Source of the DNA: Ectobacillus panaciterrae DSM 19096
Lineage (GTDB): Bacteria > Bacillota > Bacilli > Bacillales > Bacillaceae_G
NCBI RefSeq assembly: GCF_000430785.1
Contig: NZ_AUMR01000053.1
Span: forward strand, 1-38,628
DNA length: 38,628 bases
Direction: 5' to 3'
The translations under genes were made by a program, and so were the position numbers. This document shows, piece after piece, positions 1-38,628 of the stretch (its first letter is position 1; each line of letters begins with the position of its first letter). The notes beneath the pieces are model-generated. The model made no database searches and was not told the DNA's origin. It saw only the letters and a program-made list of their open reading frames with translations.

Positions 1-153
1 CCAATTCGGGAAAGGTGTACCGTCTTCTTTACACCAGTTCCGCTTTTCATAATTAGCTACATTCCATAACTTTCTAGCAGCATAGGTCAAATGAGATAGA
101 ATGATATTCGTTTCATGATTCGGCTTACACACAAAATACGAGGCACGAATCAA
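1..153 (-). CDS. tnpB: TnpB-type RNA-guided nuclease of an IS200/IS605 element, N-terminal part
   Basis: Partial gene running off the left edge; about 51 N-terminal codons are visible. The translation begins LIRASYFVCKPNHET and continues with YAARKLWNVANYE and CKEDGTPFPNW, the usual TnpB N-terminal pattern. The start is TTG at 153, preceded by a strong GGAGGTGA ribosome binding site that overlaps the end of tnpA, so the two are translationally coupled. TnpB proteins are RNA-guided DNA nucleases that help IS200/IS605 elements persist. The nuclease domain lies outside the window, so activity cannot be judged. Confidence 0.8.
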   Translation of the reverse strand, partial: MIRASYFVCKPNHETNIILSHLTYAARKLWNVANYEKRNWCKEDGTPFPNW

Positions 154-154
154 C

Positions 155-571
155 TTAGTCACCTCCCTTCGATTGCATGGCAATATACGCCTGAATGACA
201 TCCTCGCTAATCGAACCAACAGTTTCGATATAAAAACTACTGTTCCCTAAGTGTCCTTTCCCTAGTTTTTGTTTCAATTCAGGATGAAGAAGAAACAATT
301 TACGAGCAGAAATCCCTTTTAACATCTTCATGATATAAGAAGGTGCAATTTTAGGATGCGCGGAAGCAAAAACATGAACATGATCTTGGTCTCCGACTTC
401 AACCATAACAACCTCAAATCCTTTATCTCCGGCAATTTCTTGAAACATATTCTTCATATCGGTTTCAATTTCCCTTGAGAGAACCGTTCGTCTGTATTTT
501 ACAGACCATACGATATGATAATGGACGTTGTAGACACAGGTTCTTGCGTGAACAATCTGTTTTTAACTCAT
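155..571 (-). pseudogene. tnpA: IS200/IS605 Y1 transposase tnpA with a stop at codon 3
   Basis: Single-strand Y1 transposase that cuts and joins IS ends through a HUH motif and one tyrosine. Visible: the start region KQIVHARTCVYNVHYHIVWSVKYRR, the HUH motif (HVHVF in DQDHVHVFASA), and the C-terminal helix EDVIQAYIAMQ holding the presumed catalytic tyrosine. The full frame of 138 codons starts at ATG 571, but its third codon is TAA (565-563), directly after ATG AGT. The frame is otherwise open to the stop at 155. Without readthrough or a rare start, only an N-truncated protein from ATG 457 is possible, lacking the first beta strand. Two positions that are usually Trp in this family (KLxKGHLxNSS) read Gly, another sign of decay. 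tnpB follows after one base. Confidence 0.8.
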
Positions 572-655
572 ATATACAGTATATCAAAAATATGGAAAAA
601 CATCTATTTAACAACTTTTAATCGTATACATATGGTATGGTGAAGTGAACAAAAA

Positions 656-695
656 GTCGGATACGTAAAGTAGCAGAAGCTACTCCGTATCCGAC
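656..695 (-). terminator. Rho-independent terminator of the yerA-like stub
   Basis: Arms GTCGGATACG and CGTATCCGAC pair perfectly over 10 bp, with an inner GTAGC/GCTAC stem closing on AGAA. On the minus strand five T follow (plus-strand A at 651-655). The stop codon of the upstream reading frame (680-682) lies inside the hairpin. Confidence 0.75.
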
Positions 696-982
696 CTCAC
701 TTTCATCTCTCCAATGAATGGGAGAGGATTCCCGTTCGGGTTTCCTAAATATTGCCCCTGACAATCAATGACCTCATATCCATTTAAGTTTTCAGGAAGA
801 TTCTCTCCAACATAAACAATACGATCTTCGTATATCCAAATATTCGCAACTAACCATTGATGCAAATAGGTATTTAAATAGGTTGCGTTTTTTAGGATAA
901 TATGAGGATTTTTTTCTTCATCAAGTACCTCTACATGGTTTCTTATTTGTTTATTGCTCCATCTATAATTTCTATTATCCAT
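680..982 (-). pseudogene. yerA: Truncated adenine deaminase-like protein (YerA type), N-terminal stub
   Basis: Residues 1 to about 80 (MDNRNYRWSNKQIRNHVEVL, ILKNATYLNTYLHQW, NIWIYEDRIVYVGENLPE, EVIDCQGQYL) match the N-terminal strand region of the YerA adenine deaminase-like amidohydrolases, normally near 580 residues. After GQYL the family continues with the metal-binding PGYIEPHxHP segment, which is absent here. Instead about 20 other residues lead to a stop inside a terminator. The whole catalytic domain is missing, so no activity is expected. The start at ATG 982 is chosen because GGGGGGTT lies just upstream; an earlier in-frame ATG at 1018 lacks a site. The terminator touching the stop suggests an internal deletion that kept the native 3' end, but I could not verify that the last 20 residues are the native tail. 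Confidence 0.65.
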
Positions 983-1070
983 CTTGTAACCCCCCATGTA
1001 TGTTACTAAATGCGACATAAGATATTCTAATAAAAGCTGTTGAGACTTTTATATTTTTTTCTTCTGTTGA

Positions 1071-4000
1071 CTATCTATTACTCGGTCTTTTAAAAGGCCA
1101 CCAGTTTGCTTTTCCAAAATTCTTGACCATGACTGGTATAAAGAGAGGGAGAATAATGAAGGCATACAGGAATAATCCGACCAAAACAATGCTTGCGATT
1201 TGCAGCAAGGACAACATACCAGAAGGCATCATTGCCGCAAATGTTCCTCCTAAAATAATGGCCGCTGAAATAATAACAGTTCCCATCTTCTTCATCGCCT
1301 CTAGCATGGCTTCAGCAATTGTAACGCCCTGATACTCATTAAATCTCTCCATGAGGAAGATACTGTAATCTACTCCTAATGCAATCAAGATAACAAAACC
1401 AAAAAATGGAACGACCCAATTGATTCCAGGGAATCCAAGAAGATTCACATAGATTGCTTCATTGATTCCCATTGTTGTGTAGAATGTTAAAAGCAAGGAG
1501 CCGATAATATAAGCTGGCATCAGGATTGAGCGGAATAAGAACACCAATACAATCGAAATCGCCACTAACATATACACAACCGTTTTGGAGTAATCCTGAT
1601 CTGACATTGTTTTTGTATCAGTATTATTGCTCGTAACCCCTCCAACAGCAATCTGTGCATTTTCTAATTTTGTTCCCTTTGTCACACGCTGTACGGTTTG
1701 TTTAATCTCATCTACTTGGTTCAGCGCTTGATTTGAATAAGGATTGGCTTTTAAAATGACTTCGATTTTCATGATTTTACGATCTTTTGACAGATACGTA
1801 TCCAGTGATGTTTGGAAATCTTTGCTTTGCAGGGTTTCCTGCGGCAAATAAAAATTGTCTGTGTCTTGTTTGGATAAACCAGATACATAATTGGTTGCGG
1901 AATCCAGCCCTACCGAAATTTGGCCTAGTCCGTCAGCACTTTGTTGTAGACCATTTGTCAGTTGACCAATCTGACCATCAATTCCACTGAACCCTTCTAA
2001 TAGCTTCTTCTGCCCAGTATTGATGCTGCTTAATCCATTGGTCAGTTTCGGCATGTTCCCAACAATTTGTCCTTGGCCGTTTGCTAACTGATCCAGGCCG
2101 GCCTTTTGTTGCTCGATCCCTGCAATTAATTGTTCAAGCCCAGAGCCTAAAGAAGTCTGGTTTTTCAAGATTTCTGCATAGTTACCATTGGCTGTTGTTA
2201 CCCCTGCTTGTACTTGGGACAAACCATCATTCAGCTGTGCAATTTTACTGCTGATGATTGGTAGTTGCGTTTTTGTTGCTTGTAAGGCTACTTTCATTTT
2301 TTCATACGCATCTTCCTTACCTAGACCATCATACTTTTTCTCCAGGCTGTCAAAGGATGCATCTTGTATCTGATTCACACTTTTTGACAACTCTTGCAGA
2401 CCAGCTTCTACTTTTTGATACCCATCTACCAAAGTAGATAATTTGGTTCCCACATCGTTATATCCAGCCTGAAGCTGTTTATGGGCAGCTAATAATTTCT
2501 CTGCACCTGTTTGAGCATCTTCTAAACCTTTCCTAATCTGATCAGATCCAGCAGAGCCTTGCCGGATTCCATTTTCAATTTTCGTAAGATTCGTTTGGAT
2601 TTCCGAAAGTCCTGATTGCATCTGATTTGTGCCACTGATTAAAGTATTGATTCCTTTTGTAGCATCCTGTAATTGTGGCGCTGAGTTCGAGAGATTATCG
2701 CCGGCAGTATGAAGACCCGCGCTGATTTGATCAATTCCTTGTTGTCCTTTTTCTAATCCCTCATGCAAAGTTTCAGCCTGATTCGAGACATACAGTTCTT
2801 TAATGGGTGCTCCAGTTGGTCTTGTTACAGAGCGAACCTGGTCTACTAAGCTTACTTTCGTAAGTTCTCGGCTTATATTCTCAGCCAGGCTTACGTATGG
2901 CATGGAATCCATTGCTTCATCATTCTTAATGACGATAGTCGTTGGCATAGCTTCTCCAGGACCAAAGCTGTCAGCGACAATTTTAAATGCCTTAATGGAA
3001 AGAGCTTTATCTCCGCTAATTTCATCCAATGAATTGAACGATAATTTTCCATCATACGTAACGAGAAATGGTACACAAACTGCAGCTACAACCAGTAAAG
3101 CCACGAACGGTCTCTTTAAAGAAAAACGACCGACATACTCCCAAATCTTGCTGTCTCCATGCTCTACACTGCCTTTTGAAGGCCAGAATAGTTTTTGCCC
3201 AAGTCCCAGCATCACAACCGGAACGAAGGTAAACAGTGCAAGTAATAATAATGCGACTCCTACCGCTATGGCAGATGCGGACTTATATAGATTAAATTGG
3301 GAAAAGCCAACAGCAGCAAATCCAACCATGACAGCCATACCACTAAAGAAGACCGTCCGTCCAGCATTGCGGTATGTTGCTAAGATTGCATCAGCAGTAC
3401 TGTCATGGTGTGACAATTCTTCTTTAAATCGACTTAACAACAAAATACAGTAGTCTGTACCAATTCCAAATAAAATAGCAACTAAGAATATCTGTGTGTA
3501 GCTGGAAATCGGGAAGTTCCATTGGTCGACTAATATAGATACAATGGACTGTGATGCTAAGTAAGCCAACCCTACTGTGAATAAGGGAATGAATGGTGCA
3601 ACAATAGATCTAAAAACAAGCAGAAGTACAGCAAGTATAAATACAACTGTAATCCCCTCAGTTTTCTTTAAACCTTCTTCGGATGCCGTATTAATATCTT
3701 CTCCAATTAACCAGTTACTTGTATAGTAGTGGTCTACCTTATATTGTTGAATGGCACTATATAGCGCATCGCTTACTTCCTTTTTCTCTCTGTCATTCCA
3801 ACTAATGGTGAGGGAGGTTAAGATGGTTTTTCCATCTTTAGAAATGAGTTGATCCTTTAGATTTTCATTTGTAAATGGAGATAGGATTTCTGTAATACCT
3901 AGCTTCTTTCTTTGTTCTTCTAATTGTTTTACCGCCTTTTCGGCTTCTTGTATTTCTGTATCTGTCAGTTTTTTGTCATTATGAAATACCAGTGCTACTT

Positions 4001-4202
4001 GTGTTTCATCTCCCACATTTTTCTGGGATTGTATCTCTTTCATAATTTCACTTGCTTTTGTTGATGAATATTCTTTTGGTATACTCACTTGCCCTTTTTC
4101 TTTTACTAATGTTCCGATGTTTGGTGCAATACTAAATAAACCAGCAATCACAGCAACCCAGATGATAAGGATAAACCATTTCATCCTTAATATGGTTTTC
4201 AT
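1071..4202 (-). CDS. ydgH: MMPL/RND-superfamily membrane exporter, YdgH-like
   Basis: 1043-residue inner-membrane transporter of the MMPL family, likely proton-driven export of lipids or hydrophobic compounds. One N-terminal membrane helix (about 9-27) is followed by an extracytoplasmic domain (about 30-180). A helix bundle (about 183-380) holds GTDYCILLLSRF near 248. A long hydrophilic domain (about 400-870) carries many repeats of the type LxxGLxQIxxG, and a second helix bundle (about 875-1035) holds GVDYSIFLMERF. The two GxDY motifs are the paired signatures of this superfamily. The start ATG overlaps the marR stop (ATGA), giving translational coupling. The MarR-MMPL pair matches the ydgG-ydgH arrangement of B. 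subtilis, although this protein is longer because of its central repeat domain. The substrate is unknown. Confidence 0.85.
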   Translation of the reverse strand: MKTILRMKWFILIIWVAVIAGLFSIAPNIGTLVKEKGQVSIPKEYSSTKASEIMKEIQSQKNVGDETQVALVFHNDKKLTDTEIQEAEKAVKQLEEQRKKLGITEILSPFTNENLKDQLISKDGKTILTSLTISWNDREKKEVSDALYSAIQQYKVDHYYTSNWLIGEDINTASEEGLKKTEGITVVFILAVLLLVFRSIVAPFIPLFTVGLAYLASQSIVSILVDQWNFPISSYTQIFLVAILFGIGTDYCILLLSRFKEELSHHDSTADAILATYRNAGRTVFFSGMAVMVGFAAVGFSQFNLYKSASAIAVGVALLLLALFTFVPVVMLGLGQKLFWPSKGSVEHGDSKIWEYVGRFSLKRPFVALLVVAAVCVPFLVTYDGKLSFNSLDEISGDKALSIKAFKIVADSFGPGEAMPTTIVIKNDEAMDSMPYVSLAENISRELTKVSLVDQVRSVTRPTGAPIKELYVSNQAETLHEGLEKGQQGIDQISAGLHTAGDNLSNSAPQLQDATKGINTLISGTNQMQSGLSEIQTNLTKIENGIRQGSAGSDQIRKGLEDAQTGAEKLLAAHKQLQAGYNDVGTKLSTLVDGYQKVEAGLQELSKSVNQIQDASFDSLEKKYDGLGKEDAYEKMKVALQATKTQLPIISSKIAQLNDGLSQVQAGVTTANGNYAEILKNQTSLGSGLEQLIAGIEQQKAGLDQLANGQGQIVGNMPKLTNGLSSINTGQKKLLEGFSGIDGQIGQLTNGLQQSADGLGQISVGLDSATNYVSGLSKQDTDNFYLPQETLQSKDFQTSLDTYLSKDRKIMKIEVILKANPYSNQALNQVDEIKQTVQRVTKGTKLENAQIAVGGVTSNNTDTKTMSDQDYSKTVVYMLVAISIVLVFLFRSILMPAYIIGSLLLTFYTTMGINEAIYVNLLGFPGINWVVPFFGFVILIALGVDYSIFLMERFNEYQGVTIAEAMLEAMKKMGTVIISAAIILGGTFAAMMPSGMLSLLQIASIVLVGLFLYAFIILPLFIPVMVKNFGKANWWPFKRPSNR

Positions 4203-4666
4203 TCTCTCACCTTCTCTTGGTCTTTTGTAATGCCGCCTATTAATACGCTCAATCGTTCAAGGTTTTTTAAGAAAGTATTGATTTCCTCATCCTCAAATTC
4301 ATGAATGACAGGCTGAATGAATGTATACAGTTTCTCGTTCATTTCTGTACAAACAGAGTCACCCTGCTCTGTTAGTGTGAGATACGTTGTTCTCCGGTCC
4401 TTCGGATCAATTGTTCTCCGTACCAACTCTTTTTCAAATAAACGGTTGACGATAGATGTAATGGCACTTCTTTTTACACCAAACTCATCTGCTAACTGTG
4501 ATGACGTACATGCACCTGATTTTTGAATATGGCACATCGTAACAAACTGTTCTGGAGTTAAAGCATCCCCCGTTACGAGTCGTAAAAGATGAGAAAAGCT
4601 GCGATTCAGCGACGAATTAACCTCAACATAACGGGCTACAATATCCCTTATTTTCGAATGAATCAT
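4199..4666 (-). CDS. ydgG: MarR-family repressor, YdgG-like
   Basis: 155-residue winged-helix regulator. The recognition helix lies in SSQLADEFGVKRSAITSIVNRLFEKELV and the wing in DPKDRRTTYLTLTEQG, both standard for MarR. Flanking helices form the dimer interface. It shares four bases with the exporter gene and so probably controls it and itself, being released by the exported compound. The start at ATG 4666 is supported by GGAGGGG eight bases upstream. The promoter region holds a candidate operator at 4691-4728. Confidence 0.85.
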   Translation of the reverse strand: MIHSKIRDIVARYVEVNSSLNRSFSHLLRLVTGDALTPEQFVTMCHIQKSGACTSSQLADEFGVKRSAITSIVNRLFEKELVRRTIDPKDRRTTYLTLTEQGDSVCTEMNEKLYTFIQPVIHEFEDEEINTFLKNLERLSVLIGGITKDQEKVRE

Positions 4667-4690
4667 ATGAGTTACCCCTCCAATATAATT

Positions 4691-4728
4691 AAAACACTTA
4701 ACTATTAAGAATTTTAACTATGTGTTTT
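4691..4728. promoter_or_regulatory. Candidate MarR operator upstream of ydgG-like gene
   Basis: AAAACAC at 4691-4697 and GTGTTTT at 4722-4728 form 7-bp perfect outer arms. Between them TTAACTAT occurs twice as a direct repeat. AT-rich imperfect dyads of this kind are typical binding places of MarR dimers. The assignment to this MarR rests on position only. Confidence 0.4.
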
Positions 4729-4880
4729 TGGTTTGTCAATTATAAAATAAGTCCACACAAGTTTTACTTTTTGGTTTAGCTGATAGTATCTCTTGATCTG
4801 TATATTTTATTAGCTATATCGAAAACAGTCGTTTATGGTACCCTTCTTGTTCAACTGAAGGGGCAGAATAGTTTAATCAC

Positions 4881-4909
4881 TTGAAAACATATAGACGTCT
4901 ATGTATAAT
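4881..4909 (+). promoter_or_regulatory. SigmaA-type promoter with palindrome in the spacer
   Basis: TTGAAA (4881-4886), exactly 17 bp, then TATAAT (4904-4909): a near-consensus vegetative promoter. The spacer holds the perfect 12-bp palindrome ATAGACGTCTAT (4891-4902), well placed for a repressor to block RNA polymerase. The expected transcription start is at about 4916-4917, which coincides with the ATG at 4917. Confidence 0.75.
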
Positions 4910-4916
4910 AGTAAAC

Positions 4917-5339
4917 ATGATAAAATATGATACAGCTTCAATGGTTGGAAAGATTAGAGATGCCGTAAACAATATGATTATGTCGGAGCTCGGAAAATAC
5001 GGAGTGGATGGTATCGCCCCTTCTCACGGAGATATTTTAGTTCACCTTTACAAAAAAAACGGTTTATCTGTAAAGGAACTGTCTGAAAAAATCCATCGCA
5101 CGCAGCCGACAGTTACAGTATTGGTAGATAAGTTACAGAAACTAGGTTATGTGAAGAGGATAAAAAGTAAGGAGGACAGCAGAGTAACTTTAATCAATCT
5201 TACGGAAAAGGGTATCCAGCTGAAACCAATTTTTCGTGAGATTTCAGAAAAAATAAACACTGTCATTTACGGAGATTTAACGAATATTGAAAAAGAACAG
5301 TTAGAACATTTATTAGAAAGGATTTTAAACAGATTCTAA
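4917..5339 (+). CDS. MarR-family regulator, probably read from a leaderless mRNA
   Basis: 140-residue winged-helix protein. The recognition helix is in VKELSEKIHRTQPTVTVLVDKLQKLGYV and the wing in SKEDSRVTLINLTEKG. A longer frame from TTG 4881 is possible, but that TTG is the -35 box of the promoter, so the start is placed at ATG 4917. No ribosome binding site precedes it, and the promoter would start transcription within a base or so of the ATG. It is transcribed away from the ydgG-like gene. Downstream is a strong hairpin and then a broken osmolyte ABC ATPase gene that it may once have controlled. Autoregulation through the palindrome between -35 and -10 is likely. Confidence 0.8.
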   Translation: MIKYDTASMVGKIRDAVNNMIMSELGKYGVDGIAPSHGDILVHLYKKNGLSVKELSEKIHRTQPTVTVLVDKLQKLGYVKRIKSKEDSRVTLINLTEKGIQLKPIFREISEKINTVIYGDLTNIEKEQLEHLLERILNRF

Positions 5340-5341
5340 TT

Positions 5342-5385
5342 TTTTCGGAATAATATATAGGTATCTATATTATTCCGAAAATTTT
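5342..5385 (+). terminator. Hairpin terminator or attenuator after the marR gene
   Basis: Perfect 16-bp arms (5342-5357 and 5366-5381, beginning TTTTCGGAATAA) with an 8-base loop, followed by TTTT. It starts three bases after the marR stop and ends just before the ribosome binding site of the ATPase stub, so it could also attenuate that gene. Confidence 0.65.
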
Positions 5386-5407
5386 ACCAATCAAAAGGAA
5401 AGGTAAA

Positions 5408-5608
5408 ATGATTCGATTTGAACAAGTATCGAAAAAATTCCCTAATGGGACCTTTGCCACAAAGTCTTTAGATTTAGAAATAAAGAAAGGTGAATTTTTT
5501 ATTTTAATCGGTCCCAGTGGCTCTGGAAAGACTACCACATTAAAAATGATCAATCGTCTCATTGATTTATCAGAATGTAAGTGCCCATCATCTAATCCAT
5601 CAAGATGA
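5408..5608 (+). pseudogene. Truncated osmoprotectant-type ABC ATPase (OpuCA/ProV-like) stub
   Basis: The first 56 residues are a clean ABC ATPase N-terminus: MIRFEQVSKKFPNGT, LDLEIKKGEFF, Walker A GPSGSGKT at 35-42, then TLKMINRLIDLSE, the wording typical of glycine betaine/choline importers. After residue 56 the frame enters an unrelated hairpin (5579-5617) and stops. Signature motif, Walker B and any CBS domains are gone. AAGGAAAGG precedes the ATG, so initiation signals remain. A deletion joined this stub to the malic enzyme fragment that converges on it. Confidence 0.75.
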
Positions 5609-5617
5609 TGGACACTT
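5579..5617. repeat. 15-bp inverted repeat hairpin without U-tract
   Basis: Arms AAGTGCCCATCATCT and AGATGATGGACACTT pair at 14 of 15 positions. It lies between the ATPase stub and the converging malic enzyme fragment. No T-run follows on either strand, so it is not a standard terminator. It may mark the junction of the deletion. Confidence 0.5.
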
Positions 5618-5625
5618 GCAAAAAA

Positions 5626-5844
5626 TTATATTGCTATTTCTGATTCCTCCATCGCTTTGACGGGTTTATAGACTGGATTCCACATAGCATCTTTAATCGC
5701 TTGTTCCACATCTTCCGGCTCTACACGTGCTACTCCATCTTTAATAGCCGCTTTTGCTACTTCGATTGCCACAGCCGTGGAAACAGAACGTAAATCCTGT
5801 ATGTTTGGAAGTAAAGAAGCACCTGGCTTATGACTATCGGTCAT
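5626..5844 (-). pseudogene. NAD(P)-dependent malic enzyme, C-terminal fragment
   Basis: About 70 residues, [40 protein letters not shown] and [13 protein letters not shown], fit the C-terminal helices of large malic enzymes: the LLPxIxDLRxVS segment and the closing MWxPxY. Malic enzyme decarboxylates malate to pyruvate. The catalytic and NAD-binding parts are missing and nothing upstream continues the frame, so this is a remnant. I infer the family from the tail only; which malic enzyme type it was cannot be settled. Confidence 0.6.
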
Positions 5845-5880
5845 ATTAGCTATAGATTAGAAAATCTTAGATTAAAAGGT

Positions 5881-7110
5881 TTAGGAAATTCGTTTTAGAG
5901 CTACACTCTTAGAAGTTGCCGTAGAAGCCAATTTGATAAAAAAGGATAATAAAAATCCTACTAAGAGAATGGACCCTAAGATTCCAAAAGATAATCGATA
6001 TTGCTCTGTTTTTAGTAAGTTAATAGCTAATATCGGACCCGTACTGGCACCAAGGAAGAGAATAAACGCGTTAAACGAAATAGCACTTCCCCTTGCATTT
6101 CCAGCTAGTTGACTGATAATTGAGATGATTATGGGAGTTATTACTGCAATGCCGGCTACAAATCCTACACTCATTAGGACGATGAATGGCAAGTAAGGGC
6201 TAAGACCTAAAGCAAGCAATCCAACAGCAGCTAAAGCTAATCCACCTCGGAGAACAGTTACTATTCCTATTTTTTGGGCAATTCTTCCGGAAAACGGTGA
6301 TAGAAGCATCCCAAGGATCCCAACTGCTCGAATATATAGTATCTCCTGGTTCGTAAGCCCAAACTTAGTCGAACTTAAATAGCTTCCCAGTATGGTATAC
6401 ATTCCAACTAAAGATAATAAGAGCATAAACGTAATAGAAAAAGCTAAAAGTAACTGTGTTTGTTTTAGCAGAGTTGTCATTTGTTTAAACTTAATAAGCA
6501 CATTTTCTTTCGGTCTTAGCATTTCATCTTTTGGAAGAAATCCTATAACGAGTAGAGTAGTGATAAAATATAGAATTCCTAAAATAAAGAAAATGACGTG
6601 CCAACCTAAATATTCATTCACGATTCCGCTAAAAACTTGACCCACTATGCCTGCCATGAGAAGCCCCGAACTGATAAATCCAACAGCTGTTAGCCTTTTA
6701 GGAGGCGGAAACATTTCCCCTGCATATACTAGTGAAATAGGAGCAAACGCAGCAGCTACTAGCCCTTGAATTCCTCTTAGAATAATAAGTCCGTAAAAAC
6801 TGTCTACAAATCCAATGGCAATCGTAACCACTGTTAACACACTGATGCTCGTTACTAAAAAAACTTTACGTCCATATCTGTCGGAGAATGGTCCATAAAG
6901 GAGACACCCCAGTGCATAACATAGAGAAAATGAACTTCCAATCCAAGCTGCTTGTGTCGAGCTAACATGAAAGGATTGGATAAATACAGTTGTTAACGGA
7001 ATAGTAATATACATACTAGTTAAAATAACTAAACCACACCAAAATAAAATCGTGGTCATTAAAGAATAGTTCTTATTGTATGATGTTGTATTTGCCGGTT
7101 GAGTCACCAA
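5881..7110 (-). CDS. MFS drug exporter of the YnfM/DHA1 type
   Basis: 409-residue, 12-helix major facilitator. The loop motif between helices 2 and 3 reads GPFSDRYGRKVF, and the helix-4 arginine region reads RGIQGLVAAAFAPISL, as in proton-coupled DHA1 exporters. A central loop (about 195-215) separates the two halves. The start is TTG at 7110 (TTG GTG ACT), set by AGGAGG seven bases upstream. It lies 16 bp after the tetR gene on the same strand, so the two form an operon whose repressor probably senses the exported compound. The substrate is unknown. Confidence 0.85.
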   Translation of the reverse strand: MVTQPANTTSYNKNYSLMTTILFWCGLVILTSMYITIPLTTVFIQSFHVSSTQAAWIGSSFSLCYALGCLLYGPFSDRYGRKVFLVTSISVLTVVTIAIGFVDSFYGLIILRGIQGLVAAAFAPISLVYAGEMFPPPKRLTAVGFISSGLLMAGIVGQVFSGIVNEYLGWHVIFFILGILYFITTLLVIGFLPKDEMLRPKENVLIKFKQMTTLLKQTQLLLAFSITFMLLLSLVGMYTILGSYLSSTKFGLTNQEILYIRAVGILGMLLSPFSGRIAQKIGIVTVLRGGLALAAVGLLALGLSPYLPFIVLMSVGFVAGIAVITPIIISIISQLAGNARGSAISFNAFILFLGASTGPILAINLLKTEQYRLSFGILGSILLVGFLLSFFIKLASTATSKSVALKRIS

Positions 7111-7126
7111 TAAAAATCCTCCTGGT

Positions 7127-7696
7127 TTAAGATTGATTCGGGATACTAATTCCCTTCATAACTCGGGTTAATAATTCGTTGATATAATCTTCATCTGGAA
7201 CTTTTTTATATATGAGTATCTGGAAGTAAATAGAACCATATAACATATCTAAAACTACATCCGCATTAATTGTGGATTGAACTTCACCCTTATCTATCGC
7301 AGCTTGAAGTAATTGTTTTGCTTTACTTCTTCTAAGGCTGAGATATGAGGTGCAAAATTTCTTAGCAATTTCTTCATTCTCTATAACTATGGTTAATGTT
7401 GACTTACCAATCTTGCTGTTAAGAATACGAGCTAAAGCTTCAAGATGTTGTTTAAAGGTGTCCTGTACGGGATTATTGCTGTTAAATTCAAATTTTGAAT
7501 CTACCACCATTAAAAAAGCATCTAACACAAGGTACGCTTTATTTTCCCACCATCGATAGATAGTTGTTTTTCCGACTCCAGCTTGCGAAGCTATTGCCTC
7601 AATTGTTAAAGATGAATAACTGGTGAATTCTAACATCTCAATGGTTGCATTAAGAATCTCATTTCTACTCCGAGGTTCTTTTTTCTTTCCTGTCAT
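7127..7696 (-). CDS. TetR/AcrR-family repressor of the adjacent MFS exporter
   Basis: 189 residues. The N-terminal helix-turn-helix is LTIEAIASQAGVGKTTIYRWW (about 35-55), with the diagnostic VGKTTIYRWWENK. The helical ligand-binding part follows, of the type seen in regulators with EVQSTINADVVLDMLYG-like C-termini. The gene leads an operon with the MFS exporter. A 26-bp perfect palindrome lies 42 bp upstream of the start. Ribosome binding site GGAGGTGAAAT directly before the ATG at 7696. Confidence 0.85.
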   Translation of the reverse strand: MTGKKKEPRSRNEILNATIEMLEFTSYSSLTIEAIASQAGVGKTTIYRWWENKAYLVLDAFLMVVDSKFEFNSNNPVQDTFKQHLEALARILNSKIGKSTLTIVIENEEIAKKFCTSYLSLRRSKAKQLLQAAIDKGEVQSTINADVVLDMLYGSIYFQILIYKKVPDEDYINELLTRVMKGISIPNQS

Positions 7697-7737
7697 AGTG
7701 ATTTCACCTCCTTGATATAAAACAGTCTCTCACAAAA

Positions 7738-7763
7738 AATAAAACGATACGTATCGTTTTATT
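7738..7763. promoter_or_regulatory. TetR operator, 26-bp perfect palindrome
   Basis: Half-site AATAAAACGATAC followed directly by its exact reverse complement; the core CGATACGTATCG is GC-richer than its surroundings. Perfect dyads like this upstream of a tetR-exporter operon are the usual autoregulatory operator. Confidence 0.75.
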
Positions 7764-7837
7764 TGTAATAATTACAATATACTTTCTGAAACGCATTTTT
7801 GCAAGTAAAAAGTATGCACAAGAAATGTAGTATTTTA

Positions 7838-7853
7838 TCTTTGCACCAGAACC
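7838..7853. repeat. Solo IS6-family-like terminal inverted repeat
   Basis: TCTTTGCACCAGAACC is the reverse complement of GGTTCTGGTGCAAAGA, close to the IS6-family end GGTTCTGTTGCAAA. No transposase is next to it. Three similar ends occur at 30241-30461. It lies between the tetR operator and the gerA remnant, so an IS probably took part in the deletion there. Confidence 0.5.
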
Positions 7854-7928
7854 AATTGAACTACATACTTTTCAAAAATATTGGAAATATATTTGGTATG
7901 AGATCATTTCAATTTTAGGGTGTGTAAT

Positions 7929-8515
7929 ATGGGATTTTTCAAGTATAAACGTCGTCGTATCAATCCTTATAATAAAAAACAGATTCAAACATCTGAACCA
8001 ATTGTTACTCAAGTTTTTTCCTCTATTTGGGATAATATTAATTATATCGAGGATTTTTTTACCATTCACACGATCTAAAGTCTTATCAATTTACTTTTAA
8101 CCAAAAAGAGTGTGTTTGTTTTTATTTTGAAACCTTAGTTGACCAGGACAAGCTGGAACAAAAATTTTTTGTTCCACTTGCTAAATACACAAACAAAAAT
8201 AATTTGGACAGTTTTACCCTTGAGCATTTTCCTAAATCAACAAACTTTGATGATATAACGAACAAAATGCTGAACGGATTTTCAATCTTTTATATGGATG
8301 GAGAGCAGCATGTATTTTTAATCGACACAGCTTCAAATTTTGTAAGAAGTACGGATGAACCTCAGAATGAAAAAGTTGTAAGGGGCTCTCATCAGGGGTT
8401 TGTAGAAAATTTAACAATTAACTTAAACCTTCTACGTAAGCGAATTGAAGATCCAAATCTATTTATTCAATACTTAACCCTTGGCAAAAAAACAAACACA
8501 AAAGTTGCAATTGCG
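7929..8515 (+). pseudogene. gerAA-type spore germination receptor A subunit, N-terminal part with frameshift
   Basis: Reads MGFFKYKRRRINPYNKKQ, SEPIVTQVFSSIWDNINYIE, then after a one-base slip near 8070 continues DLKSYQFTFNQKEC, DGEQHVFLIDT, EKVVRGSHQGFVENLTINLN, LLRKRIEDPNLFIQYLTLGKK. The segment RGSHQGFVENLTINLNLLRKRI is the signature of GerA-type A subunits, which help form nutrient receptors in the spore inner membrane. Only about 195 of about 500 residues remain; the membrane half is gone. At 8516 a TAA is followed in the same frame by the tail of a GerAC-type protein, so the middle of the operon has been deleted. Confidence 0.8.
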
Positions 8516-8518
8516 TAA

Positions 8519-8806
8519 TGGTTAGATTTTAAAGTAGCAATAATGGAGTATCCAGAAGACCGATTAGATTCGGAGAAAAAGACCAATTTCCTGACTAAAA
8601 AATTATCCGAAATGCTAACGACAAAAGCCAATAAAATAATCAAAAAAATGCAAGAAGCTAATTCGGACAGCCTTGGTATTGGAAGACATATTATTGCCCA
8701 TCATCATGAAACTTGGCAAAAAATCAATTGGGAAGAAAAATATCCTAATGTTAGCTTTAAGGCAAGGGTAAACGTTGAAATCTCCAAACATGGAATTTTT
8801 AATTGA
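8519..8806 (+). pseudogene. gerAC-type germination lipoprotein, C-terminal fragment
   Basis: WLDFKVAIMEYPEDRLDSEK, ANKIIKKMQEANSDSLGIGR and HETWQKINWEEKYPNVSFKA match the C-terminal domain of Ger(x)C lipoproteins (DxLGxGRxxxxHHxxxWxKI, then VxVNVExxxxG). The signal peptide and first two thirds are absent. It sits in frame right after the gerAA remnant with only the TAA at 8516 between them, which shows one deletion that removed the gerAA 3' half, all of gerAB and most of gerAC. Confidence 0.75.
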
Positions 8807-8809
8807 ACG

Positions 8810-8938
8810 TCAAATTATAATAAATTCTAGCATTGGCGTCAACTGCGCATCGGTTTCATTTAGGAATAAATCAATAGCATAACGGGCAATTCCCCCATTT
8901 GCTCCAAGGAGCAAAACATTAGTCAAATTCCCTTTCAT
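8810..8938 (-). pseudogene. NAD(P)-binding Rossmann-fold protein (NmrA/SDR-like), N-terminal stub
   Basis: MKGNLTNVLLLGANGGIARY then AIDLFLNETDAQLT is the first beta strand, glycine-rich loop (GANGGIA) and helix of an atypical SDR/NmrA-like protein. Homology appears to end at AQLT; the frame stops eight codons later. It converges on the gerAC fragment, so it is another deletion remnant. Confidence 0.6.
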
Positions 8939-9024
8939 TCTAAAGTATAGAGAAACCAATATTAGTCCACTATGAAGTTTGTACATATTTTTGTTTTTGA
9001 TACATGTTGCTCGCCTCGCTTTAA

Positions 9025-9077
9025 ATGAAAAGTGCAAGTTTTTTCACGATTTTCGTGATTTCCCTTGCACTTTTCAT
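9025..9077. repeat. Large inverted repeat with nested hairpin
   Basis: Outer arms ATGAAAAGTGCAAG (9025-9038) and CTTGCACTTTTCAT (9064-9077) are perfect over 14 bp. A second stem TCACGA/TCGTGA sits in the loop. A T-run lies between the stems, not after them. It may be a terminator between converging units or a small repeat element; the function is not known. Confidence 0.55.
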
Positions 9078-9199
9078 ACCTTATACTCTCGTTATAGACT
9101 GATAGCAAAAGCTTTTTCTTTTGTTCAGTAGACATTAATTCATTAATTACATTATTTATCTTCCTTCCTTAGCCAGAATTTTCTGCACTTGTTTCCATC

Positions 9200-10054
9200 T
9201 CAAAAATGATCAAATACTCTTTCCAACATAGATTTTTCCCATTCCTTATCAGCAGGGTCGGCAGACAATCTTTGGTTGGTATCGATGGAGCGGATAACGT
9301 TCATTTCCTGTTCACTCAACTCAAAGTCCCAGATGTCAAAATTACTTTTAATACGGCTCGGAGTTGCAGATTTCGGAATCGCAATTGCTTCTTCCTGTAC
9401 ATGCCAGCGCAAAATGACTTGTGCGGTTTCTTTGCCATACTTGTCTGCAATTTGCTGAAATTGCGGATGGGAAAGCAGGTCCTGCACACCATGCCCTAAT
9501 GGACTCCATGCTTCCAAATAGATGTCGTTTTCCTTCAAATAAGCACGGAGTTCTTTTTGCTGAAAGATTGGATGGCATTCCACCTGATTGACTACCGGCT
9601 TTACGCTTGCAACTTCAAGCAAATCCTTCATATGCTGGATTGTATAATTGCAGACACCGATGGCTTTAATTTTTCCTTGATGGTAGTATTCTTCCATTGC
9701 TTTCCAGCTCCCGATATTGTCACCATAAGGCCAGTGCTGAAGATACATATCAAGATAATCCAGCTGTAACCGCTCCAATGTTCCTTCTATCGCTTTCTTT
9801 GTTTTCTCATATCCAGTATCCTGCACCCAGAGTTTAGAAGTGATAAACAGTTCATCACGGTTGATGCCCGATGCTTTAATGCCTTCACCGACTGCCCGTT
9901 CATTCATATATACGGCTGCGGTATCTATTAAACGGTAGCCATCTTTTATTGCCGTGGCCACGGTCTTTTTGCAAAGTTCGGCATCCGTAATCTGCCACAC
10001 TCCGAATCCTAGCGCCGGAATTTTCACGCCATTTTTCAAAGTAAAATAGTTCAT
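9200..10054 (-). CDS. Aldo/keto reductase (DkgA/YtbE-like), first of a tandem pair
   Basis: 284-residue cytosolic NADPH-dependent reductase of aldehydes and ketoaldehydes. The catalytic tetrad is visible as D44 and Y49 (LIDTAAVYMNE), K74 (ITSKLW) and H107 (MYLQHWPYGD); the Gln before H107 is unusual, as Ile or Val is normal. NADPH-binding PKSATPSRIKSN is near the C-terminus. ATG 10057 and ATG 10054 are adjacent; AGGAGG ends three bases before the first and six before the second, so the second is favoured. It lies 56 bp after a closely related gene on the same strand, and the pair follows an MFS exporter, a likely aldehyde-detoxification operon. Confidence 0.85.
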   Translation of the reverse strand: MNYFTLKNGVKIPALGFGVWQITDAELCKKTVATAIKDGYRLIDTAAVYMNERAVGEGIKASGINRDELFITSKLWVQDTGYEKTKKAIEGTLERLQLDYLDMYLQHWPYGDNIGSWKAMEEYYHQGKIKAIGVCNYTIQHMKDLLEVASVKPVVNQVECHPIFQQKELRAYLKENDIYLEAWSPLGHGVQDLLSHPQFQQIADKYGKETAQVILRWHVQEEAIAIPKSATPSRIKSNFDIWDFELSEQEMNVIRSIDTNQRLSADPADKEWEKSMLERVFDHF

Positions 10055-10110
10055 CATTTACCTCCTGTGATCGTATGAATTGGTTTGCCTTTGCTACTCA
10101 GTTTTAAAGA

Positions 10111-10962
10111 TTATATGTCCAATACCCAGCTTGTTATTTTCTTTTTGACTTCTTCATCTTCAGGGTCATTGGAAAGCCTCTTGTTTGTATCCATACTGCG
10201 GATGACGTTCATTTCCTGCTCCGTCAGTTCAAAATCCCAAATGGCAAAATTGCTCTCAATGCGTTTCTGTTTAGTTGACTTTGGAAGAGCAATCCCACCT
10301 TCCTGCACGTGCCATCTCAGAATGACCTGTGCAGTTTCTTTGCCGTACTTGTCTGCGATTTGTTTCAGCTGCTGGTTTTCAAGCAAATCCTTATTCCCGC
10401 TTCCAAGTGGGAACCAAGCCTCCAGATAGATGTCGTTCTCCTTCAGAAAGGCACGGAGTTCTTTTTGCTGAAAGATTGGATGGCATTCTACCTGATTGAC
10501 TACCGGCTTTACGCTTGCGATTTCAAGAAGGTTCTGCATGTCTCTAATTGAAAAATTACTAACACCGATGGCTTTGATTTTCCCTTCATGATAGAGTTCC
10601 TCCATTGCCTTCCAGCTTCCAGCAATATCGCCATAAGGCCAATGAATCAGATACATATCAAGATAATCCAGTCCTAAACGCTGTAGTGTTCGTTCAAACG
10701 CTTCTTTTGTTTTCTCATATCCAGTATCCTGAATCCAAAGTTTAGACGTAACAAATAATTCATCTCTTTTAACGCCCGATTCCTTTATAGCTTCACCAAC
10801 TGCCGTCTCATTTAGATAGGCTGATGCCGTATCAATCAAACGGTATCCTGCTTGTATGGCTGAAATCAAAATATTTTTACAAAGTTCGGGATCGTTAAGA
10901 TTCCACACACCAAATCCCAATGCCGGGATTTTTATGCCATTGTTCAAATGATAATAGTTCAT
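10111..10962 (-). CDS. Aldo/keto reductase (DkgA/YtbE-like), second of the tandem pair
   Basis: 283 residues, clearly a paralogue of its downstream neighbour along the whole length. The tetrad is complete: D44, Y49 (LIDTASAYLNE), K74 (VTSKLW), H107 (MYLIHWPYGD), here with the normal Ile before His. PKSTKQKRIESN binds the NADPH phosphate. AGGAGG with a six-base spacer precedes the ATG at 10962. The stop of the MFS gene is 38 bp upstream, so exporter and both reductases are probably one transcript. Confidence 0.85.
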   Translation of the reverse strand: MNYYHLNNGIKIPALGFGVWNLNDPELCKNILISAIQAGYRLIDTASAYLNETAVGEAIKESGVKRDELFVTSKLWIQDTGYEKTKEAFERTLQRLGLDYLDMYLIHWPYGDIAGSWKAMEELYHEGKIKAIGVSNFSIRDMQNLLEIASVKPVVNQVECHPIFQQKELRAFLKENDIYLEAWFPLGSGNKDLLENQQLKQIADKYGKETAQVILRWHVQEGGIALPKSTKQKRIESNFAIWDFELTEQEMNVIRSMDTNKRLSNDPEDEEVKKKITSWVLDI

Positions 10963-11000
10963 GTTCTTCCTCCTTAGATTGTTTTTCCCATCTCACTTCA

Positions 11001-12164
11001 TCATCGTGCGCTTGAGAGCGAACGGGCAAGGCCGAAGGAAAAGACCGCGACGACAGCTGCGATTGCAACCGAGGCGGCACTGATCCAAGTGATCTCCATG
11101 ATCGACCAGCCTCCCACGACGATTCCCCCGATGCCGGCGCCTACAGCGAATCCGAACTGTACGAACGAACTGTTCAGACTAAGCGCGATTCCAGAAGCTT
11201 CCGGAGCAAGCGAGACTAGGTTGAAGTTTTGAGTCGGCCCAAACGTCCAGCAAGCGATCTCCCAAAGCATGAGCAACGGAATGGTAACGAGTACCCACCC
11301 AGAGCCAGCGGACAGCAACACTAGGGTGAGAATTTGGACGATCATAGCGCCGAAGATCGTACGGACGATACCGATTCGATCCGCCAGGAATCCGCCAAGC
11401 CTAGAGCCGATCAAGCTCCCTATGCCCAAAGTCATGAGAATAACGCTTATTTCCCGTTGCATCGTCGGCATGACGGCGGTCAGAAAGGGGGTGATATACG
11501 TATCGATAATCGAAAAGCCGATAAACACGAAGAACGAAACACCAAGGGTAACCGCGATCCTCGGATTCTTCAAGAGGGCAAGTCTCTTACCCAGAGGTAC
11601 GGACGCTTCGCCTTCCATGGCCGGAATCGTTCGTGCGACAGCGAAGACTGCAAACAAGCTTAAGAGACCAATGATCCAGAAGATCGTTTTCCAATCATAT
11701 GCGGTTGCCACCATGCGGCCGATGGGGACGCCAAATACAAGGGAGGAGCTAGCGCCCAGTGCGACGCTGGACATCGCACTGCCCTGACGTCCGGGAGGAG
11801 CCAGCTTCGCAGCTATTCCATAAGCTGTGACGATGAAGACGCCCGATCCGATCCCAAGGATAACGCGAGAGGCCATCAGGAAGCCGAAGCCTGGAAGAGC
11901 GAGCATCGAAACGATGCCGAGTAATATGATGGCGAGAGCCAGTAGCAATTGCTTGCGCTGATTCATCTTAGCCGTCGCCACTATGACAAGGGGCGTGCCG
12001 ATCGCGTTGCCAAGTGCGAATACGGTAATCAGCTGTCCCGCTGTCGATACCGATACGCCGGTGGAAGCAGCGATTTTATCCAGCATGCCCACGATGCTGA
12101 ATTGTGAAGTGCCAACAATGAAGCTGATAAGGGTCAGCATGTAAATTTTCCAAGTGTTTTTCAT
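11001..12164 (-). CDS. MFS exporter, DHA1 family (AraJ/PbuE-like), paralogue A
   Basis: 387 residues, 12 helices, no signal peptide. Start MKNTWKIYMLTLISFIVGTS; helix 4 reads SRVILGIGSGVFIVTAYGIA; the central loop is short. It is a close paralogue of the exporter at 21823-22995, sharing the same opening residues, AGQLITVFA, YDWKxIF and LAPEASGI. Its composition is more GC-rich than the flanking reductase genes, which hints at a separate origin. Divergent from an AraC regulator across 216 bp. The likely role is export of a small organic compound or drug. Confidence 0.8.
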   Translation of the reverse strand: MKNTWKIYMLTLISFIVGTSQFSIVGMLDKIAASTGVSVSTAGQLITVFALGNAIGTPLVIVATAKMNQRKQLLLALAIILLGIVSMLALPGFGFLMASRVILGIGSGVFIVTAYGIAAKLAPPGRQGSAMSSVALGASSSLVFGVPIGRMVATAYDWKTIFWIIGLLSLFAVFAVARTIPAMEGEASVPLGKRLALLKNPRIAVTLGVSFFVFIGFSIIDTYITPFLTAVMPTMQREISVILMTLGIGSLIGSRLGGFLADRIGIVRTIFGAMIVQILTLVLLSAGSGWVLVTIPLLMLWEIACWTFGPTQNFNLVSLAPEASGIALSLNSSFVQFGFAVGAGIGGIVVGGWSIMEITWISAASVAIAAVVAVFSFGLARSLSSAR

Positions 12165-12340
12165 GGTATTCTATCTACTCCTTTATCTATAATTTGATCA
12201 TTTTGCGATCATAATAAAAGTTATTGAAAAAGTATCGGCTTCCTTATTATGAAACAAATGAAAAAGCGACTGTTAGCCCATTCATCCCAAATGATTGCCT
12301 AATCCTCTCACAACTGTTTATGTAACTGACGAACAAGCAT

Positions 12341-12346
12341 TATAAT
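12341..12346 (+). promoter_or_regulatory. -10 box of the araC-type gene
   Basis: TATAAT at 12341-12346 lies 34 bp before the AraC start. The matching -35 region (TTTATG or TTATGT near 12318) is poor, as expected for an activated or autoregulated promoter. The divergent intergenic region also holds TGATC and GATCA as a small inverted repeat near 12192-12212. Confidence 0.4.
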
Positions 12347-12380
12347 GGAGTTGTTAGGAATAAAGAACAAGGAGGATTTT

Positions 12381-13298
12381 ATGTCTGAACAAATAGATAA
12401 ACAGCAGGGGGAACTCGCCAAACTCATTGGGCGTTATACAGATCGAGATGGTTCTCACGAGACTGCTATTCCGTCTTTATTTTTCTCTCGTTACTCTACT
12501 GTTACCGAACCAACTTACGGGATTCACAATCCTTCCTTATGCATTGTCGTTCAGGGTGAGAAGGAGGTATTGCTGGCACAGGAACGCTTTAGGTACGGTC
12601 CTGCCGATTACTTTGTTACATCTATTGACTTGCCGATTACCGGCCAAGTCATGGAAGCCTCTTCCGACGTTCCGTATTTGGCTCTCAAGCTTGAATTTAC
12701 GCCGAGTCAAGTCTTAGAGGTCTTAAGTGATGCTGAAATTCGAGTTAGCCAGAAAGAAAATGCTAAGCGGGCTATGTTTGTCGGCCGGATAGAGTCATCT
12801 ATGCTAGATGCAGTAATCAGATTAGCTCGTTTGCTAGACAATCCTAAGGATATCCCGGTGCTTGCCCCTCTATTCACGAAGGAAATTCTGTACAGAGTTC
12901 TACAAGGACAGCATGGAGATGCATTGAAACAAATTGCAATAGAAGGAAGCTCTACCTATCGAATCAGAGACGTTATCGAACATATCATGAATAACTATGA
13001 AAGGTCTTTTCGCATTGAGGAGCTTGCGGAAATAACGAATACGAGTGCTTCTTCCCTTCATAGACACTTTAAAGAGGTAACCGCTATGAGTCCGATTCAG
13101 TTCCAAAAACAACTGAGACTCCAGGAAGCCCGGCGCCTGTTATTATCCGAGTCAACAGATGCCGCTGATGTCGCATTCCGGGTAGGCTATGAAAGCCCAA
13201 CGCAATTCAGCCGTGAATATTCGCGCATGTTTGGTTTTCCACCTAGAGAAGATATAAAGCGCCTGAGGGAGAAATATGACCAAAGGATAAACGCATGA
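12381..13298 (+). CDS. AraC-family regulator, YqhC-like
   Basis: 305 residues. The N-terminal AraC_N-type sensor domain (about 1-190, with YGIHNPSLCIVVQGEKEVLL) is followed by two helix-turn-helix units: FRIEELAEITNTSASSLHRH (about 216-235) and TDAADVAFRVGYESPTQFSR, ending YSRMFGFPPREDIKRLR. The start is ATG 12381, set by AGGAGGATTTT; an upstream in-frame ATG lacks a site. It is divergent from the MFS gene and two DkgA-like reductases. In E. coli the same architecture, YqhC, activates aldehyde reductase genes including dkgA, so control of this cluster by reactive aldehydes is a reasonable inference. Confidence 0.85.
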   Translation: MSEQIDKQQGELAKLIGRYTDRDGSHETAIPSLFFSRYSTVTEPTYGIHNPSLCIVVQGEKEVLLAQERFRYGPADYFVTSIDLPITGQVMEASSDVPYLALKLEFTPSQVLEVLSDAEIRVSQKENAKRAMFVGRIESSMLDAVIRLARLLDNPKDIPVLAPLFTKEILYRVLQGQHGDALKQIAIEGSSTYRIRDVIEHIMNNYERSFRIEELAEITNTSASSLHRHFKEVTAMSPIQFQKQLRLQEARRLLLSESTDAADVAFRVGYESPTQFSREYSRMFGFPPREDIKRLREKYDQRINA

Positions 13299-13321
13299 AT
13301 CCCCTGCTCAACGGGGGATTC
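13297..13321 (+). terminator. Hairpin after the araC-type gene
   Basis: GAATCCCC and GGGGATTC pair perfectly around an 8-9 base loop, overlapping the stop codon. No clear T-run follows, so termination efficiency is uncertain. Confidence 0.45.
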
Positions 13322-13342
13322 AAACCCCTTATTAAATTGATG

Positions 13343-13370
13343 TAAAAAGACAAGCCTGATTGGCTTGCCT
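13343..13370 (-). terminator. Rho-independent terminator, minus strand
   Basis: CAAGCC and GGCTTG arms with loop TGATT, followed on the minus strand by TTTTT (plus A-run at 13344-13348). The gene it served is degraded: upstream lies only a frame reading GNSINVHPNYSKPLKGKNK (about 13375-13455). A similar stretch, SINVHPNF, recurs near 24430. Confidence 0.5.
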
Positions 13371-13504
13371 CTTGAGAAATTCCTTTGTTTTTACCTTTTA
13401 GAGGTTTTGAATAGTTCGGATGCACATTAATCGAATTCCCCACATCCAATCCCAAAAATTCACAACTTTTGCTTAGTATATGAACCGTGCGTCAAAGACG
13501 TTTT

Positions 13505-13792
13505 TTAATAATAGGCGAGCTTATCGCCCTTATTATTCAGGATGGAACGGATATTTTCTTTGCGAATCCGCATAAAAACCGTTTCGATACCTAGTTTGTA
13601 AAAGCGTTCTTTAAAAAAAGCGTCTTTAGCCGGGCTATTATAACCTTTTCCGTGATACGGTTTTCCAAGCCAAGTGCCTAAAAATCCAGCATTATCTTCT
13701 ATATCGTATAAAGTAATTGTACCGATTCGATTCCCCCATTCATCAAGAATAGTCCGAGAAATTAATTCGCCGCGCTCTTCGGCCTCAATTGT
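13505..13792 (-). pseudogene. GNAT acetyltransferase, C-terminal fragment
   Basis: About 95 residues: ERGELISRTILDEWGNRIGT, ITLYDIEDNAGFLGTWLG, PYHGKGYNSPAKDAFFKERF, YKLGIETVFMRIRKENIRSI. It resembles the central strand, acetyl-CoA loop (normally Q/RxxGxG/A; here PYHGKGY) and C-terminal strands of RimJ/RimL-like N-acetyltransferases. The N-terminal half is missing: the frame begins where the repeated 3' block (13792-13970) joins it. No start codon or ribosome binding site is present. Confidence 0.65.
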
Positions 13793-13970
13793 TTGTTTTT
13801 TGGTACTTTACTTATATGAACTCAACTATTCAGTTTTAGATTGAAACTAAAGTTTTGAGTATTGTCCCAATAAAATTGCTAAATGATCTCGCCCATTCGC
13901 AAACTAAAAAACAGAGCAGTGTTAGCACACTGCTCCTGAAAAGAGAGGAACTCCGTTACTTCAATAAGGG
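13792..13970. repeat. 3' repeat block, copy A
   Basis: About 180 bp, nearly identical to 26888-27060 (copy C) and, in its right half, to 21535-21636 (copy B). Shared landmarks are TTTGTTTTTTGGTACTTTAC, GTCCCAATAAAATTGCT and the terminator hairpin GAGCAGTGT/ACACTGCTC. In copies B and C the block follows directly on tetR sequence; here it joins an acetyltransferase fragment. Confidence 0.75.
13914..13938 (-). terminator. Terminator inside repeat copy A
   Basis: Arms GAGCAGTGT and ACACTGCTC with loop TAGC; on the minus strand TGTTTTTT follows. The same hairpin occurs in the other two copies. Confidence 0.7.
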
Positions 13971-14001
13971 TTAGCATCACTCTCGTCCCTTAAATAGACA
14001 A

Positions 14002-15438
14002 CTATTTACTATTTATTTCAGCAGCCTTACGGGGCCGGACAATCAGCATAACAACGACAACGAGCGCTAACGCAAGCATTACTGTACCACCGGTGAGCGA
14101 GATCGAAATGCGGTGTGCGAGTAGATCCCGGTCGCCGAGGATGGTGGAGCCAGCGGCCGCGAATACCGTGACAAGGATACCGAGTCCGAGAGAACCGCCA
14201 AGCTGGTGGGCAACGTTGACGAGCCCGGAGGCGGCCCCGGCGTCTTTAGAAGCAACACCGGCGATGCCTGCGGCCGTGAGGGGGCCGAGGGAGGCACCCT
14301 GGCCGATACCGATCAGGATCATCGGCAGCGCGATCCCGGTGACGTACAAAGTGTCGGCCGAGATGCGGCTAAGCCAGAACATCCCGATCATCGTTAAGGT
14401 GACGCCACCGGCGAGCAGACGCGCATTGCCGAACCGCCGCGTTAGCCTCGGGACAGCGATGGCTATCGCAAAATTAGCCAGCGTCATCGGTAGAAAGGCG
14501 AGACCGGCCTCAAACGGGCTAAAGTTACTGACGCCTTGTAGGAACTGGGTGATAAAGAACCAGAAGCCCATCATGGCGCCAAGGAAAAGGATGCGGGCCG
14601 CGTAGGCCCCGACGCGCTCGCGGCTCGCGAACAGGCGCAGCGGCATGATCGGCTGCTCCGCGCGCCACTCGTTGAAAACGAAGAATGCAAGCAGCAGGAC
14701 GCCAGCCGTGAGTGCCGCGACCGTGACAGGATTGCTCCAGCCCGTGGTCGCGGAGTGGACGATGCCGTAAACGAGCGCCGTCATGCCGAGGGTTGAGCTC
14801 ATGGCGCCCGCTAGGTCAAACCGACCCGGGTGCTTTTCAGTCTCTGCAAGGTAGCGCGGCGCGGCAAGCATCATTGCGATCCCGATAGGCACATTGATGA
14901 AGAACCCGGCGCGCCAGGAGAGCCAGTCGGTGAAGATACCGCCGAGAAACAGTCCGATACTGGCCCCGACGCCGGCAACGGCGCTATAGTAAGCAACCGC
15001 ACGCGTACGCTCGTGCCCTTCAGGGAAATTCGCCGACAGGAGGGCGAGCGTCGACGGAGCCAGGATTGCGGCGCCGATGCCCTGCAACACGCGGGTGCCA
15101 ATCAGCCAGGAGGCGGACTGTGCCAGGCCAATGGCGAGCGATGCGGCAGTAAAGAGCGCGATTCCGGCGATGAACATGCGGCGCCGGCCGAGGATGTCGC
15201 CGGCGCGTGCGCTAAGCAATAGCAATCCGCCAAAGGCGAGCGTATAAGCGTTCTGCACCCAGGAGAGCCCGGTAGCCGAGAAACCGAGGTCGTGGTGCAT
15301 CTTCGGGAGAGCAGTGATGACGATCGAGATGTCGAGTACGATCATCAAGTAGCTAGCAAGAATGATCGTGAGCACGGCCGTACGATGCGAATGGGATCCG
15401 GCATTGGTAGCAGCCCCAATTCCGTATTCTTTAGTCAT
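14002..15438 (-). CDS. DHA2-family (14-helix) MFS multidrug exporter, EmrB/QacA-like, GC-rich
   Basis: 478 residues. Helix 1 carries LDISIVITALPKMHHDLGFS, the D1-type motif of 14-helix exporters; loop 2-3 reads SARAGDILGRRRMF; helix 5 has VAGVGASIGLFLGGIFTDW (motif C of antiporters). The start is ATG 15438 with AAGGAGG nine bases upstream; an upstream TTG frame is possible but unsupported. The gene is strikingly GC-rich, with many GCG, GGC and CCG codons, against AT-rich neighbours. It probably came from a high-GC donor and gained a local ribosome binding site. It lies downstream of the SDR gene on the same strand, 62 bp apart, so it may be read from that promoter. Confidence 0.88.
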   Translation of the reverse strand: MTKEYGIGAATNAGSHSHRTAVLTIILASYLMIVLDISIVITALPKMHHDLGFSATGLSWVQNAYTLAFGGLLLLSARAGDILGRRRMFIAGIALFTAASLAIGLAQSASWLIGTRVLQGIGAAILAPSTLALLSANFPEGHERTRAVAYYSAVAGVGASIGLFLGGIFTDWLSWRAGFFINVPIGIAMMLAAPRYLAETEKHPGRFDLAGAMSSTLGMTALVYGIVHSATTGWSNPVTVAALTAGVLLLAFFVFNEWRAEQPIMPLRLFASRERVGAYAARILFLGAMMGFWFFITQFLQGVSNFSPFEAGLAFLPMTLANFAIAIAVPRLTRRFGNARLLAGGVTLTMIGMFWLSRISADTLYVTGIALPMILIGIGQGASLGPLTAAGIAGVASKDAGAASGLVNVAHQLGGSLGLGILVTVFAAAGSTILGDRDLLAHRISISLTGGTVMLALALVVVVMLIVRPRKAAEINSK

Positions 15439-15500
15439 GATCTTCTCCTCCTTAATTTCGTATTCTGTAGCCAAAGTCTTCTCTTAATTCTCTTTTTAGA

Positions 15501-16241
15501 TTACCGCTCTTGTTGTGTAGGACGAATAATCATTTCGTTAACGGCTACATCAGATGGTTGTTCAATTGCAAAAGCAATGGCACGAGCAATGCTATCAGCT
15601 TCAATCGCACCTTTATAAATTTCGTCAATTCCTGGTTTCAGATCCATATCTGTAATCGAATTTGTTAATTCAGTATGAACGGCTCCTGGTGAGATAATGG
15701 TTGTACGAATGTCGTTACCATACTCTTCTTTACGCAGACCTTCCGAAATAGCACGTACAGCAAATTTAGTTCCAGCATAGACAGTACTGCCAGCTCCGAC
15801 AACGTGTCCAGCTACTGAAGAAACATTAATAATATGTCCTTCTTTTCGTTCTCTCATTGAAGGAAGAACAGCAGCAATTCCATAAAGAACTCCTTTAATG
15901 TTGACGTCAATCATCTTGTTCCAATCATCAATTTTTTTCTTATAAAGAAATGAATGTGGCATTACTCCTGCATTATTGATTAATACATCAATTTTTCCAA
16001 ACTCTTTAAGAGCATACTCAGCTAGCTCTTCCATTTGTTCATGGGAAGTCACATCTGTTACTTTATAAATAGCTTGCCCGCCATTATTTTGAATTTCCTC
16101 TTGTAATTTCTTTAAACGATCTTCACGGCGTGCTGCCAGCACCAACTTCGCACTCTTTGACGAAAGTTCCTTTGCAGTCGCTTCTCCAATTCCACTAGAC
16201 GCACCCGTAATCATGACAACTTTATCTTGAATATTAGACAT
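15501..16241 (-). CDS. Short-chain dehydrogenase/reductase (classical SDR)
   Basis: 246-residue cytosolic NAD(P)-dependent oxidoreductase. Cofactor loop TGASSGIG at 12-19, NNAG at 89-92, catalytic serine in NVSSVAG (about 141) and YxxxK as Y155 and K159 (VYAGTKFAV). The C-terminal [12 protein letters not shown] follows the usual pattern. ATG 16241 is the natural SDR start, but the frame continues upstream without a stop into a carboxymuconolactone decarboxylase-like segment (see next entry), so a 311-residue fusion is possible. It is driven by copy 1 of the repeated promoter at 16570-16597. Confidence 0.85.
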
Positions 16242-16436
16242 AATATTTAACATCCTTCCATTTTCTTTTGCTTTATTTAAATGAAATCCTAGTTGTTTTG
16301 TATTATCACTCGTTATTAAGTTAGCAACGGTAATTAAACTACGGTCACGTGGATCAAGCTCTTTACGCTCCCAAACATCTCCAAATAAAATATCATCGGT
16401 TAATTCAACAATCTTTGGTGCAAAATCTCCGATCAT
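16242..16436 (-). pseudogene. Carboxymuconolactone decarboxylase-family N-terminal fragment, in frame with the SDR
   Basis: [40 protein letters not shown] and [12 protein letters not shown] match the first half of CMD/AhpD-like proteins (FGDVWERxxLxxRDRSLIT is diagnostic). In the family the next part would be the ENGxTxxEIxExxTHxAFYxGWP segment. Here it is replaced after KENG by RMLNI and then the SDR start. The frame is open across the junction, so either a chimeric CMD-SDR protein is made or this piece is a translated leader. The usual N-terminus before GDFAPK is also short, ending near the repeat boundary. Confidence 0.6.
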
Positions 16437-16481
16437 ATTCTGTACAGCAGTAACTTCCTTTGAATTTGACTTTTTATATCC

Positions 16482-16700
16482 CTTCTTTCATTTTAAGTTA
16501 TTTCGATTCAGCTAAATTTGATGCCCGCGAAAAAATAAACATCAAAACATTAATGAACATCTGTATATAATTATAAACACAAACAGAATGCTTGCAATTG
16601 TTAAATGAACACAATTTGTTCATTAATGAATAAATGAATTTAAACTGTTAATTATCTTTAGGAAAGTTTGGTAACCTAACAGTTGTAAAGTGACAATTGT
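16482..16700. repeat. Regulatory cassette copy 1 (tetR lost)
   Basis: Shares with copies at 19535, 20830, 24475 and 26461 the stretch from CTTCTTTCATTTTAAG through GATGCTTGCAAT-like sequence, AATGAAC/GTTCATT palindrome and TTAATTATCTTTAGGAAAG to GGTAACCTAACA. Where the tetR ATG should come (as at 24631), the sequence has decayed to a few matching bases (TAAAGTG) and no gene follows. It stands upstream of the CMD/SDR unit. Confidence 0.8.
16570..16597 (-). promoter_or_regulatory. Cassette promoter, copy 1
   Basis: On the minus strand: TTGCAA (16597-16592), 16 bp, TATAAT (16575-16570). Directly upstream is the dyad AATGAAC-7-GTTCATT (16604-16624), a probable TetR operator; another TGTTCAT half lies downstream of the start point. 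Confidence 0.65.
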
Positions 16701-16730
16701 TAAAAAGTAGAAATACTAAATAGTGATATA

Positions 16731-16762
16731 AAAAAAACTTAGCCGATAGGCTAAGTTTTTTT
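16731..16762. terminator. Bidirectional terminator after the ABC exporter operon
   Basis: Perfect 14-bp arms, AAAAAAACTTAGCC (16731-16744) and its complement (16749-16762), with loop GATA. T-runs on both strands let it stop the ABC operon on the minus strand and any transcription from the lost tetR on the plus strand. Confidence 0.85.
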
Positions 16763-17549
16763 AACTGCTAGCACTGGTGTAATTCGCAAGTGCAAACTTC
16801 CAAAATCGACGAGCCAGCCAAAAGAAGACGACAGCTACAATGACTGACGCAACTGTTGTTCGACCATCCCACTTACCAATTAAGGAACTCGCCGGGGTAA
16901 ACGTAAGAAACGCTGCAGGTAAAACATACGTTAAAGCCATACGCAACCACCCTTTATACATGGTGATGGGGAACCGAGTCGTTTCAAAAAAAGAGTTGAA
17001 TAAGAAAGACAAATCATCCATCCGAATCACCCAAAAGGCGGTGGTCATCAACAACATCCATAAAGAATAAATGATCAAAAAGGCAGCAAAGATGGTAATG
17101 AAAAAGAAAGACACATCAAGCAAAGACGGTATGAAATGCTTTTGAAATAGACCATAGATAAGTAATCCAATCCCTAACAAGACATCAATCAAGCGCCAGA
17201 AAACAAGGTGTCGTAGACTCACGAAGAACATACTATCAACCGGTTTTGTTAGCACATAATCCAAGGTTCCCATCCGAATATGCAAAAGAAGTCTAGGCAT
17301 ATTGGGGCGAAGAGCGAAATCAATCAATCCTTGCAAGGTATTGTAAATACCAAGAAGAATCAGAACATCGGCATATGCCCAACCACCCAATTGATCAGTT
17401 TGATAGAAGAAGATTTGAACCATCAAAATCGAGACTATAATACCAAATAGACTCGAGAAGAGATTTCCAATAAACTCGCTTCGATATTCGAGTTCCTCTA
17501 CCAGACAAGTTCGAAAAAATTCTTTAAATATACGCCAATATCGCCTCAT
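16761..17549 (-). CDS. ABC-2 type permease subunit (second)
   Basis: 262 residues with about six membrane helices: FIGNLFSSLFGIIVSILMVQ, WAYADVLILLGIYNTLQGLI, LIDVLLGIGLLIYGLF, FFFITIFAAFLIIYSLWMLL, and a C-terminal pair. It belongs to the paired permeases (COG3694/COG4587 type) that accompany COG4586-type ATPases. It pairs with the neighbouring permease to form the export channel; substrate unknown. It starts one base after the stop of the first permease, with GGTGGGGGG as ribosome binding site. Its stop lies inside the terminator. Confidence 0.8.
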   Translation of the reverse strand: MRRYWRIFKEFFRTCLVEELEYRSEFIGNLFSSLFGIIVSILMVQIFFYQTDQLGGWAYADVLILLGIYNTLQGLIDFALRPNMPRLLLHIRMGTLDYVLTKPVDSMFFVSLRHLVFWRLIDVLLGIGLLIYGLFQKHFIPSLLDVSFFFITIFAAFLIIYSLWMLLMTTAFWVIRMDDLSFLFNSFFETTRFPITMYKGWLRMALTYVLPAAFLTFTPASSLIGKWDGRTTVASVIVAVVFFWLARRFWKFALANYTSASS

Positions 17550-17550
17550 G

Positions 17551-18324
17551 TTATCCCCCCACCGCCTGATTTTTCTTTAATCCAGCCTTCCATAACCAAC
17601 CTATTGCCCCAATGAGAAGAATAGCCCAAATGAAAGATCCCATAAATCCAACCAGGAGGGTATGCGGATCGGCTGCATCTGTTAGAATTTCTAAAGGGAA
17701 TCCGATCATATAGCGATAGGGTAAGAAGGTACTGATTTGTTTGACAACGGGTGGTAAGAGAGAAAACGGAGCGATCCGCCCAGAAATAAATAACGAAACC
17801 GTTTCGAACATGGCATAGATCGCGGTCACTTTGGTCATCCAAAAACCCAAAATGCCGAACATATAACTAAAAGCAAATCGGATAATCGCTCCGAGTAACA
17901 GCGCAGCAAAAAATAGTCCCCATTGGCTTACCGACAGATGTAACTGAAGAGAAGGAATAAAGAAGGATAGAATGATCCAACAAGGTAAAAGAACAACTAA
18001 AAACAATCCTTTATAAATAATATTTTCGGCGATCGCCCAATGAATCGGATGAAAAGGTCGAACAATTTGATAGGAGAATGTGCCTTCACGAATTTGACGA
18101 TCCATTTCCCATACGTCCCAAGCACTCGTAAGGCGCTCTACCATAATGAGAGACGTAAAATACAAAATAAAAGAGTCTCCTTGATCTGGATAAATATTCA
18201 TCCACACCATCATGGTAATCAAAGGTTGGACCATCGTGCCAAACATCCAGACCATCGTAGAGAGCTGATAAGAAAACATCTCTACATATTTCATACGTAA
18301 AATCGCTCGATATTTAGTTAGCAT
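17551..18324 (-). CDS. ABC-2 type permease subunit (first)
   Basis: 257 residues, about six helices (MVWMFGTMVQPLITMMVW, VVLLPCWIILSFF, GLFFAALLLGAIIRFAFSYM, MGSFIWAILLIGAIGWLW). The amphipathic element VWEMDRQIREGTFSYQIVRP before helix 3 is typical of this permease family. It overlaps the ATPase gene by 11 bp and is one base from the second permease, so all three are translationally coupled. Confidence 0.8.
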   Translation of the reverse strand: MLTKYRAILRMKYVEMFSYQLSTMVWMFGTMVQPLITMMVWMNIYPDQGDSFILYFTSLIMVERLTSAWDVWEMDRQIREGTFSYQIVRPFHPIHWAIAENIIYKGLFLVVLLPCWIILSFFIPSLQLHLSVSQWGLFFAALLLGAIIRFAFSYMFGILGFWMTKVTAIYAMFETVSLFISGRIAPFSLLPPVVKQISTFLPYRYMIGFPLEILTDAADPHTLLVGFMGSFIWAILLIGAIGWLWKAGLKKNQAVGG

Positions 18325-19294
18325 GAGATTCCTCCTGGAAAGCTAACGTAATCACTTCTTCCATCGGCGGATCTTGTATATTTAGGTCATTAATTTCAAA
18401 ATTAGCCAGCAGTTCGGATGAGACAATCGGTACACGATCCCTTGCGACTCGAAGCGTCAATTTCCCATCTTCAAATGAAACCACTTCTCCAAAGGTTTCC
18501 CATGAACCATGAGAGCTGGAAGGAAGACGAACCTCTAACAATTTATATGGCGTTAATCTTTCCGTTAAAACTTGTAACTCTCCGTCGTAAAGAAGTTTCC
18601 CGTGATTAATTATTAATACCCGATCACAAAGTGCGGTGACATCGCCCATATAATGAGAGGTTAGGAGAATCGTTGTTTTGTGTTCACGATTATATTTGGC
18701 AATGAATTGACGTACTTTTTCTTGCGTATTTACATCCAATCCAATCGTCGGTTCATCTAAAAATAAGATGGATGGACGATGTAATAACGAGGCGGCTAAT
18801 TCACATTTCATCCGCTGACCCAGACTCAGGTTCCGAACCGGTTTTCCAAGTAAAGGTGCTAATTCCAGCAATTCAACCAGTTCATCTAAGGTTTGACGAA
18901 ACATTTTTTCGTCAATTTCATACACGCTTTTATTCACTAGAAAGGTCTCCATTGGTGGGATATCCCAAATCAATTGACTCTTTTGCCCCATGACCAAACT
19001 CATGATTTTTTTGAACTCATTCTTTTGTTCCTGTGGTTTAAAACCGCTCACTTCAATTCGTCCAGAAGAAGGATGCAACAAACCAGCTAACATCTTAATC
19101 GTGGTCGTTTTTCCTGCTCCATTTGGTCCTAAAAACCCCACAATTTCACCAGTATTAATGGTGAAGGACACGTCCTTCACCGCATGAACGGTTTGGTATT
19201 CCCGTTTGAACAAACTACGTAACGCTTCCATCCGGCCTTCCTGTCGAACATGGACACGAAAAGACTTATTTAAATTTTGAACTTGAATGGACAT
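18314..19294 (-). CDS. ABC exporter ATPase (COG4586 type)
   Basis: 326 residues. Walker A GPNGAGKT at 56-63, Q-loop near KSQLIWDIPPMETF, signature LSLGQ at 156-160 followed by RMKCELA, Walker B ILFLDEP at 176-182, switch histidine in LLTSHYM. The C-terminal 90 residues are an accessory domain. It energises the two ABC-2 permeases. The start is ATG 19294, fixed by GGAGGAAAT; the frame extends upstream without support. A copy of the cassette promoter (19577-19605) lies about 280 bp upstream in the right orientation. Confidence 0.9.
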   Translation of the reverse strand: MSIQVQNLNKSFRVHVRQEGRMEALRSLFKREYQTVHAVKDVSFTINTGEIVGFLGPNGAGKTTTIKMLAGLLHPSSGRIEVSGFKPQEQKNEFKKIMSLVMGQKSQLIWDIPPMETFLVNKSVYEIDEKMFRQTLDELVELLELAPLLGKPVRNLSLGQRMKCELAASLLHRPSILFLDEPTIGLDVNTQEKVRQFIAKYNREHKTTILLTSHYMGDVTALCDRVLIINHGKLLYDGELQVLTERLTPYKLLEVRLPSSSHGSWETFGEVVSFEDGKLTLRVARDRVPIVSSELLANFEINDLNIQDPPMEEVITLAFQEESHAN

Positions 19295-19331
19295 ATTTCC
19301 TCCAACTATGAAATAATTATCATACTTTAAA

Positions 19332-19347
19332 ATTGTAGGAGTACAAT
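19332..19347. promoter_or_regulatory. Small palindrome before the ABC ATPase
   Basis: ATTGTA-GGAG-TACAAT, 6-bp perfect arms, in the leader of the ABC operon. It may be an operator or an RNA hairpin. Confidence 0.3.
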
Positions 19348-19534
19348 CATAAAAATATGATGCGAAAAACATTTTGTCTTGTTTATCCTGCAACCAACCT
19401 CCGATAATCGAATCTGTTGCACCCGAGATGTCATACGATTCCCCAATGAGATACGCATCTGCTGGTCGATAAAATTCACACCAGCATCAGAATCTCGAAC
19501 GAACTGCTTTTTTATTTTCCCAATATTCAGCTTG

Positions 19535-19625
19535 CCTATAAATGATGAACACCGATAGATTAATAAACACATGTTTATAATAAACAGAAACCAGGCTGCT
19601 TGCAAGTGTTAAATGAACACGACAA
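19535..19625. repeat. Regulatory cassette copy 5 (partial, diverged)
   Basis: Matches the core of the other cassettes: GATAGATTAATAAACA, TTATAATAAACAGAAACC, TGCTTGCAAGTGTTAAATGA, then ends after GAACAC, where the others continue with the palindrome and tetR. The minus-strand promoter here is TTGCAA (19605-19600), 17 bp, TATTAT (19582-19577), facing the ABC exporter operon. Between it and that operon (19380-19530) is a decayed minus-strand frame, FIDQQMRISLGNRMTSRVQQ, which I do not recognise. Confidence 0.65.
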
Positions 19626-19788
19626 CGAGCTTATTGAATTACCAATATCAAACATACATAACTCATCCCAGTTCCCACAAAAAATGCTGACACAAACGGA
19701 ATTGTTATATTACCAGTGTTATAACCGAACAGCGGATATTCGCAATCTGCTTAGCTGCTTGCTCATAATCAATAACTTACATAGCAGA
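19626..19788. other. Degraded DNA after the MATE fragment
   Basis: On the minus strand a short frame reads VIDYEQAAKQIANIRCSVIT, which could be a scrap of a MATE C-terminal half, where a DYExA pattern is common. No intact gene or signal is seen. Confidence 0.3.
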
Positions 19789-20580
19789 TTATCGGTTAAA
19801 TTGCATGAAACTTAGTCCATTTTCCAATCCATATGGAACACCAATCCCTAAGATTTTTTTAATCATTGCCCAGTTAAATTTGTGTTTTAAACTTTTCTTT
19901 ATATATATTGATTGCTTTGTGTTAAAAGCCACTGTGATAATAATAGCTGCGGCCGCAATACGTGATAGCAAGGTCGGTATAGCAACACCTGCAACACCAA
20001 AGTGGAAGCCGTAAATAAGTATTGCATTTCCTGCCGCGTGCGCTATGTTCATAGCCAGCATCACTTTCATGGGCAGTTTTGCATTACCCATAGTACGGAA
20101 TATTGCAGCTCCGGCATTATATAGTGCAAGGAACGGAATGGATATTGCTGTAATCATCAGGTAAGTATTCGCATCCCTGCGTACTTCATCCGTAATCTGC
20201 CCAAACAAGCCATTTAAAATAAGCGGTTTTATCAGATAAATAATGACCATGATTATGACGGAAACGGCACCGGCAAACCATACCAGTTGATTCGCTGCTT
20301 CTCTTGATTCTTCCAGCTGCTTCCTGCCCATATACTGTCCTGCAATTACTGCACCGCCGGTAGCTAGAGCTGCGAACAAACTAATGAGCAATGCCATGAC
20401 AAAATCCACCAAAGACACTCCAGACACGGCTGATTCACCCACGTATGCTACCATGATTGAGTCTGCCAATCCCACCAGATATTCTAAAAACTGCTCTATG
20501 ATTAGCGGCAGAAATAATGTGAATAAATCCCGATTCGTAAATAGCTTTGTTGTTGGTAATACTAAAGATTTCTGCTCCAA
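19789..20580 (-). pseudogene. MATE-family multidrug exporter, N-terminal half only
   Basis: 263 residues against about 450 for the family. It covers the first six helices: FTLFLPLIIEQFLEYLVGLA, SVVDF-like GVSLVDFVMALLISLFAALA, AGQYMGRKQLEESREAANQL, and the start of the second half KKILGIGVPYGLENGLSF, after which it breaks off. A half-size MATE would not transport. The start is TTG 20580, set by GGAGG seven bases upstream. It follows flavodoxin-like remnants on the same strand and lies behind cassette promoter copy 2. Confidence 0.8.
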
Positions 20581-20830
20581 TTTTAGTCCTCCGATTTATA
20601 CGTTCTTACCCATTTCATATGCCTGTTTCATAGCCTGGCTTCCTTTAATGTCTCCCTTATTCCAGACTCCAGTTCCGTAAATAATCCCCTTTTCTTTTGC
20701 CCCGCTAAGGCAGGAAGTAAATCCTCTGAATACTGTTTTACCATTTCATATGCCTGCTTCCTTTGATGTCGCCCATGTCAGTGACTCCGATTCCATATAT
20801 AATTTCTTTCTCCTTTAGCTAACTTTGATG
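20581..20830 (-). pseudogene. Two tandem remnants of a flavodoxin-family C-terminus
   Basis: Nearer the MATE gene the minus strand reads AKEKGIIYGTGVWNKGDIKG, SQAMKQAYEMGKNV and stop. Further upstream a second, frameshifted copy reads EIIYGIGVTDMGDIKGSRHM. The wording (GTGVxxKGDIKGSxAMKQAYEMGK) resembles the C-terminus of flavodoxin/NADPH-dependent FMN reductase-like proteins. The two copies are in tandem, about 110 bp apart, suggesting duplication then deletion of the rest. The family call is from memory of the pattern. Confidence 0.5.
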
Positions 20831-20988
20831 TCAGTAAAAAATAAATATTGATATATTAATGGACATCCGTTTAAAATTATAAACAGAAATAGGATGCTTA
20901 CAATTGTTAAATGAACATATTTTGTTCATTAGTGAACAAATCAATTGTAATTGTTAATTATCTTTAAGAAAGTTTGGTGACCCTCACA
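20830..20988. repeat. Regulatory cassette copy 2, with intact tetR
   Basis: The complete form: minus-strand promoter TTGTAA (20903-20898), 16 bp, TATAAT (20881-20876); dyad AATGAAC-7-GTTCATT (20910-20930) overlapping a second dyad TTGTTCA-TTAG-TGAACAA (20922-20939); then TTAATTATCTTTAAGAAAG, GGTGACC and the tetR start. Confidence 0.85.
20922..20939. promoter_or_regulatory. Probable TetR operator
   Basis: TTGTTCA-TTAG-TGAACAA is a perfect 7-bp dyad overlapping AATGAAC-GTTCATT; together they place TGAACA/TGTTCA three times in 30 bp between the divergent promoters. The same arrangement is in copy 4 (26592-26621) and, weakened, in copies 1 and 3. Confidence 0.6.
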
Positions 20989-21534
20989 ATGTCTAAAGTG
21001 GATAGAAGAATACTCAAATCTCAAGAAGCGATAAAAAAAGCGATTGTTGAACTGATGTCTGAAAAAAATTTTGATGACATTACCATACAGGATATTTCCG
21101 ACAGGGCAAATGTAAGCCGAGGAACCATCTATCTTCATTACGTGGATAAATTTGATCTACTGGATAAGCTCATTGAAGAACATATTAACAAACTACGGGA
21201 ATTGTGCGAATCGGCGGCTGAAATGGATTTTATAGATGCGAATCTGCCCTGGTTCGAATACCTTGAAAGTCATTATTTATTTTTTTCGACGATGTTAGCG
21301 AGTAAAGGAGCCCCTTCTTTTCGTAGTCAGTTCCTTGAGTTTCTCATCGAAGAGTTCAAGGATGAAGTGGATATAACAAAAGGAAAAAATCACGGATTAA
21401 ATGAAGATGTGATTCTTCAATTTATTGTCACGTCTTACGTAGGGATCGTGGAATGGTGGATCACGAATGGAATGCCTTATCCACCTCATGTCATGGCAGA
21501 ACAAGTGGGGATTTTGTTAGAGAGAAATCTATAG
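20989..21534 (+). CDS. TetR/AcrR-family repressor, the one intact cassette copy
   Basis: 181 residues. Helix-turn-helix ITIQDISDRANVSRGTIYLH (about 33-52), followed by YVDKFDLLDKLIEEHI. The C-terminal part (SHYLFFSTMLASKGAPSFRS, QFIVTSYVGIVEWWITNGMP) is of the type found in many Bacillus TetR regulators of unknown ligand. ATG 20989 is preferred to the in-frame TTG 20974: GGTGA lies eight bases before it, and the pseudogene at 24631 keeps the same start. It is divergent from the MATE unit. As the only intact copy it may now govern all five cassette promoters in trans. Confidence 0.85.
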   Translation: MSKVDRRILKSQEAIKKAIVELMSEKNFDDITIQDISDRANVSRGTIYLHYVDKFDLLDKLIEEHINKLRELCESAAEMDFIDANLPWFEYLESHYLFFSTMLASKGAPSFRSQFLEFLIEEFKDEVDITKGKNHGLNEDVILQFIVTSYVGIVEWWITNGMPYPPHVMAEQVGILLERNL

Positions 21535-21636
21535 TCCCAATAAAATTGCTACGTTATCCTGCCCGTTCGAAAACAAAAAACAGAGCAGTGTTAGCACACT
21601 GCTCTTGAAAAAAGAGCCCCGTTACTTAAATAAGGA
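21535..21636. repeat. 3' repeat block, copy B
   Basis: Begins directly at the tetR stop with TCCCAATAAAATTGCT and lacks the left 90 bp present in copies A and C. It holds the terminator hairpin GAGCAGTGT/ACACTGCTC (21591-21612), which on the minus strand is followed by a T-run, and then CCCCGTTACTTAAATAAGG. Confidence 0.75.
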
Positions 21637-21815
21637 GTAGCGCCATTGTGGAGTTATATCCACATCAGTAGCAGTGCGCAAATACTCGAGCTGCTCTACA
21701 AGCTCGTCTGGTTCTTTAATCAGACCAATATCCGTGCATTCTTTGGTATGTTTTTGAAGTGAGCCGCAATTGGGGTGCAGTTCAAACTGCGACGCTTCTA
21801 ATTTTCTTATGTGAT
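21620..21815 (-). pseudogene. C-terminal fragment of an unrecognised protein
   Basis: Open minus-strand frame without a start: IRKLEASQFELHPNCGSLQ, ECTDIGLIKEPDELVEQLEY, LRTATDVDITPQWRYSLFK and stop. The stop is followed by the copy B terminator, so this is a genuine gene end. Copy A preserves the same end (LLK, stop). The N-terminal part has been replaced by the MFS gene that stops at 21823. I do not recognise the family. Confidence 0.4.
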
Positions 21816-21822
21816 TTTCCCG

Positions 21823-22995
21823 TCACTTCGTCGCTATACTCTTGTGGGGCGAACGGGCAAGGCTAAATGAGACCGCCGCAATACATACAGCAATCGTGAC
21901 TGATGCAGCCCCGATCCAACTGACCGCTAGCATCGATGTGCTTCGTACGGCAATCCCCCCAATTCCAGCGGCCGCTGCTATGCCTAACTGTATGAAAGAA
22001 CCATACAGGCTAAGCATGATTCCTGAAGCTTCTGGAGCGAGCCAGATCAGATTATACTGCAGACCTGGGCCAGACGACCACGCCGAGAAAGCCCATAGCA
22101 TAAGCAACGGAATGGTGACGAAAGTTGATCTAGCGATAGTGGACAGTAGCACAAGAGCTATGACATGGACAACCATGCCTCCCACAAGTGATCGAGGGAT
22201 ACCAATCCGATCCGTCATGAATCCACCGAACTTGGAACCTATTAAGGTAGCGATGCCAAAGGCAAACAGGGCAAAGCTCACTTCTCGTTCGCTCATTGAT
22301 GTAACGGTTAGCAGGAAGGGGGCAATATACGAATAGAGTACTGCATATCCTAACTGCCAGAAGAACGTTACACCAAGGCCCATTACGATTTTCGGGTTCT
22401 TCAAAAAAGCGAGTTGCTTGCTCAGAGGGACGGCCGCCTCGCTATTTGTGGCGGGAATCGTTCGTGCGGCAGCAAAGATTGCTAGCAAGCTAAGAACACC
22501 AATACCCACGAAGATTACCTTCCAATCGTATGCTGTGGCCACAACACGACCAATTGGGACTCCGACGATGAGAGCTGCACTGAACCCAATTATAACGGTG
22601 CCGATAGCCCCTGCTTTATGTTCGGGCGATGCTAGTTTTGCTGCGACAGTTTTGGCGGCGATGGCAAAAACCCCACTTCCTACAGCAAGTATAATGCGAG
22701 AGACGATAAGAAAACCGAAGCCAGGAAGGGTGAATGTCATAACGCTTCCGAGCACCATTATAGAGAGAGAAAGAATTAATAACTTACGCTGATCCATTTT
22801 TGTCGTGGCCATCACGACAATTGGAGAACCGATCGCGTTAGCAATCGCGAATACGGTGATCAGTTGCCCTGCTGCCGATACCGATATATTAGCGGAGGCA
22901 GCGACTTTATCCAAAATACCTGCAATGACATACTCCGATGTACTGACCATGAAGGTAATGATGGCCAGCATGTAAATTTTCCATGTGTTTCTCAT
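21823..22995 (-). CDS. MFS exporter, DHA1 family, paralogue B
   Basis: 390 residues, 12 helices, clear paralogue of the exporter at 11001-12164 (same opening MxNTWKIYML, AGQLITVFA, IGSPIVVMATTKMDQRK, VATAYDWK, LAPEASGI). The helix 2-3 loop motif is weak, as in AraJ/PbuE-like exporters. GAGGAGTG lies about 11 bases before the ATG. It is not preceded by a cassette promoter; its own leader (22996-23100) shows no strong boxes. Confidence 0.8.
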   Translation of the reverse strand: MRNTWKIYMLAIITFMVSTSEYVIAGILDKVAASANISVSAAGQLITVFAIANAIGSPIVVMATTKMDQRKLLILSLSIMVLGSVMTFTLPGFGFLIVSRIILAVGSGVFAIAAKTVAAKLASPEHKAGAIGTVIIGFSAALIVGVPIGRVVATAYDWKVIFVGIGVLSLLAIFAAARTIPATNSEAAVPLSKQLAFLKNPKIVMGLGVTFFWQLGYAVLYSYIAPFLLTVTSMSEREVSFALFAFGIATLIGSKFGGFMTDRIGIPRSLVGGMVVHVIALVLLSTIARSTFVTIPLLMLWAFSAWSSGPGLQYNLIWLAPEASGIMLSLYGSFIQLGIAAAAGIGGIAVRSTSMLAVSWIGAASVTIAVCIAAVSFSLARSPHKSIATK

Positions 22996-23338
22996 ATTTT
23001 TCTAATCACTCCTCTACAAAGAGTTCAATACTTCTAAAAACATGAAAATAATGAACACGCAAAAAATTATTCAATTATTATTTCCATAGTGAAGGGTTTT
23101 ACCAGATGAACCTTCTTTATCTTAGAGTAAGGAAACCTCGAACTCTTGTTCCAATAAATGTCTTAGCGTATGGTTTCGTTAAAATGTCTACCTTACCCCT
23201 TCATGCCCAAATTTTAATTTATATGATCAGAAAACTCCCGAGATACGATTCCAGTAAACAAAAAATGGGTCAACCATCTAATTGGCTAACCCATCTTTCA
23301 ACAGAGCCGATTCAAAATAAATAAAGCATTTTTACGAG
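22996..23338. other. Intergenic stretch between the MFS gene and adhA
   Basis: No supported gene. A plus-strand frame of 72 codons (23106-23324) has no ribosome binding site and runs into the adhA terminator. The MFS promoter must lie within 22996-23100, where AT-rich sequence offers no clear pair of boxes. Confidence 0.5.
23262..23297 (-). terminator. adhA terminator
   Basis: ATGGGTCAACCA and TGGCTAACCCAT pair at 10 of 12 positions; the minus strand continues with TTTTTTG. It lies about 45 bp past the adhA stop. Confidence 0.7.
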
Positions 23339-24409
23339 TTACAAGGTAGATACGTCAATAACGAATCGATAACGTACATCACTACGGAGGACACGCTCAT
23401 ATGCTTCGTCTACTTGGTCAGCACGGATCACCTCAATTTTAGGAGCAATGCCGTGTTGGGCGGAGAAATCGAGCATCTCTTGTGTTTCCCGAATTCCACC
23501 AACAAGTGAACCTGCAATGCTACGGCGACCCATGATTAAGGAAAACACATTGTACTGATCTGACTCGGCTGGTGCACCGACATTTACAAGTGTTCCATCT
23601 ACGCGAAGCAGCGATAAATACGCATCTACGTCAAGATTGGCAGACACTGTATTTAAGATGAGGTCAAAACGACCAGCCAAAGTAGTGAATGTAGCGGGAT
23701 CATTGGTTGCAAAGTAATGATCTGCTCCAAAGCTCAGGGCTTCACTTTTCTTATTCAAAGACCGACTCAAGACAGTTACTTCAGCACCCATAGCATGGGC
23801 ATATTGGATTGCTAGGTGCCCAAGACCTCCCATCCCCACAATGGCAACCTTCTTACCTGGGCCGGCGTTCCAGTGTTTCAAAGGAGAGTACGTGGTGATT
23901 CCTGCACACAATAGCGGGCTTGCCACATCCAAATCCAGACCGTCTGGAATACGGACAACAAACCCTTCCGTTACAACTATTTTTTGGCTATATCCACCGT
24001 ATGTTGGATTACCATCGTAGTCTAATGCATTATATGTTGCGATAACGCCTTTCGTACAATATTGCTCCTCACCACTGAGGCAGTATTCGCATTCTCCGCA
24101 GGAGTCAACAAAGCAGCCAATGCCAACGCGATCACCAACAGCAAATTTTGTAACTTCTGTTCCTACTGCTGCCACGACTCCGGCGATTTCATGACCAGGA
24201 ACCATTGGGAAGATCCCACCACCCCATTCACCGTGTGCACTATGAATGTCGGAGTGGCAAATACCGCTAAACTTAATATCTATTAAGACGTCGTGTGGTC
24301 GTAATTCTCTCCGCTCAATTGTAGTCTGTTCAAATGGTGCTTTTGCACTTGGGACACTTAGCACACGGGTCATTAGGTTTTTATGATTATTACACATAAG
24401 AGACAACAC
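23339..24409 (-). CDS. adhA: Zinc-dependent NADP alcohol/aldehyde dehydrogenase AdhA
   Basis: About 350 residues, medium-chain dehydrogenase of the cinnamyl alcohol/YahK type, reducing aldehydes. Catalytic zinc ligands C47 (FSGICHSD) and H69-E70 (PGHE), structural zinc cysteines at 100, 103, 106 and 114 ([17 protein letters not shown]), Rossmann loop [10 protein letters not shown]. The sequence follows B. subtilis AdhA closely from memory (MCNxH start, [15 protein letters not shown] end). The start is unsettled: GTG 24409, TTG 24406 and ATG 24394 are in frame, with AAAGGA spaced best for TTG. In B. subtilis adhA belongs to an aldehyde-stress regulon under the MerR-type AdhR; here it is behind cassette promoter copy 3. 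Confidence 0.9.
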
Positions 24410-24474
24410 AATCCTTTCTTGTTAACACTGAAAAATTTGGATGCACATTAATCGATTTCTCCATATCCGATTGC

Positions 24475-24630
24475 ATATACATAGTGAGCATTAATACTTT
24501 AATGTACATCTGTATATAATTTTAAACAGAAACAGGATGCTTGCAATGGTTAAATGAACTCCATTTGTTGATTATTGAACAAATCAAACGAAACTGTTAA
24601 TTATCTTTAGGAAAGTTTGGTGACCTAACA
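24475..24630. repeat. Regulatory cassette copy 3
   Basis: Minus-strand promoter TTGCAA (24546-24541), 16 bp, TAAAAT (24524-24519) facing adhA. The dyad is damaged (AATGAAC ... GTTGATT). It continues with TTAATTATCTTTAGGAAAG, GGTGACCTAACA and the ATG of a broken tetR. Confidence 0.8.
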
Positions 24631-25077
24631 ATGTCTAAAGTGGATAGAAGAATAGCTAAAAGCCAAGATGCCATCAAAAAAGCTGTTATTGAACTGATGA
24701 CTGAGAAAAATTTTGATGACATTACCATACAGGATATTTCCGACAGGGCAAATGTTAGCTGAGGAACCATCTATCTTCATTACCTAGATAAATTTGATCT
24801 ACTGGATAAGCTCATTGAAGAACATATTATCGAACTACGGGAAATGTGCGAATCGGCATCTGAATTGGATTTTATGGATGTGACTATAATCTGTTCGAAT
24901 ACTTTAAGAGTAATTATTTATTCTATCCGACGATGTTAGCCAGTAAAGGAGCCCCTTCTTTTCGTAGTCAGCTCCTTGAGTTTCTCGGTAGTGGAATGGT
25001 GGTTCATGAATGAAATGCCTTATCCGCCTCATTTCATGGCAGAACAAGTGGGGATTTTTTTAGAGAGGAATCTATAA
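24631..25077 (+). pseudogene. tetR cassette copy 3, nonsense and deletions
   Basis: Starts MSKVDRRIAKSQDAIKKAVI, nearly the intact TetR at 20989. At codon 44, inside the recognition helix, CGA (Arg) has become TGA (24760-24762). A small deletion near 24883 shifts the frame, and about 85 bp are missing at about 24987 (FLG joined to VVEWW). The tail (GIFLERNL, stop) is preserved. It cannot make a working repressor. Confidence 0.9.
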
Positions 25078-25087
25078 TTAGAAACGA

Positions 25088-25134
25088 AAAAGCCTTTTAT
25101 TCTTTGCTAAGCTTGCAAAAAATAAAAGGCTTTT
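25088..25134. terminator. Bidirectional terminator between tetR remnant and MFS gene
   Basis: Perfect 14-bp arms AAAAGCCTTTTATT (25088-25101) and AATAAAAGGCTTTT (25121-25134), with A- and T-runs at the stem base on both strands. Both genes converge here. Confidence 0.8.
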
Positions 25135-25212
25135 GTTTGTTACACTATTGTTCTCCGTTAGCGCAAAACGAAAATAACTGTTTAGACCGAGTACTTATGT
25201 TATATTAGCCTT

Positions 25213-26418
25213 TTAGTTTTGAATGGCCATCTTAGCTTGCGGGCGGTGATGGAGCAGATAGTAAAAGGCAGCAGAAAGCAAAGGAATGAGCCCTGCAACA
25301 ACATACATCATTTGGTAATTCAAAAAGGAAGCGGTCAGTCCCATAAAATAAGAACCTAATCCATAGCCTGAATCAAAAAATAAGAAAAACGTCGCCGTTG
25401 CACTCCCTCTGCGATGTTCAGGGGACAGCTTCACAGCCAATGCCTGAAAACAAGAAAAGAGAGCCCCATAACCAATTCCCATCATGAAGCCAGCCACCAA
25501 CACTATTATTCCGGAATGAGCTTGACTTAATAAGAGCATTCCGACAGCAAACAACGAAATTGCGGGATAATACAGATAATGTTCATTATATTTATCAAAT
25601 ACTTTCCCAACGATGGGCCGAAACAATACGATCATGAGCGCAAACACCACAAAAAAAGTACCCGTGACTTGAGATTGATGGATCTCAGCCGTAAAAGAAG
25701 CTAGAAAGCCGGCTAATGAGCTATAAGAAAAGGCAAGAATAAACCCTACCAACGAAATCGGCAGCGCCTTCGGTTCGATAAAGTCATTCCAATGCATGCC
25801 CTTTCTCTTAGTTGGCTCTGCGTTCAGAACCAATTCTGTCTTACTCTGCTTTTGTTGAGGTGCCCGTATCCCAATCGTAAACAGAAGAGAAAGCCCAGCA
25901 ATGACACAAACAGCCAATAGCAATACAGTGATGTTCTTGTCTTTCCATAGAAAAAGCCCGCAAGCCGGGCCGATAACCATGGCAAGGCTCATAAACATAC
26001 TGAAGTAGCCCATTCCTTCCCCTTGGCGTGAATCAGGAACGAGTGAGGCAGCAACTGTGTTTGCAGCAGTCGAGGCTATCGCATAACTCATTCCGTGAAT
26101 GAAACGAATAACTAAGAAGAGGAAAATTCCATTGGTGCCGAAATAACATATAGAGGCGATTAGAAAAATGACCATTCCTATCACAGCCATTTTCTTTTTC
26201 CCGAATCGATCCACCCATCGGCCTGAGAAGGGCCTAATCAATACGACTCCAATAACATAGATGGTAATAGCTAATCCCATCTGTTGTTGACTCCCGCCTA
26301 AGCTATCTTTCACATATAATGGAAATGCTGTCGCGAGAATATAAAAGTTTAATGCCATGAAAAAATTGCTTAAACAAACAACAATAAAATTTTTCGTCCA
26401 GATGCTCTCTCTAATCAA
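25213..26418 (-). CDS. MFS exporter, YwoG/YfmO-like DHA1 type
   Basis: 401 residues, 12 helices. Opening WTKNFIVVCLSNFFMALNFY; loop 2-3 SGRWVDRFGKKKM; helix 4 IRFIHGMSYAIASTAANTVA; helix 11 GSATATFFLFFDSGYGLGSY. It is of the YwoG-like group in Bacillus, probably exporting drugs or small metabolites. The start is TTG 26418 with GGAGAGAG four bases upstream. Behind cassette promoter copy 4 and convergent with the tetR remnant of copy 3. Confidence 0.85.
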   Translation of the reverse strand: MIRESIWTKNFIVVCLSNFFMALNFYILATAFPLYVKDSLGGSQQQMGLAITIYVIGVVLIRPFSGRWVDRFGKKKMAVIGMVIFLIASICYFGTNGIFLFLVIRFIHGMSYAIASTAANTVAASLVPDSRQGEGMGYFSMFMSLAMVIGPACGLFLWKDKNITVLLLAVCVIAGLSLLFTIGIRAPQQKQSKTELVLNAEPTKRKGMHWNDFIEPKALPISLVGFILAFSYSSLAGFLASFTAEIHQSQVTGTFFVVFALMIVLFRPIVGKVFDKYNEHYLYYPAISLFAVGMLLLSQAHSGIIVLVAGFMMGIGYGALFSCFQALAVKLSPEHRRGSATATFFLFFDSGYGLGSYFMGLTASFLNYQMMYVVAGLIPLLSAAFYYLLHHRPQAKMAIQN

Positions 26419-26460
26419 TACACTCTCTCCATTCCTCCATAAAAACTTTTTCTATTGGAC

Positions 26461-26660
26461 ATTTCTATTCCTTCTTTCATTTTAAGCTACTTCAATTTAG
26501 CTAAATTTCATACCTACAAAAAATAAATACCGATACATTAATAAACATCCGTCTATAATTATAAACGGCAACAGAATGCTTGCAATAGTTAAATGAACAC
26601 ATTTTGTTCATTAGTGAACAAATTAATTACAAATGTTAATTATCTTTAAGGGAGCTTGGT
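26461..26660. repeat. Regulatory cassette copy 4
   Basis: Begins CCTTCTTTCATTTTAAG like copy 1. Minus-strand promoter TTGCAA (26585-26580), 16 bp, TATAAT (26563-26558) facing the MFS gene. Intact operators AATGAAC-7-GTTCATT (26592-26612) and TTGTTCA-TTAG-TGAACAA (26604-26621). At TTATCTTTAAGGGAGC it jumps into the 3' third of tetR. Confidence 0.85.
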
Positions 26661-26884
26661 GCCCCTTCTTTTCATAGTCAGTTCCTTGAGTTTCTCATCG
26701 AAGAATTCAAGGATGAAGTGGATATAACAAAAGGAAGAAATCACGGATTAAATGAAGCTGTGATTCTTCAATTTATTGTCACGTCTTATGTAGGGATCGT
26801 GGAATGGTGGATCACGAATGGAATGCCTTATCCACCTCGTGTCATGGCAGAACAAGTGGGGATATTGTTAGAGAGAACTCTATG
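26655..26884 (+). pseudogene. tetR cassette copy 4, C-terminal third only
   Basis: From GGTGCCCCTTCTTTTC onward this matches codons of the intact tetR from GAPSFRSQFLEFLIEEF to the end (ILLERTL, stop). The first 105 or so codons, including the DNA-binding domain, are deleted together with the ribosome binding site. The remaining DNA is nearly identical to the intact copy, so the event is recent. Confidence 0.85.
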
Positions 26885-26887
26885 ATT

Positions 26888-27060
26888 AGAACCGTTTGTT
26901 TTTTGGTACTTTACTTAATATGAACTCAATGATTCAGTTTTAGATTGAAACTAAAGTTTTGAGTATTGTCCCAATAAAATTGCTATGTTATTCTGCCCGT
27001 TCGCAAACAAAAAACAGAGCAGTGTTAGCACACTGCTCCTGAAAAAAGGAACCCCGATAC
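26888..27060. repeat. 3' repeat block, copy C
   Basis: Follows the tetR copy 4 stop, with the left half (TTTGTTTTTTGGTACTTTAC, ATTCAGTTTTAGATTGAAAC) and right half (GTCCCAATAAAATTGCT, hairpin GAGCAGTGT/ACACTGCTC at 27017-27038). After GAAAAAAGGAACCCCGATAC it passes into the proline-rich frame. Confidence 0.75.
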
Positions 27061-27070
27061 GCAACAAACC

Positions 27071-27448
27071 TTGGCAGAGATTATCAATATTGATCCTACC
27101 GAATCACAAGACGTAATTGTAGAAGTTAAGAATTGGACAACAGGTCCACCACAAGAACTTGGAAAGTTTGCGTTTCTTCACGGAGAACCTCCTCCTCCAC
27201 CTGACGGTCCTCCCGAGCCTATTACGACACCACTTTTTTTCACCATTCCACCCCAACGTCGGTTAGAGATGATGGCGTTCTTTCCACCTGACCCTCTATT
27301 CCCACATCCAAGTTATGAAGTTCGGGTTACTGCCCCACCTACTCCTATTGTTCCACCTGACCCTGTATTGGTCAATAGTTTTGGTGTGAATGCTGCAGGC
27401 GTTCCTCGACAGGGCAATACAGTGCTGAATCATGGGTTCACTTCATAA
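27071..27448 (+). CDS. Proline-rich hypothetical protein, probably N-truncated
   Basis: 125 residues with many short proline runs (GEPPPPPDGPPEP, PPTPIVPPDP) and a compact start AEIINIDPTESQDVIVEVKN. No membrane helix or signal peptide. The nominal TTG start has no ribosome binding site, and the frame is open upstream through the end of repeat copy C (NPDTQQTLAE), so the repeat seems to have replaced the native 5' end. One of few plus-strand genes here. I do not recognise the family. Confidence 0.5.
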   Translation: MAEIINIDPTESQDVIVEVKNWTTGPPQELGKFAFLHGEPPPPPDGPPEPITTPLFFTIPPQRRLEMMAFFPPDPLFPHPSYEVRVTAPPTPIVPPDPVLVNSFGVNAAGVPRQGNTVLNHGFTS

Positions 27449-27615
27449 GGGTGCTTTTTTATGTAACTAAAAATGGGGTATCCACAGTCAAGCAATATAC
27501 GAATATTACCTTCCTCTTCATTAAACCATTCCACTATTCCTTCTCGTTTCAAAACCAATCCCATTTTCATTTTTTCGCCCGTTAGTTAAAAAAACTGTAT
27601 ACCGTATTCGTGTCA

Positions 27616-27643
27616 AGTTAACATAATCAGTGTTATCGGAAGT
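27616..27643 (+). other. dif-like Xer site 1 (6-bp centre)
   Basis: Left arm AGTTAACATAA, centre TCAGTG, right arm TTATCGGAAGT. Read on the minus strand it is ACTTCCGATAA then TTATGTTAACT, which matches the B. subtilis dif half-sites ACTTCCTAGAA (8 of 11) and TTATGTAAACT (10 of 11). It lies 27 bp past the stop of the SpoIIM-like gene. A flank related to TGTATAcgaTATACA lies on the left. Confidence 0.8.
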
Positions 27644-27670
27644 TAATGATTCCCTCTTGAGGTACAAAAA

Positions 27671-28312
27671 TTAATTTAGCAAGAAACGAGTGATGTAGCC
27701 TTCGATAAATGCCGCTATGAAGATAAATGGAGTAATCACAAACATAAAGACGATACAAGTTTTTTTTAAATGTTCCCATAATGATAGAACATTTTTTTTA
27801 TCATGACGAAACGTATTCATGATTTTCCCTCTAATAATTTGATTAATCTTACCTCCATAACACGATGTAATTATAAATACAGAGAGTTCTAAGATACTAT
27901 GAGGAAGTAAACCTAAAACAATGGTAGAGAACAGACTCATTCCTACCTTTTGGGATAAATATATCACGACACCAGTTATAGCACTTGTTAAAGTAAGCGA
28001 AAGTGTATACAGAAATGGTACTGGTACAAGAGATAATATTAATATTTGAAAGCAAACAGTCCAATTGTTTTTAAATAAAAGAATTGTTCCTTGCCAATAG
28101 CTTTCTTTATTACTGGTTGTGTCAGAACTAAATTTATCCAACCCTTGAACAAACTTTTTAGCATCCAAATGTAGTAATGATGCGATTAAATAAGTAATAA
28201 TAATAATAATTAAAGTGGCTAACCAATACCTCCAAAATGTTTTTTTGGAATGTTGCCATGTGTTTCTCAAAAGATGTACTTCTTTCTCAAGAAGAGAATT
28301 TACTTTGTTCAA
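27671..28312 (-). CDS. Stage II sporulation protein M family membrane protein
   Basis: 213 residues, about five helices. Family landmarks: FKNNWTVCFQILILSLVPVP, SAITGVVIYLSQKVGMSLF and LLPHSILELSVFIIT, where SpoIIM proteins carry LLPHGxxELPA. B. subtilis SpoIIM is a membrane part of the engulfment peptidoglycan machinery (with SpoIID and SpoIIP). Many Bacillus genomes carry extra, shorter SpoIIM-like proteins of unknown role, and this accessory copy is more likely one of these. It sits between dif-like sites 1 and 2. Confidence 0.7.
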   Translation of the reverse strand: MNKVNSLLEKEVHLLRNTWQHSKKTFWRYWLATLIIIIITYLIASLLHLDAKKFVQGLDKFSSDTTSNKESYWQGTILLFKNNWTVCFQILILSLVPVPFLYTLSLTLTSAITGVVIYLSQKVGMSLFSTIVLGLLPHSILELSVFIITSCYGGKINQIIRGKIMNTFRHDKKNVLSLWEHLKKTCIVFMFVITPFIFIAAFIEGYITRFLLN

Positions 28313-28388
28313 AATCTAATCCCCCTAATTCTAATCATCTTTAACGGTATAATAAATTCTCTCTCCTTTGCTTATTGTGAAAACAGCA

Positions 28389-28412
28389 AACCCCTCCACT
28401 TTCAGAGAGGTT
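28389..28412 (-). terminator. Weak hairpin after the small membrane protein gene
   Basis: AACCCCTC and GAGAGGTT pair at 7 of 8 with loop CACTTTCA; the minus strand continues with a T-rich stretch TGCTGTTTTC. Confidence 0.4.
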
Positions 28413-28423
28413 CGTTCCATTTC

Positions 28424-28585
28424 CTATGCTTTTTCAGGCTTTCTCAGATACTTGGTGAAGTATGCTCCTAACAACAGAAACACAACTGTCATTCCGTAAG
28501 CAAAAATGCCCCAACCTGTGTAATGACCAATGATTTGCACTAAAGCAATGAGTAAGAAACAAATAGAGGTCAAATAACGTTTCAT
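28424..28585 (-). CDS. Small two-helix membrane protein
   Basis: 53 residues: MKRYLTSICFLLIALVQIIG, then HYTGWGIFAYGMTVVFLLLG and a basic tail KYLRKPEKA. Two hydrophobic helices joined by a short loop. The start at ATG 28585 is set by GGGAGGAGGT eight bases upstream, a strong signal that makes this a real gene. No family recognised. It lies in the same dif-bounded module as the SpoIIM-like gene, about 110 bp upstream of it. Confidence 0.65.
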   Translation of the reverse strand: MKRYLTSICFLLIALVQIIGHYTGWGIFAYGMTVVFLLLGAYFTKYLRKPEKA

Positions 28586-28670
28586 GGTAGCACCTCCTCC
28601 CTTCACCAAATTTTACCATCTTGATAATACGTTGGTAAGGAAATTTTTCCTGTATATCCTATTCATGTGA

Positions 28671-28699
28671 AGTTTACATAACATATCATTATCGGCAGT
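28671..28699 (+). other. dif-like Xer site 2 (7-bp centre)
   Basis: Arms AGTTTACATAA and TTATCGGCAGT, centre CATATCA. The left arm is the exact complement of the B. subtilis dif half-site TTATGTAAACT. The left flank reads TGTATATCCTATTCATGTGA, related to the flanks of sites 1, 3 and 5. Confidence 0.78.
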
Positions 28700-28768
28700 G
28701 AATCAATTAATATATGAATACTAAGGTTTATTTATTTTTATATTAAAAATGTTATCATATATATAATC

Positions 28769-29935
28769 TTATACCTGCAAATTTTTTCTCGATGTTTTTT
28801 CCCTTATTAGTAAGTTAGCTAGATGCTTACGTGCTGTTTCCATCGGTCCCATGGTAAAGTAACCTAACCATAAAGTAGCAAAGAGTAGCTGCAGCAAACA
28901 GATTAATATCCAAACAGAAATGACCGTAAACGAGCTGGGATTTCCACCAAACCCCAAGCCCCAACCATAAAACAGAACTGAACACAAAATATTCTGTAAT
29001 ACATAGCAGCTCAAGGACATCTTACCTGCTCTTTCTAGGAAGCTCCACAATGAAAAGGAATGGAATTTTTCAACCAACAAGCTGATTGCTCCCATGTATC
29101 CAATCGACAGAATCGGAGCAAATACATACCTTACTGGAAAATCAAAATAACCTCCGGGAATAAACAGCAATAAGTTTAGAGGTAAACCAAGAGACAGTCC
29201 GATCTTCATCATCTTTTTGCGAATGTTCCGTCCATTATCATCATTCGCAAAAGCTCCTTTCCTCATCAACAGAACACCTGTTAAAAATAGAAAAATATTA
29301 AAGGGAATAACAAAGATTGCTTCTGTCCGCAAATCCCAAAAATGGCTAAGTCGATATTGAACCTGTTCCAACCAAGATCCGATTTGATAAAGGTTAGTGA
29401 CTTCTTGAGGTGTTGCAAATGACTCACTATTTACTTGATGTCCCAGTACACCTAAGCAAACAATTAATATAAAGAAGACATGAATCACGCCAACACTGAT
29501 CATCGTTATTCGCATCGTTTTTTCTCCTGCTTTGACGATAAGAGAGACAATAATCGCGGTCATTGCATAAGACATCAAAATGTCGTACTCCAGCACCAAG
29601 GTAAAGTGCAGAAATCCTTCGAGAAGTAGAATTAAGGAAATCCATATGTATATTCCTGGCCAAGGACGATTCAACCGTTGCGATTGCTGGTATTTTAATT
29701 CCAATCCAACGCCAAACATGATGGCTAATAAGCCAAGCAATTTGCCATTAATTAAAGCTAAAAATAAAGTTCGTAAAAAGGCGTCACCCGATAACCACCA
29801 CTTGTTATGAGTAAAGGTAAATATATAATTCAAGTCCCCTAAATGTGCAAAAATCCAAATATTTGTTCCTAAGGTTCCTAAAATTGCTAATCCCCGTAAA
29901 ATATCTAGACTTCGAATTCGTTTGCTGCTTTTCAT
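28769..29935 (-). CDS. DUF418-family membrane protein (YrkO/YxaH-like)
   Basis: 388 residues with about ten helices. The start RIRSLDILRGLAILGTLGTN is the DUF418 opening (RxxxLDxLRGxAxxGxLxxN), and the C-terminal half contains FLERAGKMSLSCYVLQNILC and the GPME motif near the end (YFTMGPMETARKHL), which define the family. The biochemical role is unknown. ATG 29935. Between dif-like sites 2 and 3, alone in its module; the stop is 70 bp from site 2. Confidence 0.85.
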   Translation of the reverse strand: MKSSKRIRSLDILRGLAILGTLGTNIWIFAHLGDLNYIFTFTHNKWWLSGDAFLRTLFLALINGKLLGLLAIMFGVGLELKYQQSQRLNRPWPGIYIWISLILLLEGFLHFTLVLEYDILMSYAMTAIIVSLIVKAGEKTMRITMISVGVIHVFFILIVCLGVLGHQVNSESFATPQEVTNLYQIGSWLEQVQYRLSHFWDLRTEAIFVIPFNIFLFLTGVLLMRKGAFANDDNGRNIRKKMMKIGLSLGLPLNLLLFIPGGYFDFPVRYVFAPILSIGYMGAISLLVEKFHSFSLWSFLERAGKMSLSCYVLQNILCSVLFYGWGLGFGGNPSSFTVISVWILICLLQLLFATLWLGYFTMGPMETARKHLANLLIREKTSRKNLQV

Positions 29936-30065
29936 GTTTCACTCTCCGCTTTCTTAATTTTTTCATTATTAATCACACGCTTACTTTATTTGAAAAATAT
30001 ACCGGATATACCATTATTATACAATAAGTAATTGAAGATTTTATTTGTATATCGTATACATGTTC

Positions 30066-30094
30066 AGTTAACATAACATGTCATTATCGGTAGT
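30066..30094 (+). other. dif-like Xer site 3 (7-bp centre)
   Basis: Arms AGTTAACATAA and TTATCGGTAGT, centre CATGTCA. The left flank has the dyad TGTATA-TCG-TATACA, shared with site 5; the right flank CAATGCATCTA is also shared with site 5. Confidence 0.8.
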
Positions 30095-30112
30095 CAATGC
30101 ATCTATAAACCT

Positions 30113-30156
30113 ATAATAAATCCCTTCAGCAAAATAATAATGAAGGGATTTATTAT
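30113..30156. terminator. Hairpin next to dif-like site 3
   Basis: Perfect 16-bp arms (30113-30128 and 30141-30156, core AAATCCCTTCA/TGAAGGGATTT) with a 12-base loop. AT-rich ends on both strands suit a bidirectional terminator. Confidence 0.65.
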
Positions 30157-30240
30157 TTATATGACTCAAATCATTAGTTATCAAAGGAATTGTTTTTTAC
30201 TTCTTCCACTACTGATACTCCTTCACTATTATCATCCATT

Positions 30241-30381
30241 GGGTTCTGGTGCAAAAAGTTTAAACAACGTCAAATAAGCACATAAGCATACAAAATATAG
30301 AAATAAATACTCCAGAATATACACGATTCTTTACAGCTTAAACAAGCTTTTAATCTATTTTCAATTTGTGCACCAGAACCC
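30241..30381. mobile_element. 141-bp MITE-like element with IS6-family-type ends
   Basis: Left end GGGTTCTGGTGCAAAAAG and right end TTTGTGCACCAGAACCC are inverted copies of an IS6-like terminus. The 100-bp interior has no gene. A third end of the same type, TTTTTGCACCAGAACC, follows at 30446-30461, so two overlapping or decayed insertions are possible. Confidence 0.55.
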
Positions 30382-30465
30382 AAGCTTCTTCTATAAAAGA
30401 CGCATTAAATGATCGTATAAGAGATGACTTGCAACTATCTTGAAGTTTTTGCACCAGAACCACAT

Positions 30466-30630
30466 CCGGGATCAACGACTGTCTGCCCGCGGCAACATAT
30501 TGCGATCGATTCGTCCCTCCACGATCGAGCGAAGTTTCGCAGAAAGTAAAGAACTTCACGCTCTTCGTTTCGTCCGATACCGTGGAGTTCGCTACATACA
30601 GATTCAAGTTTGGTCCACTTTTCAACAACG
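30466..30630 (+). pseudogene. IS1182/IS4-type transposase C-terminal fragment
   Basis: Plus-strand frame DQRLSARGNILRSIRPSTIE, RSFAESKELHALRFVRYRGV, RYIQIQVWSTFQQ. The segment STIERSFAESKELHALRFxRYRG resembles the final DDE-domain part (the YREK-like ...TIERxFADAKExHGxRxxxxRG) of IS1182-family transposases. All else is lost. It lies between an IS6-like end and the adhE gene. Confidence 0.6.
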
Positions 30631-30665
30631 TGAATGAGGCTTGTTTGTAAACAAGCCTCATTCAC
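30630..30665. repeat. 36-bp palindrome after adhE
   Basis: 17-bp perfect arms (30630-30646 and 30649-30665, beginning GTGAATGAGGCTTG) with centre GT. It is 34 bp from the adhE stop and at the edge of the IS remnant. No T-run on the minus strand. It may terminate adhE or be an old IS feature. Confidence 0.6.
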
Positions 30666-30698
30666 AAAGTTTAATAGTACGTATACAGAATTCTTACT

Positions 30699-33302
30699 TT
30701 ATACTCCTTTAAATGCTTCGCGGTAGATTTCTGCCAATTCTGTTACTAATGGTAATTTTGGATTGGCAGTTGTACATTGGTCTTCAAATGCACGCTCTGC
30801 TAAATAGTTTACTTTGCTTTCAAACACTTCTTTATCAACACCTTGCGCTTCGATACTCATCGGAATGTTCAGTTCTTTGCCAAGCTTGATGACTGCTTGA
30901 ATTAAGCTTTCCACCCCTTCTTCAGTCGTGCGTGCCGGCAAACCTAACATTCTTGCGATTTGGGCGTAACGCTCATCTGCTACAAAGTGCTCATATTTCG
31001 GGAACAAGGCATGCTTGTTAGGTTTTTTCGCATTGTAGCGTATTACGTGCGGCATTAGGATGGCGTTAGCGCGCCCATGAGCGATATGGAACTCTGCTCC
31101 AAGCTTATGCGCCAAGCTGTGGTTGATGCCAAGGAATGCGTTCGCAAACGCCATACCTGCAATCGCAGAAGCGTTGTGCATTTTTTCACGAGCTTCTTCG
31201 TCGCTGCCATCCTTATAAGCACGCGGTAAATACTTGAATACAAGCTCAATGGCCTTTAAGGCTAATCCGTCGGTATAATCGTTTGCCAAGATAGATACAT
31301 ATGATTCAACCGCATGTGTTAACACGTCCATTCCTGTATCCGCTGTGATGTGCGGAGGAACAGTCATTACAAATTGTGGGTCTACGATTGCTACGTCCGG
31401 TGTTAATTCATAATCAGCCAATGGATATTTAATATTGTTTTCTTTGTCAGTAATAACAGAGAATGGAGTCACCTCGGAACCTGTACCAGATGTTGTCGGA
31501 ATCGCCACAAATTGTGCTTTTTGGCCTAATTCAGGATATTTGAATGTACGCTTGCGAATATCGATGAACTTTTGTTTTAAGCCATGGAAGCTGGTTTCCG
31601 GATGCTCATAGAATAGCCACATTCCTTTTGCTGCGTCCATTGCAGAACCACCGCCAAGCGCGATGATTACATCAGGCTGGAATGCTCTCATCATTTCTGC
31701 GCCTTTAAATACTGTTGCGTCAGATGGATCCGGTTCAACATCAGAGAACATCTCTATTTTTACATTGTTCGGATTCAGATTTAAATAGTGCAATACCGTC
31801 TCTACATAACCTAATTTCACCATGCCAGGATCAGTTACGATAAAAGCACGCGAAATTTTCGGCATTTTTTCCAAATATTGTGTTGCGTGTTTTTCAAAGT
31901 AGATTTTCGGAGGGAGCTTGAACCATTGCATATTATTGTTCCTTCTCGCAAGTTTTTTCACGTTCATCAAATGGATAGCTGTTACGTTTGTAGATACAGA
32001 ATTTTTACCGTAAGAGCCGCATCCTAATGTTAAAGATGGCATAAACGCGTTGTACACGTCACCGATACCGCCTTGAGCAGAAGGAGCATTTACAATAAGA
32101 CGGCATGCTTTCATGCGTAAACCGAATTGACGTTGTACTTCTTCGTCAGTAGAGTGCATCACTGCAGAGTGGCCTAGTCCGCCAAGCTCAAGCATTTCTT
32201 CGCAGCGCTTGAATCCTTCTTCTGCACTGTTTACTTTGATGCAAGCTAATACGGGACTTAGCTTTTCTCTGGAAAGAGGATGGTTTGGACCTGCTCCTTC
32301 AATTTCTGCTACAATCATTTTTGTGCCTTCTGGAACAGTAAATCCTGCAAGATTTGCGATATACTCAGGAGACTTACCGACAATTTCGGGATTTACGGCA
32401 CAAGTATTTTCGTTAATTACAAGCTTCTCCAATTGTTTCTTTTCTTTTTCTGTTACGAAGTAACATTTGTTTGCAATCATTTCTTCTTTTACTGCTTCAT
32501 AAATTTCTTTGTCAATAATAATGGCTTGTTCAGACGCACAAATCATACCGTTATCGAATGTTTTTGATAAAATTAAATCGTTTATGGCACGCTTGATTTT
32601 TGCTGTCTTCTCAATATAACAAGGAACGTTTCCAGGTCCTACGCCTAACGCAGGCTTACCTGTGCTGTATGCGGATTTTACCATACCCGCTCCGCCTGTC
32701 GCCAATACAAGAGCAACCCCCGGGTGATTCATCAATTGTTTTGTTGCTTCTACGGAAGGCTTTGTAATCCATTGAATACAGTTTTCCGGGGCACCTGCTT
32801 TTATTGCTGCTTCATGAAGAACACGTGCAGCTTCAGCAGAGCAATTTTGTGCTGAGGGGTGGAACGCGAAAATGATAGGGTTTCTTGTTTTAATGGCAAT
32901 CAACGCTTTAAACATTGTTGTAGAAGTCGGGTTCGTCACCGGAGTCACACCTGTGATAACTCCTACCGGCTCTGCAATTTCAATGATGCCCGCATGAGGA
33001 TCTTCGTTAATTACTCCCACTGTTTTATCGTTTTTGATGCTGTGCCAAATATATTCAGTAGCAAAAATGTTTTTGATGATTTTATCTTCGTAGACGCCGC
33101 GTTCGGTTTCCTCTACTGCCATTTTTGCAAGCCGCATATGTTGATCCAATCCTGCCAATGCCATTTCATGCACAATATGGTCGATTTGCTCTTGGTTTAA
33201 CGTTTCGAATGTTTTCAATGCCTTTTGCGCTTTTTCTACAAGCTCATTAATCATTATTGTAGTTTCTTGTACTTGATCTAACACTTTTTCTTCAACAACC
33301 AT
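30699..33302 (-). CDS. adhE: Bifunctional acetaldehyde-CoA/alcohol dehydrogenase AdhE
   Basis: 867 residues: an N-terminal aldehyde dehydrogenase domain (about 1-430; catalytic Cys in FDNGMICASEQAII) and a C-terminal iron alcohol dehydrogenase domain (about 450-867; ALGGGSAMDAAKGMW, TTSGTGSEVTPFSV, LTHAVESYVS, GINHSLAHKLGAEFHIAHGR with the metal-binding histidines). It turns acetyl-CoA into ethanol and re-oxidises two NADH in anaerobic growth; such proteins form spirosomes. The start is ATG 33302, fixed by AAGGAGGATTT; the frame extends upstream without support. Preceded by a Rex-type operator at 33409-33426. It is bounded by dif-like site 3 and the inverted site 9. Confidence 0.95.
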   Translation of the reverse strand: MVVEEKVLDQVQETTIMINELVEKAQKALKTFETLNQEQIDHIVHEMALAGLDQHMRLAKMAVEETERGVYEDKIIKNIFATEYIWHSIKNDKTVGVINEDPHAGIIEIAEPVGVITGVTPVTNPTSTTMFKALIAIKTRNPIIFAFHPSAQNCSAEAARVLHEAAIKAGAPENCIQWITKPSVEATKQLMNHPGVALVLATGGAGMVKSAYSTGKPALGVGPGNVPCYIEKTAKIKRAINDLILSKTFDNGMICASEQAIIIDKEIYEAVKEEMIANKCYFVTEKEKKQLEKLVINENTCAVNPEIVGKSPEYIANLAGFTVPEGTKMIVAEIEGAGPNHPLSREKLSPVLACIKVNSAEEGFKRCEEMLELGGLGHSAVMHSTDEEVQRQFGLRMKACRLIVNAPSAQGGIGDVYNAFMPSLTLGCGSYGKNSVSTNVTAIHLMNVKKLARRNNNMQWFKLPPKIYFEKHATQYLEKMPKISRAFIVTDPGMVKLGYVETVLHYLNLNPNNVKIEMFSDVEPDPSDATVFKGAEMMRAFQPDVIIALGGGSAMDAAKGMWLFYEHPETSFHGLKQKFIDIRKRTFKYPELGQKAQFVAIPTTSGTGSEVTPFSVITDKENNIKYPLADYELTPDVAIVDPQFVMTVPPHITADTGMDVLTHAVESYVSILANDYTDGLALKAIELVFKYLPRAYKDGSDEEAREKMHNASAIAGMAFANAFLGINHSLAHKLGAEFHIAHGRANAILMPHVIRYNAKKPNKHALFPKYEHFVADERYAQIARMLGLPARTTEEGVESLIQAVIKLGKELNIPMSIEAQGVDKEVFESKVNYLAERAFEDQCTTANPKLPLVTELAEIYREAFKGV

Positions 33303-33390
33303 AAATAAATCCTCCTTTTTGATTGGTCGATTATTGACCATGATGGACTTTTTGTGTCCCTATTCTCTAAAAAGAGAAACGAGACCTGAT

Positions 33391-33436
33391 GTAAACGTTC
33401 ATGTATAATTGTGAATTATTTCACATGAATGTTTAC
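33391..33436. promoter_or_regulatory. Rex-type operator inside a longer palindrome
   Basis: TTGTGAATTATTTCACAT at 33409-33426 fits the Rex consensus TTGTGAA-N4-TTCACAA at all but the last base. It is nested in outer arms GTAAACGTTCATGT (33391-33404) and ACATGAATGTTTAC (33423-33436), 13 of 14 paired. Rex leaves DNA when NADH is high, which would switch on adhE under oxygen limitation. A weaker relative, TTGTGAAACGTTACAA, is at 33526-33541. Confidence 0.8.
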
Positions 33437-33541
33437 AAAGTTTCGTTATGCTTGTTAATGTATCTTCTGACTTTTTCAACCACACTCTTACTATATACTT
33501 TTTTTCGACTTTTTGTGTGTCTTATTTGTGAAACGTTACAA

Positions 33542-33818
33542 CTATTTACAGTAGAGGTTTAAAGTTCTTTGTCCCCAAGTACCTTACAACATCATTCTCC
33601 CTTGTGTTTCAAGTAAACTATACCATAATCTTTTTGATTCTGGTACGCAATTTTGAAACGCATTTTCAAGAGAATATGGGAGGCAAAATGAACGTTTCAT
33701 GATCAACAGTTTTTGAAACATCCCAAACCAATAAAAACGACCCCATTTATAGAATTGGTCATTTTCTCTTATTAGGAAAAACACTTTAAAGAGGAACAAA
33801 ACAAATAAGAGTAGTTTG
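33542..33818. other. Gene-free stretch upstream of adhE
   Basis: A minus-strand frame of 71 codons (33584-33799) has low-complexity aromatic content, no ribosome binding site and no recognisable family, so I see no gene here. The AT-rich leader of adhE is the only plausible content. Confidence 0.5.
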
Positions 33819-33846
33819 ACTTCCGATAACTCATGCTATGTTAAAT
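33819..33846 (-). other. dif-like Xer site 9 (inverted, 6-bp centre)
   Basis: Left arm ACTTCCGATAA, centre CTCATG, right arm CTATGTTAAAT: the same site as the others but on the opposite strand. The XerC-like arm is identical to that of sites 1, 4, 7 and 8; the XerD-like arm matches TTATGTTAACT at 9 of 11. With site 3 it brackets adhE in inverted orientation. Confidence 0.72.
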
Positions 33847-33965
33847 ATTTGTTCATTTAGAGTCATGACTATTTTGGAATTGTGTTCGTAAATATCAAAA
33901 ATAATTACAAACGAACAGAAAAATATTTGTTTATCACTGTTCGTCTAGACTACATCCTAAACAAA

Positions 33966-33994
33966 CAAAAAAGGCCTGTTTAAATTCAACAGGC
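33966..33994 (-). terminator. Rho-independent terminator beside dif-like site 4
   Basis: GCCTGTT (33974-33980) and AACAGGC (33988-33994), loop TAAATTC; the minus strand continues CTTTTTTG. It stops minus-strand transcription from the germination permease module just after site 4. Confidence 0.75.
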
Positions 33995-33995
33995 T

Positions 33996-34023
33996 GCTTA
34001 ACATAATCAGTGTTATCGGAAGT
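33996..34023 (+). other. dif-like Xer site 4 (6-bp centre)
   Basis: Arms GCTTAACATAA and TTATCGGAAGT, centre TCAGTG, the same centre as sites 1 and 6. The right flank CGATGTATTTA resembles CAATGTATCTA of site 5. Confidence 0.8.
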
Positions 34024-34133
34024 CGATGTATTTAGAAATCTATGAAGTCTTTTCAATTTCGTTGCTGCTTTAACACCCAGTAAAAGATAGAAGCAAAAGA
34101 ACCAACAGCAAAACCAAAAGAAATCGTACATTG

Positions 34134-35237
34134 TTATGACTTTACTTTATGCTTCCTCTTTTTCAATCTCAAGATGAGCAAAAGTAACGGCGGTTGTAAA
34201 CCAAATAAAAACAACACAGCATTGCCCAGCATATCCCCGAATTTAAATAACTCATTGATGTTTGTTGGAATCATGGCAGCGATGTAAATGATCGGAAATA
34301 AGCCATACATAAATGGATGAATGTTCTTTTTAAAGAATTGGGCCAGCCCCAAAGAAGCAGCATAGTAGCCGGTGGTAAAGGAAGTAAACATTTGCATAAT
34401 CCATATCACGAGCAAAAAAGACTCAAACCGTTCAAATATCAAACCAGACATTTCAAAACTTCGTATGAGATCGATCGTCGGCCATGTTAGCGTTATCACT
34501 CCATCGATGGATAACCCACCGATAACCATCACGACAGTTATCGTGTAAAAGATCAGTGGGATGAAAATTCCAACCAGAACAGCTTTTCCTGCTTTGTTTG
34601 GCTGTTTCATAAACGCCGTTATAATCAACATGATTTCAAAACCTGTATATGAGAGAGTGGTTGTTTTTATTCCTTTTAGTACTGGTATGATCCCCAACCC
34701 CAGTACCGGGCGCAGATTATCCATCTCAAATATTTTGAAGCTCATAAAGGCAACCAGCAAAAAAATACCGACCGTAATGGGGAGGATAATTTCAAACAGA
34801 CGAGCAATCGGATTTATGCCGCCCATGATCAGATAGAGACCCGTCAACATATATGGCATAAGGATGGCCCATAGGGGGGTGCCTTCTAGCAAGAAATAAC
34901 TTGTTATTTCTGCTAATGAACGGGCATGAAACCCACACATCATAAAAAAATAACATACAAGGAGTAGACTTAGTAACCCGCCCACCCATTTCCCTACAAT
35001 TTTTTGGCTGTATTGATAAAAAGTTTTTCCTGGAAACTGTTGGCTTAATTTGACTATGATAACCCCTGCCATCATCGCAATTAGCCCGCCTAAAATCACA
35101 GTTAACCAGATATCTGGTGTTTTCACCTTCTCTGTAGATGTTCGGGGCAAGGTCAGAATCCCCATTCCAAGTATGTAATTGGTGACGATAACAGCTGCTT
35201 GAGACGTCGTAATACGGTCTTTGGGGCTGGTAATCAT
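34134..35237 (-). CDS. GerAB-type endospore germination permease
   Basis: 367 residues, about ten helices, APC superfamily. Landmarks of GerAB/GerKB proteins: ITTSQAAVIVTNYILGMGIL, TLPRTSTEKVKTPDIWLTVI, FPGKTFYQYSQKIVGKWVGG, MGGINPIARLFEIILPITVG, TTTLSYTGFEIMLIITAFM. In spores the B subunit binds the nutrient and works with A and C subunits. Here it stands alone: no gerA-A or gerA-C partner is next to it, so it may be an orphan that joins receptors encoded elsewhere. AAGGAAGTGA precedes ATG 35237. It fills the module between dif-like sites 4 and 5. Just after its stop a short frame (SFGFAVGSFASIFYWVLKQQ) suggests a one-helix peptide that lost its start by a one-base slip. Confidence 0.85.
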   Translation of the reverse strand: MITSPKDRITTSQAAVIVTNYILGMGILTLPRTSTEKVKTPDIWLTVILGGLIAMMAGVIIVKLSQQFPGKTFYQYSQKIVGKWVGGLLSLLLVCYFFMMCGFHARSLAEITSYFLLEGTPLWAILMPYMLTGLYLIMGGINPIARLFEIILPITVGIFLLVAFMSFKIFEMDNLRPVLGLGIIPVLKGIKTTTLSYTGFEIMLIITAFMKQPNKAGKAVLVGIFIPLIFYTITVVMVIGGLSIDGVITLTWPTIDLIRSFEMSGLIFERFESFLLVIWIMQMFTSFTTGYYAASLGLAQFFKKNIHPFMYGLFPIIYIAAMIPTNINELFKFGDMLGNAVLFLFGLQPPLLLLILRLKKRKHKVKS

Positions 35238-35381
35238 CGCAGGTCACTTCCTTATTCACAATTCAGGATTACTACTTTCAGAGGGTTCATTATTTCTCAT
35301 TTTTCCACGCTTTTTCTTATAAACAGTACAATTTTATATTTCCAAAAAAGAACAAAAATTATGCATATCGTATACATGTGA
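35238..35381 (-). other. Leader of the germination permease gene
   Basis: AT-rich upstream region; no clear vegetative promoter seen. A forespore-specific promoter would be expected, but I could not identify one with confidence. Confidence 0.35.
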
Positions 35382-35410
35382 GGTTTACATAACATGTCAT
35401 TATCAGTAGT
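35382..35410 (+). other. dif-like Xer site 5 (7-bp centre)
   Basis: Arms GGTTTACATAA and TTATCAGTAGT, centre CATGTCA, identical to the centre of site 3. The left flank ATATCGTATACATGTGA and right flank CAATGTATCTA also match site 3, so the two sites are homologous over about 60 bp. Confidence 0.78.
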
Positions 35411-35430
35411 CAATGTATCTACCACTTTAT

Positions 35431-35465
35431 AAAAAAGAGCTCGTCAGATCCTGTTCTGACGAGCT
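35431..35465 (-). terminator. Terminator between dif-like sites 5 and 6
   Basis: AGCTCGTCAGA (35438-35448) and TCTGACGAGCT (35455-35465), perfect 11-bp arms, loop TCCTGT; on the minus strand CTTTTTT follows. It is the only content of this 60-bp module. Confidence 0.8.
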
Positions 35466-35469
35466 TTCT

Positions 35470-35497
35470 TGTTCACATAATCAGTGTTATCGGTAGT
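35470..35497 (+). other. dif-like Xer site 6 (6-bp centre)
   Basis: Arms TGTTCACATAA and TTATCGGTAGT, centre TCAGTG. Only 59 bp separate it from site 5. Confidence 0.75.
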
Positions 35498-35507
35498 TCA
35501 GCTGTTC

Positions 35508-35539
35508 AAAAAGGCTTCAAAGGTACATGAAGCCTTTTT
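35508..35539. terminator. Bidirectional terminator between dif-like sites 6 and 7
   Basis: Perfect 12-bp arms AAAAAGGCTTCA and TGAAGCCTTTTT with loop AAGGTACA. A second hairpin, GTAGAATTT/AAATTCTAC, follows at 35567-35588. No gene lies in this module. Confidence 0.8.
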
Positions 35540-35623
35540 GCGTTTGTTTTGGATCGTGACAGCAAGTAGAATTTCAATAAATTCTACATTCATAAGATGT
35601 TCAAAATTGCTTATTTTATGTAT

Positions 35624-35651
35624 TGTTTACATAACATAATTTATCGGAAGT
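35624..35651 (+). other. dif-like Xer site 7 (6-bp centre)
   Basis: Arms TGTTTACATAA and TTATCGGAAGT, centre CATAAT. The last base of the site is the last base of the stop codon of the lipoprotein gene, so gene and site are directly fused. Confidence 0.78.
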
Positions 35652-35959
35652 TATTTTGGTGCAGAATCAATAGCACCGAAATCATTATGGAGTGTAAAAT
35701 CTACTTTTTGTCCAAAAATTTCAATAAGTTTCTGTTCAATCTTTTTTCTAGTATCAGGTTTGATTTCTCTAACATAAAAATGGATGTTTCCTTTTTTATC
35801 GTATGTAATTGCATCAATTCCGCATTCAAACATGAATTTATCAGCTTCATCAGGGATTCCATAATTTTTGATATCAAGTTCTTTGATTTTTTTCATTGAA
35901 ATTTGTTCACAGCTTGTAAAAATAATAGAAGTAAGCAAGAGTATAAGTATTTTTTTCAT
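35651..35959 (-). CDS. Small lipoprotein of unknown function
   Basis: 102 residues with a lipoprotein signal: MKKILILLLTSIIFTSC, lipobox ending at Cys17, then EQISMKKIKELD. The mature part is a charged 85-residue domain (GIDAITYDKKGNIHFYVREI, DTRKKIEQKLIEIFGQKVDF). No family recognised. It would be anchored on the outer face of the membrane. The ribosome binding site is weak (GGATGTGA). It is the sole gene between dif-like sites 7 and 8, the smallest complete cassette. Confidence 0.7.
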   Translation of the reverse strand: MKKILILLLTSIIFTSCEQISMKKIKELDIKNYGIPDEADKFMFECGIDAITYDKKGNIHFYVREIKPDTRKKIEQKLIEIFGQKVDFTLHNDFGAIDSAPK

Positions 35960-36035
35960 CTAATCACATCCAAATTGTATATTGTTTTTAGGATGTGTTT
36001 TACTTATTACTTTATTCTAATTAATTAACGTTCCA

Positions 36036-36063
36036 AGTTAACATAAGTCGTGTTATCGGAAGT
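36036..36063 (+). other. dif-like Xer site 8 (6-bp centre)
   Basis: Arms AGTTAACATAA and TTATCGGAAGT, the same arms as site 1, centre GTCGTG. The last site seen on the right; beyond it comes the aldo/keto reductase. Confidence 0.8.
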
Positions 36064-36112
36064 TGGGGTTTGTGTAGCAATCGAACCAAAAACCGGAATA
36101 AGTACTGGAAAT

Positions 36113-36152
36113 AAAAAGGAACAGTGATGTGTTAAGATCACTATTCCTTTTT
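36113..36152 (-). terminator. Terminator of the aldo/keto reductase gene
   Basis: 16-bp arms with one mismatch (AAAAAGGAACAGTGAT and ATCACTATTCCTTTTT), loop GTGTTAAG, T-runs on both strands. Confidence 0.8.
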
Positions 36153-36213
36153 TATTAATAACTCTGTTTGAGTAAATTATCGCTGGTTCCATTGAAGATC
36201 GTAATTGCTTTGT

Positions 36214-37233
36214 TCATTTCAGCGCCTCCACAACTTGAGAATCAAGAGTCATGGTTGTAAACCAGTTCGGATACAACGGTACAGGACGTGTCAATTGCTC
36301 CAGCACCGCGATTTCTTCCGCTGTCAGCTTCAGCTCGACAGCGGTCAAATTGTCTTCTAATTGGGAAGCGTTGCTCGAACCTACCAGCACGCTGTTCACA
36401 TGAGTCTGTGCCAGGAGCCAAGCGAGCGACACTTGTGCCGGTGTTGCGCCATGATCATGAGCTATGTCTCGAACCTTATCCAAGATTGTAAAACCCCATT
36501 CCTTGTCATGCGGGAGAAAATCAAAGCCGCTCAGCCGATTATTCGGATCGGTCAGATTGTCGCGGGTATACTTACCGCTTAAGAAACCACCGGCCAAAGG
36601 ACTCCACACCGTTAATCCAACATCGTTGTTTTTCATGAAAGGAACTATATCGTGCTCGATATCCCGACCAACTAATGAATAGTACATTTGCCCGTTAATA
36701 AAGGTGGCCCATCCGCGTTCACGTTGCATCTGAAGAGCCTGAGCAGCCATCCAAGCTGGCCAATTGGAATAGCCGATATATCGAACTTTGCCCTGCCGGA
36801 CAAGATCATTAAGCGCCTCCAACGTTTCTTCGAGCGGGGTGAACGGATCGGTCTTATGAACGATATACAGATCTATATAATCAGTGTTTAACCGAGCTAG
36901 GCTCGCATCACACGCAGTGAACAAATGCTTGCGGGATAGTCCAGTTTGGACAAGGCCTGACCCCACCCTATTACCAACTTTAGTGGCAATAATCGTTTCC
37001 TTTCGGCAAGTCCCTAGCAACCGACCCAATATTTCTTCACTTTCCCCATCTGCGTAAGCGTCCGCCGTATCGAAGAAATTGATGCCAGCGTCCAGAGCTT
37101 GGTCTACTAGCTCCTTTGCTTGATCTTGACTTACTTTGTATACACTTGGAATATTCCCTGAGCCAAAAGTCATCGCCCCAAATGCCAGCTTCGATACAAT
37201 CAATCCAGATTTCCCTAATTGAACATACTTCAT
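36214..37233 (-). CDS. Aldo/keto reductase (YajO/AKR-like)
   Basis: 339-residue NADPH-dependent reductase of a different subgroup from the tandem pair at 9200-10962. Tetrad D55 and Y60 (FFDTADAYADG), K85 (IIATKVGNR), H126 (LYIVHKTDP). The NADPH-binding end reads VGSSNASQLEDNL. The start is ATG 37233: GGAGGT sits ten bases before it, inside the longer frame that begins ATG GAG GTA at 37251, so the upstream ATG is part of the ribosome binding site. More GC-rich than the dif-bounded genes. The leader contains the dyad TTCAAA-CGAA-TTTGAA (37289-37304), a possible operator. Confidence 0.9.
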   Translation of the reverse strand: MKYVQLGKSGLIVSKLAFGAMTFGSGNIPSVYKVSQDQAKELVDQALDAGINFFDTADAYADGESEEILGRLLGTCRKETIIATKVGNRVGSGLVQTGLSRKHLFTACDASLARLNTDYIDLYIVHKTDPFTPLEETLEALNDLVRQGKVRYIGYSNWPAWMAAQALQMQRERGWATFINGQMYYSLVGRDIEHDIVPFMKNNDVGLTVWSPLAGGFLSGKYTRDNLTDPNNRLSGFDFLPHDKEWGFTILDKVRDIAHDHGATPAQVSLAWLLAQTHVNSVLVGSSNASQLEDNLTAVELKLTAEEIAVLEQLTRPVPLYPNWFTTMTLDSQVVEALK

Positions 37234-37288
37234 TTTTTGCTCTACCTCCATTTATGTTTTGATAGTAAAGAAAATGAAAAACGGTAGA

Positions 37289-37304
37289 TTCAAACGAATT
37301 TGAA
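37289..37304. promoter_or_regulatory. Palindrome upstream of the aldo/keto reductase
   Basis: TTCAAA-CGAA-TTTGAA, 6-bp perfect arms, 56 bp before the start codon. Binding protein unknown. Confidence 0.35.
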
Positions 37305-37461
37305 CTGTCACTAGATGCGGTAGGTTGGGTGTCTCCATATCAGCTAAATTTTGTAAACATTATTTAGATTCTCAATTCTTAATGTTTCTCCTGCATACAT
37401 AACCAAAATATGTCTTTTCAGGGGGAGAAGTTGTTTTTAAGAATAGGATGTATAGTTTAGT
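37305..37461. other. Stretch without recognised genes before the intron
   Basis: AT-rich; no supported frame, terminator or repeat. It includes the 3' exon of the group II intron (on the minus strand CTAAACTATACATCC follows the intron end). Confidence 0.45.
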
Positions 37462-38345
37462 CGGATAAGCGAGGGGCATCACTGCCCCTAACTCTCCTAA
37501 GAGCCGTACGTGACAGCTTTCCCGTCATACGGCTCAAGCCTTCTTTTTATCCAAACAACTTATTATCTGATACAAGGTACATGTACTAGTTTTATAATTT
37601 GACCTAAATGTGTTGATAAGTCCTGTACCATAACTTTTTCTCCATTTTGTAGTGGTTGTCTGCACAACGCGCAACGATATCCCTGTTTTCTCGCCAGTTT
37701 AATTCTATCCAAGGTATTTGTTCCATCAAAGACCTTCCGGTCTCTTTTTTCCCAATATTCTTTAAGAGTAGGGTCATCGGGACTGTTCTTGTATAAGACC
37801 ATCACATGCCGTTTAATTTTAAACCAAGGCATATGTAAGAGCTGGATATTTGTTAGAGGACAGGTTAGAGTCCAGGATTTTTCTCCTCCATGATGAGGTT
37901 TTTTAAAGTATGTTTTCTTTATCCATTTCCACGATTTCTTAGGGTGTAATCGAATAAGACATTTACATATTTTCCTAAAAATATAATAATCGACTTTATC
38001 ATACGTCTTTTGAGATACGACATGTCTCCAGTATTGTCCATACCCTCTAATAATGGGGTTCAATACTCTGATGAGTTCCCTAATGGGCTGGCCTCTCATG
38101 ATACGGAACGTATCCCTTATCTTTTCTTTCGCTGTCTTTACTTGGTTTAATCAATAACTTATTTCCTTGCCACGTTTTATACTGACGTATGGAAAAGCCT
38201 AGGAAGTCGAATCCATTTTCAATGTGAGTCACCCGCGTTTTTTCTGCACTCAGTTCTAATCCTCTTTTACTCAAGTACGATTGTATCTTTTCGTATATGG
38301 ATTGAGCTTGTTGTTTTGTTTCTGTTAAAACAACGAGGTAAGTAG
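37462..38345 (-). mobile_element. Group II intron 1, 3' part
   Basis: The minus strand reads the end of an intron-encoded protein, then domain V (37535-37501: GAGCCGTATG ... CGTACGGCTC around GGGAAAG) and a domain VI-like stem (AGGGGC ... GCCCCT, 37489-37472), then TTATCCGAC. Order and spacing are those of a group II intron 3' end. The 5' part is cut off by a second intron at about 38345. Confidence 0.8.
37563..38345 (-). pseudogene. ltrA: Group II intron reverse transcriptase/maturase, frameshifted and interrupted
   Basis: From the right: YLVVLTETKQQAQSIYEKIQ (just past the YADD active site), RGLELSAEKTRVTHIENGFD, FLGFSIRQYKTW; then a one-base insertion near 38130 shifts the frame, after which KEKIRDTFRIMRGQPIRELI, RVLNPIIRGYGQYWRHVVSQ (maturase domain X) and a C-terminal HNH-like part CALCRQPLQNGEKVMVQD follow. 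The HNH second half is degenerate and the protein ends early. The N-terminal half, including YADD, is separated by intron 2. Not functional as it stands. Confidence 0.8.
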
Positions 38346-38628
38346 CCCCGAGGAATTTCACCCCGAGGCCCTCTCAGAACCGGACTTGAACCTCTCGGCT
38401 CATCCGGCTCCCATTATCCAACCGAAGGTAAAATCCCCATTTTCCAGTGTGTAAATAGTTTCGGTTCGCGTCTGGCAATCTTCCCGAGCCAGTGCGTTGC
38501 TTTCCGCTGGTGGATAGCGAATTTCTTATACTTGCGCCGCACCCAGCGAATCAAGGCTCGGTTCATGTGCATGAGCACCTGATAAAGTTCCGATTTGTAA
38601 AAGCGCCCGTAATAGTTAACCCAGCCTC
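38341..38628 (-). mobile_element. Group II intron 2, 3' end, inserted in intron 1
   Basis: The minus strand shows a maturase C-terminus, then domain V (38410-38376: GAGCCGGATGAGCCGAGAGG ... CCGGTTCT) and domain VI (GGCCTCGGGG ... CCTCGGGGC), ending GGGGCTAC at about 38343. The next bases (TTACCTCGTTGTT) belong to the interrupted reverse transcriptase of intron 1. The 5' end lies beyond the window. Confidence 0.8.
38414..38628 (-). CDS. ltrA: Group II intron reverse transcriptase/maturase of intron 2, C-terminal part
   Basis: Partial at the right edge. GWVNYYGRFYKSELYQVLMH, MNRALIRWVRRKYKKFAIHQ, RKATHWLGKIARREPKLFTH, WKMGILPSVG and stop. WxxYYGxFxxSxLxxxLxxxNxxLxRWxRRKYK is the maturase (GIIM) domain of group II intron proteins; no HNH domain follows. 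It reads through to a clean stop directly before domain V, so this copy may be intact. Confidence 0.85.
   Translation of the reverse strand, partial: GWVNYYGRFYKSELYQVLMHMNRALIRWVRRKYKKFAIHQRKATHWLGKIARREPKLFTHWKMGILPSVG

Follow-up and report, generated by a model that had tools for sequence, protein, structure and literature searches.

Gene modules between dif-like sites in Ectobacillus panaciterrae suggest a cassette system moved by XerC and XerD

Introduction

The enzyme pair XerC/XerD is present in most bacteria, and a chromosome has one dif site, located near the terminus and with an AT centre. Why, then, does a stretch of 38,628 nucleotides from Ectobacillus panaciterrae DSM 19096 (contig NZ_AUMR01000053.1, here called the window) carry nine dif-like sites? 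A first-pass annotation had proposed a Xer-driven cassette system in a Firmicute, and this proposal is supported by oriented intergenic sites, recurring modules, xerC and xerD genes and a separate dif-type site with the same arms. Judged from sequence, we consider it probable that these are cassette arrays moved by XerC/XerD, in which the sites are direct, centres come in two lengths and a palindrome is added.

Results

We scanned the window for the arms ACTTCCGATAA and TTATGTTAACT at arm spacings of 5 to 8 (Table 1). The nine dif-like sites, which differ from these arms in 0-4 of 22 letters, are all the places with four mismatches or fewer, and, shifted readings of the nine sites aside, the next best place has six. 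Ten single-base shuffles, scanned on one strand, gave no place at up to four mismatches, one at five and twelve at six. The nine sites, their arms and their centres are as first described. The centre is 7 bp long in three sites (28671, 30066, 35382) and 6 bp in the other six. The likely genes of the window flank the sites and contain none of them, site 35624-35651 overlapping a single base of a stop codon. The further claim that each site lies at a module border needs one qualification for adhE between sites 33819 and 30066, which is probably no cassette: in six relatives the surroundings of adhE (5.5-kb loci) contain no site scoring 17 or more, and on the basis of these site-free loci we rejected adhE as a cassette and regard it as probably resident. 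Sites 33996 and 33819 form an inverted pair of ~205 bp, a second copy of which is found at C113:4742-4967 (92%). The 102-aa product encoded at 35651..35959 gave no match in Pfam and NCBIfam at E 0.001.

Table 1. Dif-like sites and module features of the window
Feature	Position	Strand	Remarks
Weak copy of TGWATANNNTATWCA palindrome	27596..27610	-	3' of site 27616; read from sequence
Dif-like site	27616-27643	-	6-bp centre CACTGA; 3' border of SpoIIM-like module
SpoIIM-family membrane protein, module gene	27671..28312	-	Pfam SpoIIM, E 2.7e-19
Palindrome	28651..28665	-	adjoins right (XerD-type) arm of site 28671
Dif-like site	28671-28699	-	7-bp centre TGATATG
DUF418 protein, module gene	28769..29935	-	Pfam, E 2.3e-34
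Palindrome	30046..30060	-	adjoins right arm of site 30066
Dif-like site	30066-30094	-	7-bp centre TGACATG
Terminator-like hairpin	30115..30154	-	directly 5' of site 30066; predicted fold of -22.3 kcal/mol for 30095-30165
adhE	30699..33341	-	between sites 33819 and 30066; probably resident, between two short arrays
Dif-like site	33819-33846	+	6-bp centre CTCATG; inverted relative to the other eight
Terminator-like hairpin	33974..33994	-	directly 3' of site 33996; predicted fold
Dif-like site	33996-34023	-	6-bp centre CACTGA
gerB module	34024..35381	-	ORF 34134-35237, endospore germination permease
Palindrome	35362..35376	-	adjoins right arm of site 35382
Dif-like site	35382-35410	-	7-bp centre TGACATG
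Terminator module	35411..35469	-	between six-centre and seven-centre sites; hairpin 35438-35465
Dif-like site	35470-35497	-	6-bp centre CACTGA
Dif-like site	35624-35651	-	6-bp centre ATTATG; one-base overlap with stop codon of 102-aa ORF
102-aa module gene	35651..35959	-	N-terminus resembles lipoprotein signal (by eye)
Dif-like site	36036-36063	-	6-bp centre CACGAC; outer array border

These nine sites are a small share of the genome's set. Searching the whole Ectobacillus genome, as the first-pass annotation had suggested, gave 120 six-centre (N6) and 63 seven-centre (N7) sites, 183 altogether, with up to three mismatches, the reversed pattern giving none. A profile with a score threshold of 15 or more identified 229 sites in 0.92 Mb chosen for site content, a part of this one genome, compared with no site for five column-shuffled matrices. 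Six-bp centres account for 155 of the 229 and 7-bp centres for 74, CACTGA and TGANATG being the commonest, and other gaps (4, 5, 8, 9) yielded only 1, 1, 0 and 2 matches at a score of at least 14. A chance origin of the sites is rejected by these shuffled-sequence and gap-length/profile controls. The sites are spread over 57 of the contigs taken for the profile scan, which excludes one lone dif array close to the terminus; the assembly consists of 189 contigs, from which array order and near-identical copies are unreadable. ORFs of at least 100 aa contain 5 of the 229 sites, as compared to 7873 of 12200 random positions. Neighbouring sites are co-oriented in 156 of 168 pairs, the ORFs between co-oriented sites run along the site direction in 135 cases and opposite to it in 49, and 111 of the 168 intervals measure 0.2-3 kb. 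Isolated sites, far from any other, also occur.

The junctions show a recurrent order of six-centre site, terminator, seven-centre site and the palindrome TGWATANNNTATWCA (also written TGTATANNNTATACA), the palindrome lying downstream of most seven-centre sites. Many gene starts are marked by a site with a 7-bp centre followed by the palindrome, and many gene ends by a site with a 6-bp centre followed by a terminator. Co-oriented sites lie no more than 75 bp apart in 33 pairs, with the order six then seven in 23. The arms are conserved whereas the centre varies, and among 110 long co-oriented intervals only 3 have the same centre at both borders (8.0 on average after shuffling, with counts as low in 2.75% of the shuffles). 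Grouped by border class, 49 of these intervals run from six to six and only 45 from seven to six, indicating that a two-class design of the centres is not general. That each centre half travels with its own arm was favoured when pairs were counted, but failed when families were counted instead (7 and 11 families, p 0.29 and 0.36), and is kept as a hint.

Genes for both XerC and XerD are present in the genome, their products scoring above the curated NCBIfam cut-offs. The chromosome's dif, whose location the first-pass annotation had asked for, is probably a separate site on contig 19, one of the 183 matches, that has the same arms as the arrays, ACTTCCGATAA-TATATA-TTATGTAAACT. It is located at C19:46244, close to where the GC skew turns weakly, letter-identical sites occur in five other genomes, and its TATATA centre is found once among the 229 sites. 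Its neighbours have nothing in common with those in G003 and G017. The array arms match this dif-type site of the genome and dif-type sites across the order, which argues against the use of the cassette borders by a different, dedicated tyrosine recombinase of chromosomal, phage or plasmid origin whose arms resemble dif. The genome does contain 20 Phage_integrase matches, among them a Xer-like protein of 280 aa on C95 that scores 218.6 bits against the XerA model (cut-off 220), and the junction palindrome is not known to belong to any dif. As Priestia and Ectobacillus have the same arms, however, a shared housekeeping enzyme is the simpler assumption, and we regard a dedicated recombinase as unlikely.

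Comparing gene content between sites, another check put forward with the first-pass annotation, revealed modules that recur from site to site in new contexts, not only within the same genome but also in E. funiculus, in a different genus and on plasmids of Priestia. In a flank test 86 site pairs, which are not independent of each other, had a common flank of at least 120 bp on one side, and the other side was also common in only one; some left flanks are 99.6% identical as far as the site and unrelated beyond. The gerB module of the window recurs from site to site on C121 of the same genome and on C127 of E. funiculus, with unrelated flanks, and is exact at both bordering sites in all three contexts; two further gerB copies of the genome (C64, C1) are kilobases away from the nearest site found. 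The genome G017, of another genus, also has modules in common with the Ectobacillus genome. When all alignment ends were taken together, a crude and weak test, 45 of 778 fell at sites in both partners and 26 more in one partner, as compared to 332 of 8780 random interior positions. A Peribacillus plasmid matches a flank of the window in an intergenic stretch away from sites. A contig-wide pattern scan gave at least 114 loci, most of them with a single site, across many phyla and also within Bacilli; among the 114 listed, eight have two or more profile sites, five of them from E. funiculus. Sites spread genome-wide without relation to gene gain or loss had been named as an argument against cassettes; the sites are indeed genome-wide, but module shuffling accompanies them.

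Arrays of the same kind are found on Priestia plasmids such as pBM700, plasmids of Priestia megaterium among them, those examined belonging to rep_cluster_385 (PLSDB typing). A BCCT module is found at 98-99.7% identity in pBM700, in strain H2 and in P. aryabhattai LAD and breaks at its sites, whose unusual arm letters stay with their own side, and the PadR module of pBM700 has its left border alone in common with two other plasmids. Alignments end at sites in 10 of 48 cases versus 16 of 1250 in the control, meaning that most breaks fall elsewhere.

An interspersed repeat with a dif-like core, either a non-autonomous element or a regulatory or terminator repeat, shuffled by RecA or illegitimate recombination, might account for the conservation of the palindrome and of the whole unit of six-centre site, terminator and seven-centre site. 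In those examples that were inspected base by base, however, the break lies inside or at the 28-bp site, and a repeat of this kind fits poorly with centres that vary between conserved arms and with the near absence of gaps other than 6 or 7; we hold it to be improbable. Remnants of numerous independent Xer-integrating elements (IMEX or phage), each leaving attL/attR but no cassette system, are very improbable, since the lone distant sites and the C62 site beside two integrase-family genes are set against short intervals, co-oriented sites, exact modules reused in new contexts and a list of the 25 most frequent Pfam families among 134 module ORFs that holds no recombinase or phage family (115 other families lie outside this list).

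Discussion

More than 200 dif-like copies border interchangeable genes and thus look like a gene-swapping system that runs on a housekeeping enzyme. The arrays consist of genes, often with their own terminator, between dif-like sites of mostly the same direction. In the proposed system the host XerC/XerD pair (CodV/RipX type) would attach to both 11-bp arms, with strand exchange taking place within the centre of 6 or 7 bp. Circular cassettes could then be released between direct sites whose centres are compatible, and such circles might enter the chromosome or a plasmid wherever a compatible site is present. Of the two arms, the left (XerC-type) one would remain with the upstream cassette end and the right (XerD-type) one with the downstream cassette start. 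Border centres that rarely match may prevent excision of a lone gene, making gene plus terminator the moving unit, and the near-unique TATATA centre may shield the probable dif.

The arrays have in common with chromosomal dif and XerCD dimer resolution the arms, the 6-bp spacing and the host genes for XerC and XerD, but differ from a chromosomal dif in their number, nine in the window and 183 in the genome with up to three mismatches, and in centres that are mostly CACTGA or TGANATG. IMEX elements (CTXphi, GGI) are single large elements that enter dif via host XerCD; the use of host XerCD at a dif-like site, as proposed here, would be alike, whereas Ectobacillus has small gene modules between many sites. 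In sedentary chromosomal integrons, small promiscuous cassettes that each end in a recombination site form long direct arrays, and long direct arrays of site-ended cassettes are also found in Ectobacillus, although its sites are dif-like and not attC. A whole-genome search for the integron integrase (TIGR02249) gave 19 matches, the best with 96.3 bits and none over the cut-off of 265, and as far as the integrase goes we reject an integron.

In Acinetobacter dif modules, as described in two reports (PMC13141974, PMC12907356), site orientation alternates (C/D, D/C), which implies that modules move in pairs, and spacers are 6 bp long. The resemblance to Acinetobacter pdif modules that the first-pass annotation had noted is partial. 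Measured against those reports, modules bounded by 11-bp XerC and XerD arms, reuse in other contexts, breaks at sites and variable spacers are common to both, and sites of 28 bp are found here too, a third of the Ectobacillus sites having 29 bp. By the same comparison, Ectobacillus differs in its direct sites, its 74 of 229 centres of 7 bp, its terminators between paired sites, the palindrome after most seven-centre sites and its 229 sites in part of one genome; with 156 of 168 neighbours co-oriented, inverted modules of the Acinetobacter type are rejected. Searches of an open-access library yielded no description of such arrays and no paper pairing dif sites with Priestia; an earlier account may exist elsewhere.

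With less assurance, we lean towards a broader reading in which Bacillaceae have a counterpart of the integron that needs no integrase, i.e. genome- and plasmid-wide cassette arrays built by XerC/XerD at dif-like sites, common to Ectobacillus and Priestia, with cassettes carrying their own terminators, two classes of centre length and, next to the XerD arm, a dedicated palindrome that may serve as an accessory site or an operator. Such arrays would allow genes for sporulation, germination, transport and defence to be swapped singly. If true, a spore-forming lineage that includes the laboratory species Priestia megaterium runs integron-like exchange via XerC/XerD. This raises the question of how a chromosome tolerates ~200 dif-like sites beside its true dif, on which the role of the centre bears, and could account for the way in which small traits, orphan germinant-receptor genes (gerB) among them, pass singly between the chromosome and plasmids.

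Dif-like sites in the window and across the order

A sequence scan recovered all nine dif-like sites that the first-pass annotation had placed in the window, each with an 11-bp left (XerC-type) arm, a centre and an 11-bp right (XerD-type) arm. Its description of 6- and 7-bp centres also held, with 7 bp in three of the nine sites, as did that of a single inverted site, 33819, which lies on the plus strand and the other eight on the minus strand. Scanning the window for ACTTCCGATAA and TTATGTTAACT at spacings of 5 to 8 with up to 4 mismatches returned these nine sites alone, shifted readings of the same nine aside, and the next-best place had 6 mismatches to ACTTCCGATAA / TTATGTTAACT.

In the whole genome (5.41 Mb in 189 contigs, the window being contig 39) the arm pattern, which had been proposed as a genome-wide probe, gave 120 matches with a 6-bp centre (N6) and 63 with a 7-bp centre (N7) at up to 3 mismatches, and the reversed pattern gave 0 for N6 and 0 for N7 at the same threshold. 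N6 counts across four genomes of the genus were 120, 1, 16 and 1, and Ectobacillus funiculus W18-2 carries 16 N6 matches and 43 N7 sites. Across 299 genomes sampled from the order, the dif-type pattern occurs at least once in 209 and, by hand count, three or more times in 17, the highest counts being 129 in the present genome (G000), 23 in G294 and 18 in G181.

A matrix scan of the window and 0.92 Mb of the genome, comprising 60 pieces picked for site content on which the matrix was also trained, yielded 229 sites on 57 contigs at a score of at least 15; the centre is 6 bp long in 155 of them and 7 bp in 74. Five column-shuffled matrices found 0 sites in the same pieces, and spacings of 4, 5, 8 and 9 gave 1, 1, 0 and 2 hits, respectively (score at least 14). 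Seven further large-contig pieces hold more sites, which were kept out of the 229.

Locations of features discussed in the text
Feature	Sequence	Coordinates
gerB module	window	34024-35381
205-bp segment bounded by inverted sites	window	33819-34023
Palindrome TGWATANNNTATWCA beside right arm of 7-centre site, example	window	35362-35376
GGTTCTGGTGCAAAAAGTTT and its inverted copy	window	30242-30461
Intron-like ORFs	window	37563-38361
Probable dif	own contig C19	46244
Integrase-family gene row	locus L135 (own contig C62)	2169-5911
BCCT-transporter module	pBM700	75444-79581
FtsK/SpoIIIE-domain protein gene	locus L285 (pBM700)	7111-8244

Junction anatomy

Sites lie inside ORFs of at least 100 aa in 5 of 229 cases, compared with 7873 of 12200 random positions. 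Neighbouring sites are co-oriented in 156 of 168 pairs, and between co-oriented sites 135 ORFs of at least 100 aa run with the site direction and 49 against it. A compound junction recurs in which a 6-centre site, most often CACTGA, is followed by a stretch of about 58 bp that contains a terminator-like hairpin and then by a 7-centre site, most often TGANATG; this 6-then-7 order is found in 23 of the 33 co-oriented pairs within 75 bp, and the compound junction is not universal. In the window, hairpins lie between 35470 and 35382, 3' of 33996 and 5' of 30066. Around 7-centre sites TAGATACATTG often stands before and TCACATGWATANNRTATACAT often after. A second repeated leader, like TTGATATCATGGGGATGGTGG, takes the terminator's place before 6 of the 45 listed 7-centre sites (L144 4429 and others).

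The 110 longer co-oriented intervals run from 6 to 6 (49), 7 to 6 (45), 7 to 7 (8) and 6 to 7 (8). Both borders have the same centre in 3 of them, compared with a mean of 8.0 when centres were shuffled (three or fewer in 2.75% of shuffles).

Modules are found site-to-site in unrelated surroundings

The first-pass annotation had named gene content between sites as a check on a Xer-driven cassette system, and the gerB module indeed recurs site-to-site with unrelated flanks. It matches own contig C121 at 88% over its entire length and E. funiculus contig C127 at 92% with all but two bases covered, and in the three contexts the three left flanks are unrelated, as are the three right flanks. Own contigs C64 and C1 hold two further gerB copies (88% and 81%, respectively), which lie kilobases away from any found site. 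Modules are also common site-to-site to G017, a genome of another genus, namely C110 from site 2092 to 2588 (80%) and C41 from 15491 to 18147. The segment bounded by inverted sites was found again at C113:4742-4967 (92%), demonstrating that inverted mini-modules exist beside direct ones.

We compared flanks of 336 full-flank sites from the own genome, E. funiculus, G017 and other genomes of the family. At least 120 bp of flank were common to 61 pairs on the left and 25 on the right, pairs which are not independent because their membership overlaps, and the other side was also alike in 1 of 86; at 40 bp or more the numbers were 436 left, 284 right and 2 both. In C62:328/C71:328 and C115:7391/C138:4196 the left flanks agree at 99.6% as far as the site, and past it the sequences are unrelated. 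A cruder test on all alignment ends gave a weak result, with 45 of 778 ends coinciding with sites in both partners, compared with 332 of 8780 interior positions drawn at random.

Beside site C62:1527 three genes stand in a row, two of them of the integrase family and the third small; the row resembles a Tn554-type transposon, with, by our own reading, a monooxygenase-like ORF on one side and a glyoxalase-like ORF on the other. In the window the 20-base GGTTCTGGTGCAAAAAGTTT has an inverted counterpart, differing at 2 positions, 200 bp away; the pair resembles the ends of an IS6-family element, and near the contig end we read ORFs in pieces that resemble a group II intron reverse transcriptase/maturase.

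Priestia plasmid arrays

Contig C1 of G181 is 100% identical over its length to pBMV_3 of Priestia megaterium ATCC 14581, and the second outlier group was therefore taken as Priestia. With a matrix trained on this group and on pBM700 itself, the 150 of 164 kb scanned of this P. megaterium QM B1551 plasmid gave 45 sites at a score of at least 12.5, 37 of them in one orientation, and 42 at 13.5; the background from column-shuffled matrices over 400 kb was about 1 hit in each score unit at 12-14 and no more than 0.2 at 15 and above.

pBM700 was compared with plasmid parts of strains H2, KF18, LAD and AYG1023. Its BCCT-transporter module is also present in H2 and P. aryabhattai LAD (98-99.7%). At the right end pBM700 and LAD are alike in the flank and the left arm GGTTCCTGTAA and differ in centre, right arm and flank, and the left end has the reverse pattern. 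H2 has the left border in common with pBM700 and changes just past the right site, and the PadR module of pBM700 agrees with KF18 and AYG1023 at its left border alone. Alignment ends fell at sites in both partners in 10 of 48 cases (random interior, 16 of 1250), and among the full-flank members of 174 Priestia sites 28 pairs were alike on the left only, 29 on the right only and 9 on both sides. The suggestion that each arm carries along the half of the centre next to it did not stand when counted by family (p 0.29 and 0.36).

A motif similar to GGTTCTGGTGCAAAAAGTTT follows the left site of the BCCT module. A gene for an FtsK/SpoIIIE-domain protein, which might act on these Xer sites, is present on pBM700 and on two more Priestia plasmids, and the annotation of array plasmids L286, L288 and L289 includes genes related to spores (SASP, spoVA and germination receptors).

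A palindrome beside the right arm

TGWATANNNTATWCA was looked for in the 30 bp on the 3' side of the right arm, allowing 2 mismatches; as the motif was first read from these sites, the enrichment test is not blind. At 7-centre sites its share is 61 of 74 (own genome), 45 of 51 (E. funiculus), 7 of 9 (G017), 8 of 16 (a second genus of the family) and 18 of 39 (Priestia); it is conserved from Ectobacillus to Priestia. Among own 6-centre sites it was found at 8 of 21 with the ending ATG, 3 of 78 with TGA or TAA and 6 of the remaining 56, and among 6-centre sites elsewhere at 2 of 30 (E. funiculus) and 1 of 8 (G017). No group had more than one copy in its upstream stretches, and after shuffling the downstream stretches had it in 3% at most. 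In the window it lies beside 28671, 30066 and 35382, with a weaker copy at 27616. The palindrome may have a role at these sites, perhaps as a protein-binding site. A gerB copy in another genus (L233, G004:C23) has the right arm and palindrome region without the left arm, a half site.

Recombinases, dif and cargo

The genome encodes XerD (296 aa, TIGR02225, 407.7 bits, cut-off 329.6) and XerC (303 aa, TIGR02224, 359.4 bits, cut-off 335.15), and no integron integrase scored above cut-off in it (best 96.3 bits versus 265). Most simply, XerC and XerD would treat the arrays in the way they treat dif. If so, a circle would come free between direct sites whose centres match, and a gene with unlike centres at its two borders could leave only along with a module next to it.

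As to the chromosomal dif, which the first-pass annotation had left to be located, the search ended in a candidate by sequence, the probable dif on C19, ACTTCCGATAA-TATATA-TTATGTAAACT. All its 28 letters are also present in genomes G215, G239, G032, G251 and G179, it maps close to a weak turn in GC skew, and none of its neighbours recurs in the dif regions of G003 and G017. Of the 229 sites a single one has TATATA, and the centre may have an insulating role, shielding dif.

The likeness to Acinetobacter pdif modules drawn in the first-pass annotation extends to the proposed way of working, but not to orientation, centre length, junction design, number or host. In Acinetobacter, dif modules alternate in orientation, have 6-bp spacers and lie on Rep_3/OrfX plasmids (PMC13141974), and chromosomal ones are also reported for that genus (PMC12907356). 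We found no prior report of such arrays in Bacillaceae in the open-access literature; a description outside it is possible.

Modules hold 177 ORFs of at least 60 aa, 151 of these of at least 70 aa, and after 17 mostly short ones had been dropped by hand 134 were scanned against Pfam, matching 140 families in all. Among the 25 commonest families listed, GNAT acetyltransferases (7), spore germination permeases (5) and TerC (3) lead, and PADLOC gave single-member matches, including Thoeris ThsA and ThsB.
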